From NCBI GenBank assembly GCA_944381075.1, contig CALWJT010000033.1, forward strand, positions 1 through 64,000: DNA of 64,000 nucleotides. Reading direction: 5' to 3'. Source of the stretch: an uncultured Clostridia bacterium. Lineage in GTDB: Bacteria > Bacillota > Clostridia > Oscillospirales > CAG-272. The position numbers were made by a program, and so were the translations under genes. Below, piece after piece: positions 1-64,000 of the stretch. Within the stretch, counting starts at the first letter, position 1; each line of letters starts with the position of its first letter. A model generated the notes under the pieces. The model was not told where the DNA came from. It did not search any database and saw only the letters and a program-made list of their open reading frames with translations.

Positions 1-2
1 AA

Positions 3-230
3 AAGCAATTAAAAGAGGCAAAGGAAAATATGCCCGAAGTCAAAGATTATGCTGCCGCTGTTATCCGCCTCAAAAACGCAATCGCCGCCCTCAAGGATGA
101 AACCTTGGATGCGCAGACGAAAAACAATCTGCTAAAAGCTGCGGTAGAAAAAATCGTATATAAGCCGGCGCCCATACAGAATACACGCGGCACCACAGAT
201 TTTACCTTGGATATCACACTGCGAGTATAA
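3..230 (+). CDS. C-terminal end of a site-specific serine recombinase (partial)
   Basis: The reading frame is open from the left edge of the window to TAA at 228-230, so only about 75 C-terminal residues are present. The visible part is a charged helical stretch followed by a short strand-rich tail (VEKIVYKP, TLDITLRV). This is the usual end of large serine recombinases carried by clostridial integrative elements, in which a coiled-coil region precedes the C-terminus. The catalytic N-terminal domain lies outside the window. It sits directly against a truncated GH18 gene, which fits a recombinase at the end of its own element. The family call rests on the tail pattern only. Confidence 0.6.
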   Translation, partial: KQLKEAKENMPEVKDYAAAVIRLKNAIAALKDETLDAQTKNNLLKAAVEKIVYKPAPIQNTRGTTDFTLDITLRV

Positions 231-257
231 TATTTCAGAAGTGTGTATCATCGATAG

Positions 258-707
258 TCCGATGAATGGGGCTACACATACGGTCCGCCGCTCGCGGTCG
301 CGCCGCTCGCTTCGGTGCGCCGCGTGCTGGACTACGCGGTCTCGGAGATACCGGCGGACAAAATCTACATGGGGATTCCCAATTACGGCTATGACTGGAC
401 GCTTCCCTATGTCCAGGGAGAAACGCGCGCAAGGCTCGTCGGCAATGACGAGGCAGTCGAGCTTGCAAGACAGCACGGAGCGGAGATCCAATACGACGAG
501 ACGGCGGCGACACCGTTTTTCTATTACTCCGAAAACGGCAGGGCGCATGTCGTCTGGTTCGAGGACGCGAGAAGCTGGGCGGCAAAGCTCGCTCTCATTC
601 CGGAATACGGCTTCCTCGGCGCCGGTATCTGGAACGCGATGCGTCCCTTTACCGCCGGCTACCTCGTACTCCAATCCGGATACCGTGTGACGGCCTTCCT
701 GGAATAG
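258..707 (+). pseudogene. 5'-truncated GH18 hydrolase (spore cortex/YaaH-SleL type)
   Basis: From 258 the frame encodes DEWGYTYGPP followed by a typical GH18 C-terminal half: VLDYAVSEIP, GIPNYGYDW, FFYYSENG, VVWFEDARS and GAGIWNAM, ending at TAG 705-707. In spore-associated GH18 enzymes the motif MTYDEWGY follows the catalytic DxxDxDxE strand. Here everything before DEW is missing and an in-frame TAG stands at 255-257. GTG at 315 could start a 130-residue product, but that would lack the catalytic acid. The gene appears to have been cut by the mobile element whose recombinase ends at 230. Intact relatives degrade cortex peptidoglycan during germination. Confidence 0.75.
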
Positions 708-727
708 TGCCGGAGAAGCGTCCCTTT

Positions 728-763
728 GTCAAAGCGGCATGGCTTACGCCATGCCGCTTTGAC
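728..763. terminator. Perfect 16-bp inverted repeat, bidirectional terminator
   Basis: Two perfect 16-nt arms (728-743 and 748-763) flank a 4-nt loop. They lie between the converging ends of the GH18 remnant and the minus-strand gene ending at 811. There is no long U-tract, but position and strength suit a shared transcription end. Confidence 0.6.
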
Positions 764-810
764 ATGCACCCGAAGGATTTTCAATGTGGACGGCGGACTT
801 TTCCGAGGTC

Positions 811-2352
811 CTATCCGATCAGATTTACCGTCTTATCCTCCCATTGCTTCTCATGAAACACCAGGCGCCATTCCACGCTCTGCGCCGGTGAAAAATGAAG
901 AGAAGAGCAGGCGACGCATTGATTTTCATTTTCGCCTGCGCCGGAACAGGACACCACAGGTCCGTCCGCGCCGCCGATAAAGCCGATCACCCCCGCATCC
1001 GCCGCGGCGGCGGGAACATAGGGAGGCTGCGGCTTTGATTTTTCTTTTTTAATCGGGCGGTCGCCTTCGGCGCAGTCCTCCACGGTCAGCCTGCCGCTTG
1101 GGATTTCAGGACAGATGGTATAGCACATAGTGCAGCAATGCGTCGGATATTTCCATTCGTCGGAGCCAAATACGCTCTGCGGCAGAACCTGACGCTCTAT
1201 TTCCCGCACAGTGAGGGTATATCCCGCACCGTTTGCCGGATGGGAAAAAGAAAACGTACTGCCGGAGGTGTCCGCCCGAAAATGCGGACCCGGAAGGGAC
1301 GCCGGCTGCTGTACCATGGTAAGTGAAAGGGACTTCAGCGCAGGACGGCGCGTGCTCCCCCACGGGAAAGCGTATCGAAAAATGGTCCATCCGCAAGCGG
1401 TATCCAAAGCGTAATGCTCGACCGCCCATTCTGCCTCCCTCTCACCGGTCGAGCCATCCGGCAGTCTGGGGCAATAGCATACGGAACAGCCATGAGACAT
1501 CCGCAGTTCCCTGCCGTCCAGCATAAGCTTGGGCTGAAAATCCAGGCAAAAAGGATTGTCCAGCTCCCTTTGCATCTGCTGCTCCCGCGTAAGGCGCTTA
1601 TCGGCCCCGTTCTCCCAGCCAAGCTCCCATTTTTCCATAAAAGCATGGAGCGCTTCCGCCTGCGCGCGCATGCAGAAATCGATCACCAGCCCCCTGCTGC
1701 AGGCGTAAATCGCCGGTATCCGCCATTCTCTGCCCGCCCAATCAAATCGCTTGGCAAGCGGAATCTCCTTGCCGGCCCTCGCTTTTCCGTGATTCCCCCA
1801 AAAATTTCCGTCATAATAGACCTTCCAATCCGGCAGGTCCGCCTCCGCCGCCGGATTCATTTCCGGATCGTAAAAATCTTCCGTATACCGAATTTTGCTG
1901 TAATCAAAGGAAGCCTGCAGATCTTTGATATACGCCCACGGCCGTTCCATAGCGGTAAGCTTCATCGCTTTGGCAAGCTCGGCGCACGTTTTTTCCTGCT
2001 CCGCCGTTTTCGGATTTTCTTCTAAAAATTTCGCAAAGGCTTCCTCATCCCACATCCACGCCTGTTCCAGCGCCGCGGCATCCCCGCAGGCGAGCAGCAG
2101 CCGCAGAAAGTCCGAAAAATCCTTTGCCAGCGGATGTACATAATCGGGAGCCGCGTTCATCGGACTTACGGCAAAGACCATTTCCCCAAACCCGCGGATA
2201 AAGCAGTAGTGGATCCCGTCCACCCCGGCCCATCCGATGACGGACGCGCCCTTCGGCGTACAAAAATAGGTCTCCTCCCTTTCGCCGCGCATCACGCCGA
2301 GGGAGGTAAGATCGATCCCTGTTTTTAAAAATCTGCGATAGGCATCTGCCAT
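811..2352 (-). CDS. Conserved-looking hypothetical protein, ~513 aa
   Basis: I do not recognise this family. The start at 2352 is chosen because AAAGGAG lies 6 nt upstream; the frame is also open 15 codons further. The protein is soluble-looking, rich in Trp, Tyr and Cys, and has no signal peptide or membrane segment. It contains CSVCYCPR near the middle and HCCTMCYTIC near residue 410, either of which could bind metal. Near residue 460 it carries VIGFIGGADGP, which resembles the IGGADGPT motif of the beta subunit of Na+-translocating decarboxylases although the rest is unrelated to that membrane protein. It is monocistronic, convergent with the GH18 remnant, and follows the terminator of the lysine operon. 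Confidence 0.7.
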   Translation of the reverse strand: MADAYRRFLKTGIDLTSLGVMRGEREETYFCTPKGASVIGWAGVDGIHYCFIRGFGEMVFAVSPMNAAPDYVHPLAKDFSDFLRLLLACGDAAALEQAWMWDEEAFAKFLEENPKTAEQEKTCAELAKAMKLTAMERPWAYIKDLQASFDYSKIRYTEDFYDPEMNPAAEADLPDWKVYYDGNFWGNHGKARAGKEIPLAKRFDWAGREWRIPAIYACSRGLVIDFCMRAQAEALHAFMEKWELGWENGADKRLTREQQMQRELDNPFCLDFQPKLMLDGRELRMSHGCSVCYCPRLPDGSTGEREAEWAVEHYALDTACGWTIFRYAFPWGSTRRPALKSLSLTMVQQPASLPGPHFRADTSGSTFSFSHPANGAGYTLTVREIERQVLPQSVFGSDEWKYPTHCCTMCYTICPEIPSGRLTVEDCAEGDRPIKKEKSKPQPPYVPAAAADAGVIGFIGGADGPVVSCSGAGENENQCVACSSLHFSPAQSVEWRLVFHEKQWEDKTVNLIG

Positions 2353-2431
2353 AGAAAGCTCCTTTGAACCTGCGCGCAGGACCTGCGGCCTGCGCACCGC
2401 CTCTCTTTTCCGGTACTTTTTCGATTCTCAT

Positions 2432-2478
2432 GATAAAAGGATGGATGCCGGCAAAGCAGCCGGGCACCATCCTTTTTT
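2432..2478 (-). terminator. Rho-independent terminator of the lysine operon
   Basis: A GC-rich stem (arms around 2439-2453 and 2457-2472) is followed on the minus strand by TTTTAT. It lies about 60 nt after the asd stop. A T-run on the opposite side means it could also work on the plus strand. Confidence 0.75.
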
Positions 2479-2536
2479 CCTCCGGCGCCGCGGGACAAGC
2501 GTGGACACCGCGCCGGCTTTTTTACAGTTCTGCGCC

Positions 2537-3538
2537 TTAATGGGTCAAAAGCTCTGCGATCTGGACGGCATTGGTCGCCGCACCCTTGCGCACCTGATCG
2601 CCGCAGCACCAAAGGGACAGCCCGTTTTCATTTGCAATATCGCGGCGGATGCGTCCCACATACACAAGGTCCTGATCGGACGTATCGAGCGGCATCGGAT
2701 ATTTCCTCTGCGCCGGATCATCAACAAGCAGGCATCCGGGCGCTGCGGCAATCGCCGCGCGCGCCGCCTCGGCAGACACCGGTTCTTTGGTTACAAGCGA
2801 AATCGAAATGGAATGGCTTCTGACGACAGGCACACGCACACAGGTACAGCTGACGCGCAGAGACGGCAGATGCAGGATCTTTCTGCCCTCGTTCTGCATT
2901 TTCATCTCCTCGGCCGTATATCCGTTTTCGAGAAAATCCCCGATCTGAGGGATCAGATTGTAGGCGATCTGATACGGGAATACAGACGGAGAAACGGTCC
3001 TTCCGGCCGCAAGCGCCGAGACCTCCTCGGCAAGCTCGGCGGGACCGCCCGCGCCGGCGCCCGATACCGCCTGATAGGTGGAGACCGTCATGGACAAGAT
3101 CTCGGAAAGCCTTCTGACGGCATTCACAGCGACAAGCGCCACGATGGTCGAGCAGTTCGGATTGGCGATGATGCCGCGGTGAAGCCGCGCATCCTCCGGA
3201 TTGATCTCCGGGATCACAAGCGGCACGCCGGGCGACATGCGGAATGCGCTGGAATTGTCGACAAATACAGCGCCCGCCGCCGTGATATGCGGCGCATATT
3301 CCTTTGCCAGCGCATTCGGCGCCGCGCCGAGAACGAGATCCACACCGGAAAAGGCATCCGGACATGCTTCCCTTACGGGAAGCGCCTCACCCCGAAACGA
3401 AAGCTTTGTGCCCGCGCTTCTTGCGCTGGCAAGCGGGATCAGGTCTGCGACGGGAAAATTCCGTTCTTCCAATATTTTGATCATTTCGCGTCCTACGGCG
3501 CCCGTCGCGCCGAGGATGGCGACTTTATATTCTTTCAT
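2537..3538 (-). CDS. asd: Aspartate-semialdehyde dehydrogenase
   Basis: Reduces aspartyl phosphate to aspartate semialdehyde with NADPH, the second step toward lysine. The N-terminal Rossmann motif GATGAVGREM, the active-site cysteine in NPNCSTIVAL and the C-terminal histidine region are present, and about 333 residues is normal. ATG at 3538 is chosen because AAAGGAG lies upstream; a TTG at 3559 has no such site. It is the last gene of the lysine operon, 87 nt after lysC, and is followed by a terminator. No homoserine dehydrogenase is nearby, so in this operon its product feeds only the DAP/lysine branch. Confidence 0.95.
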   Translation of the reverse strand: MKEYKVAILGATGAVGREMIKILEERNFPVADLIPLASARSAGTKLSFRGEALPVREACPDAFSGVDLVLGAAPNALAKEYAPHITAAGAVFVDNSSAFRMSPGVPLVIPEINPEDARLHRGIIANPNCSTIVALVAVNAVRRLSEILSMTVSTYQAVSGAGAGGPAELAEEVSALAAGRTVSPSVFPYQIAYNLIPQIGDFLENGYTAEEMKMQNEGRKILHLPSLRVSCTCVRVPVVRSHSISISLVTKEPVSAEAARAAIAAAPGCLLVDDPAQRKYPMPLDTSDQDLVYVGRIRRDIANENGLSLWCCGDQVRKGAATNAVQIAELLTH

Positions 3539-3625
3539 GACTTTTCTCCTTTTGAGCAAGCTGCGATCCCGTTTGATTCGGGATAAGTATAGATGTCATA
3601 TTTTATGCGGACATCCCGCCGTCCG

Positions 3626-4936
3626 TCACAGAAGTCCCTCACGGCAAAGGCCGTCGTACAGGCATCCGATTGCCTTTTCATGAAATTCGGCGTCGATGCC
3701 GACGATGATATTCAGCTCGTCCGGCGACTGCACGATCACCTTGACATTGATGCCGTTTTTTCCAAAAATCGAAAATACGGAGGCGCTGATCCCATATCGG
3801 CCCGCCATATTCCGTCCGACGATGGCGATAAGCGACAGATTCCTGTCCACCTTCACCTGCGCGCCGAGAGAGCTCTCGATCTCCGAAAGGATGGCATGCA
3901 TATGCTTTGCCGCCTGCTCCTCGGATACAATGACGCTGATGACGTCCATTCCGGTCGGGATATGCTCGATATTGATCCCGTACTTTTCAAAAACCGAAAG
4001 CACCCGCCGCAGAAAACCGATCTCCCCCGACATATGCTTTTTATGGATGACAAAGGAAAGGAATCCCGTCTTTCCGGCGATGCCCGTAACGGGAGTCCCG
4101 CTGCCGGCCTCGCGTGTGATAATGGTCCCACGGTTTTCCGACTCGTTGGTGTTGCGGATATTGATGGCAATGCCATGATCCTGGACCGGAAGGATGCTCT
4201 CCTCGTGCAGCACGTTCGCTCCCATATAGGAAAGCTCGCGCAACTCCTTATAGGTAATGCTCGCAATCGGCTTCGGATCCTTTGCAAGCCGCGGGTCCGC
4301 GGAATAAATGCCGGAAACATCCGTCCAGTTTTCATACATTTCGGCCTTCAGAAATTCGGAAAGATAGGAACCCGTAATGTCCGAGCCGCCGCGGGAAAAG
4401 AGCTGGATATCCCCATTGGGATAGCTTCCGTAAAAGCCGGGGACGACCATGCTCCCGTATTTTTCAAATGCGGCCCGCACAAGCGCGCCGCTTGCCTTAC
4501 GGTCCAGCTTTCCGTCGAAGGAAAACCGCATGACGTCCGCCGCATCCACAAAGGCGAAGCCGAGATAGGCGCTCATCAGCTTCGCGCAGAAATATTCGCC
4601 GCGGCTGACAAGGAAGCTCTGATCGGTATCCTTGCCAAGCGTTTTTGCGAAGGCGGCAAGCTCTGCCGCGATATCGATGTCAAGTCCGAGGGACTCTGCG
4701 ATCTCCGTATACCGTGCGGCGATGGAATCCCAGAGCTTATCGTCCGGCACACCATAGCGCAGATGTCCGTCCAGCGTATACAAAAGGTCGGTGATCTTGT
4801 TGTCGCCCGAGCCCCGCTTTCCCGGCGCCGAAACTACGACGACCCGGCGGCGGGGATCCGCCTCTACAATGGCCTTTACCTTTTTAAACTGAGCGGAGTC
4901 CGCAAGAGAGCTTCCGCCGAATTTTGTCACTATCAT
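3626..4936 (-). CDS. lysC: Aspartate kinase (monofunctional)
   Basis: Phosphorylates aspartate, the committed step of the pathway. It opens with the kinase signature TKFGGSSLAD, has the substrate motif SRGGSDITG in the catalytic domain, and ends in tandem ACT domains from about residue 300. These usually confer feedback inhibition by lysine or threonine. At 436 residues it is a normal single-function enzyme without fused homoserine dehydrogenase. GGAG lies before ATG 4936, and it follows lysA by 35 nt. Being inside the riboswitch-controlled operon, it is probably the lysine-sensitive isozyme (inference). Confidence 0.95.
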   Translation of the reverse strand: MIVTKFGGSSLADSAQFKKVKAIVEADPRRRVVVVSAPGKRGSGDNKITDLLYTLDGHLRYGVPDDKLWDSIAARYTEIAESLGLDIDIAAELAAFAKTLGKDTDQSFLVSRGEYFCAKLMSAYLGFAFVDAADVMRFSFDGKLDRKASGALVRAAFEKYGSMVVPGFYGSYPNGDIQLFSRGGSDITGSYLSEFLKAEMYENWTDVSGIYSADPRLAKDPKPIASITYKELRELSYMGANVLHEESILPVQDHGIAINIRNTNESENRGTIITREAGSGTPVTGIAGKTGFLSFVIHKKHMSGEIGFLRRVLSVFEKYGINIEHIPTGMDVISVIVSEEQAAKHMHAILSEIESSLGAQVKVDRNLSLIAIVGRNMAGRYGISASVFSIFGKNGINVKVIVQSPDELNIIVGIDAEFHEKAIGCLYDGLCREGLL

Positions 4937-4971
4937 ATTTCTTCTCCGTATCGTATTCCCGCTCCATCGCC

Positions 4972-6285
4972 TTACAGATCACAGGCGACAAGGTCCTCGA
5001 ACCGCTCGCGGCGCACCGCAAGGACATCCCTGCCCCCGCGTACGATCACGATCGGAGGCTTTGTCACGCGGTTATAGTTGGATGCCATCGAATAGTTATA
5101 CGCGCCCGTCACAAGTACGGCAAGGATATCGCCTCTCTGCGGGCGCGGGATTTTCACATGCTCCTGAATGAGGTCCCCGCTCTCGCAGCATCTGCCGCCG
5201 ACGGTGCATTCAAAATCCGCAGGGGCATCGATCTTGTCCGCGACAAGCACGGTATAAGAGGACTGATACAGCGTATACCGCGGATTGTCCGTCATACCGC
5301 CGTCGATGGAAACGTAATTCTTGAAGCCGGGGATCTCCTTCACGCTTCCGACGGTATAGAGCGTGATCCCTGCGTCGGCAACGATGCTGCGGCCCGGCTC
5401 AAGCAGAACCTGAGGGAGCCTTATGCCGTATTCCGCGCATCTCTGCTTGACATGCGCGGCGATCCGGCGGATATTTTCCGTAATGTTGATTTCCGGATCG
5501 GACGCGACGTACCGAACGCCGAAGCCGCCTCCGAGATTTAAGATTTTCGCCTCGAAGCCGTACCGGTCCCGCATGTCGGCGATAAATCCCGTCATGATGT
5601 CCGCCGCGTCCGTATAGGGCTCGATATCGAAGATCTGCGAACCGATGTGGCAGTGGAAGCCGACAAGCTCGACATGAGATCGGGAGAGCGCCTCGCCGGT
5701 GATGCTCGCCGCAAGCCCCGTTTCAATGGCGGAGCCGAATTTGGAATCCACGCCGCCGGTGCTGATTTTTCTATGCGTATGCGGATCGATGCCGGGGGTA
5801 ATGCGAAGCAGGATCTTCTGCCGCACGCCCGCCTTTCCCGCAAACTCGTCGATGCGGCAAAGCTCCTCCATGCCGTCCACGATAAAGTAGCCAATGCCGT
5901 TCTGGATGGCATATTCGATATCAAAATCCGTTTTGTTGTTGCCATGGAAAAAGGCCCGCTCCATCGGAAAGCCCGCCGACACCGCCGTATACAGCTCTCC
6001 GGAGGAAACGATGTCGGTCCCCATCTCCTCCTGCGCCATCATCCGGTAGATCTCCTTGAAGCTCAGCGCCTTGGAAGCATAAAGCGGATAGGAGGTCTCG
6101 CCGAAATAGGCCTTCATCGCGGATTTGTATTCCCGGCAGCGCTCTCTGATCCGCCTGTCGTCGAGCAGCAGCAGCGGCGTGCCGTATTTTTCTGCCAGGG
6201 CCACCGTATCCATGCCGGCAAAATAGAGATGTCCGTCCTCTCCGGCGGCAAGATTGGAATGAAGAAATTGCTGTTCCGTTACCAT
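4972..6285 (-). CDS. lysA: Diaminopimelate decarboxylase
   Basis: PLP enzyme that decarboxylates meso-DAP to L-lysine, the last step. The PLP lysine lies in YASKALSF, the substrate/cofactor histidine in HCHIGSQI, the glycine-rich phosphate loop in NLGGGFG, and the partner-subunit cysteine in CCESGDL near the C-terminus. Length (437 aa) is normal. ATG 6285 is preceded by AGGAG. It lies 18 nt after dapL, so it is co-transcribed. Its presence shows that the operon makes free lysine, not only DAP for the cell wall and dipicolinate for spores. Confidence 0.95.
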   Translation of the reverse strand: MVTEQQFLHSNLAAGEDGHLYFAGMDTVALAEKYGTPLLLLDDRRIRERCREYKSAMKAYFGETSYPLYASKALSFKEIYRMMAQEEMGTDIVSSGELYTAVSAGFPMERAFFHGNNKTDFDIEYAIQNGIGYFIVDGMEELCRIDEFAGKAGVRQKILLRITPGIDPHTHRKISTGGVDSKFGSAIETGLAASITGEALSRSHVELVGFHCHIGSQIFDIEPYTDAADIMTGFIADMRDRYGFEAKILNLGGGFGVRYVASDPEINITENIRRIAAHVKQRCAEYGIRLPQVLLEPGRSIVADAGITLYTVGSVKEIPGFKNYVSIDGGMTDNPRYTLYQSSYTVLVADKIDAPADFECTVGGRCCESGDLIQEHVKIPRPQRGDILAVLVTGAYNYSMASNYNRVTKPPIVIVRGGRDVLAVRRERFEDLVACDL

Positions 6286-6303
6286 ATTTTTCTCCTCATT
6301 GTT

Positions 6304-7488
6304 TTATTGAAGGAAGCCGCGAAGCCGCGCCACCGCTTCCTCTGTCGCCTCGCGGGAGCCGAAGGAGGTCAGGCGGAAATAGCCCTCACCGCATTCGCCG
6401 AAGCCTGCCCCCGGCGTTCCGACGACCTGGATCCCATGCAGCAGCGAATCAAAGAAGGACCAGGAATCCATTCCCGAGGGACAGCGCATCCAGATATAAG
6501 GGGAAGAGGTCCCGCCTGTGAAGAAGATACCCTTCTCACGCAGGACGCCGGCAATGAGCGCCGCATTTTTCATATAGTAGCCCACAAGCTCCATACACTC
6601 GGCATAGCCGGTATCCGAAAGCGCGGCCTCGGCGCCTCTCTGCACCACATACGGCACGCCGTTGAACTTGGTCGCCTGCCGGCGCTCCCACATCTCGCGC
6701 AGCGACATGCCGCCCGCCGAAAGCTCCGAGGGCACGACCGTCCAGGAACAGCGCGTACCGGTGAAGCCCGCCGTCTTGGAAAAGCTGCAAATCTCAATCG
6801 CACACGCGCGCGCGCCCTCGATCTCATAGATCGTATGGGGGAAATTCCCGTGGATATAGGCTTCATATGCCGAATCGTACAGGATGAGCGATCCGGTGGA
6901 AACCGCAAAATCCACCCACCGCTTTAGGCTCGCATGGTCATACACGGCGCCGGTCGGGTTGTTCGGCGAGCAGAGGTAGATGATATAGCCCTCTCCGGAG
7001 AGGCCCTCCGGCATCGGAAGAAAGCCGTTTGTCTCGTCCGCCCGGATAAAGGAGATCCGTCTGCCGCTCATGACGTTGCTGTCATAATAAACCGGATATA
7101 CGGGGTCCGGAATCAGCACGGGATTGTCCCCGAATAGCTCCGTAATGTTGCCGACGTCGCTTTTCGCGCCGTCCGAAACGGAAATTTCCTCCACAGGGAT
7201 GTCGACCCCAAACCGCTTGTAATGGCGGGAGATCGCTTCTCTCAAAAAATCATATCCGTTATCCGGCGCATAGCCGTGGAAGGTCTCCCGTTCCCCCATT
7301 TCGGCGACCGCTTTTGTCATTGCCTCGGTCACGGACCTTGTGAGCGGAAGCGTGACGTCCCCGATGCCGAGCCGGATGATCTTCGCCGACGGGTTTTCCT
7401 CGCTGTAGGCCTTTACCCGCTTCGCGATCTCGGAAAAAAGATAGCTCTTTTTCAGATTCTTGTAGTTTTCATTGATTTTGATCTTCAT
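6304..7488 (-). CDS. dapL: LL-diaminopimelate aminotransferase
   Basis: Converts tetrahydrodipicolinate directly to LL-DAP using glutamate, bypassing the succinyl/acetyl intermediates. The N-terminus (MKIKINENYKNL), SPNNPTGAVY and the PLP lysine in SFSKTAGFTGTRC identify the DapL subgroup of class I aminotransferases. The start at 7488 is chosen because AAGGGG lies 9 nt upstream; it lies inside the end of dapF, giving a 20-nt overlap and likely translational coupling. In-frame ATGs at 7494 and 7506 exist but lack spacing to that site. No dapD, dapC, dapE or ddh is present, so DapL is the route used. Confidence 0.95.
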   Translation of the reverse strand: MKIKINENYKNLKKSYLFSEIAKRVKAYSEENPSAKIIRLGIGDVTLPLTRSVTEAMTKAVAEMGERETFHGYAPDNGYDFLREAISRHYKRFGVDIPVEEISVSDGAKSDVGNITELFGDNPVLIPDPVYPVYYDSNVMSGRRISFIRADETNGFLPMPEGLSGEGYIIYLCSPNNPTGAVYDHASLKRWVDFAVSTGSLILYDSAYEAYIHGNFPHTIYEIEGARACAIEICSFSKTAGFTGTRCSWTVVPSELSAGGMSLREMWERRQATKFNGVPYVVQRGAEAALSDTGYAECMELVGYYMKNAALIAGVLREKGIFFTGGTSSPYIWMRCPSGMDSWSFFDSLLHGIQVVGTPGAGFGECGEGYFRLTSFGSREATEEAVARLRGFLQ

Positions 7489-8326
7489 ATTCATATACCC
7501 CTTCATATACCTTGGCGGCGCCGCCGGTCATCTTTACCCGAAAATCCTTGTCCACCTCAATGACAAGGTCGCCGCCGAGAAGATGCACGGTCACAGGCTC
7601 GCCTGCCTTGCAGTATCCGTTTTTCACGGCCGCGGCGACCGCGGCGCAGGCTCCCGTGCCGCACGCCCACGTCTCGCCGCTTCCGCGCTCCCATACGCGC
7701 ATTTTCAGATGACGGGAGTCGATCACCTGTATAAATTCGGTGTTTACCCGCTCCGGAAACATCGGATGATGCTCAAAGAGCGGCCCCGTCTTTTCCAGAG
7801 CCATGCCGTCCGGGTCCGGAACGAACGTCACCGCATGCGGGTTCCCCATGGAAACGCACGTGATCCGGTATGGCTCCCCGCCGATCACGACCGGAGCGTC
7901 CACGACGGTCTCCGTATCCGCAAGGACCGGGATCTCCGCCGCCGCAAACGATGCTTTTCCCATATCCACCGCAACGCTTTCCACTTTTCCTCCGGATACG
8001 GAAAGAGAGAGATGCTTGATCCCGCTCAGCGTCTCGATGGAAAGCTCCGTTTTCTCCGTCATTTTGTTGTCATAGAGATATTTTCCGACGCAGCGGATGG
8101 CGTTGCCGCACATCTTCCCCTCGCTGCCGTCGAGATTGAACATCCGCATTTTGGCGTCTGCCGCATCCGAGCGGCAAATCAGAACGAGCCCGTCTGCGCC
8201 GACGGAAAAGTGGCGCGGCGACATCGCGGCGGAGATCGCGCCGGGATTTTGCGGCTCTCCCTCAAAGCAGTTCACATAAATATAGTCGTTGCCGCACCCG
8301 TGCATTTTTGTAAAGGGAATCAGCAT
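7469..8326 (-). CDS. dapF: Diaminopimelate epimerase, complete
   Basis: Interconverts LL-DAP and meso-DAP without cofactor by a two-cysteine mechanism. Both catalytic cysteines are present, in KMCGNAIRC and in WACGTGACAA. Substrate motifs GNDYIY, FNLDGSEG, GNPHAV and WERGSGET are all there. Length (285 aa) is normal. The ATG overlaps the dapB stop by a few bases, and dapL starts inside its 3' end. This is the active copy to compare with the DapF domain fused to CarB at 23130-23966, which lacks the first cysteine. Confidence 0.96.
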   Translation of the reverse strand: MLIPFTKMHGCGNDYIYVNCFEGEPQNPGAISAAMSPRHFSVGADGLVLICRSDAADAKMRMFNLDGSEGKMCGNAIRCVGKYLYDNKMTEKTELSIETLSGIKHLSLSVSGGKVESVAVDMGKASFAAAEIPVLADTETVVDAPVVIGGEPYRITCVSMGNPHAVTFVPDPDGMALEKTGPLFEHHPMFPERVNTEFIQVIDSRHLKMRVWERGSGETWACGTGACAAVAAAVKNGYCKAGEPVTVHLLGGDLVIEVDKDFRVKMTGGAAKVYEGVYEYEDQNQ

Positions 8327-9096
8327 AAGGGCCCCTCTTTTCCAGCACCCGTCTGCTTTTCGATGAGATCGTGCATATCGTAAAGCCCCGCCGGACAGCC
8401 CGCGATAAATTCCGCCGCGGCAAGCGCGCCGTCCGCGAACAGCACGCGGCTGTGCGCCTCATGCTTCAGAGAAAGCGTCTCCGTCGCGCCGGCGAGGATA
8501 ACCTCATGCTCCCCGATGACGCCTCCCATACGCAGGGCATGGATGCCGATTTCGTTCTTCGAGCGAAGCTTCTGCCCGTATCTGCCGCACACAAAGCAAG
8601 CGTCCGCCCTCGATTTTTTGATTTCATTTGCCAGCATCAGCGCCGTACCGCTCGGCGCGTCGAGCTTGGTGTTATGATGCTTCTCGACGATTTCAATATC
8701 CGTATCCGGCAGAAGCGCCGCCGCGCGTCTGGCAAAATCCGCAAGCAGCGCCACGCCGAGCGACATATTTGCCGAACGAAAAATCGGGATCCTTTCTGCC
8801 GCCGCGTGGATGCGTTCAAGCTCCGGTCCGGTCTGCCCCGTCGTTGCAACGACGCACGGAAGTCCCTGCCCCTCCGCAAAGTCCATCAGCGCCGCCGTGC
8901 AGGCGTGATGAGAAAAATCGATGATGACGTCCGCCTTGCCCCGGTAATCGGAGAAGCTTTTCAAAATCCGCGGGTCGGAGCCGTCCGCGGCGGGGTCGAT
9001 CCCCGCCGCGATCTCCATGCCGCGCTTTCCTTCCTCCAGCATCTTCCATATCTCGGAGCCCATTTTTCCTCGCGCCCCGTTTAATATCACCTTCAT
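8320..9096 (-). CDS. dapB: 4-hydroxy-tetrahydrodipicolinate reductase
   Basis: Reduces the DapA product with NAD(P)H. The N-terminal nucleotide motif is NGARGKMGSE and the catalytic signature is HHNTKLDAPSGTA, with 258 residues as expected. AGGAGG precedes ATG 9096. A short hairpin (about 9111-9130) lies in the 54-nt gap after dapA, and the stop overlaps dapF. It is the second gene of the lysine operon. Confidence 0.95.
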   Translation of the reverse strand: MKVILNGARGKMGSEIWKMLEEGKRGMEIAAGIDPAADGSDPRILKSFSDYRGKADVIIDFSHHACTAALMDFAEGQGLPCVVATTGQTGPELERIHAAAERIPIFRSANMSLGVALLADFARRAAALLPDTDIEIVEKHHNTKLDAPSGTALMLANEIKKSRADACFVCGRYGQKLRSKNEIGIHALRMGGVIGEHEVILAGATETLSLKHEAHSRVLFADGALAAAEFIAGCPAGLYDMHDLIEKQTGAGKEGPLC

Positions 9097-9150
9097 TTTT
9101 ATCCTCCTCGCGGACGGAATGCCGTCCGCCCTCCTCTTCCCTTATATTAC

Positions 9151-10044
9151 TTAATTTACAGGATGCAGGCCCGCCTCCTTCAGCCTATCCCGCAGAGCCT
9201 TCCGTTTCCCCTCGTCAAGCGCCACAAGCGGCAGCCGCATCTGTGGTGTACAGTATCCGAGCATCGCCATGGCTTCCTTTACCGGAATTGGATTGACATC
9301 CGAGAAAAGCGCCGAGATAAGCGGGATAAGGCCGCACTGCATGCGCGCGCTCTCCTTCACGTCCCCCTCGAAGAAAAGCCGGCACATCCGCTCGGTCTCG
9401 GCAGGCAGAACATTGGAAAGCACGGAGATCACGCCCGAAGCGCCGAGGGCGAGCATCGGGACCGTCTGGTCGTCGTTCCCGCTGTAAAGCGCGAGCTTGT
9501 CTCCGACCAGCGACACCGTCTCGGCGATTTTGGAAAAATTCCCGCCCGCCTCCTTGATGCCCGCGATATTCGGATGATCCGCAAGCGCGGCATACGTGGA
9601 CGGCTCGATATTTACCCCCGTGCGGGACGGGACGTTATAGAGGATCAGCGGCTTTTCCGCCGAATCCGCGATTTCCGTATACATGCGGACAAGCCCCTTC
9701 TGCGAGGTTTTGTTATAATACGGCGTGACGACAAGAAGCGCGTCCGCGCCGACGCGGCAGCACTCCCTCGAAAGCTCAATGGCATGCGCCGTATTGTTGC
9801 TTCCCGCACCGGCGATGACCGGCACACGTCCCGATACACGCCGCACCGCAAAGGCGACGGTGTCGATCTGCTCCCGTTCCGTCATGGTCGAAGCCTCGCC
9901 CGTCGTCCCACAGACGACAAGCGCGGAGATCCCGGCGTCAAGCTGAAAATCGAGAATGGCGCCGAACGCCTCGTAGTCCACCGCCCCGTCTCGGAACGGC
10001 GTGATAAGCGCGGTCGCCGCCCCTCTGAAAATTTCCTTTTTCAT
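9151..10044 (-). CDS. dapA: 4-hydroxy-tetrahydrodipicolinate synthase
   Basis: Condenses pyruvate with aspartate semialdehyde, the branch-point reaction to DAP, lysine and dipicolinate. It is a TIM-barrel aldolase with the Schiff-base lysine in AGIKEAGG, the catalytic Tyr in TPYYNKTSQKG, and CGTTGEAST near the N-terminus. Length (297 aa) is normal. ATG 10044 is preceded by AAAGGAGGG. It is the first gene behind the lysine riboswitch, so its transcription should fall when lysine is plentiful. Confidence 0.96.
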   Translation of the reverse strand: MKKEIFRGAATALITPFRDGAVDYEAFGAILDFQLDAGISALVVCGTTGEASTMTEREQIDTVAFAVRRVSGRVPVIAGAGSNNTAHAIELSRECCRVGADALLVVTPYYNKTSQKGLVRMYTEIADSAEKPLILYNVPSRTGVNIEPSTYAALADHPNIAGIKEAGGNFSKIAETVSLVGDKLALYSGNDDQTVPMLALGASGVISVLSNVLPAETERMCRLFFEGDVKESARMQCGLIPLISALFSDVNPIPVKEAMAMLGYCTPQMRLPLVALDEGKRKALRDRLKEAGLHPVN

Positions 10045-10122
10045 ATACTATGCCCTCCTTTATCCGATTCCGATGTTATCCTATGCAGGTTCAGGAAATG
10101 CGCGAGAAAATCTTTTCTTTCC

Positions 10123-10154
10123 AAAAAAATAAGCCGATAAACCAAGTTATCAGC
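10123..10154 (-). terminator. Expression-platform terminator of the lysine riboswitch
   Basis: On the minus strand an 8-bp stem (arms about 10147-10154 and 10133-10140) is followed by TTATTTTTTT (10123-10132). It lies between the aptamer and dapA, the standard place for lysine-dependent transcription termination. Confidence 0.85.
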
Positions 10155-10196
10155 CATCGAAAACGCATCCGCGAAGCCATTTCGCGCCGCAATCCC

Positions 10197-10357
10197 GATA
10201 GCTCTCCGCCAAAACGACAGTCGGACAGATCTTATCTGCCAAACCAAGCGGTGCGCCACCGTCCGCGCACGCTTTCGGCAGCGGCCCCTTTCCCTCCCCC
10301 GCCGGATGACGATCTCCTTATCCGAGGAAGCTACTCTTTGCGCGCTGCGCCTCTATC
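10197..10357 (-). promoter_or_regulatory. Lysine riboswitch (L-box) aptamer
   Basis: Read on the minus strand the element opens with GATAGAGGCGC (10347-10357), continues with AAAGAGTAGC, and closes with GGAGAGCTATC (10197-10207), so GATAG and CTATC form helix P1. These are the conserved L-box core sequences. The internal CCGCTGCCGAAAGC and TGGCAGATAAGATCTGTCC segments match the expected helices. It lies 34 nt after the promoter and before a terminator stem. Lysine binding is expected to favour termination ahead of dapA. Confidence 0.93.
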
Positions 10358-10390
10358 TTGAGTTGCTTTTATCATAGGTATATTGTGGCC

Positions 10391-10419
10391 ATTTTATCAC
10401 ATCGTATCGCCGCTGTCAA
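10391..10419 (-). promoter_or_regulatory. Promoter of the lysine operon
   Basis: TTGACA (10414-10419) and TAAAAT (10391-10396) are separated by 17 nt on the minus strand, placing the start about 25 nt before the L-box. Confidence 0.85.
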
Positions 10420-10713
10420 GCATACCCGATAAAATTCTTTGAAAAATATACAGGATCCGCTGCCTCTCCTGCACGCAGAAAAGAGTCCCATCTTCTATTT
10501 TATGAAGGAAGAAGCGCTGTCCGCGGCATAAGCTCCGCCTTTTCCCAATGCCGCCCTGCCGGAGAGAACAAAGGCCGCCTCTCTCCGGAGACAGCCGAAA
10601 TGTTTCTCTGTTATTTTTTACGGCATCGCACAGCAGAATGCACAAATTTATTCCGAAATAGGAAGAAAAGTATGTTTTATTTCTATGAAATTGCGCCGAT
10701 TTGAAAAAAGCTA
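10420..10713. other. Spacer between the lysine and arginine promoters
   Basis: I see no gene in this stretch. It holds one imperfect hairpin (about 10558-10588), becomes AT-rich toward 10700, and contains no further recognisable promoter or riboswitch. Confidence 0.5.
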
Positions 10714-10742
10714 TTGAATTTTTATTCATTTTAATGTATAAT
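10714..10742 (+). promoter_or_regulatory. argG promoter with overlapping ARG box
   Basis: TTGAAT (10714-10719) and TATAAT (10737-10742) are spaced by 17 nt. The palindrome TGAATTTTTATTCA (10715-10728) is a perfect ArgR/AhrC ARG box covering the -35 element, and TGTATAATTATGCA beside it resembles a second, weaker box over the -10. ArgR bound with arginine would block this promoter. No argR gene lies in the window. Confidence 0.9.
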
Positions 10743-10782
10743 TATGCAAAATTAAATTTGCTCATACAAAGGAGATCCCATC

Positions 10783-12015
<1,233 letters not shown>

Positions 12016-12035
12016 ACAGTAAAGGAAGATTCGAT

Positions 12036-13427
12036 ATGGAAAAAATGTGGGCGGGACGCGCGTCCGGCAAGCTCGACCGCGCGGCGGACGACTTCAATTC
12101 CTCCATTCGCTTTGACAAAAGAATGGCAAAGCAAGATATCCGCGGCTCGATGGCGCACGCGGCGATGCTCGCCGCCTGCGGCATCCTCTCGGAGGCGGAT
12201 GCCGACGCCATCCTGAAGGGCTTGGAGGGGATCCTTGCCGATCTTGACGCCGGCGCTCTGGAAATCGATCCCGGCGCGGAGGATATCCATATGTTTGTCG
12301 AGGCGGAGCTGACACGCCGTATCGGCGAGGTCGGCAAGCGCCTGCATACCGCGCGCTCCCGCAACGACCAGGTAGCGACCGACCTGCGCCTTTACCTACG
12401 GGAGGAAACGGAAGCCGTCATAAAATCCCTGAAGGCCCTCATCCGCGCCATCCATGACAAGGCGGTGGAAAATACCGACGCGATTCTGCCGGGCTATACA
12501 CATCTCCAGCGCGCACAGCCCGTCACCTTTGCTCATCATCTGCTCGCATACGCCATGATGTTCATCCGCGACGCGGGAAGGCTCGCCGACGCCGCGCGCC
12601 GGATGAACCGTTCTCCGCTCGGCTCCTGCGCGCTCGCAGGGACCACCTATCCCATCGACCGCCGGATGACGGCGGCGGCGCTCGGGTTCGACGGCGTCAC
12701 GTACAACAGCATGGACGGCGTATCCGACCGCGATTTCTGCGTCGAGCTGCTGTCCGCCCTCTCGATTCTCATGATGCACCTCTCCCGCCTTTCCGAGGAG
12801 ATCATCCTCTGGAGCTCGTGGGAGTTCGGATTTGTGGAGCTCGACGACGCCTACACGACCGGATCCTCCATTATGCCGCAGAAGAAAAATTCCGATATGG
12901 CGGAGCTTGTCCGCGGCAAAACAGGACGCGTATACGGCGACCTTATCGGCACACTCACGATGCTCAAGGGCCTCCCTCTCGCCTATAACAAGGATATGCA
13001 GGAGGACAAGGAGGCTGTCTTCGACGGCTTTGACACCGTAAAGGCCTGCCTTTGCGTTTTTGCTCCCATGCTCTCCACCATGCGGGTCAAAAAGGATGTG
13101 ATGCGTGAGGCGGCGGGGCGTGGCTTCATCGGCGCCACCGACCTTGCGGATTACCTGACGAAAAAAGGGATGCCCTTCCGCACCGCCTACAAAATCACAG
13201 GAGAGATCGTCGCGGAGTGTATTCGGTGCGGAAAAACGCTCGAAACGCTCCCGCTTGCGGCCTATAAGGCGCACAGCGACCTGTTTGAAGAGGATTTATA
13301 CGGGGAGATCGCGCTTGAGACGTGCGTGAAAAAACGGATCTCCGAGGGCGGCACCGGACCGGACTCCGTCGCGGCGCAGCTTCGGTATGTCGCAGGATTT
13401 CTTAGCGGAACGGAGGCGGCGGTATGA
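12036..13427 (+). CDS. argH: Argininosuccinate lyase
   Basis: Splits argininosuccinate into arginine and fumarate. The fumarase/aspartase superfamily signature GSSIMPQKKNSD is present near residue 280, with the catalytic-loop serine in it, and TARSRNDQVATD earlier. Length (463 aa) is normal. Its stop overlaps argC by 4 nt (ATGA), implying translational coupling. Confidence 0.97.
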   Translation: MEKMWAGRASGKLDRAADDFNSSIRFDKRMAKQDIRGSMAHAAMLAACGILSEADADAILKGLEGILADLDAGALEIDPGAEDIHMFVEAELTRRIGEVGKRLHTARSRNDQVATDLRLYLREETEAVIKSLKALIRAIHDKAVENTDAILPGYTHLQRAQPVTFAHHLLAYAMMFIRDAGRLADAARRMNRSPLGSCALAGTTYPIDRRMTAAALGFDGVTYNSMDGVSDRDFCVELLSALSILMMHLSRLSEEIILWSSWEFGFVELDDAYTTGSSIMPQKKNSDMAELVRGKTGRVYGDLIGTLTMLKGLPLAYNKDMQEDKEAVFDGFDTVKACLCVFAPMLSTMRVKKDVMREAAGRGFIGATDLADYLTKKGMPFRTAYKITGEIVAECIRCGKTLETLPLAAYKAHSDLFEEDLYGEIALETCVKKRISEGGTGPDSVAAQLRYVAGFLSGTEAAV

Positions 13428-14350
13428 AGCGGGTCTTCATCGACGGCAGCGCCGGCACGACGGGACTGCGCATCCGGGAGCGGCTCGCAGGCAGAAACGA
13501 TATTTCTCTTCTCGCGCTTCCGGAGGACCGCCGCAAGGACGAAAAAGCGCGGCGGGAGGCCATAAACAGCGCCGATATCGTCTTTCTCTGCCTGCCGGAT
13601 GACGCGGCGCGCGAGGCGCTCGCCATGGTCGAAGCCCCCGCCGTCATCATCATCGACGCATCCAGCGCACACCGAACGGCTCCGGAATTTGCCTATGGGT
13701 TTCCGGAGCTTTCCGCAGAATTTGAGGAAAGAATCCGGCATGCGACAAAGATTTCCGTGCCCGGCTGCCATGCAAGCGGCTTCATCGCGCTTGTCCATCC
13801 GCTTGTCAGGTGCGGACTTCTTCCCTCTTCGGCGCGGCTCACCTGCCATTCCGTGACCGGATACAGCGGCGGCGGGAAAAAAATGATTGCGGAATACGAG
13901 GCGGCAGGCCCAAGTCCGCTGCTCCTTGCGCCGCGGCAGTACGGGCTCACGCAGGAGCACAAGCATCTCCGCGAAATGAAGGCGGTAACGGGGCTTGAGA
14001 CAGCGCCTGTCTTCTGTCCGATCGTATCGAATTTTTACAGCGGGATGGTCGTGACGGTCCCGCTCTTCCGAGAAGAGATCGCAGGGAATGCCGCGGATAT
14101 CCGAAAAATTTATCAGCAGCTCTACACCGGCCCCATCGTTCGGTACAGAGAAGCGCCGGACGAGGGGGGATTTCTCTCTGCGGCGGCACTTTCGGGCCGG
14201 GATGGAATGGAGATTTCCGTGCTCGGGAACGATGAACGCATCCTGCTTGCCGCAAGATACGATAACCTTGGCAAAGGCGCCTCGGGCGCCGCTGTGGAAT
14301 GTCTGAACCTCGTCATGGGCGCTGATAAAACGACAGGGCTTCTCCTGTAA
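13424..14350 (+). CDS. argC: N-acetyl-gamma-glutamyl-phosphate reductase (short, type 2)
   Basis: Reduces N-acetylglutamyl phosphate to the semialdehyde. At 308 residues it belongs to the shorter type 2 ArgC group, distinct from the ~345-residue type 1. The N-terminal nucleotide motif is DGSAGTTGLR, the catalytic Cys is in VPGCHASGF, and HRTAPEFAYGFPEL is a type 2 signature. It overlaps argH by 4 nt. A 212-nt gap with a weak hairpin follows before argJ. Confidence 0.93.
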   Translation: MKRVFIDGSAGTTGLRIRERLAGRNDISLLALPEDRRKDEKARREAINSADIVFLCLPDDAAREALAMVEAPAVIIIDASSAHRTAPEFAYGFPELSAEFEERIRHATKISVPGCHASGFIALVHPLVRCGLLPSSARLTCHSVTGYSGGGKKMIAEYEAAGPSPLLLAPRQYGLTQEHKHLREMKAVTGLETAPVFCPIVSNFYSGMVVTVPLFREEIAGNAADIRKIYQQLYTGPIVRYREAPDEGGFLSAAALSGRDGMEISVLGNDERILLAARYDNLGKGASGAAVECLNLVMGADKTTGLLL

Positions 14351-14562
14351 TCCAAAGAAGAAAATTCCCGTCGCCGCGTCGGCGGGGTCTTTCTGCACTT
14401 GTCGGAGACAAGATTCCCCACAAACACCAAGGTCAGCTTTTTTGGCCCCCTGCTCCGTCCTATGACAGGGCAAGGCGCCATCGGACCTCCAAAAACGCCG
14501 CGAATATGCGGTAATCTATATAAAAGGAAAGCCGGAGCATACCGGCAATCGGAGCAAGTCAT
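14351..14562 (+). other. argC-argJ gap with a weak terminator-like hairpin
   Basis: A stem at about 14367-14387 is followed by TCTTTCTG, a possible partial terminator inside the operon. The rest shows no gene, no clear ARG box and no convincing promoter. GGAG precedes the argJ start. It may tune expression of the distal half of the operon. Confidence 0.4.
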
Positions 14563-15774
14563 ATGAAAACAGTTTCTGGCGGCGTCTGCGCCGCAAAGGG
14601 CTTTACGGCAAACGGAATCCACTGCGGGATCCGCAAAAATAAGCAGAAAAAGGACCTCTCTCTCATCGTCAGCGAGCGTCGGGCTCACGCGGCGGCGGTC
14701 TATACCACCAACCTTGTCAAGGGCGCGCCCCTTACCGTGACCAAGTCCCATCTTGCCGACGGATTCGCACAGGCGGTCATCTGCAACAGCGGGAACGCCA
14801 ACACCTGCAACGCGAACGGCGTCGAGGTCGCAGAGGCGGTATGCACACTTGTGGAAAAGGAAACCGGCATCCCCGCCTGCGACGTCATCGTCGCCTCGAC
14901 CGGCGTCATCGGACAGCCGCTCGACATCACGCCGATAAAAGACGGCATGGCAGCGCTTGCCGCGGGGCTCGGAAACGGCAGCGCCGATGCCGCCGAGGGC
15001 ATCATGACGACCGACACCGTCAAAAAGGAGATCGCCGTCTCCTTTGAGATCGGCGGCAAAACCTGTACCGTCGGCGGCATCGCCAAGGGTTCCGGCATGA
15101 TCCATCCGAACATGGCGACGATGCTCGTCTTTCTCACAACGGACGCCGCCATTTCCGCAGAAATGCTGAAAAAGGCGCTCTCGACCGATATCCAGAGCAC
15201 CTTTCACATGGTCAGCGTGGACGGAGACACCTCCACCAACGACATGGTCGCCATCCTTGCGAACGGCATGGCGGAAAATCCGGAGATCGTCTCGGACGGC
15301 GAGGATTTTCAGATTTTTATGAAGGCACTCAACACCGTAACGGTATATCTTTGCCGCAAAATCGCCGGTGACGGCGAGGGTGCGACAAAGCTGCTCGAAT
15401 GCCGCGTGACCGGCGCGATATCGGATACGGCGGCAAAAACGGCGGCGAAAAGCGTCATCTGCTCGTCCCTTGTCAAGGCGGCGATGTTCGGCGCAGACGC
15501 CAACTGGGGACGCATCCTTTGCGCGCTCGGCTACAGCGGCGCGGACATCGACCCCAATCATGTCAAGGTATCCTTCCGTTCCGCCGCGGGAGAGGTCGTC
15601 GTATGCGAGGGGGGAGCCGGCGTCATTTTTTCCGAAGAAAAGGCAAAAGAGGTCCTTACGGAAAAGGAAATCGAGATCCTCATCGATCTTGGAAGCGGGA
15701 CCGGCGCCGCTACTGCATGGGGCTGCGACCTCAGCTACGACTATGTAAAAATCAACGGCGACTACCGCACATAA
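14563..15774 (+). CDS. argJ: Glutamate N-acetyltransferase / amino-acid acetyltransferase
   Basis: Transfers acetyl from N-acetylornithine to glutamate, recycling the acetyl group; many family members also use acetyl-CoA. The precursor self-cleaves before the Thr in GSGMIHPNMATML, giving alpha and beta chains. GNANTCNANG and DGDTSTNDM are further family motifs. Length (403 aa) is normal. No separate argA or argE is present, consistent with the cyclic pathway. Confidence 0.96.
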   Translation: MKTVSGGVCAAKGFTANGIHCGIRKNKQKKDLSLIVSERRAHAAAVYTTNLVKGAPLTVTKSHLADGFAQAVICNSGNANTCNANGVEVAEAVCTLVEKETGIPACDVIVASTGVIGQPLDITPIKDGMAALAAGLGNGSADAAEGIMTTDTVKKEIAVSFEIGGKTCTVGGIAKGSGMIHPNMATMLVFLTTDAAISAEMLKKALSTDIQSTFHMVSVDGDTSTNDMVAILANGMAENPEIVSDGEDFQIFMKALNTVTVYLCRKIAGDGEGATKLLECRVTGAISDTAAKTAAKSVICSSLVKAAMFGADANWGRILCALGYSGADIDPNHVKVSFRSAAGEVVVCEGGAGVIFSEEKAKEVLTEKEIEILIDLGSGTGAATAWGCDLSYDYVKINGDYRT

Positions 15775-15784
15775 AGGAGACACA

Positions 15785-16660
15785 ATGGCACCCAATCTCA
15801 CCAATTCCCAGCGCGCTGAAATTCTGACGCAGGCGCTGCCTTACATCAAAAAATACAATGGAAAGATCGTTGTCGTCAAATACGGCGGGAACGCGATGAC
15901 AAGCGAGGATCTAAAGCAGCAGGTCATGGACGACATCGTGCTCATGTCCCTTATCGGCGTCAAGATCGTCCTCGTACACGGAGGCGGGCCCGAAATCACG
16001 GAAATGCTGGCGAAAACCGGCAAAAAATCCGAATTTGTCGACGGCCTGCGCGTCACAGACCGCGAGACCGTGGAGATCGTCCAAATGGTCCTCGCCGGAA
16101 AAATCAATAAAAGCCTCGTCAACCTGCTCGAAATGAAGGGCGGCAAAGCGATGGGACTCTCCGGCATCGACGGACATATGATCGAAGCCGAGGTCAAGGA
16201 CGAGCGGCTCGGCTTCGTCGGAAAAATCACGGGGGTCAACGTGGAGCCTGTCACCGACCTTCTGGAAAAGGGATATATCCCTGTCATTTCCACCGTAGGC
16301 TGCGACAGGGCCGGAAATGTTTACAACATCAACGCCGATACGGCGGCAGCGCAGATCGCCGGCGCAATGAAAGCGGAAAGCCTCATCGCCATGACGGATA
16401 TCGCCGGCATCCTGCGGGACAAAAACGACGCCGCCACCCTGATCCCTCTGATCGATATCGAGGATGCGGAAACGCTTTTCCGCGAGGGCGTCATCTCCGG
16501 CGGCATGATCCCCAAGGTGGAATGCAGCATCGACGCCATCCGCCGCGGCGTGAAAAAGGTCATCATCATGGACGGAAGGGTTCCGCACGCGATTTTGATC
16601 GAGACGCTCACCGATGAGGGCGCGGGCACCATGGTCGTCGCAGACAAAAGCGCCGTCTGA
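15785..16660 (+). CDS. argB: Acetylglutamate kinase
   Basis: Phosphorylates N-acetylglutamate. It is an amino-acid kinase fold protein with VVKYGGNAM at the N-terminus, VHGGGPEI and the substrate region NINADTAAAQIA. At 291 residues with an N-terminal extension helix it resembles the arginine-inhibited hexameric form (inference). AAAGGAG precedes the start and argJ ends 10 nt upstream. Confidence 0.96.
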   Translation: MAPNLTNSQRAEILTQALPYIKKYNGKIVVVKYGGNAMTSEDLKQQVMDDIVLMSLIGVKIVLVHGGGPEITEMLAKTGKKSEFVDGLRVTDRETVEIVQMVLAGKINKSLVNLLEMKGGKAMGLSGIDGHMIEAEVKDERLGFVGKITGVNVEPVTDLLEKGYIPVISTVGCDRAGNVYNINADTAAAQIAGAMKAESLIAMTDIAGILRDKNDAATLIPLIDIEDAETLFREGVISGGMIPKVECSIDAIRRGVKKVIIMDGRVPHAILIETLTDEGAGTMVVADKSAV

Positions 16661-16684
16661 TTACCGGCGGGAAAGGAGAATACC

Positions 16685-17848
16685 ATGAATATCAAACAGC
16701 TCGATGAAGCTTATATCGCAAACACATACGCGCGCTTTCCGGTTCAGATCGCATCCGGCAGGGGCGCGCTTGCCGTGGACGAGAACGGGAAAGAATACAT
16801 CGACCTCGGCGCGGGCATTGCCGTCAATACGTTCGGCTATGCGGACACGGAATGGGTCGCCGCCGTCACAGAACAGCTTGCAAAATGCCAGCACACGTCC
16901 AATCTTTATTATTCGGAGCCGTGCGCAAGGCTCGCGGAGCTTCTCTGCCGGCGCACCGGCATGAAAAAAGTCTTCTTCGGCAATTCCGGCGCCGAGGCGA
17001 ACGAATGCGCCATCAAGACCGCCAGAAAATACGCCGCCGATAAAAAAGGAAAAGATACCTATACCATCATTACGCTGAAAAACAGCTTCCACGGCCGCAC
17101 CATCACCACGCTTGCCGCAACGGGACAGGATGTTTTCCACAAGGATTTCACGCCGCTGACCGAAGGCTTTGTCTATGCCGAGCCGAACGACCTTGACAGC
17201 GTGCGGGAGCTTGTCAGGAACCACAAAATTGCGGGCATCCTGTTCGAGCCGGTACAGGGTGAGGGCGGCGTCATGCCGCTGGAAAAGGAGTTCGTCACGG
17301 GACTTGCCGAGATCGCGGCGGACAACGACATCCTGCTGATGGCGGACGAGGTTCAGACCGGAAACGGACGCACGGGAAAACTATACGCCTATATGAATTA
17401 TGGAATTACCCCAGACATTGTCACCACTGCCAAGGGACTGGGCGGCGGGCTTCCCATCGGCGCCTGCCTGCTCGGTGAAAAGGTCAAGGATACCCTCACG
17501 CAGGGATCGCACGGCTCCACCTTCGGCGGCAATCCCGCCGTCTGCGCGGGCGCGTACAACATCCTCTCCCGCATAGATGATGCTCTTCTGGAAGAGGTAA
17601 GGGAAAAATCCGCCTGCGTCTTCGACGCGCTTCGCGGCGCGCCCGGCATCCGGAGCGTCACGGGCATGGGTCTTATGATCGGCATCCTGCCGGAAAAGCC
17701 GGCGGGAGAGGTCATCGATCTGTGCCGCGAGGACGGCGTGCTCGTCATCAAGGCAAAGGACAGAGTCCGGCTGCTGCCGCCGCTGAACATACCGAAAGAG
17801 CTGCTCGAAAAAGCAGTCGCCGTCATCAAGGCGGCGTGCGCCCGGTAA
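16685..17848 (+). CDS. argD: Acetylornithine aminotransferase
   Basis: PLP class III aminotransferase making N-acetylornithine. The PLP lysine is in [14 protein letters not shown], the PLP-contacting aspartate in [13 protein letters not shown], and [11 protein letters not shown] is near residue 100. Length (387 aa) is normal. AAAGGAG lies just upstream. In many bacteria ArgD also serves as DapC, but a dedicated DapL is encoded here. Confidence 0.95.
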
Positions 17849-17870
17849 TGCCGGAGAAGGGAGAACAAAA

Positions 17871-18863
17871 ATGAGCCTACATCTGAAGGGAAAATCTTTC
17901 TTAAAGCTGCTCGACTTCACGCCGGAGGAAATCACGGGACTTCTGGATCTTGCGGCGCAGTTCAAAGCCAAGAAAAAAGCGGGCATCCCTCATGCTCTTT
18001 GCGCGGGGAAAAACATTGCGCTGATTTTTGAAAAGACCAGTACGCGCACGCGGTGCAGCTTCGAGGTAGCGGCGCACGACCTCGGCATGAATACCACCTA
18101 TCTTGATCCCACCGGCTCGCAAATCGGCAAAAAGGAAAGCATTGCCGATACGGCGCGCGTGCTCGGCCGCCTCTACGACGGCATCGAATACCGCGGATAC
18201 GGACAGGAAATCGTAGAGCAGCTCGCCGAATACGCCGGCGTCCCGGTCTGGAACGGGCTGACAAACGAATTCCATCCGACACAGATTTTGGCGGATTTTC
18301 TGACCATTCGCGAGCACTTCGGCCGCCTGCGCGGCACAAAGCTCGTCTACATGGGCGACGCGCGATACAACATGGGCAATTCCCTCATGGTCGGCTGCGC
18401 CAAGATGGGGATGCAGTTCACCGCCTGTGCGCCGCGGACCTATTTCCCCGCTCCGGCGCTTATCGAAACGTGTCAGAGCATTGCAAAGGAAACCGGCGCC
18501 ACCCTGCATTTTTCCGAAGATCCGCTTGCAGCGACAAAAGGCGCTGACGTCATTTACACCGACGTGTGGGTCTCCATGGGAGAGCCGACCGGCGTGTGGC
18601 AGGAACGCATCCGCGATCTTTCGCCCTATCAGGTGAACGCCGCCGTCATGCAAAATGCGGGAGAGGGCGCGGTCTTCATGCACTGTCTGCCCGCCTTCCA
18701 CGACCTGAACACGGCGGTGGGAAAGGAAATGGGAGAAAAATTCGGGCTTTCCTGCATGGAGGTCACCGACGAGGTATTTGAAGGGCCTCAGTCCATCGTA
18801 TTCGACGAGGCGGAAAACCGGATGCACACCATCAAGGCCGTGATGGCGGCAACGCTCCTATAA
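17871..18863 (+). CDS. argF: Ornithine carbamoyltransferase
   Basis: Makes citrulline from ornithine and carbamoyl phosphate. The carbamoyl-phosphate loop is [13 protein letters not shown] and the ornithine/catalytic motif is HCLPAFHD. Length (330 aa) is normal. carA follows after 2 nt, so the enzyme and its carbamoyl-phosphate supply are co-expressed. Confidence 0.96.
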
Positions 18864-18865
18864 AA

Positions 18866-19945
18866 ATGAAAAAGCGTTATTTGATTTTAGAGGACGGCAG
18901 CGTCTTTGAGGGCGCCGCCGTCGGCGCCGACGTCTCCCGCATCGGGGAGCTCGTCTTTACCACAGGCATGTGCGGCTACACCGAAACGCTGACCGACCCG
19001 AGCTATTACGGACAGATTGTCATGCAGACCTTCCCGCTGATCGGGAATTACGGCGTCTCGGAAGAGGATTTCGAGGGCAAATGCGCGGTTTCCGGCTATG
19101 TTGTGCGGGAGCTTTGCGACGCGCCGTCCAATTTCCGCTGTGAATACACGGTGGATGAATTTCTAAGACGGAACGGCGTCCCCGGCATCAGCGGGCTCGA
19201 TACGCGGGCCCTGACAAAGAAAATCCGCGAGCGCGGCGTTATGAATGCCATGATAGCGGATGAGATTCCGGCAGAGCTTTCTCCCATTGCCCGATATCGG
19301 ATCGAGGACGCGCTCTCGCATGTCACGCGCAGAGAGCCGGAGGTTTTCGCGCCGGACGGCTGCACGCGCTTTCGCGTGACGCTCGTCGACTACGGCGCCA
19401 AGGCGAATATTATCCGCGAGCTTTGCAGAAGAGGATGCCTTGTCACGGCAGTTCCCGCGAGCACGAGCGCCGCGGAGCTCCTTGCCGGCGCGCCAGACGG
19501 CGTTATGCTCTCCAACGGGCCCGGCGACCCGGCGGAATACACAGCCGAAATCGCGGCGCTGCGCGGCATCCTCGGCAAAATCCCCGTTTTCGGCATCTGC
19601 CTCGGACATCAGCTTCTGGCGCTCGCCGAAGGCGCCAGAACAGAAAAGCTGAAATACGGGCACCGCGGCGCGAACCAGCCGGTGCGCGACCTTGTGGGTA
19701 CGCGAACCTATATCACAAGCCAGAATCACGGGTATACGGTCGCGGCAGAAAGCATCAGGACCGGCATTTTGCGCTATGTCAACGCCAATGACGGCACCTG
19801 CGAGGGGATCGATTATCCCGCGCTCCATGCCTTTTCGGTGCAGTTCCACCCGGAAGCCTGCGGCGGACCGCATGATACCGGCTTCCTTTTTGACCGATTT
19901 CTCTCGATGATGGAGGAAAGGAGGGAAAGCCATGCCGCTCGATAA
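18866..19945 (+). CDS. carA: Carbamoyl-phosphate synthase small (glutaminase) subunit
   Basis: Releases ammonia from glutamine and channels it to CarB. The class I amidotransferase triad is visible: nucleophile Cys in FGICLGHQLLA and His/Glu in FHPEACGG. The N-terminal CarA domain carries GMCGYTETLTDPSYYGQ. It starts 2 nt after argF with only a weak ribosome site, so it probably depends on translational coupling, and overlaps carB by 14 nt. Placement in the arg operon suggests an arginine-regulated isozyme. Confidence 0.95.
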   Translation: MKKRYLILEDGSVFEGAAVGADVSRIGELVFTTGMCGYTETLTDPSYYGQIVMQTFPLIGNYGVSEEDFEGKCAVSGYVVRELCDAPSNFRCEYTVDEFLRRNGVPGISGLDTRALTKKIRERGVMNAMIADEIPAELSPIARYRIEDALSHVTRREPEVFAPDGCTRFRVTLVDYGAKANIIRELCRRGCLVTAVPASTSAAELLAGAPDGVMLSNGPGDPAEYTAEIAALRGILGKIPVFGICLGHQLLALAEGARTEKLKYGHRGANQPVRDLVGTRTYITSQNHGYTVAAESIRTGILRYVNANDGTCEGIDYPALHAFSVQFHPEACGGPHDTGFLFDRFLSMMEERRESHAAR

Positions 19946-22900
19946 AGCCATCAAAAAAACGCTTGTCATCGGGTCAGGACCGATCGTCATCGGACAGGCG
20001 GCGGAATTCGACTACGCCGGAACACAGGGCTGCCGCGTCCTGAAGGAGGCCGGCGTGGGCGTCGTGCTCGTCAATTCCAATCCCGCCACCATCATGACCG
20101 ACCGCGCTTTCGCGGATGAAATTTATCTTGAACCGCTGACGGAAGAAACGCTCCGGCGCGTCATCGACAAGGAAAAGCCGGACAGCCTGCTCGCGGGCCT
20201 CGGCGGCCAGACAGGACTCACCCTTGCCATGAAGCTTTCCCGCGACGGCTTCCTCGCCTCCCGCGGTGTGCGGCTGATCGGAACCAACATCGACGCCATC
20301 GACAAGGCAGAGGACCGCAAGCTTTTCAAGGAAACCATGGAAGAAATCGGCGAGCCCACCATTCCCTCCGACACCGCCGAAACCGTCGGAGAGGCGCTTG
20401 CCATAGCGGAGAAAATCGGGTATCCCGTCATCATCCGTCCGGCGTTCACACTCGGCGGCGGCGGCGGGGGCGTCGCGCATTCCGAAAAGGAAATGCGTGA
20501 GGCGGCCAAAACAGGGCTCGATGCCTCCCCGATTTCTCAAATCCTTGTGGAAAAATATATCGCCGGCTGGAAGGAGATCGAGTTTGAGACCATGCGCGAC
20601 GCCGCCGGCAACGTCATCGCCGTCTGCTCGATGGAAAATTTCGACCCCGTCGGCATCCATACCGGAGACAGCATCGTCGTGGCGCCTGCGCTGACTCTCG
20701 CCGACCGGGAATATCAAATGCTGCGCAGCGCGGCGCTGCATATCATCTCGTCTCTCGGGATCGTCGGCGGCTGCAACTGCCAGTTCGCGCTTTCGCCGGA
20801 CAGCTTCGAGTACGCGGTCATCGAGGTCAATCCCCGCGTTTCCCGTTCCTCCGCGCTCGCCTCCAAGGCGACGGGCTATCCGATCGCGAAAATCACGGCA
20901 AAAATTGCGCTTGGCTATACGCTGGACGAGATACAGAATGACATCACAGGCAAGACCTGCGCCTGCTTTGAGCCGGCGCTCGACTATGTCGTCGTCAAAT
21001 TCCCGAAGTGGCCGTTCGACAAGTTCGCCGGCGTCTCCCGCACGCTCGGCACACAGATGAAAGCGACGGGCGAGGTCATGGCCATCGGCACCTGCTTTGA
21101 GGCGGCGCTGATGAAGGCCATACGCGGCGCGGAAATATCCTTAGATTCTCTGGCTGCTGCGCCGATCAGCAGCGCGCCGCTTGCCGAACGCCTGAAAACC
21201 CCCGATGACAGACGGCTTTTCACGATATTCGAAGCGTTCGGCGCCGGATATTCCGTCGAGGATATCCATACGGTCACGAAAATCGACCGCTTCTTCCTCT
21301 CCAAAATCCAAAAGCTCGCCATTTTCGAAGCGGAGCTTGCCGCCTCTCCGATGACGGACGCGCTTTACCGAAAAGCCAAAGTGCTTGGCTATCCGGACCG
21401 TGCCATCCGCCGCATTTCCGGCGTGGAGAAGCTTCCCGAACTTTCCGCCTCCTATCACATGGTGGATACCTGCGCGGCGGAATTCAGCGCGCAGACGCCG
21501 TATTTCTATTCGGTATATGACGACGTCTGCGAGGCGCGCGATTTTGTTCGCGGCAGAAAAAAGAAAACCATCCTGGTGCTCGGTTCCGGTCCCATCCGGA
21601 TCGGACAGGGCATCGAATTCGACTATTCCTCCGTCCACTGCGTCATGACGTTAAAGAAAATGGGATATGACGTCGCCATCATCAACAACAATCCGGAGAC
21701 CGTTTCGACGGACTACGACACGGCGGACAGGCTCTATTTCGAACCGCTTACGCCGGAGGACGTGATGAACGTCATTCGGGTGGAAAACCCTGTCGGCGTT
21801 GTGGTCGCCTTCGGCGGGCAGACGGCCATCAAGCTCACAAAGTATCTGGACGAGCACGGGATCCCGATCCTCGGCACCTCTGCCGAGGGGATCGATACGG
21901 CAGAGGACCGTGAAAAATTCGACGCGCTGCTGGAATCCTTCGGCATACGCCGTCCGCGCGGCATGGCGGTCCACGGCATGGAGGAAGCCCTCCGCGCGGC
22001 GGATGCGCTCGGCTATCCCGTCCTGCTTCGTCCCTCCTATGTCATCGGCGGGCAGAATATGCAGATCGTGAGAAGCGAAGCCGAAACGCGCCGCTATATG
22101 GAACGCATTCTCCGCCACGGGATCGACGGCTCCGTACTCGTTGACAAATACATGATGGGGCCGGAGCTCGAGGTGGACGTCATATCCGACGGGCATGACG
22201 TGCTCATCCCCGGCATCATGCAGCATATCGAGCGCGCCGGCGTACACAGCGGGGATTCCATCGCGGTTTATCCTCCTTACGGGATCCACGACAAGATGAC
22301 GGCGAGGATCGTCGAGTGCTCCGAGAAGCTTGCGCTCGCGCTCGGTACCCGCGGACTTGTCAACATCCAGTATCTGATCTATGCCGGCGAGCTTTACGTG
22401 ATCGAGGTCAATCCCCGCGCGTCGCGCACGATTCCTTATATCAGCAAGGTAACGGGCGTCCCCATGGTAGATATCGCCTCGCGCGTTATGCTCGGCAAGT
22501 CCCTCGCCTCCCTCGGCTACGGCACGGGGCTTTCCAGAACGCCTCCCTATTTTGCAGTCAAGGTGCCGGTATTTTCCTTTGAAAAGCTTGCGGACGCCAA
22601 TTCCTACCTCGGACCGGAGATGAAATCGACGGGGGAGGTGCTCGGCGTCGGACGCACACTTCCGGAAGCGATGTTCAAGGGCTTCACCGCGGCAGGCTAT
22701 CGGATCCCGTCGCCGCATACGCACGGAGAGCTCGGCGTCTTTCTCAGCGTGGAAAGCCACGATCATCATGACCTTGTTTCCCTCGGCAAAAAGCTTGTCG
22801 ATCTCGGGATGAAGCTATATGCTACGCCGGATACCGCCGCCGCCCTTCGCGGACTTGGCGCCGATGTGACAGAGGTCCCCGGCATGACAGAGCCGGATGC

Positions 22901-23969
22901 TACGTTTGCGCTCCTCGAATCCGGCAGGATCGGCTATATCGTCTATACCGGCGCGCTCTTCGACCGCACGCTGGACGATTACATCGCGCTCCACCGCAAG
23001 GCTTTGACGCTCGGCATCGTATGTCTGACCTCGCTCGACACGGCAAACGCGCTCGCGGACGTTATCGCGGGCCGCTTCCGCGAGGACAATACCGAGCTTG
23101 TCGACATCAACCACATGAGAACGTCGCCTCTGCGGCTTCCCTTCGCCAAAATGCAGGGCTCCGGCAACGATTATATCTTTTTTGAGAATTTCGACGGCAA
23201 AATCACTTGTCCCGAGGCGCTTGCCGTGACGCTCTGCGACCGGTCGCGCGGCATCGGCGGCTCCGGGATCGTGCTGATCGAGCATTCCGACTGCGCCGAC
23301 GCGAAAATGCGCATTTTCAACCGGGACGGAAGCGAAGGGAAAATGGCGGGCAACAGCATCCGGTGCGCAGGCAAATATCTTTTTGATAAAGGCTATGTCC
23401 GCTCTGAACGGATTACGGTGGAAACGGCAGGCGGAATCAAGACGCTTGTCCTTTACACCACGAGCGGAAAGGTGAACGAGGTCAGCGTGGATATGGGAAA
23501 AGCGGATTTTTCGGCAAAGGCGCTTCCCTGCACGCTTGATGAGGACGAGCTTATCCGCTGTCCCGTCACGATCGGAGGCTCCGTCTATGAGATCACCTGC
23601 CTTTCGGTCGGGAACCCGCACTGCGTGATATTCTGTGATTCGGTCGACCCCTTGGAAATGGAAAAAATCGGTCCGCAGTTTGAGTACGCTCCCTTCTTTC
23701 CGGAGCGGATCAACACGGAATTCGTTCATATCGCCGATGAATCAACACTCCAGATGCGCGTCTGGGAACGCGGGAACGGCGAGACGGAAGCCTGCGGAAC
23801 AGGCGCCGCGGCCGCGGCCGCAGCCGCTGTGAAGCTGGGTCTTTGCAAAAAGGATACCGACATCACCGTCAAGCTGCGCGGCGGGGACCTTGTCGTGCGC
23901 TGCACGGACGACGGCATCACGCTCGACGGAGACGCGAACCTCGTTTACGAGGGTGTCGTGGAATATTAG
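19932..23969 (+). CDS. carB: Carbamoyl-phosphate synthase large subunit fused to a DapF-like domain
   Basis: A 1345-residue protein. Residues 1 to about 1060 are a normal CarB. It begins with VIGSGPIVIGQAAEFDYAG, the repeat motif GSGPIRIGQGIEFDYSS near 555 marks the second synthetase half, and the MGS-like allosteric domain is at about 940-1055. From about residue 1067 to the end is a full-length diaminopimelate epimerase domain (GNDYIFF, FNRDGSEG, GNPHCV, WERGNGET). The join is in one frame with a linker of only about ten residues; Met1062 has no ribosome site. The first catalytic Cys is replaced by Ala (KMAGNSIRC), while the second is kept (EACGTGAAA). Epimerase activity is therefore unlikely, but substrate-binding motifs remain. 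It is the last gene of the arginine operon. Confidence 0.95.
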   Translation: MPLDKAIKKTLVIGSGPIVIGQAAEFDYAGTQGCRVLKEAGVGVVLVNSNPATIMTDRAFADEIYLEPLTEETLRRVIDKEKPDSLLAGLGGQTGLTLAMKLSRDGFLASRGVRLIGTNIDAIDKAEDRKLFKETMEEIGEPTIPSDTAETVGEALAIAEKIGYPVIIRPAFTLGGGGGGVAHSEKEMREAAKTGLDASPISQILVEKYIAGWKEIEFETMRDAAGNVIAVCSMENFDPVGIHTGDSIVVAPALTLADREYQMLRSAALHIISSLGIVGGCNCQFALSPDSFEYAVIEVNPRVSRSSALASKATGYPIAKITAKIALGYTLDEIQNDITGKTCACFEPALDYVVVKFPKWPFDKFAGVSRTLGTQMKATGEVMAIGTCFEAALMKAIRGAEISLDSLAAAPISSAPLAERLKTPDDRRLFTIFEAFGAGYSVEDIHTVTKIDRFFLSKIQKLAIFEAELAASPMTDALYRKAKVLGYPDRAIRRISGVEKLPELSASYHMVDTCAAEFSAQTPYFYSVYDDVCEARDFVRGRKKKTILVLGSGPIRIGQGIEFDYSSVHCVMTLKKMGYDVAIINNNPETVSTDYDTADRLYFEPLTPEDVMNVIRVENPVGVVVAFGGQTAIKLTKYLDEHGIPILGTSAEGIDTAEDREKFDALLESFGIRRPRGMAVHGMEEALRAADALGYPVLLRPSYVIGGQNMQIVRSEAETRRYMERILRHGIDGSVLVDKYMMGPELEVDVISDGHDVLIPGIMQHIERAGVHSGDSIAVYPPYGIHDKMTARIVECSEKLALALGTRGLVNIQYLIYAGELYVIEVNPRASRTIPYISKVTGVPMVDIASRVMLGKSLASLGYGTGLSRTPPYFAVKVPVFSFEKLADANSYLGPEMKSTGEVLGVGRTLPEAMFKGFTAAGYRIPSPHTHGELGVFLSVESHDHHDLVSLGKKLVDLGMKLYATPDTAAALRGLGADVTEVPGMTEPDATFALLESGRIGYIVYTGALFDRTLDDYIALHRKALTLGIVCLTSLDTANALADVIAGRFREDNTELVDINHMRTSPLRLPFAKMQGSGNDYIFFENFDGKITCPEALAVTLCDRSRGIGGSGIVLIEHSDCADAKMRIFNRDGSEGKMAGNSIRCAGKYLFDKGYVRSERITVETAGGIKTLVLYTTSGKVNEVSVDMGKADFSAKALPCTLDEDELIRCPVTIGGSVYEITCLSVGNPHCVIFCDSVDPLEMEKIGPQFEYAPFFPERINTEFVHIADESTLQMRVWERGNGETEACGTGAAAAAAAAVKLGLCKKDTDITVKLRGGDLVVRCTDDGITLDGDANLVYEGVVEY

Positions 23970-23970
23970 A

Positions 23971-24014
23971 GAATAAAAAAGCCATGTTGAATTATCAACA
24001 TGGCTTTTTTATTC
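23971..24014. terminator. Terminator with perfect 20-bp arms between convergent genes
   Basis: Arms 23971-23990 and 23995-24014 surround a 4-nt loop, with T-runs on both strands. It ends the arginine operon and the facing minus-strand gene. Confidence 0.95.
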
Positions 24015-24016
24015 TA

Positions 24017-24406
24017 TTAAATACCAATAATCATTAAAATATTATTTGCACTTTTGTCTTTTAAAACTGTATAACGTGTTACTTTTTGCTGCACTCCACT
24101 TATTCCAAACAAAGCTTCCATAATCGGCTTATTATCAATTGTAAAGCTTTTCGTGACTTCTCCTTTGTATATTCTTTTTGATATTTTTATAGAATTTGCA
24201 GAATTTTCTTTTAATAATCTTATTCCTACACATAATTTATTATCTGAATCTCGTCCTTTTAACAATTCAGCATATTGATAGCTGTCAAAATCATCAATTA
24301 GTTCACATGCTGCTGAATTCAATGATAGTCGCCCAAATCCAACACTAGCAAAAGGTGTTGTTCTTCCTCTTCTGTCACTTGTGATTTTTACTGTTTCCCA
24401 TTGCAT
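24017..24406 (-). CDS. Small hypothetical protein, AT-rich gene
   Basis: A 129-residue protein with no signal peptide or membrane segment. Motifs include GRLSLNSAACELID and IGIRLLKEN-like segments, and the fold looks alpha/beta. I have the impression of similar short proteins in firmicute phage or accessory DNA, but cannot name a family. Its start has AAGGAGGAA and a perfect-consensus promoter upstream. The gene is far richer in A+T than its neighbours, which suggests recent acquisition. Confidence 0.75.
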   Translation of the reverse strand: MQWETVKITSDRRGRTTPFASVGFGRLSLNSAACELIDDFDSYQYAELLKGRDSDNKLCVGIRLLKENSANSIKISKRIYKGEVTKSFTIDNKPIMEALFGISGVQQKVTRYTVLKDKSANNILMIIGI

Positions 24407-24435
24407 AATAATTCCTCCTTATAACATTTTTTATA

Positions 24436-24464
24436 ATTATATCATTTGGAATTATTTGTGTCAA
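24436..24464 (-). promoter_or_regulatory. Consensus promoter of the AT-rich small gene
   Basis: TTGACA (24459-24464), 17 nt, TATAAT (24436-24441) on the minus strand, inside a strongly AT-rich intergenic stretch. Confidence 0.9.
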
Positions 24465-24543
24465 GTATTTTTATTAATATTTTTTATATTTGTTTTATTA
24501 ATTTTTATTTTTCGTGAAATTTATCGTTTTATAATAATGTTTA

Positions 24544-25221
24544 TTATATCAAAGAAACCATTCCATATACCGCGAGAAAGATGCCGAGCAGGCCGAGCAC
24601 TGCCGGTATGAGATAGGACGAAACCTTGCCCAAAATCTGTTCCAACCGCCGGACCGCCCTTGTCCCCCGCAGCTTGTTGTATCCAAAATAGAGCAAAATC
24701 AAGGGAAAAACATAGACAAAGGTATATAAAAGGATAAATCCCGCCACAAGCGGAAAGACAAGCTGATAGCTCGCCAATACCGCCAAAAAACCAAAGTACG
24801 GCAGCGCGCTTGTCAGCTCCACGCCGCAAAAGGCGACGCCCATGATAAACAGTGCCGGAGCAGAAAGCTTTGCCGGCGTCTTAGCCGTTTCCTCCTCCGC
24901 ATTTCCCGAACGCCGCGCCGTTTTTATCGTCAGCAGAATGCCGAAGAGAAGGCAAAAAAGTCCCGCTAAAATCGCCGCGCCATATACATAAACGGGATAT
25001 GCGGCGCTGGCCGCGGCAAGAAGCTTCGAGACCCATGCCGCGACTCCGTAATAGACCGCGAGCCCCATCGCGGCATTGGCAAGCCCTATCCCAAGGATAA
25101 AAAACCAAACATGGCGCTTGTTTTTGACCATGGATTGCAGCAGCATCTGCTGTGCGATCGCCGAGGGGTTGAGGCTGTCAAAAAAGCTCGCCCAAATCGT
25201 TGTGCCCAAAAGAACCAACAT
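24544..25221 (-). CDS. GAP/LysE-like multi-pass membrane protein
   Basis: About 225 residues with roughly six hydrophobic segments and the N-terminal motif FFDSLNPSAIAQQ, which fits the GAP family related to LysE/CcdA-type transporters. ATG at 25221 is chosen because GGAGG lies just upstream and directly after the leader terminator; an upstream in-frame start at 25257 would fall in that hairpin. The substrate is unknown. The leader is likely to control expression. Confidence 0.75.
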   Translation of the reverse strand: MLVLLGTTIWASFFDSLNPSAIAQQMLLQSMVKNKRHVWFFILGIGLANAAMGLAVYYGVAAWVSKLLAAASAAYPVYVYGAAILAGLFCLLFGILLTIKTARRSGNAEEETAKTPAKLSAPALFIMGVAFCGVELTSALPYFGFLAVLASYQLVFPLVAGFILLYTFVYVFPLILLYFGYNKLRGTRAVRRLEQILGKVSSYLIPAVLGLLGIFLAVYGMVSLI

Positions 25222-25233
25222 GATATCCTCCTC

Positions 25234-25308
25234 AAAAAAAATAAGCGCTAAAATCATACCGCTAAGACCTAAGGTATGACTTTAACGCTTTGCCCGTCCG
25301 GTGACGGG
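25234..25308 (-). promoter_or_regulatory. Attenuator-like leader of the GAP-family gene
   Basis: Read on the minus strand: a short hairpin (25293-25308, arms CCCGTC/GACGGG), then an 18-bp imperfect stem (arms 25273-25290 and 25243-25260) followed by eight U residues (25234-25241), then the ribosome site and ATG. A strong intrinsic terminator inside a ~100-nt leader implies conditional readthrough. It does not match the L-box, SAM, Mn, fluoride, guanidine or preQ1 cores I know. Confidence 0.6.
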
Positions 25309-25331
25309 GATTTCTTTATTTGGTTTTGCCC

Positions 25332-25360
25332 ATTTTATCACATAAAAGGACGCCTGTCAA
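25332..25360 (-). promoter_or_regulatory. Promoter of the GAP-family gene
   Basis: TTGACA (25355-25360), 17 nt, TAAAAT (25332-25337), same -35 and -10 as the lysine operon promoter. The -35 overlaps a small stem at 25361-25382. Confidence 0.8.
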
Positions 25361-25420
25361 GTCCTCTCGCAGGACTTGCGCAAAAATATTTGCGGGATTT
25401 TCCGGATACAGCCGCCTCTT

Positions 25421-26488
25421 TTATGCGTCCAGAAGGACCTCATGTCCGGTTTTTGCGGACTCATAGATCGCATTCAGGATCTTCATCATTTCAACGCCGT
25501 CGCAGGCAGGGCTGATACATTCCGTCCCGTTCCGGATACAATCCACATAATGATTGATCTCCTGACAGAACATATTGCCGAGGTTCATCGTCGTTTCCGC
25601 CTTGAGCGAGATATCCGTCATATAGCCGTCCAGCTCTCCGTAAAGCTCAAGCTCCGGATTGAGGGAAGCTCCCGCTTTTGTGCCGAAGAACTGCATTTTT
25701 CCCTCGTCGTTTTTGATGTTCAGGCTGAAGCTCGCTTCTACACTGAGCACGGAACCGTCCTCAAAGCGGACGAGCGCCGTCGCCAGATCCTCGACGTCGC
25801 AGATGTCATCCTTGCCCGCGCCGGATGAACGGTACATTTTTTTCGAGCGGATGTTCTTTCTGTCATAGAGCTTCTGGAACGTCGCGCCGTACACGGAAAC
25901 GGCGCGGGGCTTTCCCTTCAGATACCGGACAAAGTCGATGACATGCACGCCGAGATCGATGAGCGGTCCGCCGCCGGAGCGGGACTTGTCCCCGAACCAG
26001 CCGCCCGGATTCCCGTTGCGGCGCAGATACTGTACCTTAGAATAGTAAAGGTCACCGAAAAAGCCGTCCTCATACAGCTCGCGCAGGATCTTCATATCCG
26101 GTCCGAAGCGGCGCACAAAGCCGATCATGAGCAGCTTGCCGTTTTTCTCCGCTGCCGCCTGCATCGCCTTCGCATCCTCCACCGTGATGCACATCGGCTT
26201 CTCACAGAGGACGTGCTTGCCGGCGTTCAGCGCCGCGATGGTGCAGGGCGCATGTCCGTTGTTCCATGTGCAGACGCTCACCGCGTCAAGCTCGGGCAGG
26301 GCAAGCATGTCATCCAGATTGGTATACAGCTTATCAATCTCATACTTTTCGCCCATCATGGCCAGACGCTTTTCGTTGATATCACAAAATGCATACAGCT
26401 CGACATCCGAGTTCTTCCGATATGCTTCGATATGGGATGCCGCAATATTGCCGACGCCGATGACGCCGACCTTCAGTTTCTTATCCAT
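25421..26488 (-). CDS. Gfo/Idh/MocA family oxidoreductase
   Basis: NAD(P)-dependent sugar or polyol dehydrogenase family. The N-terminal Rossmann motif is VGVIGVGNIAASH, the family lysine is in HVLCEKPMC near residue 95, and the C-terminal domain is the GFO_IDH_MocA beta-sheet. The ATG at 26488 sits 7 nt from AAAGGA; 26491 is possible. It follows a sugar isomerase-like gene by about 40 nt and probably acts on the same substrate, perhaps a uronate or inositol derivative (inference from neighbours). Confidence 0.88.
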   Translation of the reverse strand: MDKKLKVGVIGVGNIAASHIEAYRKNSDVELYAFCDINEKRLAMMGEKYEIDKLYTNLDDMLALPELDAVSVCTWNNGHAPCTIAALNAGKHVLCEKPMCITVEDAKAMQAAAEKNGKLLMIGFVRRFGPDMKILRELYEDGFFGDLYYSKVQYLRRNGNPGGWFGDKSRSGGGPLIDLGVHVIDFVRYLKGKPRAVSVYGATFQKLYDRKNIRSKKMYRSSGAGKDDICDVEDLATALVRFEDGSVLSVEASFSLNIKNDEGKMQFFGTKAGASLNPELELYGELDGYMTDISLKAETTMNLGNMFCQEINHYVDCIRNGTECISPACDGVEMMKILNAIYESAKTGHEVLLDA

Positions 26489-26527
26489 CATAGATTCCTT
26501 TCCGGCACACAAGGCATGCGCCGCCGT

Positions 26528-27385
26528 TTAATTTTCATGAATGACCTTTTCCAGGTGATCGTATGCGATTTTGATATCGCGCGCCGGATCGTCGCCGACC
26601 TCACGTTCGATGGTGAGAAAGCCGCGATATCCGATGTCATCGAGCGCCGCGAGATATTTTGCGAAATCCACGCTGCCCGTGCCGAGCGGGACCTCCTTGA
26701 AATATTTCACGCCCTGCACTTCCTCAGGGATCGGATGGACGACCCGATAGATATACTCCGGATTGCCGTCCGCGAGCTTTACGCCGTCCTTCGCGTGAGT
26801 ATGGACAATATAGCGGCGCAGATTGTATACCGCCTGCACCGGGTCGTCTCCCGTGACCATGACGAGATTTGCAGGGTCAAGATTGACCGCAACGCCGGTC
26901 GAATCCAGCGAATCGAGAAATTCCGCCAGTACGGCAGAGGGCTCCGGTCCCGTTTCCACGGCGAAATGCGAGCCGATGCTGTCGGCATAGCGGGCAAGCT
27001 CATAGCACGCCTCCTGCATAATTTTATACCGGTCGTGATTCTTATCCGCCGGCACAACGCCGATATGCGTCGTGACAATATTGGTTTCAAAATCCTTCGC
27101 CATGTCCATGATGCGCTTGGACTGCTCGATCAGCTCCGGATTGAGCGCCGGATCCCCGAAGCCGCGGCCAAGGTCTCCGCAGATGGCGGAGAACACCATG
27201 CCATGGTCCTTCACATATTCCAGAAGCTCGCGCCGCTGGTCCTTTCCGAAATTTTCGGGACCGTGCGCGCCGCGCGTACAATACATCTGAAGTCCCTTGA
27301 TGCCGATCGCCGCCGCCTTCTTCACCGCTTCCTTCGTATCGCAGCGGAACGAATCGACAATCGCGCCGATGGGAAAATCATACAT
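26528..27385 (-). CDS. Sugar phosphate isomerase/epimerase (TIM barrel)
   Basis: A 285-residue xylose-isomerase-like barrel. Metal or substrate residues are plausible in VETGPEPS, VNLDPANLV, HTHAKDG and the C-terminal TIEREVGDD. Such enzymes isomerise or epimerise keto sugars. GGAGG lies 9 nt before ATG 27385. It is the first gene of a two-gene unit with the Gfo/Idh enzyme, behind its own promoter, next to uxuA. Confidence 0.88.
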   Translation of the reverse strand: MYDFPIGAIVDSFRCDTKEAVKKAAAIGIKGLQMYCTRGAHGPENFGKDQRRELLEYVKDHGMVFSAICGDLGRGFGDPALNPELIEQSKRIMDMAKDFETNIVTTHIGVVPADKNHDRYKIMQEACYELARYADSIGSHFAVETGPEPSAVLAEFLDSLDSTGVAVNLDPANLVMVTGDDPVQAVYNLRRYIVHTHAKDGVKLADGNPEYIYRVVHPIPEEVQGVKYFKEVPLGTGSVDFAKYLAALDDIGYRGFLTIEREVGDDPARDIKIAYDHLEKVIHEN

Positions 27386-27422
27386 AGGAAAAGTCCTCCG
27401 ATCCTATACAAAATTCAAGTCT

Positions 27423-27451
27423 ATTGTAATCGAAAAAGACGGGAAAGTCAA
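27423..27451 (-). promoter_or_regulatory. Promoter of the isomerase-oxidoreductase unit
   Basis: TTGACT (27446-27451), 17 nt, TACAAT (27423-27428) on the minus strand. Confidence 0.75.
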
Positions 27452-27483
27452 CATGAACGCCCGAATTTTTTTCCTATGACCGC

Positions 27484-27518
27484 AAAAAGCGGCGGACACG
27501 AGTGCCCGCCGGCTTTTT
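27484..27518 (-). terminator. Terminator after uxuA
   Basis: A stem running AAAAAG-CCGGCGG / CCGCCG-CTTTTT with a GC-rich loop begins within the uxuA stop codon and ends in TTTTT on the minus strand. Confidence 0.85.
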
Positions 27519-28587
27519 ATTTCCGATTGGATTTGACGATCGCTTCCCAAAGCCCATTGAGATAGGCAGCGCCGAGCGCGCGGTCGTAAAGACCGTAGCC
27601 GGGCATCGCGACCTCGTCCCAGATCATGCGCCCATGGTCGGGACGGATCGGTCCGTCAAAGCCGATGTCGTAAAGCGCCTTCATAATTTCATACATATCG
27701 AAGGAGCCGTCCGAGGAGAGATGCGCCGCCTCCTCAAAATCGGTCGGGGAGTTGAATTTCAGATTGCGCACGTGCGCGAAATGGATGCGTCCCTTCAGCG
27801 AGCGGATCATGTCCGGCAGATCGTTATGGAGATTCGTCCCGTAGGACCCTGAGCAGAACGTCACGCCGTTGTGCGGATCGTCCACCATCTTCATCATGCG
27901 CAGAATGTTTTCCTTGTTGATGATGATGCGCGGAAGGCCGAATACGCTCCATGCCGGGTCGTCCGGATGGATCGCCATTTTGATGTCGTACCGGTTGCAG
28001 ACGGGCATGATCGCTTCCAAGAAATATTTCAGATTCGCGAACAGCTTTTCATTGTCCACGCCCTTATAAAGGGTAAACAGCTCCTTTACCTTCGCCATGC
28101 GCTCCGGTTCCCAGCCCGGCATGACGGTGCCGTTCATATCGCCGGAGATCGATGAGAACATCTCGTCCGGATTGAGTCTGTCCACGGCCTCCTGGGTATA
28201 GGCAAGGACGGTCGAACCGTCAGGACGCTTTCTGGCAAGCTCGGTGCGCGTCCAGTCGAATACCGGCATGAAGTTATAGCAGACCATGTGGATGTCTTCC
28301 CTGCCGAGACGCTCCAGCGTCGTGATGTAATTTTCGATATGGCGGTCCCGCTCCGGCGTCCCCGCCTTGATGGCGTCGCTGACGTTGACGCTCTCGATGC
28401 CGTGGATGCGCAGTCCCGCCGCCTCCACCTCTTTCTTGAGCGCCGCGATCTTCTCCGCCTCCCATGCCTCGCCCGGCACGGAATCGTACAGCGTTGTGAT
28501 AACGCCGGTCACACCGGGGATCTGGCGGATCTGCTTTAGGGTGACGGTATCAAAGCCGGTACCGTACCATCTGAGTGTCATATTCAT
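27517..28587 (-). CDS. uxuA: Mannonate dehydratase
   Basis: Dehydrates D-mannonate to 2-keto-3-deoxygluconate (KDG) in glucuronate breakdown. Family hallmarks are MTLRWYGTGFDTVTL at the N-terminus, MVCYNFMPVFDWTRT, the metal-site AIHPDDP and FCSGSYGTN, and RPDHGRMIW near the end. Length (356 aa) is normal. AAGGAGAG precedes the ATG. kdgK, the next enzyme for KDG, is at 41430. uxaC and uxuB are not in the window, though the neighbouring oxidoreductase could take the reductase role (inference). Confidence 0.95.
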   Translation of the reverse strand: MNMTLRWYGTGFDTVTLKQIRQIPGVTGVITTLYDSVPGEAWEAEKIAALKKEVEAAGLRIHGIESVNVSDAIKAGTPERDRHIENYITTLERLGREDIHMVCYNFMPVFDWTRTELARKRPDGSTVLAYTQEAVDRLNPDEMFSSISGDMNGTVMPGWEPERMAKVKELFTLYKGVDNEKLFANLKYFLEAIMPVCNRYDIKMAIHPDDPAWSVFGLPRIIINKENILRMMKMVDDPHNGVTFCSGSYGTNLHNDLPDMIRSLKGRIHFAHVRNLKFNSPTDFEEAAHLSSDGSFDMYEIMKALYDIGFDGPIRPDHGRMIWDEVAMPGYGLYDRALGAAYLNGLWEAIVKSNRK

Positions 28588-28642
28588 AAAAAACTCTCCT
28601 TCTGCCGCTTTTGCGGCGTTTAACGAAATGATGGAAAATCCA

Positions 28643-29035
28643 TTAAGACGTGTGTGAATCGCGGGCTTCCAGCTTTGCTATTTTTTCCTCCAGCTCCCGA
28701 ATCTGCTCGCGCTGGAGCATGAGCTCCGCCGCCATGTCGTAATAGCTCATGGCGCCGTATTTTTCAAAGCGCCGCTCATATTTTTCATAGTTCATCTTCA
28801 CCGGAAGCGCAAAATACAAAATTCCGCCGAGGAGGAGGAAAAACGCACCCATCGACGCAAAAATCACAGAGGGCATCACGCCGGCTTCCGCGTCCCGCAC
28901 ATCGGCGATCCAAAGCGCCAGCGCAAGAATCAAAAATAGAATACCCATGCAGCCAAAAACAATAAGGCTCACTTTTTTTGCCGTACGCAGCTGCTTTTCC
29001 GCGACCTCTTCAAACAGTTCCTTTTTTGATTTCAT
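28643..29035 (-). CDS. Small membrane protein with C-terminal coiled coil
   Basis: A 130-residue protein of no family I recognise. Two transmembrane segments lie at about residues 22-44 and 54-78. A charged C-terminal helix rich in Glu, Lys and Leu looks like a coiled coil. Its start overlaps the hemW stop by 4 nt, so it is translated from the lepA-hemW transcript. Confidence 0.8.
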   Translation of the reverse strand: MKSKKELFEEVAEKQLRTAKKVSLIVFGCMGILFLILALALWIADVRDAEAGVMPSVIFASMGAFFLLLGGILYFALPVKMNYEKYERRFEKYGAMSYYDMAAELMLQREQIRELEEKIAKLEARDSHTS

Positions 29036-30180
29036 TCCGCATCCTCCTTAAAATCCAAAATCTCACTCAAAATATAATTGGAGATCAGCATGCCCCTTTT
29101 TGACAGCCGATAACCGGATTTTGTTTTCAGGATGTATTTTTTCAAAAGAAACGGCTTCATTTTTTCCTGATACCGCATATCGAAATCGTCGTCGAAGCGC
29201 GCCTCATATTCGGCGGTATCGATGCCGCGCTTGAGACGGAAGCCCAGCATGACATACTGAACCGCGAGCTCTTTATCCGTCGGGATGTAATTTTCCTCAA
29301 AAAGCGCGACGCTGTCCTCCGGCATAGCGATAAACCGCGTGATATCCTTGGCGTAAGAAAACATCCTGCCGCCGAAAAACGAATACGCACCCGGCCCGAA
29401 GCCGAGATATTCCTCGCAGCTCCAGTATTTCAGATTGTGCCGGCATTCCATGCCCAGCTTTGCGAAATTGCTGATCTCATACTGCATGAAGCCCGCATCC
29501 TCCATCTTTTTCGCCGCGGAAAGATACATCTCATATTGGACATCCTCAGAGGGGACGTCCGCTGCGATCCCGGGGTCCCTTCCGAACGGGGTATCGGGCT
29601 CGAGCTTCAGGCCGTAAAACGAAATATGCTCCGGCTCCAGCGCCATGACATAGTCCAGTGTCGCCGCAAGCGTATCCTCGGACTGGCCGGGCAGCGCGTA
29701 CATGACGTCCACATTGATGTTCTCAAAGCCCTCCAGCCTTGCCAAAAGGAAGGAGCTCTCAAAATCCTCTCTCGTATGGATGCGCGACAGCATTTTCAGC
29801 TCACCGTTGTCCGCACTTTGCAGTCCGATGCTCAGCCTGTTAATACCGGCCTCCCGATAGGCGGAAAGCTTGCTCGTATCCAGCGTACCGGGATTGGCTT
29901 CTGCGGTGATCTCCGCTTCGCGGGATACGGAAAAGGAGGAACGCACCGCCGCAAGGATCCGTCCCATCTCCTCGCCGGACAGCACGGACGGCGTTCCGCC
30001 GCCGATATAGACGCTGTCTACCACATGACGGGTACCCATGCTCCGAAAGCTTCTGATTTGGGAAACCAGCGCCTCGACGTACGCCGTGCGGCGATCCATA
30101 TCCTCAATGGAATAAAAGTCGCAGTAGGCGCATTTCCGAACGCAAAACGGTATATGAATATAAATTCCAAGCTTATCCAT
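29032..30180 (-). CDS. hemW: Radical SAM heme chaperone HemW
   Basis: Radical SAM protein of the HemN/HemW group. The cluster motif is CVRKCAYCDF (CxxxCxxC), followed by the SAM motif YIGGGTPS and the HemN-type C-terminal domain. HemW proteins lack the extra N-terminal residues needed for coproporphyrinogen oxidase activity and are thought to bind heme. Length (382 aa) fits. It lies 47 nt after lepA, an arrangement common in Firmicutes, though no hrcA-grpE-dnaK genes follow. Confidence 0.92.
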   Translation of the reverse strand: MDKLGIYIHIPFCVRKCAYCDFYSIEDMDRRTAYVEALVSQIRSFRSMGTRHVVDSVYIGGGTPSVLSGEEMGRILAAVRSSFSVSREAEITAEANPGTLDTSKLSAYREAGINRLSIGLQSADNGELKMLSRIHTREDFESSFLLARLEGFENINVDVMYALPGQSEDTLAATLDYVMALEPEHISFYGLKLEPDTPFGRDPGIAADVPSEDVQYEMYLSAAKKMEDAGFMQYEISNFAKLGMECRHNLKYWSCEEYLGFGPGAYSFFGGRMFSYAKDITRFIAMPEDSVALFEENYIPTDKELAVQYVMLGFRLKRGIDTAEYEARFDDDFDMRYQEKMKPFLLKKYILKTKSGYRLSKRGMLISNYILSEILDFKEDAE

Positions 30181-30227
30181 AGAACTCCTCTCTGCGCTGC
30201 AAGCTCATGCGCTCGCATGGAATGGGC

Positions 30228-32036
<1,809 letters not shown>

Positions 32037-32111
32037 ATTTCCTCCGAAAATATGGGGACCGACACCGCGAAATCCGCCGATTCCGCTTTCCCCCCATGAT
32101 AATACATGGTT

Positions 32112-32140
32112 ATTATACCACAGGCGGCAAAACTTTTCAA
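32112..32140 (-). promoter_or_regulatory. lepA promoter
   Basis: TTGAAA (32135-32140), 17 nt, TATAAT (32112-32117) on the minus strand. Confidence 0.85.
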
Positions 32141-32212
32141 GGTCATTTTTGCCCGAGATCCCATATCCGCTTAAAAAGCATCGAAGAAGTCCCCTCTCCC
32201 CGCCTGGATAGA

Positions 32213-32259
32213 ACAGAAGAAAAGACGGACAACTGTGTGTCGTCCGTCTTTTCTTCTGT
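32213..32259. terminator. 18-bp inverted repeat between two minus-strand genes
   Basis: Perfect arms 32213-32230 and 32242-32259 with an 11-nt loop. It lies just after the small hypothetical gene ending at 32274 and upstream of the lepA promoter, so it probably ends that gene's transcript. It has no clean U-tract beyond the purine/pyrimidine-rich arms. Confidence 0.6.
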
Positions 32260-32273
32260 AAATTCGGAAGCCG

Positions 32274-32669
32274 TCATATCCCTAAAATATAGAATCCGAG
32301 AAACCGGCGTCCCTCCCTCAGCCAACCCGAAACCGTCTGGTATTCCGGGGGCCTAACCTTTTCCATACGCTCCATGATCTGTACCGCCTGACACCAGAAA
32401 TAGAAATTGATTCCAAAGCAATCCATGGGACCGCGTCTCATATCGGCGTGTATTCCTCCTTCCATGATGGCGCCGTAGGAGGAATAGAAGGCATCCATGT
32501 CGTCGCCGTAAATATACAGAGAATCCTCCGCCCAGTGTTCGATCGCATCTGCGGAAAGGATTTTTTCCACCTCTGTTCCAAGCGGCAGACGGCAGTATTG
32601 CAGCTCTATAAAGTCGGAGCCGCCGAACTCTCGGCGCTCCCTCTGAGAGCCAAACGTATGAAACAGCAT
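32274..32669 (-). CDS. Hypothetical protein, ~131 aa
   Basis: I do not recognise the family. The frame is open to 32777, but the only good ribosome site (AGGAGG, 5 nt spacing) precedes ATG 32669, giving MLFHTFGSQRERREFGG onward. The upstream part lies against the EF-G terminator and has only a TTG. The protein is acidic and aromatic-rich, with no membrane segment or signal peptide. It could instead be the surviving end of a longer gene. Confidence 0.5.
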   Translation of the reverse strand: MLFHTFGSQRERREFGGSDFIELQYCRLPLGTEVEKILSADAIEHWAEDSLYIYGDDMDAFYSSYGAIMEGGIHADMRRGPMDCFGINFYFWCQAVQIMERMEKVRPPEYQTVSGWLREGRRFLGFYILGI

Positions 32670-32780
32670 AGCATCCTCCTGCAAATCCAGCTTTAAGCGA
32701 GCTTTTTCAAACAAGCGACCGGCCCCTATATCACCATACCATAGCGAACGCAGGAGCCGAATGCCAAAATCCACCAAATT

Positions 32781-32812
32781 GTGGGGCGCCCTCCTTGCGG
32801 ACGGCGCCCCAC
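32781..32812 (-). terminator. GC-rich hairpin after the EF-G paralogue
   Basis: Perfect 10-nt arms (32781-32790 and 32803-32812) lie 27 nt beyond the stop of the EF-G-like gene. Only a short AATTTG tail follows. Confidence 0.65.
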
Positions 32813-32839
32813 GCGCTTCTAGATTTCTTTCAAAGCGCC

Positions 32840-34915
32840 TTAATCCTCTGCGTTTTTCTTCGCTTCCTCGATGATCTTCTGCGCGTTCGCCGCCGGGACC
32901 TCCTCGTAATTTTCAAAGTAGAAGGTATATCGGCCGCGTCCCTGCGTGATTGCGCGAAGCTGGATGGCAAAATCCGTCATCTCGCCCATCGGGACCTCCG
33001 CCTCGATCATCTGCTCGCCCTTTTTCTGCGTCGGACTCATGCCGAGCACCCTGCCGCGCCGCTTGTTGATGGCTCCCATAATATCGCCGAGCATACTGCC
33101 GGGCGCCCAGACACAGAGCTTTCCGACCGGCTCGAGCAGCACGGGAGATGCCTTCGGCAGGCCCTCCTTATACGCAAGCGACGCCGCAACCTTGAACGCC
33201 ATTTCGGAGGAATCCACCGGATGATAAGAGCCGTCGAACAGATCCGCCTTTAAATTGACGACGGGATAGCCTGCGAGCACGCCCTTCTGCATCGCCTCCA
33301 AAAGGCCCTTTTCCACAGCGGGATAATAGTTCTTCGGCACCGAACCTCCGACGACGGACTGCGTGAATTCCAGTCCCGGCTGTGTGCCCGGCGAGAACGT
33401 GATCTTGACATGGCCGTATTGGCCGTGTCCGCCGGACTGCTTTTTATGCTTGCCCTCGACCTCGACCTTCTTTTTGATGGTTTCCCGATACGCGATCTTC
33501 GGCGGGGACAGCTCCACCGAGGTGCCAAAACGCGATTTCAGCCTCGATACGACCACGTCGAGATGGATATCGCCCTGTCCGGAGAGCAGAAGCTGCTTGG
33601 TCTCGGGATTGTTTTCGTATTTCAGCGTCAGATCCTCCTCGAGCAGCTTGGAAATGCCTTGAGATATCTTATCCTCGTCGCCCTTGGCCTTGGGCGAGAC
33701 CGCCATCTGATAGAAGGACTCGGGATACACGATCTTCTTGAACGCATGCGGCTCCTCCGATGCCGACAGCGTATCGTTGGTGTTGGTCGCCGCAAGCTTT
33801 GCCGTCATGCCGAGGTCTCCCATGGACAGCATCGGGACCTCCGTCTGCTTTTTCCCGCAGATCGTATAGATATGGGAAAGACGCTCGCTTTGTCCGTTCG
33901 TCAGATTTTTCAGGGCAGCGTCGCTGTACAGCTCCCCGCTCATCACCTTGAAAAACGACATTTTCCCGACGAACGGGTCGGCGATCGTTTTGAACACGAA
34001 AATGGAAGCGGGTCCGTGCTCCTTGAGCGGGATCTCCTTTTCCTCCCCATTCTCGACGATGGTCTCCGCCTTATGGTAGATCGGACTCGGAAGCGTCTCG
34101 ACGATCAGATCCATCAACAGATCGATGCCGCAGAGGTTCGCGGCGGAGCCGCAGATCACCGGCGCGATGTCTCCCGTGAGGATTCCGCCGTGAAGCGCCG
34201 TTACGACCTCTTCGCGCGTCAGCTCGTCGCCGTTGAAGTATTTCTCCATCAGCTCCTCGCTCGTAGAGGCGACCGCCTCGTAAAGCATGTTCCGGCAAAC
34301 CTCGATCCTCTCCTCGTTTCCGGCCGGAACAGCGATCTCCTTGCCGGCGTTGTTCTTCCCGAAGCCCGTCGCCTTCATTTCAATCAGGTCGAGAAGTCCG
34401 ACGATATTGTCCCCCTCCATCAAAGGGATGATGACGGGGCAGACGGACTGCCCGAACATCTCGTGCATCTGACCGAACACCCGCTTGAACCGAGCCTCCG
34501 GATCGTCGCATTTGTTGATGAAAAACGCGCGCGGCATTTTCGCGTCGCACACCATGTCCCATGCAAGCTCCGTACCGACCTCGACGCCGGCCTTGCCGTC
34601 CACGACGATCAGCGCGCTTTCCGCAACGCGCATCGCCTGCACTACCTCTCCGATAAAGTCAAGGTAGCCGGGCGTATCGATGATGTTGATTTTCGCTCCC
34701 TTGTATGTAATCGGCGCAATCGACGCCGAAAGAGAAAAGCCGCGCTTGATCTCCTCAGGGTCATAATCGCAGACCGTGTTCCCGTCGGAGGGCTTTCCAA
34801 GTCTGTCCGTTCCCTTCGTCAAATAGAGCATCGCCTCGGCAAGCGAGGTTTTGCCGCTCGCCCCATGACCGAGCAGGCAGACGTTCCGGATATCCCGCGA
34901 ATGAATTTTTTCCAT
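32840..34915 (-). CDS. Elongation factor G paralogue (EF-G-like GTPase)
   Basis: A 691-residue translational GTPase of the EF-G fold. The G1 loop reads GHGASGKTS rather than the GHIDAGKTT of canonical EF-G, G3 is DTPGYLDF and G4 is NKCD. These features mark the second, EF-G-like clade common in Clostridia, whose role is unclear (ribosome recycling or a nonessential factor has been proposed for relatives). The start at 34915 is chosen for AAAGGAG 9 nt upstream; 34936 lacks a site. It is monocistronic with its own promoter and terminator, not in the rpsL-rpsG-fusA-tuf context. Confidence 0.92.
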   Translation of the reverse strand: MEKIHSRDIRNVCLLGHGASGKTSLAEAMLYLTKGTDRLGKPSDGNTVCDYDPEEIKRGFSLSASIAPITYKGAKINIIDTPGYLDFIGEVVQAMRVAESALIVVDGKAGVEVGTELAWDMVCDAKMPRAFFINKCDDPEARFKRVFGQMHEMFGQSVCPVIIPLMEGDNIVGLLDLIEMKATGFGKNNAGKEIAVPAGNEERIEVCRNMLYEAVASTSEELMEKYFNGDELTREEVVTALHGGILTGDIAPVICGSAANLCGIDLLMDLIVETLPSPIYHKAETIVENGEEKEIPLKEHGPASIFVFKTIADPFVGKMSFFKVMSGELYSDAALKNLTNGQSERLSHIYTICGKKQTEVPMLSMGDLGMTAKLAATNTNDTLSASEEPHAFKKIVYPESFYQMAVSPKAKGDEDKISQGISKLLEEDLTLKYENNPETKQLLLSGQGDIHLDVVVSRLKSRFGTSVELSPPKIAYRETIKKKVEVEGKHKKQSGGHGQYGHVKITFSPGTQPGLEFTQSVVGGSVPKNYYPAVEKGLLEAMQKGVLAGYPVVNLKADLFDGSYHPVDSSEMAFKVAASLAYKEGLPKASPVLLEPVGKLCVWAPGSMLGDIMGAINKRRGRVLGMSPTQKKGEQMIEAEVPMGEMTDFAIQLRAITQGRGRYTFYFENYEEVPAANAQKIIEEAKKNAED

Positions 34916-34973
34916 ATTCTCAGACTCCTTTGTCATTCTAATTTTCCGCCTCTCATACGGACCTCACAAGCTT

Positions 34974-35002
34974 ATTATATCGTTTGGTTTTTTATTATTC
35001 AA
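34974..35002 (-). promoter_or_regulatory. Promoter of the EF-G paralogue
   Basis: TTGAAT (34997-35002), 17 nt, TATAAT (34974-34979) on the minus strand. Confidence 0.82.
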
Positions 35003-35129
35003 GGGAGATTTTTGTTTTTCTTGTATTATGTTTATAGAAAATTCCAGAATCAATTTGTGCAATATTTACATAATTTTGTCGTACAAAGTCAAAAACAGAA
35101 TATGACGGCAGAAGAATGAAGAAAATATA

Positions 35130-35170
35130 TTGACAGCATCCGCCAATTATGATAGAATAATTAAGTAATG
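35130..35170 (+). promoter_or_regulatory. Promoter of the DUF1858 gene plus a downstream shared motif
   Basis: TTGACA (35130-35135), 17 nt, TAGAAT (35153-35158). Two nt after the -10 comes TTAAGTAATG (35161-35170), which recurs at the same distance from the -10 of the ferredoxin promoter at 51005-51014. The leader to the ATG is about 125 nt. Confidence 0.75.
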
Positions 35171-35290
35171 GAGTTGATCCATCCACACAGAAACAGAAAA
35201 CGCAGTTTGTACTGTCGTTTCCCTGATACCGGATACCCTCCGGCAAATCCATCACAACAAAAAGCCGCTTTGCGCGGCGGGAGGTTTCCA

Positions 35291-35491
35291 ATGGAAGTAA
35301 CCAAAGACACCATCATCGGCGATATTCTCGATTATGACGGAGAAACGGCAAAATTCTTTCTTGAGATCGGCATGCATTGTCTCGGCTGCCCCGCATCCCG
35401 CGGAGAGAGCATCGAGATGGCGTGCGCTGTCCATGGAACGGACGCCGACGAGCTGGTCGAGAAAATCAACAGCTATTTGAAGACAAAATAA
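35291..35491 (+). CDS. DUF1858 small redox-disulfide protein
   Basis: A 66-residue protein with a CxxC pair in HCLGCPASRGE, the pattern of the DUF1858 / hybrid-cluster-associated disulfide domain. Such proteins are thought to act in thiol redox reactions or metal handling; the exact role is unknown. GGAGG lies before ATG 35291. The leader promoter shares a motif with the ferredoxin gene at 51 kb. trmK follows after a stem-loop. Confidence 0.88.
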   Translation: MEVTKDTIIGDILDYDGETAKFFLEIGMHCLGCPASRGESIEMACAVHGTDADELVEKINSYLKTK

Positions 35492-35507
35492 AAAAGCGTC
35501 ACATTCC

Positions 35508-35547
35508 CTTGTCCCTTCGTTTTTCAGAGGAAAAACGAAGGGACAAG
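35508..35547 (+). repeat. 18-bp inverted repeat between DUF1858 and trmK
   Basis: Perfect arms 35508-35525 and 35530-35547 with a 4-nt loop and no U-tract. It could be a processing or stability stem, or a partial terminator before trmK. Confidence 0.6.
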
Positions 35548-35568
35548 CTGTATATAGGAGAATCCAAA

Positions 35569-36270
35569 ATGAAGACCGTTCTTCCCGGACGCCTCGCGGC
35601 CGTCGCCTCTTTTGTAAGGGAAGGCGCCTATCTTGCCGATATCGGCACCGACCACGCCTACCTTCCGATCTTCCTTGCCGAAAGGGGCAGGATTTCTTAT
35701 GCCGTCGCCTCCGACATCCGTCCCGGGCCGCTTTCGCGCGCCGAAGAAAACATCCGTATGGCCGGGCTTTCCGAGCGAATCCAAACGATCCAGACGGACG
35801 GGCTTTCCGGACTGGAGCGGTATCCCCTGACCGATATCGTCATCGCCGGCATGGGAGGCATGGAGATCGCTGCGATCCTCGACGCCGCCCCTTTTATCAA
35901 GCGGACCCGTCCCCGCCTCATCCTTCAGCCAATGCAGCACATTCCGGAGCTGCGGGACTTCCTTGCCCGCGGATGGAATACGGAGAAGGAAACGCAGACG
36001 ACAGACGGCGGCAGACTGTATCAGATCTTCTGCGTGACATACGACGGGATCTCGCGCCCCATCACAGAAGCAGAGCGGCTGCTCGGCCGCTGCAACGTCG
36101 AACACAGAGCCGAAAATCCGGCGCTCTTCCGCATCTTATGCGAAAGACAGCTCGCTCTTCTGGACGAAAAGATCGCAGGGCTCGAAAGGGGCGGGCGCGA
36201 CGCATCAAAGCAAAAAGAACTGCGCCGCTCCATCGCAGCGCTGATGCAGGACCTGCCGCCGCAGAATTGA
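35569..36270 (+). CDS. trmK: tRNA (adenine-22-N1)-methyltransferase
   Basis: SAM-dependent methyltransferase for m1A22 in tRNA. Motif I is ADIGTDHAYLPI, the post-I acidic strand is ASDIRPGP, and GMGGMEI is the family motif IV. The C-terminal half is a helical, basic extension. GGAG precedes ATG 35569, giving 233 residues, normal for TrmK. It is followed closely by the Nif3-like gene, the usual firmicute pairing. Confidence 0.92.
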   Translation: MKTVLPGRLAAVASFVREGAYLADIGTDHAYLPIFLAERGRISYAVASDIRPGPLSRAEENIRMAGLSERIQTIQTDGLSGLERYPLTDIVIAGMGGMEIAAILDAAPFIKRTRPRLILQPMQHIPELRDFLARGWNTEKETQTTDGGRLYQIFCVTYDGISRPITEAERLLGRCNVEHRAENPALFRILCERQLALLDEKIAGLERGGRDASKQKELRRSIAALMQDLPPQN

Positions 36271-36284
36271 AAGGAGAAAACACA

Positions 36285-37058
36285 ATGGCATCCGTTTCCG
36301 AAATTTATCAGTATCTCGAAGGGCTCCTGCCCCGTTCTCTTTCCGCCTCCTGGGACAACGATGGCCTGATGGTGTGTGCCGATCCGCGGCGGGAAGTGAA
36401 AAAAATACTGTTTGCACTTGACATCACACCCGCCGTCACGGAATATGCAGCGGAAATTTCCGCGGAGCTCATCCTCTCGCACCACCCTCTGATTTTTCAC
36501 CCCGTCCGCCGGCTGGACGGCGCGGACGCCGTATCGCGCAAGGCGATGTTTCTCGTCCGCCGCGGGATCTCCGCCATGAGCTTCCATACACGCCTTGACG
36601 CTGCGGAAGGCGGGATCAATGACATCCTTGCGCAGCGGCTCGCGCTGTCGGATGTAGAACGCTTCGGACCCGACGGGGACGCCTCCGGACGGATCGGCAC
36701 GCTGAAAACGCCGCTCTCCTTGGAAGCATTCTGCCTTTTTGTCAAGGAAACGCTCGATGCGCCTTCCCTTTGTACAGCAAAAGGAGGGGACACCGTCCGC
36801 CGCGTCGCCGTGCTGGGCGGCGCCGGCGGGGATTATATCGAGCCTGCGATGCGCGCCGGCGCGGACGTGCTCGTCACAGGAGAGGCCGGCTACAACCGTC
36901 TTCTGGAGGCGGCGGAAAACGGACTGTCCGTCATCGCGGCAGGCCATTACCATACGGAAATTCTTTTCTCTTCCTTTTTTACCGACGCCATCGGAAAAAT
37001 CTTTCCCGAGATCGAATTCTGCCGCTTCCCTGCCGGATGCGAGCTGATGTATCTGTAA
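36285..37058 (+). CDS. Nif3-like dinuclear metal protein (GTP cyclohydrolase 1 type 2 homologue)
   Basis: A 257-residue NIF3/YqfO family protein. Metal ligands are visible in ILSHHPLIFHP, FHTRLDAAEGG and AAGHYHTE. Function of the family is unsettled despite the GTP cyclohydrolase-like name. AAGGAG precedes ATG 36285 and trmK ends 14 nt upstream. The insertion domain found in longer relatives is absent. Confidence 0.92.
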   Translation: MASVSEIYQYLEGLLPRSLSASWDNDGLMVCADPRREVKKILFALDITPAVTEYAAEISAELILSHHPLIFHPVRRLDGADAVSRKAMFLVRRGISAMSFHTRLDAAEGGINDILAQRLALSDVERFGPDGDASGRIGTLKTPLSLEAFCLFVKETLDAPSLCTAKGGDTVRRVAVLGGAGGDYIEPAMRAGADVLVTGEAGYNRLLEAAENGLSVIAAGHYHTEILFSSFFTDAIGKIFPEIEFCRFPAGCELMYL

Positions 37059-37082
37059 CGCGCCGCAGACAAGCGCTGTCCC

Positions 37083-37110
37083 GCGCCGGCGTTTCGCCGG
37101 CGCTCTCTTT
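37083..37110 (+). terminator. Terminator after the Nif3-like gene
   Basis: A perfect 9-bp GC stem (37083-37091 and 37095-37103) is followed by TCTCTTT, between the Nif3-like gene and the glycosyltransferase. Confidence 0.65.
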
Positions 37111-37159
37111 CCCGTCAGCGATTTTGCCCCCCAGAGACATGCCGAAAGGAGGAACCCAT

Positions 37160-39328
37160 ATGCCGCGCAAGGTCCTGTTCATCGCAACCTCCGCAAAGGC
37201 ACATATCGCGGCGTTCCATTTGCCGTATCTCGAATGGTTCCATAGAGAAGGCTTGGAAACGCACGTCGCGGCGGCGGACGACATGGGAGGCATCCCCATC
37301 CCGCACTGCGATGTCTTTCATCCCATCCCCTTTTGCCGCAGTCCCTTCTCCTTTCGCAATCTCCGTGCGTACCATATCCTAAAGCGTGTTCTTGCATGCG
37401 AGCATTTCGACATCATCCACTGCCATACGCCGGTCGGCGGGATCCTTGCGCGTCTCGCCGCAAGAAAGAGCCGGAAGCGCGGCACAAAAGTGATATATAC
37501 CGCGCACGGATTCGCTTTTTATAAGGGCGCTCCTGTGCGGCGCATGCTTTTCAAGCTTCCGGAAAAGCTGTGCGCGAGGTGGACCGACGTTCTTATCACC
37601 ATCAACCGCGAGGACGCCCGGTATGCGGCCCATGCCCTGCACCCTGCGCGCACGGAATGGATTCCCGGTGTCGGCGTCGATCTTACCGAGTACGCGCGCA
37701 GGGAAGACCTCCGCGAAAGAACGCGGCGCACACTCGGACTTTCCGAAGACACGCGGATGGTCCTCAGCGTCGGAAGGCTCGACAAGAACAAAAACCACAG
37801 GACCATGCTCCGCGCGCTTGCCGCTCTGCAAAAGGAGTATCCGGAAGAGGACATCCGGCTTTTTATCGCGGGAGGAGGTGCGGGGCGCCAAAAGCTCGAA
37901 CGGCTCGCGCGCAGGCTGCATATCGAAGCGCAGGTGCGCTTTCTCGGATACCGGAACGATGTTCCGGCGCTTCTCTGCGCGGCGGACATTTTTTTGCATC
38001 TTTCCAAGGCGGAAGGACTTCCCCGTGCCGTCATGGAAGCGATGGCAGCCTCTCTTCCCGTCGTCGCCTCCGATATCCGCGGCTGCCGGGACCTTGTCGC
38101 GGACGGCGCCGGCTTTCTCGTGCAGCCGCAGGATGTGTGCGCCGCGGCAGCTGCGCTTGGAACGCTCGTGCGAGAGAAAGAGCTGTGCCGCCGAATGGGA
38201 AGCGCCGGCAGAGAAAAAGCCGCTTTCTTCTCCCTTGAGACAGTGCTCCCCAGAATGGAAAAGCTGTACCGCTCCGTCCTCCGAAAAGAGACGCGCGTGC
38301 TCCATGTCCTGGCGAGCAGCCGCTTTTTCGGTGCGGAGCACGTCGTCGCGGATATCATCGAGCGCTTCCATGACGATCCGGACGTTTCTATGGCATACGC
38401 CAGCCCGGGCGGAGAAATCGAGGCGGCACTCGCCGCCCGCAGGATCCCTTATCTTCCGCTGAAAAAGCTGACGCCTCGATTTCTGAAGAAAGCGGCGCAC
38501 TCCTATCAGGCGGACATCCTCCACGCACATGACGTGCGGGCAAGTGTGACAGCCTCCCTGCTCGCGCGCCGGTACAGGATCGTCTCCACGGTCCATGTCA
38601 ACCATCCCCGCATGCGGAAAAAAGGACTGCGGGCGCGGCTCTTCCGCATGGCGGCGCGGCGGTTTTCCAAGATCTTCTGGGTCAGCCGGACCGCGATGAC
38701 GCAGTTCGCGTATGCGGATTCCCTATCGGACAAAAGCGAATATCTGCCCAATATTGTCAATGCTCCCGCCCTCCGAAGGATGGCGCGGGAAGACGGCGGC
38801 GCGCCGTCCTTCGACGCCGTTTATCTCGGAAGACTCGAGCCGCAGAAGGATCCCGCACGCCTGCTTCGGATTTTCGCCGGCGTTCTGCGGCTCTGTCCGG
38901 ACGCAAGGCTCGGCGTCATCGGCTCCGGCAGCATGGAAAGCGTCCTTCGCGAATATGCGGAAGATCTCGGAATATCCTCTCATGTAAGCTTTGTGGGCTA
39001 TCGGGAAAATCCATATGGCCTTCTTTCGCATGCGCGCGTCATGCTGATGTGCTCCCGCTTCGAGGGACTGCCGATGTGCTCCCTCGAGGCATGCGCGCTC
39101 GGCGTCCCTGTCGTTTCGACAAAAGCCGACGGACTGTGCGAATCGGTGATAGACGGAAAAACAGGCTTCCTGTCGGACGACGACGAGGTGCTCATCTCCC
39201 GCGCGGCGGCGCTGATATCCGACGACGCTCTTTATCAAAAGCTGCATACCGCCGCGTTGGAGCATGCAGAAAAGGCCTTTGACAAAGCATCCTATGGTTT
39301 GCGGCTGCGCGCGGCGTATTTTTCTTGA
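37160..39328 (+). CDS. Double GT4 glycosyltransferase (two catalytic units in one chain)
   Basis: 722 residues formed by two GT-B family 4 glycosyltransferases in tandem. Unit 1 (about 1-377) has HCHTPVGGILA, SVGRLDKNKNH and the EX7E motif in KAEGLPRAVMEAMA. Unit 2 (about 378-722) opens with RVLHVLASSRFFGAEHV, then YLGRLEPQKDP and RFEGLPMCSLEACA. AAAGGAGG precedes the ATG and no internal start is evident at the junction. No membrane segments. It probably adds two sugars in a surface polysaccharide or glycolipid, but no other polysaccharide genes are near. Confidence 0.9.
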   Translation: MPRKVLFIATSAKAHIAAFHLPYLEWFHREGLETHVAAADDMGGIPIPHCDVFHPIPFCRSPFSFRNLRAYHILKRVLACEHFDIIHCHTPVGGILARLAARKSRKRGTKVIYTAHGFAFYKGAPVRRMLFKLPEKLCARWTDVLITINREDARYAAHALHPARTEWIPGVGVDLTEYARREDLRERTRRTLGLSEDTRMVLSVGRLDKNKNHRTMLRALAALQKEYPEEDIRLFIAGGGAGRQKLERLARRLHIEAQVRFLGYRNDVPALLCAADIFLHLSKAEGLPRAVMEAMAASLPVVASDIRGCRDLVADGAGFLVQPQDVCAAAAALGTLVREKELCRRMGSAGREKAAFFSLETVLPRMEKLYRSVLRKETRVLHVLASSRFFGAEHVVADIIERFHDDPDVSMAYASPGGEIEAALAARRIPYLPLKKLTPRFLKKAAHSYQADILHAHDVRASVTASLLARRYRIVSTVHVNHPRMRKKGLRARLFRMAARRFSKIFWVSRTAMTQFAYADSLSDKSEYLPNIVNAPALRRMAREDGGAPSFDAVYLGRLEPQKDPARLLRIFAGVLRLCPDARLGVIGSGSMESVLREYAEDLGISSHVSFVGYRENPYGLLSHARVMLMCSRFEGLPMCSLEACALGVPVVSTKADGLCESVIDGKTGFLSDDDEVLISRAAALISDDALYQKLHTAALEHAEKAFDKASYGLRLRAAYFS

Positions 39329-39381
39329 CAAACCGCATGCTTTGGTGCATAATGAAGAAAGGGAAAAAGGAGAAAATGCCT

Positions 39382-40287
39382 ATGAACGAGATCGCCGTGC
39401 GCGAATATTTCGACGTCCGCCAGAAGATGCCGGCGGTGGAGCTTTCCCGTGTCGACTTCTTCGACGCGCGTCAAATTTTTGAATGCGGACAATGCTTTCG
39501 ATTTGACCGGCTGCCGGACGGCCGCTACGAAGGCGTCGCAAAAGGAAAATACCTGTGCGTCGGCCAGCCGGAAAAAGACCGCGTCCTGTTAATCGGAGCC
39601 ACCCTTTCCGATTATGAAACGGTATGGCGGGACTTTTTTGCACTGGACGAGGATTACGCCGCCATCCAGGACGATATCTATCGGCATTTTCTAAGGTTCG
39701 GGAGCGTGATCCGGGAAGCGGTGCAAATCGCCTCCGGGATCCGGATCCTCCGGCAGGATCCGTGGGAAGCGCTCGCCTCCTTTATCCTTTCGCAAAACAA
39801 CAATATTCCCCGAATCAAGAAAATGATCCGCAGCCTTTCGGAAGGGCTCGGAGAGCCGTTTTCCGCCTTCGAAAAAACATATCACGCCTTTCCGAGTGCG
39901 CAGGCGGTCTTCTGCGCCGGCGCAGAAGGACTTGCACCGCACCGGCTGGGCTTCCGCTCCCGCTATCTCTTAGACGCCGCCGAAAAATACCTTGACGGCA
40001 GGCTCGATTTTGACACGCTTCGCACGGCGCCTCTCGGACAGACGGAGACAGCACTCATGTCCGTGCTCGGCGTCGGGAAAAAGGTCGCCGCCTGCGCGAT
40101 GCTCTACGGGCTTCACAGGACCGAAGCATTTCCCATAGACGTCTGGATGCGGCGCGTGCTCGACCGGTATTATCCAAAAGGAATCAACCCCGCTTCTCTG
40201 GGTCCCTATGCCGGCATTGCCCAGCAATACCTTTTTTATTACGAAAGGGAAAGGACATCGCAGGAAAAGGCGAAAAAGCGAGCCTGA
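39382..40287 (+). CDS. 8-oxoguanine DNA glycosylase-like (HhH-GPD)
   Basis: Base-excision repair glycosylase. The N-terminal OGG domain (FFDARQIFECGQCFRFDR) is followed by an HhH-GPD domain with the nucleophilic lysine in LGVGKKVAACAML and the catalytic aspartate in FPIDVWMRRVL. ATG 39382 is 9 nt from AAGGAG; 39376 is too close. Length is about 301 aa. It shows the bacterial Ogg1-like architecture common in Clostridia. Confidence 0.92.
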   Translation: MNEIAVREYFDVRQKMPAVELSRVDFFDARQIFECGQCFRFDRLPDGRYEGVAKGKYLCVGQPEKDRVLLIGATLSDYETVWRDFFALDEDYAAIQDDIYRHFLRFGSVIREAVQIASGIRILRQDPWEALASFILSQNNNIPRIKKMIRSLSEGLGEPFSAFEKTYHAFPSAQAVFCAGAEGLAPHRLGFRSRYLLDAAEKYLDGRLDFDTLRTAPLGQTETALMSVLGVGKKVAACAMLYGLHRTEAFPIDVWMRRVLDRYYPKGINPASLGPYAGIAQQYLFYYERERTSQEKAKKRA

Positions 40288-40695
40288 GCTGCCGGCGCGC
40301 CGCAAAGGGCACAAAAATTTCCGCCCGCCGCGCGGAGCCGATGCGCGCAACGTTTCCGCCGCCCGCGCAGACCATACGAAGCTTCGGCCGCAGACGCCAT
40401 TCAGGGGAAAGCGAAGCACAGACATCCATCCGCAGCAAAAGCCTCTCAGAGCCTTCCGCATGCAGGAAGGCAAAACCGCAATCTGCCTCTCCCGAAGCGA
40501 AAAGGCACGCCCGCATCTCCAGAAAGGCTAACCCAGCGCGGTCTTCCCTGCCGCAGGCTTTTCCTGTGCAAAAAGCCGCAGATCCCTTTGGAAACGATGC
40601 GGCAAGCGTTGAGAATCGCAGATACCGCGCTGCAAGCAGAAAAAAGCAGCAGACGCCGCCCTGCGGCAATACCCGAAAAAGCAAGGAGAATCCGC
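40288..40695 (+). other. 408-bp stretch without a convincing gene
   Basis: Frames here are short, basic and arginine/serine-rich, as expected from GC-rich noncoding sequence. I see no tRNA, riboswitch core or clear promoter. AAGGAG at its end serves the next gene. It could be a long leader or the remains of a lost gene. Confidence 0.5.
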
Positions 40696-41355
40696 ATGAT
40701 CCTACAGCCCAAAGATACCACCATCGCATACCGGTGTCCCGAATGCGGGACGACCGTTATCAGCGTCGTCGGCGCACTCGCGCTTTCCGGCGATGTCATC
40801 AAGCTCAAATGCAGCTGCGGCTGCTCGGAGCTGCTTTTGGAAAATACGAACGACGACAAGATCCGGCTGACGGTCCCGTGCGTGTTCTGCCCGTCGCCGC
40901 ACCGGTATCTCGTCTCGCGCCGGCTCCTCACTACCCGCGAGCTTTTTACGTTTCCCTGCGCTTATTCCGGCATCGATATTCTGTTCATCGGCACAAAGGG
41001 CGCCGTTCTCAAGGCAGTGGAGGAGTCCGACCGGGAACTGGAGGAGCTCATCGATGAAACGGAAATGTCGGGCATTCACGATGAGAACGAAAAGGAAGGA
41101 TGCGGCGACGAGCATGTGCGCGACATGATCCTTTTTACGCTTGCGGACCTTTCCGAGGAGGGAAAAATAGTCTGCGGCTGTCCGGAGGGGACCGGCGATT
41201 TTCTCGTCGAGCAAACGCCGGACAGTGTCCTCATCTCCTGCAAAGCATGCGGCCGGAAAAAAGAAATATCCTGTGCCGGCCACTCGCTGGACGCGCAGCT
41301 GCTTTTCGACTGCGACCGGCTGTATCTGGAAGAAGATACGGAAAAAAAGCCCTGA
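40696..41355 (+). CDS. Zinc-ribbon protein of unknown function
   Basis: About 219 residues with repeated metal-binding pairs: CPECG, CSCGC, CVFC, CGC near 165 and CKAC, the latter in an ISCKACGRKKE segment. The N-terminal and C-terminal thirds look like zinc ribbons flanking a hydrophobic mid-section. The start at 40696 is chosen for AAGGAG 9 nt upstream. Similar proteins in Clostridia are annotated hypothetical; I cannot assign a role. Confidence 0.78.
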   Translation: MILQPKDTTIAYRCPECGTTVISVVGALALSGDVIKLKCSCGCSELLLENTNDDKIRLTVPCVFCPSPHRYLVSRRLLTTRELFTFPCAYSGIDILFIGTKGAVLKAVEESDRELEELIDETEMSGIHDENEKEGCGDEHVRDMILFTLADLSEEGKIVCGCPEGTGDFLVEQTPDSVLISCKACGRKKEISCAGHSLDAQLLFDCDRLYLEEDTEKKP

Positions 41356-41429
41356 TTTTTGTCAGACCTTTTGCCGCTTGCGGCAAAATCCCTATAAATT
41401 TTATTATTCATATTTCGGAGGATATCAAC

Positions 41430-42452
41430 ATGAGCAAAATCGTATGCTTCGGCGAGCTGATGCTTCGCCTCAATCCGGAGGGCTATCTCCGCTTTGAACA
41501 GGCCAAGGACTTCGAGGTAAGCTTTGGGGGCGGGGAGGCGAACGTCGCCGTATCGCTCGCCCATTTCGGCATGGATGCGGTCTTCGTATCCAAATTTCCG
41601 GCGCATGCCATCGGAGAGATGGCGGTCCGCTCTCTGCGCGTCGAGGGTGTCGCCACCGACAAGATCGTGCGCGGCGGTGAACGCCTCGGCATCTACTTTA
41701 TCGAAAAGGGAGCATCCCAGCGTCCCTCCAAGGTCATCTATGACCGCAAGTATTCGTCCATCGGTATGGCAGAACGCTCCGATTTCGACTGGGAGACGAT
41801 CTTGGACGGCGCCGACTGGTTCCACTTCACCGGCATCACGCCGGCATTGGGCGATAATGTCGCGGACATCACGCTCGACGCGCTGAAGCTCTGCAAGGCA
41901 AAGGGCATCAAGGTCAGCTGCGACCTTAATTTCCGCAAAAAGCTCTGGTCGAGTGAAAAAGCCGGCAAGGTCATGACGGAGCTCTGCCAGTATGTTGATG
42001 TCTGCATCGCCAACGAAGAGGACGCGGAAAGGATCTTCGGCGTGAAGCCGGATCAAAACGACGTGGAGGGCGGCAAACTCAACCGCGCCGGCTACATCGA
42101 TGTGGCGAAGAAGCTCACCGAGCGTTTCGGCTTTGAAAGGGTCGCCATCACGCTGCGCGAGAGCATCTCCGCCTCCGACAACAACTGGGCGGCAATGCTC
42201 TATGCGGACGGAAACGCTTATTTCTCCAAGACCTACGCTGTCCATATCGTCGACCGCGTAGGCGGCGGAGATTCGTTCGGTGCAGGCCTCATCTATGCGC
42301 TGCTCTGCGGCTATGAAAATCAAAAGGCCATCGAATTTGCCGTAGCGGCATCCTGCCTCAAGCATTCCATCGAGACGGACTTCAATTACGTCTCCGTGGA
42401 CGAGGTAACGGCTCTCATGAACGGGGACGGCTCCGGCAGAGTGCAGAGATAA
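41430..42452 (+). CDS. kdgK: 2-keto-3-deoxygluconate kinase (PfkB family)
   Basis: Phosphorylates KDG, the product of UxuA. PfkB signatures are FGGGEANVAVSLAHFG near the N-terminus and the anion-hole/catalytic DRVGGGDSFGAG near residue 285. Length (340 aa) is normal. GGAGG lies before ATG 41430. The KDG-6-P aldolase (kdgA) often beside it is absent here. Fructokinase or another sugar kinase remains possible, but uxuA in the window supports KDG. Confidence 0.85.
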   Translation: MSKIVCFGELMLRLNPEGYLRFEQAKDFEVSFGGGEANVAVSLAHFGMDAVFVSKFPAHAIGEMAVRSLRVEGVATDKIVRGGERLGIYFIEKGASQRPSKVIYDRKYSSIGMAERSDFDWETILDGADWFHFTGITPALGDNVADITLDALKLCKAKGIKVSCDLNFRKKLWSSEKAGKVMTELCQYVDVCIANEEDAERIFGVKPDQNDVEGGKLNRAGYIDVAKKLTERFGFERVAITLRESISASDNNWAAMLYADGNAYFSKTYAVHIVDRVGGGDSFGAGLIYALLCGYENQKAIEFAVAASCLKHSIETDFNYVSVDEVTALMNGDGSGRVQR

Positions 42453-42457
42453 AAAGC

Positions 42458-42497
42458 AAGCCGCCGTACCGAAACCAAACCGGCACGGCGGCTTTTC
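42458..42497 (+). terminator. Terminator after kdgK
   Basis: A stem AAGCCGCCGT / ACGGCGGCTT (about 42458-42467 and 42485-42494) with TTTTCC after it, 6 nt beyond the kdgK stop. Confidence 0.85.
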
Positions 42498-42575
42498 CGA
42501 TCTTCGGCCCGCACATCCGTAAGACGGAAAGCCGAAACACGCGGGAAAACAGGAGATATGACAGAGGAGGCTGCG

Positions 42576-43163
42576 ATGCTCGAAAACGACTGGAAGCTGC
42601 GGCGGGACGGTCCGCTCCTGCGGGACGCTCTCTGCGAATTTTTTGAATGCCGGTATGGAAAGATCCGCTTTTTAGAGGAAAAAAATATTGGAAAAGTGCG
42701 CGCGGATATGCTTGCCGTCCTGCCTGACAGCCTTCTCGGCATCGAAATCAAAAGCCACAGCGACAGCTACGAGCGTCTGAAAACTCAGATCCGGGGATAT
42801 GACACCTTTTGCGATCTGAATTTTCTTTGCGTCGGCAGCATCCACGTCCGTGCGGCGGAGCATGTGCCGCCCTACTGGGGGATCCTTGCGATGACGGTGC
42901 GGGACGGCGTTCGGTTCGAGGTGCTTCGGGAGCCTTTGGAAAATCCGAACTGCAAGCTTGCGCGGCAGGTAGAGCTTTTATGGCGCGGTGAGCTTGCCGC
43001 GATCCTCAGAGCGAGAGGACTGCCCCGGTATGAAGGGAAAAGCAAGAAATTCATCTGTTCAAAATTATGTGAAAAGCTGCCGTCCGAGGTTCTGCGTCCG
43101 CTTGTCTGCGACAGGCTCTTTGAACGGGATTACACGCGCTATCGGGACGGCAATTCTATTTAA
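42576..43163 (+). CDS. sce7726-like protein (PD-(D/E)XK nuclease fold)
   Basis: About 195 residues. The core RADMLAVLPDSLLGIEIKSH, followed by ERLKTQIRGYDTFCDLNFL, matches the sce7726 family and the D...EIK active-site pattern of PD-(D/E)XK nucleases. Such proteins occur beside phage or defence genes, but function is unproven. ATG 42576 has GAGGAGG upstream; the ATG at 42558 is too near its AGGAG. Here it stands alone between kdgK and an ABC transporter. Confidence 0.75.
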   Translation: MLENDWKLRRDGPLLRDALCEFFECRYGKIRFLEEKNIGKVRADMLAVLPDSLLGIEIKSHSDSYERLKTQIRGYDTFCDLNFLCVGSIHVRAAEHVPPYWGILAMTVRDGVRFEVLREPLENPNCKLARQVELLWRGELAAILRARGLPRYEGKSKKFICSKLCEKLPSEVLRPLVCDRLFERDYTRYRDGNSI

Positions 43164-43186
43164 AATATCCATACAACGGAGGACCT

Positions 43187-44104
43187 ATGCAGGAAAAAAT
43201 TCTCGAAACGGCGGGACTTCGCAAAGCCTACGGGAACGTCGAAGCGGTGCGCGGACTGGATTTCTATGTGGAGCCGGGACAGCTTTTCGCCTTTCTCGGA
43301 CCGAACGGCGCCGGCAAATCCACCACCATCGACATCCTTACTACGCTGCGTGAGCCGGATGCCGGCGAAACGATCATCGACGGCTGCCGGCTGGGTGCCG
43401 AAAACGACCGCATTCGGGGGATTCTCGGCGCCGTCTTTCAGGAGGGCGTGCTCGACGGGCTCCTGAGTGTAGAGGACAACCTGAAAATCCGCGGGAGCTT
43501 CTATTCCATGCACGGCAAGGCGCTTGACGCGGCGGTCGCCCGCGCAGCGAAGATCACCGGCATAGAGGAGCTTTTAAAACATCCGTATGGGAAGCTTTCC
43601 GGCGGGCAAAAGCGCCGCTGCGATATTGCCCGCGCTCTCATCCATACGCCGAAGCTCCTGTTCCTCGATGAGCCGACGACGGGGCTCGATCCTCAGACAC
43701 GGCGTATGATCTGGCAGACCATCGGGGATATCCGAAGAGAAAGCGGCATGACCGTCTTTTTCTCGACCCACTATATGGAGGAGGCCGCGGCGGCAGATTA
43801 CGTCGTCGTAATCGACCATGGAAAAATTTCCGCCAAGGGGACGCCGTCCGAATTCAAGGAACGCTATTCAAAGGACAGACTAATCCTCTGCGCAAGGCAG
43901 CCGGAGGTGCTTCTCTCGCAGCTCAAAAAACGCGGCCTTCCGGCAAAAAGGACCGCCGACACCGTGGAAATCGAGCTTTCCTCGACGCTTGCCGCTTTGC
44001 CGATCCTCGATCTATGCCGGGATGAGATCTCCGGTGTGGAAATCCTGAAGGGGACCATGGACGACGCCTTTCTCGCCGTCACCGGAAAGGAGCTTCGGGA
44101 ATGA
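43187..44104 (+). CDS. ABC transporter ATP-binding protein
   Basis: ATPase of an ABC-2 type exporter. Walker A GPNGAGKST, signature LSGGQKRR, Walker B LLFLDEPTTGLDP and the switch histidine in FFSTHYMEE are all present, with a ~75-residue C-terminal extension typical of drug/lipid/antibiotic exporters. It overlaps the permease gene by 4 nt. The substrate cannot be inferred. Confidence 0.92.
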   Translation: MQEKILETAGLRKAYGNVEAVRGLDFYVEPGQLFAFLGPNGAGKSTTIDILTTLREPDAGETIIDGCRLGAENDRIRGILGAVFQEGVLDGLLSVEDNLKIRGSFYSMHGKALDAAVARAAKITGIEELLKHPYGKLSGGQKRRCDIARALIHTPKLLFLDEPTTGLDPQTRRMIWQTIGDIRRESGMTVFFSTHYMEEAAAADYVVVIDHGKISAKGTPSEFKERYSKDRLILCARQPEVLLSQLKKRGLPAKRTADTVEIELSSTLAALPILDLCRDEISGVEILKGTMDDAFLAVTGKELRE

Positions 44105-44961
44105 TTTCGTTTTCTCTTCGCAATCTGAAATTATTTTTCAAGGACAGGGCCGCCGTCTTCTTTTCCCTGCTTGCCGTTTTCATCCTCATTGGACTGTACG
44201 CGCTTTTCCTCGGCGACGTATGGACCGACAGCTTTCCTGATGTGCCGAATGTGCGCGGACTCATGGATACATGGATGGTAGCGGGGCTTCTCGCCGTCAC
44301 CTCTGTCACCACGACCATGGGCGCATACGGCATCATGGTCGACGACAAATCAAAAAAGATCGAACGGGATTTTATCGCTTCTCCTGTCAAAAGAAGCTCT
44401 CTTCTCGGCGGCTACATGATAAATGCCGTCGTCGTCGGCATCCTCATGAGTCTTGTCACGCTGCTCCTCGCTGAGATCTACCTTCTGGCAGGCGGCGCTT
44501 CGCTTCCGTCTCCCGCAGTCCTTTTCAAAACGTTAGGGCTCATTCTTCTTTCCGTCATTGCCAATTCCGCCATGGTGCTCTTTCTCGTCTCCTTTTTCCA
44601 AAGCGCCAATGCGTTCGCGACGGCAAGCACGATCATCGGTACGCTCATTGGGTTTCTTACCGGTATTTACCTTCCTGTCGGCGCTTTGCCGGAAGCGGTC
44701 CAGCTCATCATCAAGTGCTTTCCGGTTTCTCACGCGGCGGTGCTGCTTCGTCAAGTTTTGATGGAGCAGCCCATGGAGACCGCTTTTTCCGGCGCGCCGG
44801 CGGAGACAAAGGCGGCGTTCGAGGAATTTTTAGGCGTTACCTACCGCTTCGGCGGCACGACCCTTTCCTCACTTGCCAGCATGGCAATTTTATTGGGGAC
44901 AGCAGTTCTCTTCTACGCGCTCTCACTCCTTGTTCTCTCCCGCAGAAAAATAAGGACCTGA
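44101..44961 (+). CDS. ABC-2 type transporter permease
   Basis: A 286-residue integral membrane protein with six predicted membrane segments and the ABC2_membrane pattern. It forms a complex with the ATPase encoded immediately upstream (ATGA overlap). A strong terminator follows at 45027. Confidence 0.9.
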   Translation: MISFSLRNLKLFFKDRAAVFFSLLAVFILIGLYALFLGDVWTDSFPDVPNVRGLMDTWMVAGLLAVTSVTTTMGAYGIMVDDKSKKIERDFIASPVKRSSLLGGYMINAVVVGILMSLVTLLLAEIYLLAGGASLPSPAVLFKTLGLILLSVIANSAMVLFLVSFFQSANAFATASTIIGTLIGFLTGIYLPVGALPEAVQLIIKCFPVSHAAVLLRQVLMEQPMETAFSGAPAETKAAFEEFLGVTYRFGGTTLSSLASMAILLGTAVLFYALSLLVLSRRKIRT

Positions 44962-45026
44962 TGTCACGCCGGACAGATTTGGAGAGGGCGGCGCAAAGCC
45001 TGCATACCCATAAGGGGAAGTATCTT

Positions 45027-45066
45027 GCAGGGCAGCATGGCCATTTGCCATGCTGCCCTGCTTTTT
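45027..45066 (+). terminator. Terminator after the ABC transporter
   Basis: Perfect 15-nt arms (45027-45041 and 45047-45061), 5-nt loop, then TTTTTCT. Confidence 0.9.
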
Positions 45067-45079
45067 CTCTGCCGCGGGG

Positions 45080-45290
45080 AAATTCGCGCGTCCTCGTACT
45101 GTTTTCGCTCCCCGACGAAGCAATCCGGATCTTCCGCCGACGGCGGCCGTCCATCTTATCGGCAGAACAATGGTCTTCTTCCCGAACGCACCCGCAAGCG
45201 CGGGGGGTAAGTTCGGGAATCCCCATATACTTCCGAATGACCGCCGCGAAGCCGTCAAAATCCGCTTTGTCCCGCTCGCATCTCGGATAC
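45080..45290 (-). pseudogene. Possible decayed recombinase C-terminus
   Basis: On the minus strand one frame reads DFDGFAAVIRKYMGIPELTP and, after an apparent frame change and return, DKMDGRRRRKIRI. Serine recombinases with a DUF4368 tail end in just this order: a VRKYxxxxELTP segment, an IVVxxxxK segment and a DGRRxQxIxI segment. The pieces are in different frames and no intact ORF exists, so this would be a remnant. The assignment is tentative. Confidence 0.35.
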
Positions 45291-45656
45291 CGGCCTTGCG
45301 ACGGTTCATGATGCTTCTGCCGATTCCGAGCACTTCGGACTGCACCCTATCGTTCATATAGCGGTTCAAAATGGCGATTTCCCATGCGGATAAGCACAAA
45401 ACCTATACAAGCTTACCTGCTGCCGTCTGTCAATCAAACGATCTGCCTCGTGGCAGCACACGAGCTTTACGACAAGTTTCTCCCTCTGTGAGCTTGCCAG
45501 AAATCCCATGGACCGTCTACGATGAACGGATACAAAAAGCGGATGCCCGTTTGTGCTATGTCGTACCTGCCCGATGTAATGATCCCTCCCATGCGGTGCA
45601 GGTCTTTGACGGACCGATACATGACAGCTTGTCTGCGATTTTCATATCGAATCTCC

Positions 45657-45779
45657 TCACAGTTTGCCTGCAATGCGATATCTTATAGGCTTGACATTGT
45701 TTTTCAGGAGAGACTCAGCAAACAATTCGTCCTTGCTGCAATCCTTTCCATTTGAGAACGTAGTAACCAGTATTTCCAT
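45657..45779 (-). CDS. Tiny ORF, 40 aa, uncertain
   Basis: ATG 45779 is preceded by AGGGG at 5 nt, and the product (MEILVTTFSNGKDC, KPIRYRIAGKL) is compositionally protein-like. It may be an intact small gene or a fragment in the eroded stretch. No family recognised. Confidence 0.3.
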   Translation of the reverse strand: MEILVTTFSNGKDCSKDELFAESLLKNNVKPIRYRIAGKL

Positions 45780-45940
45780 CCTTACCCCTCTGAATTTGTA
45801 TTAGCCTATTTCGGGCGGCAGGCAAAGGTGCATAGGACAGGGGATATCCGATGCGATGGGAATGAAGTCTGCGGAAGTCAACGGTACAAAGTCAAAATCA
45901 CTGCGTACAAAGCGAACAAAAAGTCCCACAGACAGCAAAA

Positions 45941-45983
45941 GAGCCGAGTACGGGTTTTTTACTTACTCGGCTCCCCATTTTTT
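45941..45983. terminator. Terminator-like hairpin
   Basis: 10-nt perfect arms (45941-45950 and 45964-45973) followed by CCCATTTTTT on the plus strand. It could also end the tRNA transcript coming from the right. Confidence 0.5.
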
Positions 45984-46167
45984 ATACGGTAGCCTCGACG
46001 ACGATTTTGCGGCCGCCGTTGACTTCCGCGGGAGCCGTGCTGCCATAACCGATCCAAAAAACGCAAATTCAGAGGTGCGGCGCCCGTCGGACAAGGATAC
46101 CGAAAAAATCGCAGGCAAAAAATAATACGAACCTCGACTTATCGCCTTGGTTCGTATTATTCTTGTC

Positions 46168-46254
46168 TGGTGCGGGTAAGAGGACTTGAACCTCCACGAA
46201 GTTGCCCCCACTAGAACCTGAATCTAGCGCGTCTGCCAATTCCGCCATACCCGC
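46168..46254 (-). tRNA. tRNA-Leu (anticodon CAG)
   Basis: Acceptor GCGGGTA/TACCCGC, a long variable arm typical of leucine tRNA, T-loop GGTTCAAGTCC and encoded CCA. The anticodon stem CTAGA/TCTAG holds loop TTCAGGT, giving CAG. It reads CUG codons. It is 39 nt from a second tRNA-Leu on the same strand. Confidence 0.93.
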
Positions 46255-46266
46255 ATACAGGAAAGA

Positions 46267-46293
46267 TTCAGCCACTGAAAGCCAGTGGCTGAA
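46267..46293 (-). repeat. Hairpin between the two tRNA genes
   Basis: Perfect 11-nt arms (46267-46277 and 46283-46293) with a 5-nt loop, directly abutting the CCA end of the upstream tRNA. It is likely a processing or partial termination signal. Confidence 0.6.
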
Positions 46294-46377
46294 TGGTGCG
46301 AGAAACGGGACTTGAACCCGTACGGTAAAACCACACGCCCCTCAAACGTGCGCGTCTGCCAGTTCCGCCACTCTCGC
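46294..46377 (-). tRNA. tRNA-Leu (anticodon GAG)
   Basis: Acceptor GCGAGAG/TTCTCGC, long variable arm, T-loop GGTTCAAGTCC and encoded CCA. Anticodon loop TTGAGGG between CACGT and GCGTG gives GAG, reading CUC/CUU. It is first in the tRNA unit, behind a consensus promoter. Confidence 0.93.
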
Positions 46378-46401
46378 ATTTCTTTCTGCGACGGTGAATA
46401 T

Positions 46402-46430
46402 TATATCCGATTTTCTATCAAATGTCAATA
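46402..46430 (-). promoter_or_regulatory. Promoter of the tRNA-Leu pair
   Basis: TTGACA (46425-46430), 17 nt, TATAAT (46402-46407) on the minus strand, 24 nt before the first tRNA. Confidence 0.9.
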
Positions 46431-46446
46431 CCTAAATTTGATTTTT

Positions 46447-46506
46447 TTAAATAAAAACAGCCGGCAGACGCGCAAAAAGGTTTCATGGCGTCGGCCGCCC
46501 GGCTGT
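46447..46506 (-). terminator. Terminator after ricT
   Basis: On the minus strand, arms ACAGCCGG (46499-46506) and CCGGCTGT (46457-46464) enclose a loop with secondary pairing, followed by TTTTATTT. Confidence 0.8.
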
Positions 46507-46547
46507 CTCGGCAGTGGCCGATGCCATCCAAATCACAAAACATCCCT

Positions 46548-47462
46548 TTAATCGGAGGACGGCGCACGTGTCTTTTCCTCTGCCGGCTTTTTGGCAGGGG
46601 CAAGCCCTCTCACGTCTTCTCTTGCATAAGAACGGACGACCGCATGCTCTCCCGAAAATTTCACCTTCACGATCCCGGAAAGCGGAATCACCTCGCAGAC
46701 AATCCCGCGTCCGTCCGGCGTTTCCACGGCAGAATCTACCTTCGGAAGTCCGGATAGAGCCTCCTCATAAGCTTCATGCTCATAACGCAGGCAGCACATC
46801 AGTCTGCCGCAGGCGCCCGATATCTTCTGCGAATTGAGGGAGAGGTTTTGTTCCTTTGCCATTTTTATGGAGACCTGAACAAAATCGTCAAGAAACTTTT
46901 TACAGCAAAACGGTCTTCCGCAGACGCCGAGCCCCCCAATCATCTTGGTCTCGTCGCGGATCCCGATCTGCCGAAGCTCAATTCTTGTCCGAAAGATCGC
47001 GGCAAGACTTTTCACAAGCTCTCGAAAGTCTACTCTGCCGTCCGCGGTAAAATAAAACAGGAGCTTGCTGTTGTCGAATGTATATTCCGCGTCCACAAGC
47101 TTCATCTCAAGGCCGTGCTCCGCAATTTTCTCCACGCAGATTTTGGCAGCTTCCTTTTCCTTGCGCTTGTTCTCCTCATATATCTTATCATCCTCCGCCG
47201 TTGCACGGCGGAGGACCGGACGAAGAGGCAAAACGACCTCTTTCTCCGTCACGGTTTTGTTGCTCAGCATCACCGTACCGTACTCGACGCCGCGGGCCGT
47301 TTCGACAATCACAGAATCGCCTTCGGCAAATTCCGCTCCCTGCGGATCAAAATAATAGATTTTACCGGAGGATTTGAAACGGACGCCGATGATTTCATAG
47401 ACACATTCCTGAGAGGCCTCTGCTTCTTCCGTTTTTGGATTCATTTCTTCGTTTTTCTTCAT
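46548..47462 (-). CDS. ricT: RicT/PSP1 family regulatory protein
   Basis: Homologue of B. subtilis YaaT (RicT), part of the Y-complex that influences RNase Y cleavage, sporulation phosphorelay and competence. The PSP1 domain carries cysteine motifs GVCGRPFCC and GACGRLMCC, proposed ligands of iron-sulfur clusters. Length (304 aa) is slightly above B. subtilis because of an acidic N-terminus and a charged C-terminal tail. It sits directly after holB, as in B. subtilis. RicA and RicF are not nearby. Confidence 0.93.
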   Translation of the reverse strand: MKKNEEMNPKTEEAEASQECVYEIIGVRFKSSGKIYYFDPQGAEFAEGDSVIVETARGVEYGTVMLSNKTVTEKEVVLPLRPVLRRATAEDDKIYEENKRKEKEAAKICVEKIAEHGLEMKLVDAEYTFDNSKLLFYFTADGRVDFRELVKSLAAIFRTRIELRQIGIRDETKMIGGLGVCGRPFCCKKFLDDFVQVSIKMAKEQNLSLNSQKISGACGRLMCCLRYEHEAYEEALSGLPKVDSAVETPDGRGIVCEVIPLSGIVKVKFSGEHAVVRSYAREDVRGLAPAKKPAEEKTRAPSSD

Positions 47463-47503
47463 CTATCGGATACCTCAAATTTTCATACAAAAGCCGGAAC
47501 GCC

Positions 47504-48511
47504 TCATGCCGCGTTCCAAAGTTCGATGGCAAGCACCGCCGCGGAAAGCGGCAAGCTCGTATTCAAGCGCAGATCCGTCAGGACCCGATCCGCCGCTGCG
47601 AAGGATATCGACACGGTCTCGGAAGAAAGAGCCGTCAAATAGGACTGCAATTCATCCGCCGTCCAGAATTCCGGTGCATATCCCTCTGAAAGGCCTCCGC
47701 GGGCAAGGTCACGATACGCGGAAAGCAAGTAGCCGGCAAACGCTTCCAAAAGCTCTCTGGAATCCGCCATCCCGCCCAGCAAGGACAAAAAAGCATAATA
47801 CGTCATCCCACGGTTTTTCATCGCTTGTCCCTCCACCGCTTTCTTTGCCGTCAGGTATGCCGTATATTCGGTCTCTCCGTTTTCCAGGATGCGGCGCAAT
47901 CGACCGATAGCGCCATGAGCTGCCCGAACGGCAAAACCCAACCGCTCGGCATCCTCCGCTCCCGGCAGCCCCGTTTCCCTGGCATAGGCGGAAAGCTCGC
48001 TCTCATCAAACGTCTCAAGGACGACTTTCTGCGCGCGGGAGCGGACCGTCGCAAGCAGGGACATACTGTTTTCGCAAAGCAGGAAAATATAGACACCGCG
48101 CCACGGCTCCTCGATCACCTTCAGCAGCGCATTCTGCGCCTGCGGCGTAATCTTATCCGCCTCGTCGAGCACATACATCTGAAAGCCAAGCTCGGACGGC
48201 GAAAGATAGACCGACGCCATAAAATCCCGAACAGCGGCGACGCCGATGGTCTTTTTCCCCTCCTCCGGCCGGAGGATCCTTACATCCGGCGAAACGCCGT
48301 CCAAGATCCGCCGGCATTTCGCAGTACGCTCCTGCTCGGAGTCCGTTTCCCGGTAAGCAAGAGAGGCCGCAATGCGCAAGGCAAGCATTTTTTTGCCTGC
48401 GCCCTGCGGCGCCTCCAGAATATAAGCATGCGAAAGCCGATCCTGCTCGATCCGTTCCCGAAAAAAAGCCTTTTGCCTTTCATTTCCTCGGATCTCTTCC
48501 AAAAAATCCAT
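47504..48511 (-). CDS. holB: DNA polymerase III subunit delta'
   Basis: Clamp-loader subunit of the AAA+ fold. The P-loop-like APQGAGKKMLA, the DEAD-type LDEADKITPQAQNALLK and the sensor TVRSRAQ are visible. Length (335 aa) is normal. Its ATG overlaps the stop of pstA by one base and ricT follows after about 40 nt, the conserved firmicute order. Confidence 0.93.
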   Translation of the reverse strand: MDFLEEIRGNERQKAFFRERIEQDRLSHAYILEAPQGAGKKMLALRIAASLAYRETDSEQERTAKCRRILDGVSPDVRILRPEEGKKTIGVAAVRDFMASVYLSPSELGFQMYVLDEADKITPQAQNALLKVIEEPWRGVYIFLLCENSMSLLATVRSRAQKVVLETFDESELSAYARETGLPGAEDAERLGFAVRAAHGAIGRLRRILENGETEYTAYLTAKKAVEGQAMKNRGMTYYAFLSLLGGMADSRELLEAFAGYLLSAYRDLARGGLSEGYAPEFWTADELQSYLTALSSETVSISFAAADRVLTDLRLNTSLPLSAAVLAIELWNAA

Positions 48512-48837
48512 CAGTAGCAGTAAAACTTTTCAACGTCGATGATGAATACCGTCGCGCCGCCTACGCTCACATTGGTGTTGGAGGAGCCGAGCGCTCCCGC
48601 CGTACCGATCGGCATCGCGGTCGGAATGTTTTTCACACGCTTTTTGCTGTGTACGCGGATAATTTCCAGCGCACGCTCAACCCTGTCGTCTTCCGTACCG
48701 ATAAAAAACGTTGAGTTCCCGTTGAGCAGAAAGCCGCCCGTCGACGAAACCTTCGTGATGTGAAAGCCCTCCGAGGTGAGGCCGGTATTGACAAAATGGG
48801 CATCATCGTTGTTGACAATGGCGATAATCAGCTTCAT
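48511..48837 (-). CDS. pstA: Cyclic-di-AMP receptor PstA/DarA (YaaQ)
   Basis: A 108-residue PII-like signal protein that binds c-di-AMP. Family features are MKLIIAIVNNDDA at the N-terminus, FHITKVSSTGGFLLNGN and the C-terminal VGGATVFIID. AAAGGAGG precedes ATG 48837. It is the first gene of pstA-holB-ricT behind its own consensus promoter. Confidence 0.94.
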   Translation of the reverse strand: MKLIIAIVNNDDAHFVNTGLTSEGFHITKVSSTGGFLLNGNSTFFIGTEDDRVERALEIIRVHSKKRVKNIPTAMPIGTAGALGSSNTNVSVGGATVFIIDVEKFYCY

Positions 48838-48879
48838 AAACAATCCTCCTTTGCCGATCGTGCTTTTCAAGATATTTTT

Positions 48880-48908
48880 ATTATAACAAAATACCGGCGC
48901 TTTGTCAA
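48880..48908 (-). promoter_or_regulatory. Promoter of pstA-holB-ricT
   Basis: TTGACA (48903-48908), 17 nt, TATAAT (48880-48885) on the minus strand. Confidence 0.9.
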
Positions 48909-48941
48909 TGAAAAGAACCGCTGCAAAAAGGAAACTTCATT

Positions 48942-48978
48942 AAAAATACGCCGACATACGGGAATGCGTATGCCGGCG
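48942..48978 (-). terminator. Terminator after spoVAE
   Basis: An imperfect 12-bp stem (arms about 48949-48960 and 48967-48978) followed on the minus strand by TATTTTTAA, 12 nt after the spoVAE stop. Confidence 0.85.
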
Positions 48979-48990
48979 AACAGGATGCGG

Positions 48991-49359
48991 CTATTTCTTC
49001 GGGTGACTGCGGAAGATAAGGGCAAACGTATAGCCGAATACGATCGCTGCGGCAATTCCGCCCGCCGTACCGGTAAGACCGCCCGTCAGCGCACCGATCA
49101 GCCCCTTTTCATCGACCGCCTTCTTCACGCCGCCCGCAAGGGAGTATCCAAAGCCGGTAAGCGGCGTCGTCGCGCCGCAGCCCGCAAATTCCACAAGCGG
49201 CGCATATAGTCCGACCGCTGTCAGCACAACGCCGAGGCTGACATAAAGCACAAGGATCCTCGCCGGGGTGAGTGCCGTTTTGTCGATCAAGATCTGTGCC
49301 ACGACGCAGAAAAGACCGCCGATCAGAAATGCTTTTAATAAATCGAGTAATAGTTCCAT
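48991..49359 (-). CDS. spoVAE: Stage V sporulation protein AE
   Basis: A 122-residue membrane protein with about four hydrophobic segments; FAGCGATTPLTGFGYSL is a family motif. With SpoVAC and SpoVAD it forms the channel that moves dipicolinate (DPA) into the forespore and out at germination. ATG 49359 is chosen for AGGA 7 nt upstream; a TTG two codons earlier also exists. It follows spoVAD within a few bases. Confidence 0.93.
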   Translation of the reverse strand: MELLLDLLKAFLIGGLFCVVAQILIDKTALTPARILVLYVSLGVVLTAVGLYAPLVEFAGCGATTPLTGFGYSLAGGVKKAVDEKGLIGALTGGLTGTAGGIAAAIVFGYTFALIFRSHPKK

Positions 49360-49361
49360 TT

Positions 49362-50360
49362 TCAAATCCTCTCCGAAGAAATCCTCACCAGATGCGCAAT
49401 GCCCGGTATGGTGCCTCCCTGCTTTAGGCTGTCGGGACTCATGAGCGCACCGGTGGCAATATACAGGACATTGTGCAGCTCTCCTTTCTGAAAGCGGCGC
49501 ATGATGTGTCCGCAGACGACGGAAGCGCTGCAGCCGCAGCCGGACCCGCCGCAGTGGACATCCTGTGTGCCTGCGCCGTATAGCAGAAGGCCGCAGTCGT
49601 TATATACATTTTGGATGTCGCAGCCGGAGGCCTTCATAAACTCTACTGCGATGGAATGTCCTTCCAGACCAAGGTCCCCCGTTAAAATCATATCGAAATC
49701 ATCCGGAGAATGTCCGGTGTCCTCGAAATATTTTTTCATCGTATCGACCGCGGCAGGCGCCATCGCGGCTCCCATGTTGTTCGCATCCCGGATGCCCTTA
49801 TCGACAATCGTGCCGGGCAGCACCTCCGTGATATAGGGACCGGCGCCTTCCGCAGACAGAACAAAGGCGCCGGCGGCGGTCGCCGTCCACTGTGCGGTAG
49901 GCGCGCGCTGTCCGCCGTATTCGAGCGGGAATCGGAACTGCCGTTCCGCCGAACAGAAATGAGAAGAGCTGACGGCGGCGCAGACGTCAAAATATCCGGC
50001 GCCAATCATGAGAGAGGCCAGCATCGTTCCCTCCGCAAAGGTAGAGCATGCGCCGTAAAGACCAAAAAACGGCTTTGAAAAGCTGAGCAGTCCATAGGCC
50101 GAGCCTGTGCACTGATTGAGCAGGTCACCCGCAAAGATCGCTTTGACGGCGTCGGGAGAGAGCTTCGCCTTCGCAAGCGCGGTATTGAGCGCCAGCCGCT
50201 GCATCTCACTTTCCGACTTTTCCCATGTGTCCATACCAAAGGTACCCGCATCGTCATGGAGGTCAAAATCCGCGCCCAGCGGCCCCTCATGCTCTTTTTT
50301 ACCGACGACGGACGCATATCCGACAACGGACGGCGCGTGTTTCAGGCGGATGACATTCAT
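49362..50360 (-). CDS. spoVAD: Stage V sporulation protein AD
   Basis: Thiolase-fold protein that binds DPA. Typical segments are GACSTFAEGTMLAS, AVSSSHFCSAERQFRFP and CGGSGCGCSASV. Length (332 aa) is normal. Its start overlaps the end of spoVAC by 4 nt. The DPA precursor comes from the dapA product encoded in the same window. Confidence 0.96.
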   Translation of the reverse strand: MNVIRLKHAPSVVGYASVVGKKEHEGPLGADFDLHDDAGTFGMDTWEKSESEMQRLALNTALAKAKLSPDAVKAIFAGDLLNQCTGSAYGLLSFSKPFFGLYGACSTFAEGTMLASLMIGAGYFDVCAAVSSSHFCSAERQFRFPLEYGGQRAPTAQWTATAAGAFVLSAEGAGPYITEVLPGTIVDKGIRDANNMGAAMAPAAVDTMKKYFEDTGHSPDDFDMILTGDLGLEGHSIAVEFMKASGCDIQNVYNDCGLLLYGAGTQDVHCGGSGCGCSASVVCGHIMRRFQKGELHNVLYIATGALMSPDSLKQGGTIPGIAHLVRISSERI

Positions 50361-50803
50361 AAAAACAGCCCCCAGATCCAGTAAACGACCCCGTAAAGCA
50401 CCGAGGTGAGGACGCCGTACACGATGACGGGTCCCGCGATGGTGAACATTTTGGCTCCGACGCCCATAACGAGTCCCTCGCTTTTGTCATCGATGGCGGG
50501 AGAGGCCATCGCGTTGGCAAAGCCCGTGATGGGAACAAGCGTTCCGGCGCCGGCAAATCGTGCGATATCGTCAAAAATGCCAATTCCGGTGAAAAAGGCA
50601 GCGAGAAAAATCAGGGTACAGGGAACCAGGATTTTTACGGTATCTTCCGGAAGCTTCCAAAACAAATAAAGATGATACAGTCCCTCGGCAAATGTGCAAA
50701 TAAGTCCTCCTACAAGAAAAGCACAGACGCAATCCCGAAAAATCGGGGACTTTGGCGCATGCTTCTTCGCATATTTCTGATAAGATTTTGAATCGGTGTT
50801 CAT
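50357..50803 (-). CDS. spoVAC: Stage V sporulation protein AC
   Basis: A 148-residue membrane protein with about four segments; it is thought to act as a mechanosensitive DPA channel. Family motifs include FAGAGTLVPITGFANAMAS. ATG 50803 is chosen for GGGAGG upstream; the frame is open to 50926 but that part is basic and lacks a site. First gene of a three-gene spoVA operon, probably forespore (sigma-G) controlled, although I could not fix a sigma-G promoter. Confidence 0.95.
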   Translation of the reverse strand: MNTDSKSYQKYAKKHAPKSPIFRDCVCAFLVGGLICTFAEGLYHLYLFWKLPEDTVKILVPCTLIFLAAFFTGIGIFDDIARFAGAGTLVPITGFANAMASPAIDDKSEGLVMGVGAKMFTIAGPVIVYGVLTSVLYGVVYWIWGLFL

Positions 50804-50974
50804 AGTAAACCTCCCACGCCGACGGTTTCGGCAAAAGATAAGAAAGATACGGGAACGGCGCGGGAATCTACGCCGTTTTTCCGAAAAAGGGATAAAAAGC
50901 TTTCTATGAAATATTTTCTCTCGCACGCTTCGATTTATTTATGGAACTTTTTTCGTAAATTCCGAAAAAAGGAT

Positions 50975-51014
50975 TTGACATTTGGACAAAATATGATACA
51001 ATAGTTAAGTAATG
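50975..51014 (+). promoter_or_regulatory. Ferredoxin promoter plus shared downstream motif
   Basis: TTGACA (50975-50980), 16 nt, TACAAT (50997-51002), then TTAAGTAATG at 51005-51014. The same decamer occupies the same place at the DUF1858 promoter (35161-35170). Confidence 0.75.
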
Positions 51015-51079
51015 TGTTTGACGGCAGCTACATACACATCAGATTTTAAAAAAATGCTGTCAAGGAAAGGAGAATCATT

Positions 51080-51253
51080 ATGCCTTATGTCATTGACGCC
51101 GAAAAGTGCATCGGATGCGGGGCCTGCGCAGACGGATGTCCTGTCAGCGCAATTTCCGAGAAGGACGGCAAATATGTGATCAATCCCGACGAATGCGTCG
51201 ATTGCGGCGCATGCGCAGGAGCATGTCCCGTCGAGGCTCCTGAACAGCAGTAA
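51080..51253 (+). CDS. 2[4Fe-4S] ferredoxin
   Basis: A 57-residue clostridial-type ferredoxin. Two cluster motifs are visible: CIGCGACADGCP and CVDCGACAGACP, each CxxCxxCxxxC-P, related by internal duplication. AAAGGAG precedes ATG 51080. Low-potential electron carrier for anaerobic metabolism. Monocistronic, ending in a strong terminator. Confidence 0.96.
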   Translation: MPYVIDAEKCIGCGACADGCPVSAISEKDGKYVINPDECVDCGACAGACPVEAPEQQ

Positions 51254-51322
51254 GTGCATTTCCGCATGCGGCGGGGCGTGCCCCCGCCGCATGACGGCGC
51301 AGCTGTGCAGTTCGCGATATTT

Positions 51323-51353
51323 ACAGGTTCCGCAGGGACCTGTTATTTTTTTT
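51323..51353 (+). terminator. Ferredoxin terminator
   Basis: Stem arms 51323-51331 and 51335-51343 followed by TATTTTTTTT. A GC-rich perfect stem at 51265-51293 lies upstream of it. Confidence 0.9.
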
Positions 51354-51462
51354 AAAATCGGATTATTTTTTTGTCAAAATCTACATTTTATTCCTTGAAA
51401 TGTGATATAATAAAAAGAAACCGCATGCTCAAAATTTCCCGGTGAGAGGAGCTACCGTCTCA

Positions 51463-52677
51463 ATGTCCGACAACACAATCATCCCGGTCCTGCTCGGCGC
51501 GGACCTCAACTGCTACAGCGTCGCGCGCGCCTTCCATGAGGCCTACGGCGTCAGATCCTATGCCTTTGGACGCTATACGCTCGGCGCTACCAAATACAGC
51601 AAGATCATCGATTTCCGCGTGGTAGAGGACCTTTATGACGATCGGGTCATGCTGGATACGCTCATTCGATTCGCAAAATCGCATCCGGACGGAGCAAAGA
51701 TCTTAATCGGCTGTACCGATGCCTATGCGGACCTTATCATCGAAAATCAAAAAACACTGAGCGAATTTTATTTCTGCCCCTGTCCGGATCAGTCACTTGC
51801 CGGACAGCTGATCTCCAAGGATTCCTTTTACGACATGTGCGGGCGATACGGCATCGATTATCCGGCCACCGTCATCCTGGAAAGCAAAGATGCGCTCCAT
51901 AAGCTGGACAGCCTTCCCTTTTCCTATCCCGTCATCATCAAGCCGGCAAGCTCCATCCGTTACTGGGAGCATCCGTTCGAGGGCATGAAAAAGGTCTATC
52001 GAGCCCAAACGAAGGAATCGGCGGAAAAAATCATCGATGCCATCTTTTCCTCCGGATATGACAGCTCCATCATTGTTCAGGATCTGATTCCGGGAGACGA
52101 TTCCGGCATGTTCGTTCTCACAAGCTATTCCGACCGGAACGCCAAGGTAAAAATGATGTGCATGGGGCATGTCCTGCTCGAGGAGCATACGCCGAAAGGA
52201 ATCGGAAACCACGTCGCCATCGTCACGGAATACCACGAGGACGTCATGGACAGGATGAAGCGTTTTCTCGAACAGATCGGCTACCGCGGCTTTTCCAACT
52301 TCGATATGAAGTACGACCCCAGAGATCACAAATTCAAAGCCTTTGAAATCAATTTAAGGCAGGGACGGAGCAATCATTATGTCACGCATGCCGGCGCCAA
52401 TCTGGCCCGCCTTCTCGTAGAGGACTGCAGAGAAAGCCTTCCGGAGGAGCCGGAGCTTGTAAAGGATGCGTCTTTTTGGTATACGGTCCCCAAAAAAATC
52501 ATATATTCCTATATAAAAGATGAAAATATGCAGAAAACAGTCAGGTCCCTTGTCAAAAACGGGAAATCCGGTTCCGCCCTGTGGTATCGCCCCGACCTTT
52601 TGACAAATCCGATGCGGCTCGCTTACGTTATCATTCATCATCTGCGGTATTATAAAAAATACAGACAGTACCCGTGA
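51463..52677 (+). CDS. ATP-grasp ligase, D-aspartate ligase-like
   Basis: About 404 residues with an ATP-grasp core: nucleotide-binding YPVIIKPAS, SSIIVQDLIPGDDSGM, and the Mg/ATP motif FEINLRQGRSN. Size and layout resemble carboxylate-amine ligases such as the D-aspartate ligase Asl(fm) of Enterococcus faecium, which adds D-Asp to the stem-peptide lysine. ATG 51463 lies 11 nt from AGGAG; GTG 51442 is less likely. TGn-extended TATAAT lies near 51407. The next gene is an Asp/Glu racemase, as in the enterococcal pair, which supports a D-amino acid substrate. Confidence 0.8.
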   Translation: MSDNTIIPVLLGADLNCYSVARAFHEAYGVRSYAFGRYTLGATKYSKIIDFRVVEDLYDDRVMLDTLIRFAKSHPDGAKILIGCTDAYADLIIENQKTLSEFYFCPCPDQSLAGQLISKDSFYDMCGRYGIDYPATVILESKDALHKLDSLPFSYPVIIKPASSIRYWEHPFEGMKKVYRAQTKESAEKIIDAIFSSGYDSSIIVQDLIPGDDSGMFVLTSYSDRNAKVKMMCMGHVLLEEHTPKGIGNHVAIVTEYHEDVMDRMKRFLEQIGYRGFSNFDMKYDPRDHKFKAFEINLRQGRSNHYVTHAGANLARLLVEDCRESLPEEPELVKDASFWYTVPKKIIYSYIKDENMQKTVRSLVKNGKSGSALWYRPDLLTNPMRLAYVIIHHLRYYKKYRQYP

Positions 52678-52732
52678 TGGTTCTTTTTCCCGTATCCGTC
52701 CGCAAACAAGCCCTTGCATCAAGGAGGCTGCC

Positions 52733-53473
52733 ATGCCCAAAACACTCGGCATTCTCGGCGGACTCGGTCCCGCCGCGAGCGTATATTTCTATCGTCTGAT
52801 CACAGAGCATACCGCGGCGCTGTGCGATCAGGACCACATCGATATCGTTCTCATCAGCAGCGCCAGCATTCCGGACAGAAGCGATTTTATCCTGAAAAAA
52901 AGCGACCGCTCTCCGCTTCCCCTGATGAAGGAAGGCGTATGGAAGCTTGCCAATGCCGGCGCAGATCTCATCGCCATTCCCTGCAATACCGCACATTACT
53001 TCTTTGACGAGCTGTCGAGGATCTCGCCGGTCCCCGTTCTCAACATCGTCCGCGAAACCGTACAGCTTGCAAAGAGGGCCGGCATCCAAAGGCTCGGCAT
53101 TCTTGCGACGACCGGCACTATCGTCTCCGAAGCCTATCAGCACGCTTGCTCCGGTATGGGAATGGAATTTCGGATCCCGTGCGAGCCCTCTCAGCAGCTT
53201 TTAATGGACATCATTTATCATTCGATCAAAACGGCAAAAGCGCCGGATCTTGACGCATTCTGCGGCATCGCAGCAGAGCTGCGCGCAGGCGGCTGCGATG
53301 CCATCGTTCTCGGATGTACCGAGCTCTCGCTGCTCCCGCAGGATCCGATCCTCGAATCCTATCGCTTTATCGACTCTCTTCAGGTCCTCACATACAAAGC
53401 CATCGTGGAATGTGGAAAAAAGCCATGCGGATTTTCCGAGCTTTATACATACATCGACAAAGCGCTCGTCTGA
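52733..53473 (+). CDS. Aspartate/glutamate racemase family protein
   Basis: Cofactor-independent racemase with both catalytic cysteines, in AIPCNTAHYF and VLGCTELSLL, and the N-terminal GILGGLGPAAS. Length (246 aa) fits aspartate racemase (RacD-like). AAGGAGG lies before the ATG. Situated between an ATP-grasp ligase and a MurE-like ligase, it probably supplies D-Asp (inference). Amino-acid racemases of other specificity share these motifs. Confidence 0.88.
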   Translation: MPKTLGILGGLGPAASVYFYRLITEHTAALCDQDHIDIVLISSASIPDRSDFILKKSDRSPLPLMKEGVWKLANAGADLIAIPCNTAHYFFDELSRISPVPVLNIVRETVQLAKRAGIQRLGILATTGTIVSEAYQHACSGMGMEFRIPCEPSQQLLMDIIYHSIKTAKAPDLDAFCGIAAELRAGGCDAIVLGCTELSLLPQDPILESYRFIDSLQVLTYKAIVECGKKPCGFSELYTYIDKALV

Positions 53474-53519
53474 GCTCGTAAAAGGAAATCCGCACGCAGC
53501 TTTTTTAGAAAGGCGTTTT

Positions 53520-55013
53520 ATGGTCAAGCTCACCGATATCGTGGAAAATCTCGAATACTCTCTTTATCCGGAAAGCACCGAACTTTCGTCCCTGTCCGTT
53601 TCGGATATCGCCTACAATTCGGCCAACGCGGGCATGGGTATTCTGTTCGTCTGCCTCATCGGCGCACGGGCGGACGGACACGACTTTGCCGCGGAAGCGT
53701 ACCGGCGCGGCTCGAGGATCTTTGTCTGCCAAAAAAAGCTTTCCCTTCCCGCGGACGCCGTCCAGCTGATCACAGAAAATACGCGCCGCGCACTCGCTGT
53801 CCTTTCCGCCGCATTTTTCGGACATCCCGAGCGGAAGCTCGCCATGATCGGCGTCACAGGGACCAAGGGCAAATCCACGGTATGCGAAATGATTTATCAC
53901 ATTCTCACAAAGAACGGGATCCGTGCCGGCTCGGTCGGCACCATTGGCGTCAAATACGGCAGCGAGCAGTATCCGACCGGAAATACCACCCCGGAAAGCT
54001 ACGAGCTCTTCCGTATATTTTCTGAAATGGCGGCCCACGGCGTCGAGGCTGCCGTCATCGAGGTATCCTCTCAGGGCATCAAGCTCGATCGGGTCTTTGG
54101 GATCTCCTTTTTCGCCGCTGTAATGACCAATCTTTCCGAGGATCATATCGGCCTCGACGAGCATCCGGACTTTGAAGACTACAAGCGCTGGAAAATGGAG
54201 CTGTTCCGCCGCTGCCGCTATGGGATCTTCAACGCCGACGATCCATATTTTAATGAATTTTCCTCTGCATGCACCGGCTTCGTGAGGACCTATTCCGTAA
54301 CGGAAGACGCCGATTGGTCGGCGGACAGCATCGTACCGTACCGCACGGCAAAGGAATTCGGCGTCACCTTCACCGTTCGGCACGAGGGAAAACAAATCGA
54401 AGGGACGCTGCCGCTGCCCGGCATGTTCTCGGTGAGCAATGCGCTTGCGGCAATGAGCGCCGCGGCTCTGCTCGGCGTTCCTCCCGAAAGCTCCGTACCG
54501 GCGCTTATGGATGTATCGCTCCGCGGACGCTTTGAGATTGTCCAAACCCCGCTCGAAAACGTCACATTCCTCATCGATTTCGCCCACAACGGAGACAGCC
54601 TTGCCAGAGCGCTCGTCAGTCTGCGCGCCTACCGTCCGGCACGGCTCATCTGCCTTTTCGGCTCTGTCGGCGGACGCACGCAGGTAAGACGCCGCGAACT
54701 CGGGCTTGCCGCCGCGGAATATGCCGATTTTACCATTCTGACAAGCGACAATCCCGACAAGGAATCTCCCTATGATATCATACGCGATATCGAAAAGAAC
54801 ATGCCCGGCGCCTCCTATATCGCGATCCCCGACCGAAAGGAAGCGATCGAATACGCGGTCAAAAACGCGGCGTACGGAGACATCGTTCTCATCGCAGGGA
54901 AAGGACATGAAGCCTATCAGCTCATCGACGGGAAAAAAATCCCCTTCTCGGAACGGGACATCATCCAAAATGCGGCCGCTCTTGTCCGACGCTCGGTCGA
55001 GATCAACATATGA
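53520..55013 (+). CDS. MurE-like UDP-MurNAc-tripeptide ligase, Lys-type motifs
   Basis: A 497-residue Mur ligase. The ATP loop is GVTGTKGKST, the carbamylated-lysine region is DYKRWKMELF, and TTPESYELF and EVSSQGIKLDRV follow MurE order. The C-terminal domain has DFAHNGDSL and TSDNPDKESP. DAP-adding MurE enzymes normally read HTPD and DNPR at these two places, whereas the S. aureus lysine-adding enzyme reads HNGD and DDPN. The protein therefore looks closer to the Lys-type. It is the last gene of the ATP-grasp/racemase unit, 46 nt after the racemase. A second, DAP-type MurE may exist elsewhere. Confidence 0.85.
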   Translation: MVKLTDIVENLEYSLYPESTELSSLSVSDIAYNSANAGMGILFVCLIGARADGHDFAAEAYRRGSRIFVCQKKLSLPADAVQLITENTRRALAVLSAAFFGHPERKLAMIGVTGTKGKSTVCEMIYHILTKNGIRAGSVGTIGVKYGSEQYPTGNTTPESYELFRIFSEMAAHGVEAAVIEVSSQGIKLDRVFGISFFAAVMTNLSEDHIGLDEHPDFEDYKRWKMELFRRCRYGIFNADDPYFNEFSSACTGFVRTYSVTEDADWSADSIVPYRTAKEFGVTFTVRHEGKQIEGTLPLPGMFSVSNALAAMSAAALLGVPPESSVPALMDVSLRGRFEIVQTPLENVTFLIDFAHNGDSLARALVSLRAYRPARLICLFGSVGGRTQVRRRELGLAAAEYADFTILTSDNPDKESPYDIIRDIEKNMPGASYIAIPDRKEAIEYAVKNAAYGDIVLIAGKGHEAYQLIDGKKIPFSERDIIQNAAALVRRSVEINI

Positions 55014-55065
55014 AAAGCATCCGCCCCATGCGTCCGCTGGTAAACCGGTCATTTGCAATTTTCTC

Positions 55066-55107
55066 AGAACAGGCATGATTTCATTTCGGTCATGCCTGTT
55101 CTTCTTT
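55066..55107. terminator. Terminator after the MurE-like gene
   Basis: Perfect 13-nt arms (55066-55078 and 55090-55102), then TCTTTTG. It overlaps the stop of the facing minus-strand small gene. Confidence 0.85.
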
Positions 55108-55314
55108 TGACGGTATATCCACAAAAACGAAGCCGGTGAGGTCATTGGAGATATCGAGCGTCCAGCAGACGGCATATCCCCGTATCCCCGACAAAAAGCT
55201 GCGGATATGGTAGGTGGTTCCCTCTTCCGTGGCCATATCTGCATGGTCGGGGACCGGCAATCTTTTGGGGCAGGGCGGCAAGGCATCCATGCTCATTTTC
55301 TTCGGATTTGTCAT
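55090..55314 (-). CDS. Small hypothetical protein, 74 aa
   Basis: GGAGGAA lies about 8 nt before ATG 55314. The product is soluble-looking, with a Pro-rich N-terminus and a C-terminal strand-like part (YAVCWTLDIS, GFVFVDIPS). No family recognised. It lies convergent to the MurE-like gene and downstream of the candidate structured RNA. Confidence 0.6.
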   Translation of the reverse strand: MTNPKKMSMDALPPCPKRLPVPDHADMATEEGTTYHIRSFLSGIRGYAVCWTLDISNDLTGFVFVDIPSKEEQA

Positions 55315-55476
55315 ATTTCAAATTCCTCCGTATTCATCGCGTGCGGCGCGGTAGCCCGCCGTACCGGTGAGGTAAGGGCGGCAAGGCCGCCCTTTGCCAA
55401 AAGGCTTTCACTGGTTTAGATTTTGTTTACATGGCACGCTCCTTCCCGCTGGCGGGGAGGGCGGACGGAGGGAACG
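55315..55476. other. Intergenic stretch before the candidate RNA
   Basis: No gene seen. It contains GC-rich imperfect repeats around 55366-55390 and 55438-55475 and lies downstream of the RNA's U-tract. Confidence 0.4.
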
Positions 55477-55611
55477 AAAAGAGCCGCATGACGGCAAAAA
55501 GCTTCCCATACCGACACCGCAGAAACCCACACGGATTTTTTCTGCGTTCATGCGGCATTCGGAAGACTTCGCTTCGTCAGCGGCTCCACAGTACAGCTGC
55601 TTTATGCGGTT
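55477..55611 (-). ncRNA. Candidate structured RNA (long irregular hairpin)
   Basis: Read on the minus strand, 55481-55586 folds by eye into one long irregular hairpin. The base is GAGCCGC/GCGGCTC with TGACG/CGTCA, then internal loops, GAAG/CTTT-type pairs, ATGCCG/CGGTAT and an apical CGCAGAAA/TTTCTGCG. It ends in TTTT. A promoter with correct spacing sits just upstream. No protein frame is convincing. It does not show SRP, 6S, RNase P or tmRNA core sequences. It may be an RNA gene of about 135 nt or a palindromic mobile repeat. Confidence 0.5.
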
Positions 55612-55617
55612 GTTTTC

Positions 55618-55646
55618 AGTATATCAGGAACAGACGTTCGGGTCAA
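55618..55646 (-). promoter_or_regulatory. Promoter of the candidate structured RNA
   Basis: TTGACC (55641-55646), 17 nt, TATACT (55618-55623) on the minus strand. Confidence 0.65.
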
Positions 55647-55823
55647 GATTTGCGACGAAAAAAGTGTTCGTATTCGCGCAAAATTCACGAGGGCATGGAC
55701 GCGGGACTGAGATTTGAGAGAACAGCAAGCACAGCAAGTGTATGTACACTTGCAGAAAAACGGTGCTTGCCATACCGGAGTGACTTGCTGATTAGCAAGC
55801 ACATCCGGCGTGGCCGCACACCG
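55647..55823. other. Intergenic stretch
   Basis: No gene seen. It includes repeats of GCAAGCAC and a short palindrome GTGTATGTACAC near 55740. Confidence 0.4.
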
Positions 55824-55865
55824 GAAAAACGGCGCTCCGGCAGACAGCCCGGAGCGCCGTTTTTC
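55824..55865. terminator. Strong terminator with 17-nt arms
   Basis: Arms 55824-55840 and 55849-55865 with A/T runs at the ends on both strands. It lies beyond the end of the GNAT gene and may end transcription from either side. Confidence 0.85.
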
Positions 55866-55947
55866 TATTTTGGAAGCGTCCCAAACCCTGCTGATTATTT
55901 CACACCGTCCACATTTTCTGCATCACTAATAATTTTTCTAAAATCGC

Positions 55948-56535
55948 TCACAAATTCGGCTCGATAAAATGCACAGCAGAGGTGTCCCAATATTTTTTGT
56001 AGACCCGGCTTTCATTGCCGTCAAGATTAAGCTGATACATTCGGAATGTTACCAAAATGTTTTTCGGCTGCCATTGTTCTTCGTATGAATATTGGTACTT
56101 CATACCCACATTTCGCATGACGCCGCCGCTTCGGGGATTGTTCCTGTCATGGGTTGCCGTGATATAAGGCAGGCCGTCCTTTTTCACCTGCTCGATTACC
56201 GCTTTGCCCGCTTCCGTCACAATCCCTTTATGCCAGAACTCCTTGCGAAGTCCATAGCCAAAATCGTGATGTTCTTCCATGTCCACTTTGATGTAGCCGA
56301 TGGGATCATTGTCCTCTTTCAGACAGATCGCATAGGCACAGGCTTGCGGCTGGTCGTATTTTGCGGCGTACCGTTCCTCATAAAACCGCTTTGTTTCTTC
56401 CATGCTTCTGATGGGATACCACGGCAAGAATCGATTGACTTCCTCGTCTTGCAGGATAAGAAATAACGCTTCCATATCCTGTTCTGAAAATTTTCTTAAA
56501 ATCAAACGCTCTGTTTCTAAGGTAGGCGTATTCAT
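55948..56535 (-). CDS. GNAT N-acetyltransferase (RimJ/RimL-like)
   Basis: A 195-residue acetyltransferase. LETERLILRKFSEQD is the typical N-terminus of the Acetyltransf_3 group, and acetyl-CoA contacts are expected around GYGLRKEFWHKGIVTEA. The substrate is unknown. It starts directly after the stop of the preceding GNAT gene, so both are made from one message. Confidence 0.88.
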   Translation of the reverse strand: MNTPTLETERLILRKFSEQDMEALFLILQDEEVNRFLPWYPIRSMEETKRFYEERYAAKYDQPQACAYAICLKEDNDPIGYIKVDMEEHHDFGYGLRKEFWHKGIVTEAGKAVIEQVKKDGLPYITATHDRNNPRSGGVMRNVGMKYQYSYEEQWQPKNILVTFRMYQLNLDGNESRVYKKYWDTSAVHFIEPNL

Positions 56536-57015
56536 CTAATTTCCTCCGTTATCTGGATTATACTCAGGTTTATGCGTAAGGCTCATGTATAAAAGCGGAT
56601 AAGGATTTCCCTGCTCATCAAGGTCTGTCCGTTTGTAAACCTGAAAGCCCATGTGTTCATAGAAGCCCTTGGCCTGCGGGTTCTGCTCATTGACAGCCAG
56701 CCGCTCTACGGCGTAGTTTTTGATCCCATATTGGATCAGGCGTTTCCCTAAGCCTTTGCCGCGTTCCTCCGGTACAACGAACAGCATTTCCAGTGAGCCA
56801 TCTTCAATCCCCATAAAGGCCACGGGACGCCCTGAATCATTCTCTGCAATCACCAAGTGAGCGATTCCATTCAACGCCTGCGGGACATACCCTTTGATGC
56901 TCTTAATTTCATCGTCTGACAGGAACAGGTGGGTGGCTCGCACGGAGCTTTCCCATACTTCCAGCAGCTGATGGATTAAATCCGGTGTTCGGCTTGTTAC
57001 ATCTGTGATTTTCAT
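56536..57015 (-). CDS. GNAT N-acetyltransferase
   Basis: A 159-residue GNAT with the acetyl-CoA signature FVVPEERGKGLGKRLI near residue 80 and a C-terminal EHMGFQVYKRTD. TGAGGAGAG precedes ATG 57015. The start overlaps the end of a short upstream frame (ATGA), suggesting coupling to a leader or remnant ORF. Adjacent GNAT genes of different subfamilies suggest an acquired stress or resistance cassette (inference). Confidence 0.88.
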   Translation of the reverse strand: MKITDVTSRTPDLIHQLLEVWESSVRATHLFLSDDEIKSIKGYVPQALNGIAHLVIAENDSGRPVAFMGIEDGSLEMLFVVPEERGKGLGKRLIQYGIKNYAVERLAVNEQNPQAKGFYEHMGFQVYKRTDLDEQGNPYPLLYMSLTHKPEYNPDNGGN

Positions 57016-57137
57016 AAGCTCTCCTCAATCATCACCTTGATGGGGGCGCATTTTCTGTCGCCGCATTCTCCTTCGGATACGCTGCAAGCCGCAATCCCTA
57101 AAAAAATGAGGTCGTCAGTTAACGAAAGCTCGCGCTT
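57012..57137 (-). pseudogene. Remnant cysteine-rich reading frame coupled to the GNAT gene
   Basis: In frame after the hxlR stop, about 42 codons encode RKRELSLTDDLIFLG and then CSVSEGECGDRKC, ending in a TGA that overlaps the GNAT start by ATGA. The composition is protein-like, but no start codon is present after the hxlR stop. It may be the end of a lost gene. Confidence 0.35.
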
Positions 57138-57140
57138 GCG

Positions 57141-57470
57141 TCAACCGTTTTGCGCTTGGCAGCCCTCTCCCCACGTCCGCATGGCGTCCAGAATGGGTTT
57201 CAGGCTTTTTCCCAGCTCGGTCAGACTGTACTCACCCGCGGCGGCACCTCCGCATATACCTTGCGGCTCACAAGACCGTTTTCCTCCATCTCGCGCAGCT
57301 TCGCCGCCAGCACCTTCTGAGATACGCCGCCATGGATTTTTTCAGTTCTCCGAACCGTTTTGTCCCCGTCAAAAGATCGCGCAGGATCAGGACCTCCCAT
57401 TTATCGCCGATCAGCATCAGGGTCGTTTCCACCGGACAGGCGGGAAGCGCTTTTGCTCGCTGTATGAAAT
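57141..57470 (-). pseudogene. Broken HxlR-family regulator
   Basis: Three frames together give a normal HxlR winged-helix protein: PACPVETTLMLIGDKWEVLI, then LLTGTKRFGELKKS, then after a 1-nt loss SQKVLAAKLREMEENGLVSR, KVYAEVPPR, and after a second 1-nt loss EYSLTELGKSLKPILDAM. Each loss is a missing G in a G-rich run (near 57333 and 57233). No ATG, GTG or TTG is available; ATA stands 9 nt after GGAG. Intact relatives are redox- or ligand-sensing regulators of nearby oxidoreductases. Sequencing error in G runs cannot be excluded. Confidence 0.8.
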
Positions 57471-57528
57471 CGCTCTCCTTTATTGGTTTCTAATGGGTCT
57501 ATACATTCCTTTTTCGGATGATAGAATT

Positions 57529-57557
57529 ATTATAACACGGACAAGCCCTCCATGCAA
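57529..57557 (-). promoter_or_regulatory. Promoter of the hxlR remnant
   Basis: TTGCAT (57552-57557), 17 nt, TATAAT (57529-57534) on the minus strand, divergent from the flavoprotein promoter. Confidence 0.65.
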
Positions 57558-57703
57558 CAACGTTGATTTCCATTAGACCAGGGATTTCAAAAAATTTTAC
57601 AGGCAACAGATGTACGAAAAAGCCGCAGAAATACACGGTCGTTCCCTGCCGGTAACTATCCAATAGTATCTGATTCGTAACTACGGCACAATAAAGTGCG
57701 TAC

Positions 57704-57732
57704 TTTACAGTGCGAAAAGACACTGATACAAT
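57704..57732 (+). promoter_or_regulatory. Promoter of the flavoprotein remnant
   Basis: TTTACA (57704-57709), 17 nt, TACAAT (57727-57732). The ATG at 57731 lies within the -10, so it cannot be the translation start. The 170 nt between this and the hxlR promoter hold no gene. Confidence 0.65.
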
Positions 57733-57790
57733 GGAATCGAATCAGCAAAGGGGACCAAACCGAGACCATCATTTATTGGAGATATCGAGC

Positions 57791-58396
57791 ATAAGCGAAG
57801 TCGTAAAGCTTTTGCAGGAGAATCCGTACAGTATCTCGCGACCGTGGACGGCGAGGGACAGCCCGTTACCTGCGCCATCGACATCATGGATTCTGATGAA
57901 AGCGTCTTTACTTCCTGACCGCCGAGGGCAAGAGCTTTTATGAGCGGCTCAAAGCCAATGAGAATATCGCCCTTACCGCCCTGAAGGGCAAAGATATCCT
58001 TTTCTGCGTGTCCGTGCAGGGCAGGATAAGGGAGATCGGGCCGGAGTGCCTGCCCGACCTGTTCCGCAAAAATCCCTATATGGAGAAGATCTATCCCGAT
58101 GTGCGCTCCCGCAGCGCCCTCGCCATATTCAGGATTTACGAAGGCACGGGAAAATGGTTTGCCTTTTCCAAGCAGCCAGTCAAACGCGTTAGGTTTTCCT
58201 TCGGTACGGCCAAAGCAAAGAAAACCGGCTGCTTTGTGACGGCAGGGTGTATCGGCTGCAAGCCGTGTTATTCCAAATGCCCCCAGAGGCGCATCGATAT
58301 ATCGGCAAAGCCCGCCATCATCCAGCAGGGGCACACTGCCTTCCCTGCGGGAACTGCTATGAAATCTGCCCTGCAAGAGCGATTGAACGGAGGTAG
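57791..58396 (+). pseudogene. Broken pyridoxamine-phosphate-oxidase-like flavoprotein with ferredoxin tail
   Basis: Frames combine into ISEVVKLLQENP, QYLATVDGEGQPVTCAIDIM, LTAEGKSFYERLKANENIAL, then FSFGTAKAKKTGCFV and the cluster motif CIGCKPCYSKCP, with a second motif CGNCYEICPARAIERR at the end. Lesions: one G missing after ENP (57825), one T missing near 57912, and a 2-nt insertion near 58334. The start position (9 nt after GGAG) reads ATA. Relatives are FMN/Fe-S oxidoreductases. The macrodomain gene begins 4 nt after its stop. Confidence 0.8.
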
Positions 58397-58400
58397 AACG

Positions 58401-59174
58401 ATGACACAGAATGAAAGATTGGATTTTCTGCTCCGCTGCCTGCTGGCGGAACGGGGAGAACACGCAGACATCCGCGTGCCGGACAGTATTTCGGAAAAAC
58501 GCCGTCTTCTGCGCAGCCTGATGAATGTGCGCCCGCCGGTTCCGGCCAGCGACGTTTTTTTGGCCGTACAGGACGCTTATCTGACGGAGCGCCTTGCAAA
58601 GCGAGGTGTCACAAGGCTGTCAGACCTGACGCCAGTGCGTCCCGGCCTGTATCTCTGGCGGGGCGACATTACTACGCTGGCTGCCGACGCCATCGTCAAC
58701 GCTTCCAACAGCGGGATGCTGGGCTGCTTTGTGCCTTGTCATGGCTGTATCGACAATGCCATCCACACCTATGCGGGCGTGCAGCTCCGTTTAGAATGCT
58801 TCGAGATCATGCAAAGACAGGGATGCGAGGAAGGAACCGGTCAAGCAAAAATTACAAAAGCATACAATCTGCCCTGCCGCTTCGTGCTGCATACCGTCGG
58901 CCCTATTATTTATGGCAGTGTCACCAAAGCAGACCAGGAGCTGCTGGCGGGCTGCTACCGCTCCTGTCTGGATCTGGCTGCGGAAAACGGCCTGCAAAGC
59001 GCAGCCTTCTGCTGCATCTCCACCGGCGAATTTCATTTTCCGAATGAAGCCGCCGCGCAGATCGCGGTCCAGACGGTCAGGGAATGGCAAAAACGAAACC
59101 CAAACAAGATCGAGGTGATCTTCAATGTTTTCAAGAACAGCGATTATGAAATCTACGAGCGCCTGCTCCGATAA
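58401..59174 (+). CDS. Zinc-containing macrodomain ADP-ribosyl hydrolase
   Basis: About 257 residues. The macrodomain (from about residue 80) has NASNSGMLGCF and the zinc-site HGCIDNAIHTYAG, then a cysteine, as in Zn-Macro enzymes that remove ADP-ribose from proteins. The GCISTGEF-like CCISTGEFHFP loop binds ADP-ribose. ATG 58401 has GGAGG 7 nt upstream; the open frame further left belongs to the broken flavoprotein gene. It overlaps the SirTM gene, its functional opposite. Confidence 0.92.
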   Translation: MTQNERLDFLLRCLLAERGEHADIRVPDSISEKRRLLRSLMNVRPPVPASDVFLAVQDAYLTERLAKRGVTRLSDLTPVRPGLYLWRGDITTLAADAIVNASNSGMLGCFVPCHGCIDNAIHTYAGVQLRLECFEIMQRQGCEEGTGQAKITKAYNLPCRFVLHTVGPIIYGSVTKADQELLAGCYRSCLDLAAENGLQSAAFCCISTGEFHFPNEAAAQIAVQTVREWQKRNPNKIEVIFNVFKNSDYEIYERLLR

Positions 59175-60057
59175 AATATCCCGGCTGAAGCAAGAACTGG
59201 ATACGGCGGAAGCCGTGGTGATCGGAGCCGGTTCCGGACTTTCCGCTTCTGCCGGGTTCACCTATACGGGTGAGCGCTTTCAGAAGTATTTCGGGGATTT
59301 TATTGCGAAGTATGACCTCTGCGACATGTATGCCGGCGGTTTCTATCCCTTTGCAGATCCGGAAGAATACTGGGCATATTGGAGCCGGTATATCGCCGTC
59401 AACCGCTATACGGACGCGCCGAAGCCGGTCTACCATGACCTCTTGAAGCTGGTGCAGGACAAGGATTACTTTGTGCTCACCACCAATGTAGACCACTGTT
59501 TTCAGAAGGCGGGATTCGATAAACATCGTCTGTTCTATACGCAGGGCGACTATGGCCTGTGGCAGTGTTCGATTCCCTGCCATCCAAAGACTTATGACAA
59601 CGAGGCGGCCATTCGCAAAATGGCGGAAGCGCAGGGATTCCCAATAACCGTACAAGGACTGGAATTACCGAACGGCATCTCGCTCTCCATGACAGTCCCC
59701 ACTGAATTAGTGCCTCATTGTCCGGTATGCGGTGCGCCCATGTCCATGAATCTGCGGGTGGATGATACCTTTGTGGAGGACGAAGGCTGGCACAGGGCCG
59801 CCGGGCGGTATAAAGATTTTCTTCGCCGCCATACAGGCACACATATCCTGTATCTGGAGCTGGGGGTCGGCGGAAACACCCCTGGGATTATCAAGTACCC
59901 CTTCTGGCGGATGACCTATCAAAACCCTAAAGCTGTATATGCCTGTGTGAATCTATCAGAGACATACTGCCCGAAGGAAATACAGAAGCGAGCGATCTGC
60001 ATGGAAGGGGATATTGGCGCAGAACTGAAGAAGCTGTGTCAAATTGAAAAACGGTAA
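59125..60057 (+). CDS. SirTM-type sirtuin (protein ADP-ribosyltransferase)
   Basis: A 310-residue Sir2 homologue of the macrodomain-linked class M. NAD-binding GAGSGLSASAGF, the TTNVDHCFQKAG motif and a Zn ribbon (WQCSIPCHP, CPVCGAP) are present. In place of the usual catalytic histidine segment it reads YTQGDYGLWQC, as in SirTMs that ADP-ribosylate rather than deacetylate. The start at 59125 has GAGG 9 nt upstream and lies inside the macrodomain gene (50-nt overlap). In known operons the target is a lipoylated GcvH-like protein; neither GcvH-L nor LplA2 is encoded here. Confidence 0.9.
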   Translation: MFSRTAIMKSTSACSDKISRLKQELDTAEAVVIGAGSGLSASAGFTYTGERFQKYFGDFIAKYDLCDMYAGGFYPFADPEEYWAYWSRYIAVNRYTDAPKPVYHDLLKLVQDKDYFVLTTNVDHCFQKAGFDKHRLFYTQGDYGLWQCSIPCHPKTYDNEAAIRKMAEAQGFPITVQGLELPNGISLSMTVPTELVPHCPVCGAPMSMNLRVDDTFVEDEGWHRAAGRYKDFLRRHTGTHILYLELGVGGNTPGIIKYPFWRMTYQNPKAVYACVNLSETYCPKEIQKRAICMEGDIGAELKKLCQIEKR

Positions 60058-60289
60058 GCGCCGCAATTCCATTTCGATTTCGCTTGACCAATCGGATCGA
60101 TACTTCTTTCAGATTCCGCGATTTCTTTGCCGTTACGGTTACAATCCGTATGCCCGTATCGCTCATACCGTCCGGCAGCCTATCCAGAATTACAACCGCT
60201 TGGAAAGTCTTGAAATCCATGGAAAAGTATGCTATACTTGATAAAGTCAAGGAATTGACCATAAAGGAATGGACTAAAGGCGGTAAGTT

Positions 60290-60742
60290 ATGACTAAAGA
60301 AGATCGAAAAAACGCATACCTGTATTGCAAATTCAGAGATGAGCAATTTGCTTTATACGATGAATACGCAAAGCGGCATGGTATGCTGATGAAAACGCTG
60401 TTGGTGGTTAATGTCCTCTTCTACTCAAGAGAAGGAATGACGCAGGCCGAAATTTGCAAGAGGACCTTTCAATCGAAGCAGACCGTGAATTTAATCATCA
60501 AAAATCTGTTGTCAGACCGCTATGTTACCGTTACCGAAGTGCCGGAAAGCAAACGGAGCAAAATCGTCCAGATGACAGAAGCAGGGCGGGCATACTATGA
60601 AAAAGTTGTACGCCATATCACATGGGCAGAGGATACGGCCATGTCCATGTTTACGCCGGAGGAGCAAAAGCAGCTCATTGACCTGTCGAGGGCTTTCACA
60701 AAAAATCTTGCCATGCTGGTGAATCAGGAAACGGAGGATTAA
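60290..60742 (+). CDS. MarR-family transcriptional regulator
   Basis: A 150-residue winged-helix regulator. The recognition-helix region is AEICKRTFQSKQTVNLIIKN and the wing contains ESKRSKIVQMTEAG. It lies 3 nt before a nitroreductase gene, which it probably controls. No palindromic operator was pinned down in the 230-nt upstream gap. Confidence 0.9.
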   Translation: MTKEDRKNAYLYCKFRDEQFALYDEYAKRHGMLMKTLLVVNVLFYSREGMTQAEICKRTFQSKQTVNLIIKNLLSDRYVTVTEVPESKRSKIVQMTEAGRAYYEKVVRHITWAEDTAMSMFTPEEQKQLIDLSRAFTKNLAMLVNQETED

Positions 60743-60745
60743 CAA

Positions 60746-61345
60746 ATGGAATTTTACGAAGTTATCAACAAGAGAAGAAGTATTCGTCAATTTGTGGACA
60801 GAGAAATCCCCAGAGAAGTATTGGAGAGGATTTTAGACGCGGGATTAAAAGCCCCATCCTCCAATCATCAAAGGCGCTGGGAACTGGTAACGCTGACGGA
60901 TAAGAACATCATTATGGAACTGGCTAAATTTATTCGTCCCTACCCTTGCCGCATAGGGGAGCCGAAAACGCCGCAGCAGGAAATGTTCAAAATTGCCTAC
61001 CCCCGCCAGCGCACCATGATGGAAGAAGCCGCTTGTGTAATCCTGCCCTACTTCAAGCAGAAATACCCTTTGAGCGAGGATAAAAACGGCTACGGTCTTA
61101 TGGATTACGGCGCGGCATGGGCGTTGGTAGAAAATATGCTTCTTGCTGCAACTGCGGAAGGGCTGGGGTCTGTTGTCCATATTCCGGTGAAGAAAGAGCC
61201 GGAACAGATTAAAGATTTTCTGAAAGTGCCCGATGGCTGGGCCTTACCCGCCTTGGTAGTTTTGGGCTATGCCGTCAAAGATCCGCTCCTGCCAACCCAG
61301 GTCAAGGCCACGGTTGAGAACAAGGTACACTGGAACAAGTGGTAA
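60746..61345 (+). CDS. Nitroreductase family protein
   Basis: A 199-residue FMN-dependent oxidoreductase. RRSIRQF at the N-terminus, APSSNHQRRWE and the C-terminal VVLGYA region fit the family, which reduces nitro compounds, quinones or flavins. It sits directly after marR. A truncated paralogue follows. Confidence 0.9.
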   Translation: MEFYEVINKRRSIRQFVDREIPREVLERILDAGLKAPSSNHQRRWELVTLTDKNIIMELAKFIRPYPCRIGEPKTPQQEMFKIAYPRQRTMMEEAACVILPYFKQKYPLSEDKNGYGLMDYGAAWALVENMLLAATAEGLGSVVHIPVKKEPEQIKDFLKVPDGWALPALVVLGYAVKDPLLPTQVKATVENKVHWNKW

Positions 61346-61363
61346 GCCACAGGAGGAAACAAA

Positions 61364-61573
61364 ATGGAATTTCGCGAGGTTATCGAAAAAAGAAGGACAA
61401 GCCGGGAATGGACAGACAAAGAGGTTGATTTTGAAGCAATCAAGCGGATGATTGCCGCCGGAATGAAAGCCCCCTCATGGGATCACTACCGAAATTGGCA
61501 GTTTATCGTTCTCCATGAACGCGAGGAAAAGGAACAAGCATTTGCATACGCAAAGGCCGCTGCGACAGCATAG
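61364..61573 (+). pseudogene. Truncated nitroreductase (N-terminal third)
   Basis: Begins like its upstream neighbour (MEFREVIEKRRTSREW, APSWDHYRNWQF) behind AGGAGG, but loses family resemblance after about residue 62 and stops at 69. The FMN-binding C-terminal part is absent, and downstream sequence does not restore it in any frame. This marks a deletion or recombination edge of the accessory zone. Confidence 0.8.
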
Positions 61574-61673
61574 ACAAACAGACGCGCAAAAAGTCTTGCC
61601 TGCTGCGGCTTGCAGAGAACAGAAACCGTATCAGCCCCCGGAAATAGGAAAATGCCGTTTATCGTTCCACAAG

Positions 61674-61712
61674 TATAAAAAACGGATAAGAGGCTTTCGC
61701 CCTTTTACCCGT
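61674..61712 (-). terminator. Terminator after ktrA
   Basis: On the minus strand an imperfect stem (61682-61694 with 61699-61712) is followed by TTTTTATA. It ends the ktrBA transcript; the rest of 61574-61790 shows no gene. Confidence 0.8.
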
Positions 61713-61790
61713 TTTCTGCCGCAGTCCGTCTGTCAGCTTGTTTTCAATTTTTCCTTATCGGCAGACGTCATTCGCTTTTCCGCCCTGTTC

Positions 61791-62438
61791 TCATTTGTCG
61801 GACAGACGGATCACGTCCGCCGCCTTGCCGATAACGACCATATGGTCCGAACCGTTGAACCGGTATTCCGCGCCCGGCAAAAGCTTCAGGTCGTTGTTGA
61901 CCTTCATGGCAATGATATTGATCTTATATTTTGCCCGAATGTTGATTTCCGATATCGTTTTTCCAATCCAGGCCGCAGGGACCGGGATCTCATAGATCGC
62001 ATAATCCTTTGTCAGCTCGATATAGTCAAAAATATTGGAAGCGTTATAGCGCACGGCAAGCTTTTCCGCCATTTCCCGCTCAGGATAGACCACCTCATCT
62101 GCGCCGATCCTCATCAAAAGATCCGCCTGAATGTCCTGCTTGGCCTTGGCGACGACAAACTTCGCCTTGAGCTCCTTGAGAAGCGCCGTAATGACAAGCG
62201 AGGACTGAAAATCGTCTCCGATCGCTACAAAGCAAATATCAAAATGGTTGACGCCAAGGGTACGCAGGACACTTTCGTTGGTGCAGTCCGCAATCTGCGA
62301 ATCCGTAAACACAGTCGAATACTGTTCGATCACGGACGCATCCTTATCGACGATCATCACGTCATTGCCAAGCTCCAGCAGCTTTTTGGCAAGATGACGT
62401 CCAAAGCGTCCCATTCCTATTACCAATATGGATTTCAT
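61791..62438 (-). CDS. ktrA: Potassium uptake regulatory subunit KtrA (TrkA family)
   Basis: A 215-residue RCK protein. The RCK_N Rossmann motif VIGMGRFGRHLAKKL is followed by nucleotide-site acidic residues (MIVDKD), and a C-terminal RCK_C domain starts near residue 135. It forms an octameric ring that gates KtrB in response to ATP/ADP; many family members also bind c-di-AMP, and a c-di-AMP receptor (pstA) is encoded in this window. GGAGG lies upstream, 46 nt after ktrB. Confidence 0.94.
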   Translation of the reverse strand: MKSILVIGMGRFGRHLAKKLLELGNDVMIVDKDASVIEQYSTVFTDSQIADCTNESVLRTLGVNHFDICFVAIGDDFQSSLVITALLKELKAKFVVAKAKQDIQADLLMRIGADEVVYPEREMAEKLAVRYNASNIFDYIELTKDYAIYEIPVPAAWIGKTISEINIRAKYKINIIAMKVNNDLKLLPGAEYRFNGSDHMVVIGKAADVIRLSDK

Positions 62439-62484
62439 ATTCCGTAAAACCTCCGCTCACATGTCTTTGATAAATCACATGTCG

Positions 62485-63825
62485 TTATCCGATCAACACC
62501 TTTTCCGTCGGGCGCTGTATATCCGGTCTTTCTCCCTCCGTTGAAAAAGCAAGCGCCAGAGAAAGCCCGCCGACGCGGCCGGCGTACATCAGAAAAGCGA
62601 GGATCCATTTGGACGCCGTGCCAATGGACGGCGTGATCCCCATAGTAAGCCCCACCGTTCCGATAGCAGAGCTCGTTTCAAACAGCGCGACCTCAAGCTC
62701 GATGGATTCCAGCGCCATGATGGCGACCGCGCAGCCCAGAGCAAGCACGATATAGACCGTGGTAATCGCGCAGGCCTGCTTGACGGTTTCATCGGAAATC
62801 CGCTTTTTAAAAACGGTAATGCTGTCCTTGCTGCGCACCGACGCCACAACGTTCATGATAACGATAAAGAAGGTCGCTGTTTTGATGCCGCCTGCCGTGG
62901 AACCGGGACTGCCGCCGATCAGCATCAAAACGATCGACAGAATCCCGCCGCCGTCGGTAAGCGCCGCCTGATCGATCGTGTTAAAGCCGGCTGTTCTCGT
63001 CGTCACCGACTGGAACAGTGCGCCGAGGATCTGCTCCCCTGTGCTCATTCCCGCAAGCGCGCCCTCCTGCTCCAGCAGGAAAAAGCCAAGCCATCCCGAA
63101 AGGATAAGAAAAGCGGTCGTGACAAGCACGATTTTGGTATGGAGCGCGTATCTCTTAAAATGCCACTTGCAGCGGATCAGATCCGACCAAACGAAGAACC
63201 CGATGCCGCCGATGACGATCAGAGCCATCAGCGTAAACTGAACAATCACATCGTCCTGCATGGTCATGAAAGAGGTGAACTGACCGTATTTGCCCATCAA
63301 ATCGAAGCCGGCATTGCAAAATGCCGAAATAGAATGAAAAACGGCGTTCCAAAGTCCCTCAAGGATGCCCATCTTCGGGCAGAATCTTACAGCGAGAATC
63401 AAAGCGCCGGCGCCTTCAAACAAAAGCGTCCCGCGCAGGATCTTCCGTATCAGCGTCGTTATGCCGTTGAGCTGAACATATCCCGCAGACTGCATAAGAA
63501 GCCGTCTTTTATGCAGGCTGATCCGTTTATGCATAAAAATAGCGAACATGGTCATTACCGTCATAAAGCCAAGCCCGCCGATCTGTATCAGCAAAAGGAT
63601 CACAAGCTGCCCGAAAAAGCTCCAATGCGTATAGGTATCGACTACCACCAGTCCTGTCACACAGGTAGAACTGGTCGCAGTAAACAGCGAATCCAGAAAC
63701 GGCGTCCACGTTCCCTCCGCCGACGAAACCGGCAGACAGAGCAAAAACGCTCCTGCCAAAATAACAAGCAAAAAGCTGAGTGCGATTAACTGTGTATAAG
63801 TCAGTTTATGACGTTTGATCTTCAA
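62485..63825 (-). CDS. ktrB: Potassium uptake channel KtrB (TrkH family)
   Basis: A 446-residue membrane protein with four M1-P-M2 repeats. Selectivity-filter segments include TSSTCVTGLVV, FCNAGFDLMG, TARTAGF-like TTRTAGFNTID and SAIGTVGLTMG. The start is taken as TTG 63825 because GGAGG lies 7 nt upstream; ATGs at 63885 and 63900 fall at or before the predicted transcription start. It is the first gene of ktrBA. Confidence 0.93.
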   Translation of the reverse strand: MKIKRHKLTYTQLIALSFLLVILAGAFLLCLPVSSAEGTWTPFLDSLFTATSSTCVTGLVVVDTYTHWSFFGQLVILLLIQIGGLGFMTVMTMFAIFMHKRISLHKRRLLMQSAGYVQLNGITTLIRKILRGTLLFEGAGALILAVRFCPKMGILEGLWNAVFHSISAFCNAGFDLMGKYGQFTSFMTMQDDVIVQFTLMALIVIGGIGFFVWSDLIRCKWHFKRYALHTKIVLVTTAFLILSGWLGFFLLEQEGALAGMSTGEQILGALFQSVTTRTAGFNTIDQAALTDGGGILSIVLMLIGGSPGSTAGGIKTATFFIVIMNVVASVRSKDSITVFKKRISDETVKQACAITTVYIVLALGCAVAIMALESIELEVALFETSSAIGTVGLTMGITPSIGTASKWILAFLMYAGRVGGLSLALAFSTEGERPDIQRPTEKVLIG

Positions 63826-63886
63826 AATAAAACCTCCGGCGAGACACGGTGACAAAACCGTATAACCAGCTCGAAAATGTTTCATT

Positions 63887-63915
63887 ATTATATCACGCAC
63901 ATATTATTTTGTCAA
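63887..63915 (-). promoter_or_regulatory. ktrBA promoter
   Basis: TTGACA (63910-63915), 17 nt, TATAAT (63887-63892) on the minus strand. The leader is about 55 nt. Confidence 0.88.
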
Positions 63916-63942
63916 GCGGATTACTTCAAAAAGTGGGAAACA

Positions 63943-63971
63943 TTGACAAATAGACGATCGAATGATAGAAT
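63943..63971 (+). promoter_or_regulatory. Divergent promoter running off the right edge
   Basis: TTGACA (63943-63948), 17 nt, TAGAAT (63966-63971). It should drive a plus-strand gene beyond the window. Confidence 0.8.
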
Positions 63972-64000
63972 AAGAAGCAGGGTCTCGCCGATTCTGTCAG

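Follow-up and report, generated by a model that had tools for sequence, protein, structure and literature searches.

Fusion of carbamoyl-phosphate synthase to DapF in many Clostridia, with a class lacking the first catalytic cysteine: a candidate DAP sensor in the arginine operon

The locus and its fusion gene

The window analyzed here, a stretch of 64,000 nucleotides from an uncultured Clostridia bacterium, carries two divergent operons. On the forward strand, argG, argH, argC, argJ, argB, and argD (10783..17848; each an NCBIfam match above cut-off) are followed by argF, encoding ornithine carbamoyltransferase (17871..18863; TIGR00658, 423.9 bits), carA, encoding the small subunit of carbamoyl-phosphate synthase (CPS; 18866..19945; TIGR01368, 416.9 bits), and, as the last gene of the operon, a carB-dapF fusion (19932..23969) whose start is overlapped by carA. 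On the reverse strand lies a DAP/lysine operon, dapA-dapB-dapF-dapL-lysA (4972..10044; TIGR00674, TIGR00036, TIGR00652, TIGR03542, and TIGR01048, all above cut-off), preceded by a lysine riboswitch upstream of dapA (10191..10363, reverse strand; RF00168, 78.7 bits, E 6.8e-19). The free dapF of this operon (7469..8326, reverse strand; TIGR00652, 294.6 bits) aligns with both catalytic cysteines in place. The same genome has a second, unfused CarB inside a pyrimidine operon. We considered the divergent arrangement of the two operons as support for a coupling of their pathways and set it aside, as it is not general among the family genomes compared; in family genomes with both genes, the fusion and the free dapF are on different contigs, the window excepted.

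As the first-pass annotation had claimed, the fusion is a single open frame of 1345 codons, starting with ATG, on the forward strand, in which a complete CarB is followed by a complete DapF. The CarB part (residues 4-1043; 19941..23060) matches TIGR01369 over its full length with 1374.6 bits against a curated cut-off of 1027 and includes the MGS allosteric domain at residues 948-1033 (PF02142, 27.1 bits, cut-off 24.1). A linker of residues 1044-1070 (23061..23141) contains a fusion-specific segment, NTELVDINHMR, that was absent from the ten unfused-CarB tails examined and is strongly conserved among the matches listed (N1053 in 120/120, T1054 in 119/120, and E1055 in 120/120). The DapF domain that follows (residues 1071-1343; 23142..23960; TIGR00652, 264.8 bits, cut-off 114.65) is predicted to be catalytically retired.

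The fused domain belongs to DapF by both sequence family and fold: its model (pLDDT 96.4) found as nearest fold match a DapF bound to a DAP analogue (9mro_A, rmsd 1.3 Å over 271 residues). An 801-residue model that takes in the contact between the domains reached a pTM of 0.82. The motifs GNDY, FNRDGSE, GNPH, WERG, and ACGTGA are retained, and the fused and free DapFs are 52% identical. The sequence and alignment also bear out the substitution noticed at first pass, with KMAGN in the fusion versus KMCGN in the free copy; codon 1139 (gcg, 23346..23348) encodes Ala at the first catalytic Cys, and codon 1288 (tgc, 23793..23795) retains the second, so that only one of the two cysteines of the epimerase is present. 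All eight substrate contacts listed for Corynebacterium glutamicum DapF (CgDapF) in PMC5296763 (N15, N74, N85, N159, N194, E212, R213, and T223) are present in the fused domain.

A large family with two classes

Long proteins whose DapF domain is related to this one numbered 4629 in one search and 7147 in a second that overlaps with it; every one of the 2 x 120 matches listed has the CarB-DapF architecture. The fusion is thus common to many Clostridia and forms a large family rather than a one-off. Judged from listings and abstract openings, no account of a CarB-DapF fusion was found in the open literature. The DapF domain has been overlooked in thousands of proteins, most of which, if named at all, are called just "carbamoyl-phosphate synthase large subunit".

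A frame or assembly artefact joining neighboring genes has a negligible probability. Separate carB and dapF genes do sit side by side elsewhere in the family, but relatives with 99, 90, and 82% identity in the DapF part share the same fusion, which excludes a frame error, and the identical frame recurs in thousands more proteins. Moreover, the DapFs of the adjacent-gene type, about 270 aa long, fall in a different clade. For the same reason an origin by simple stop loss between adjacent genes is unsupported, and it is further disfavored by the CarBs of the adjacent-gene genomes, which share only about 50% identity with the window CarB.

The family divides into two classes. Class I has both catalytic cysteines in 119/120 matches listed. 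In class II, to which the window protein belongs, all 120 listed relatives have a small residue at the first position (Ala in 117 and, rarely, Gly in 3) and Cys at the second; the conservation of the Cys-to-Ala change across genomes, which the first-pass annotation had raised, is therefore high. Cys occupies the first position in 62/62 free DapFs, L030 and L036 having been removed as duplicates. Class II is usually the last gene of an arginine operon. Class I is the only CarB found in 8/9 family genomes carrying it. In four genomes it is also the sole DapF found alongside DapL, the LL-DAP-making enzyme; together with its two cysteines, this leads us to predict that class I is bifunctional and that the fused domain would be the sole DAP epimerase of some genomes. 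One class I member, that of Herbinix hemicellulosilytica (P0154), is named "Multifunctional fusion protein" in UniRef. At the UMP site, Lys993 is present in 117/117 class I proteins and mostly lost in class II (Gly in the window protein, in a gapped region). The window protein thus lacks both the cysteine pair and the Lys993 of class I. Loss of nucleotide control in class II is nevertheless less than clear, because 119/119 class II proteins retain Thr977, a residue on which UMP inhibition crucially depends in E. coli; Asn1015 and His995 are variable outside class II as well.

Probable loss of epimerase activity in class II

According to PMC5296763, both single Cys-to-Ala mutants of CgDapF are nearly dead for epimerization, and the matching change, C83A, almost completely abolishes activity. 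Genomes provide a second line of evidence. Among 50 genomes having only Cys-less fusions, 37 also encode a free two-Cys DapF and 13 do not; in this count, one genome (G087) was scored as positive because of a fragment of 257 aa at the end of a contig, and three (G030, G091, and G134) with matches under the Pfam cut-off were scored as having no DapF. DapL, searched with the window's own DapL as query (E <= 1e-60), was found in 0/13 genomes with a Cys-less fusion and without free DapF, which as a genomic proxy supports a loss of turnover. G050 lies outside this test and was counted as two-Cys, since one of its two fusions is. The argument is weakened by dapF and dapL often being neighbors, so that joint loss is possible. 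Overall, the conclusion that the class II domain is non-catalytic as an epimerase is well supported.

Repeated cysteine loss and a conserved pocket

By tree count, the first catalytic Cys was lost at least six times; the trees were quick trees with SH-aLRT support only, and one degenerate fused copy (G050_L055, with Gly and several contacts lost) was left out before both trees. We rejected the idea that Cys loss came solely from a move into the arginine operon. The Cys-less lineages f102, f106, G034, G038, G063, and G513 have no arginine genes upstream, so the loss is not tied to arginine.

The ligand contacts, compared after three DapF fragments <150 aa were left out, are retained in six of seven Cys-less groups, and all eight are exact in 35/50 Cys-less fusions and not in 15. 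Family f102 has lost both cysteines and kept all eight contacts; in G285, both cysteines are gone together with three of the contacts, a pattern that plain decay would give. In the clade of the window protein, pocket entropy is 0.22 bits versus 1.26 bits for the remaining positions, and above the 0.04 of free DapF (36 of 62 free copies). Asn1079 is replaced by Asp in 11/33 clade members and Asp1111 by Tyr, Thr, or Ser in 11/33 (Ser in the window protein), which may reflect a changed ligand. The clade also has near-invariant positions of its own (N1086, C1102, E1117, and L1331).

A retired epimerase as a candidate sensor

What might such a domain do? The reading we favor, at slightly under even chances, is that the fused DapF is a retired epimerase that binds DAP without converting it and regulates the CPS of the arginine operon. 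The first-pass annotation had proposed binding without turnover, which would tie carbamoyl-phosphate supply to the lysine/cell-wall branch, or else a scaffold role, and this proposal holds in part: the loss of turnover is now supported by the C83A mutant and the DapL pattern, and binding is supported indirectly, by a pocket kept across at least six Cys losses. The ancestral fusion would have been a working CarB and DapF like class I, with both cysteines and Lys993, sometimes serving as the sole DapF and usually as the sole CarB of its genome. A descendant in the arginine operon would then have lost the first catalytic Cys and mostly Lys993, while keeping the threonine that contacts ornithine, and the DAP pocket, which adjoins the MGS allosteric domain along the chain, would have become an effector site through which DAP could either activate or inhibit CPS. 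Ten genomes combine a Cys-less fusion with meso-DAP dehydrogenase and have neither free DapF nor DapL, which suggests that the ligand common to these proteins would be meso-DAP and not LL-DAP. Arginine or ornithine might also occupy the pocket, and we rank them below DAP because the residues for both DAP carboxylates (1141 and 1290; 1130, 1228, 1261, and 1280) are mostly kept. Since the fused synthase is here the paralogue that belongs to the arginine operon, any coupling would concern the making of arginine and not the overall supply of carbamoyl phosphate. The fused CarB is, however, the only CarB found in 16/33 clade genomes and cannot be arginine-only there, barring pyrimidine import or an overlooked gene.

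Several observations count against the sensor reading: the invariant second Cys of class II is unnecessary for mere binding, Thr977 is kept, and the single-CarB genomes, the changes at Asn1079 and Asp1111, the 15 fusions with inexact contacts, the decay in G285, the pocket entropy above that of free DapF, and the Cys-less lineages without arginine genes weigh on the same side. A domain with no relevant ligand, kept for the folding, assembly, or stability of CarB, is an unlikely though serious alternative. CPS oligomerizes and DapFs are dimeric (PMC5296763), the linker and domain are strongly conserved, the clade's near-invariant positions could contact CarB, and in G285 the domain persists with a decayed pocket; nonetheless, a domain of this kind leaves unexplained why the pocket is far more conserved than the rest and why its contacts survive in six of seven Cys-less groups.

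The invariance of the second Cys could alternatively mean that this residue alone drives another reaction (elimination, isomerization, or proton exchange) whose substrate resembles DAP or comes from the arginine pathway. The 3-hydroxyproline dehydratases and PhzF, superfamily enzymes with changed cysteines, are among the fold matches. We regard such a one-base enzyme as improbable, as the best fold matches are DapFs and not dehydratases, f102 keeps all eight contacts with neither cysteine, and each CgDapF single mutant is nearly dead for epimerization. A role as an inactive paralogue that pairs with and modulates free DapF appears very improbable: DapFs dimerize, the two copies are related at the identity given above, and a free two-Cys DapF accompanies most Cys-less fusions, but 13/50 genomes have no free partner and the pocket is largely kept there too.

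Returning to the sensor, its fullest form remains tentative and has somewhat less than even odds in our judgment: meso-DAP would be a hitherto unrecognized CPS effector, the fused epimerase having been switched off at least six times by a small residue at the first Cys with the DAP pocket kept in all groups but one, and the arginine-operon synthase would be gated by a cell-wall/lysine precursor. If true, this would give CPS an effector of a new kind and tie arginine synthesis directly to the levels of cell-wall/lysine precursors across a large and mostly uncultured group of Clostridia. The parallel losses in one fused enzyme, with the pocket mostly kept, amount to a natural replicate experiment, and they make a turn from enzyme to sensor testable by comparing class I with class II.

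Comparison with known systems

The closest fused relatives outside the clade are class I fusions such as that of H. hemicellulosilytica, which have the same architecture and differ in keeping both cysteines and Lys993, in their predicted bifunctionality, and, as far as the genomes examined show, in lacking arginine genes upstream. With DapF (TIGR00652; structures from H. influenzae, C. glutamicum, and Anabaena), the fused domain shares fold, sequence family, the eight CgDapF contacts, and the second catalytic Cys; it differs in the Ala at the first and in forming the C-terminus of a CarB. With CarB (TIGR01369; E. coli CPS), the fusion shares the full-length subunit, the MGS domain, Thr977 of the UMP site, and Thr1042 of the ornithine site, whereas Lys993 is Gly, a DapF domain follows MGS, and the gene sits in an arginine operon in a genome with a separate pyrimidine CarB.

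Two systems offer precedents for how such a protein might work. HisZ, which is of HisRS ancestry, is a non-catalytic enzyme paralogue. In PMC9734150, it is described as the regulatory partner of HisG in ATP phosphoribosyltransferase, mediating feedback; unlike the fused DapF, it is a separate subunit, and its fold is unrelated. The NAGS (N-acetylglutamate synthase) family, as described in PMC4490483, provides a precedent in the same pathway, in which bifunctional synthase/kinase ancestors gave rise to descendants without kinase activity that keep a kinase-like domain for regulation by arginine. The domains are unrelated to those of the fusion, and the arginine site of NAGS is a separate allosteric site, whereas in the CarB-DapF fusion it is the former active site itself that would take up the effector.

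A conserved cysteine replacement in CarB-DapF fusions

The carB-dapF fusion gene (19932-23969, forward strand) is a single frame of 1345 residues in which, as the first-pass annotation had described, a complete CarB, the large subunit of carbamoyl-phosphate synthase (CPS; residues 4-1043, TIGR01369), is joined to a complete DapF domain (residues 1071-1343, TIGR00652). Its description of the active site also held, with Ala1139 (codon 23346-23348, forward strand) replacing the first catalytic cysteine and the second retained as Cys1288. The source genome (1,996,048 bases, 47 contigs, 93.6% complete) has a single other DapF by Pfam, the free two-cysteine copy at 7469-8326.

The annotation had proposed surveying the architecture and the cysteine change across genomes; the architecture proved widespread, and the change conserved within one of two classes. 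Among long proteins, 4629 of 7993 scored at E <= 0.001 against the DapF part of the window protein, and the best 120 of these all carried CarB and DapF Pfam domains; with a two-cysteine fusion as query, 7147 of 7989 matched, in a set overlapping the first, and the best 120 were likewise fusions. The first-cysteine position was Ala in 117 and Gly in three of the best 120 of 4629 (class II), while both cysteines were present in 119 of the best 120 of 7147 (class I). Among the matches listed, the two sets also differed at position 1086 (Asn in 120/120 of the window set vs Cys in 113), position 1102 (Cys in 115 vs Ser in 115) and position 1117 (Glu in 120 vs Cys, Leu or other). Free DapFs of the window's family kept the first cysteine in 62/62. 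A DNA-pattern genome scan found relatives encoded in 532 of 569 stretches, and 80 were kept in which the DapF frame continues into CarB, the position being Ala in 78 and Gly in two; record titles included metagenome-assembled Clostridia, Oscillospiraceae, Ruminococcaceae, Bacillota and similar. Fusions occurred in 46 of 146 genomes sampled from the window's family, and in at least 19 of 398 sampled phylum-wide, across nine family codes. A full-text search of openly licensed papers found none describing the fusion. A class I protein from Herbinix hemicellulosilytica (P0154) is named "Multifunctional fusion protein" in UniRef and "diaminopimelate epimerase" in a same-cluster NCBI record, so annotation pipelines can see the architecture.

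Evolution of the cysteine loss

In a tree of 108 DapF domains built with the cysteine column left out, 33 Cys-less fusions grouped in a single clade (SH-aLRT 96) that excluded the two-cysteine fusions. Adding 18 genomes of other families (127 rows) gave at least six changes of cysteine state and seven groups of Cys-less fusions, the lost cysteine being replaced by Ala, Gly or Ser in every case. All eight substrate-contact residues known from Corynebacterium glutamicum DapF were exact in 35 of 50 Cys-less rows, Asn to Asp at 1079 being the most frequent deviation. Family f102 (genomes G326, G351 and G400; loci L223-L225) has Ser and Ala at the two catalytic positions, and has thus lost both cysteines, with all eight contacts kept; its genomes also have a free two-cysteine DapF and DapL, the LL-DAP-making enzyme. 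Genome G285 has lost both cysteines and three contacts, which is real decay.

DAP and CPS genes were also met in other arrangements. Locus L053 (4071-6431; genome G035, contig C9) encodes a 786-aa protein combining DapF (residues 1-275, Cys at both catalytic positions) with a full MurE-type Mur ligase (residues 290-773), which would place the synthesis of meso-DAP and its addition to the cell-wall precursor on a single polypeptide. Nine loci (L058, L059, L061, L062, L066, L069, L072, L073 and L076) have an unfused carA-carB-dapF-dapL cluster whose DapFs (~270 aa) form a separate clade; CPS and DAP genes seem to have been brought together more than once. Two further loci (L220 of G252, L226 of G352) have a two-cysteine carA-carB.dapF near dapL, L220 also with a free dapF.

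Epimerase activity and genome gene content

According to PMC5296763, the C83A mutant of C. glutamicum DapF, equivalent to the loss seen here, had almost no activity left, and the same held for C221A and for eight contact mutants. Gene content offered an independent hint. Of the family genomes sampled, 37 had Cys-less fusions only, 13 of them without a free DapF; meso-DAP dehydrogenase was present in 10 of these 13 vs 9 of the other 24, which do have a free DapF (p = 0.038; p-values here are descriptive, because the genomes are related). As DapL yields LL-DAP, a DapL genome needs an epimerase. No DapL was found in the 13 without a free DapF; of seven tested genomes with a two-cysteine fusion as sole DapF, four had it (Fisher p = 0.007): G055, G108, G131 and G352 (whose dapL match contains one stop), none with a meso-DAP dehydrogenase above cut-off. 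Where a free DapF accompanied the Cys-less fusion, DapL was present in 34 of 37 genomes (p = 1.6e-9, a value inflated by adjacent dapF and dapL being lost together). In three Cys-less genomes (G067, G095 and G138; 95, 82 and 86% complete), two-cysteine DapF, meso-DAP dehydrogenase and DapL were all not found; possible explanations are missing sequence, import of DAP or a different route. In G026, G088 and G132, of the window's genus, DapF was not found; G026 and G132 have the dehydrogenase, and G088 gave no match.

Operon context and CPS regulation

The window fusion is the final gene of argG-argH-argC-argJ-argB-argD-argF-carA-carB.dapF, from which dapA-dapB-dapF-dapL-lysA, with a lysine riboswitch ahead of it (10191-10363), runs divergently. 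On a different contig, amid pyrC, carA, pyrK, pyrD, pyrF, pyrE and pyrB, sits a second CarB, which is unfused. In this genome the arginine-operon CPS therefore carries a DapF domain and the pyrimidine CPS does not, and the fused synthase looks arginine-dedicated. Opposite dapA, a 325-codon open frame (9163-10140, forward strand; no NCBIfam match at E <= 1e-20) is most likely a chance frame. Directly downstream of the fusion lies a 129-codon frame (24017-24406, reverse strand; no Pfam match at E <= 1e-5), in DNA that is by eye clearly richer in A+T than the operon and is possibly a recent insertion.

Of 56 named loci offering 900 bases or more upstream of carA (80 minus 22 without carA and two with less room), 49 had arginine genes there, as did 13/13 clade members with upstream DNA read in the family and phylum samples. 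No arginine genes were seen in the nine other family fusions for which 1.7 kb or more was read, nor in any of 17 phylum-sample fusions that lie outside the clade, among which upstream room differs. Of the seven named loci lacking arginine genes, two had a glutamine synthetase gene upstream; in L118 and L119 (first 1.5 kb) it is directly upstream of carA-carB.dapF and would supply glutamine used by CPS. Of the 33 clade genomes, 17 had two or more CarBs and 16 the fused CarB only, so an arginine-dedicated CPS is not possible everywhere; two-cysteine-fusion genomes of the family had a single CarB in 8/9.

According to PMC6245113, the C-terminal domain of E. coli CPS mediates UMP, IMP and ornithine effects, with Thr977 and Lys993 mattering for UMP and Thr1042 contacting ornithine. 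Lys993 was Lys in 117/117 class I fusions, 9/9 unfused CarBs and the genome's own pyrimidine CarB, vs 21/119 in class II, where the alignment of this region has gaps. Since class II keeps Thr977 (119/119) and Thr1042 (117/119), and Asn1015 is already Ser in 114/117 class I, control of class II by nucleotides may be reduced without being abolished.

A putative DAP receptor on CPS

We propose, at slightly under an even chance, that the fused DapF is a retired epimerase serving as a putative DAP receptor on the arginine-operon CPS; the architecture, residue changes, conservation, operon and distribution are observed. Loss of the first catalytic cysteine would retire epimerisation, the retired domain would bind DAP without converting it, and the DAP-bound domain would affect CPS. 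The case for absent turnover is strong and that for DAP binding moderate, while an effect on CPS is predicted with weak to moderate confidence. Because ten genomes carry the dehydrogenase but neither DapL nor a free DapF, the putative shared ligand is more likely meso-DAP. N-acetylglutamate synthase offers a precedent from the same pathway: according to PMC4490483, descendants of bifunctional enzymes lost kinase activity and retain the kinase-like domain for arginine regulation.
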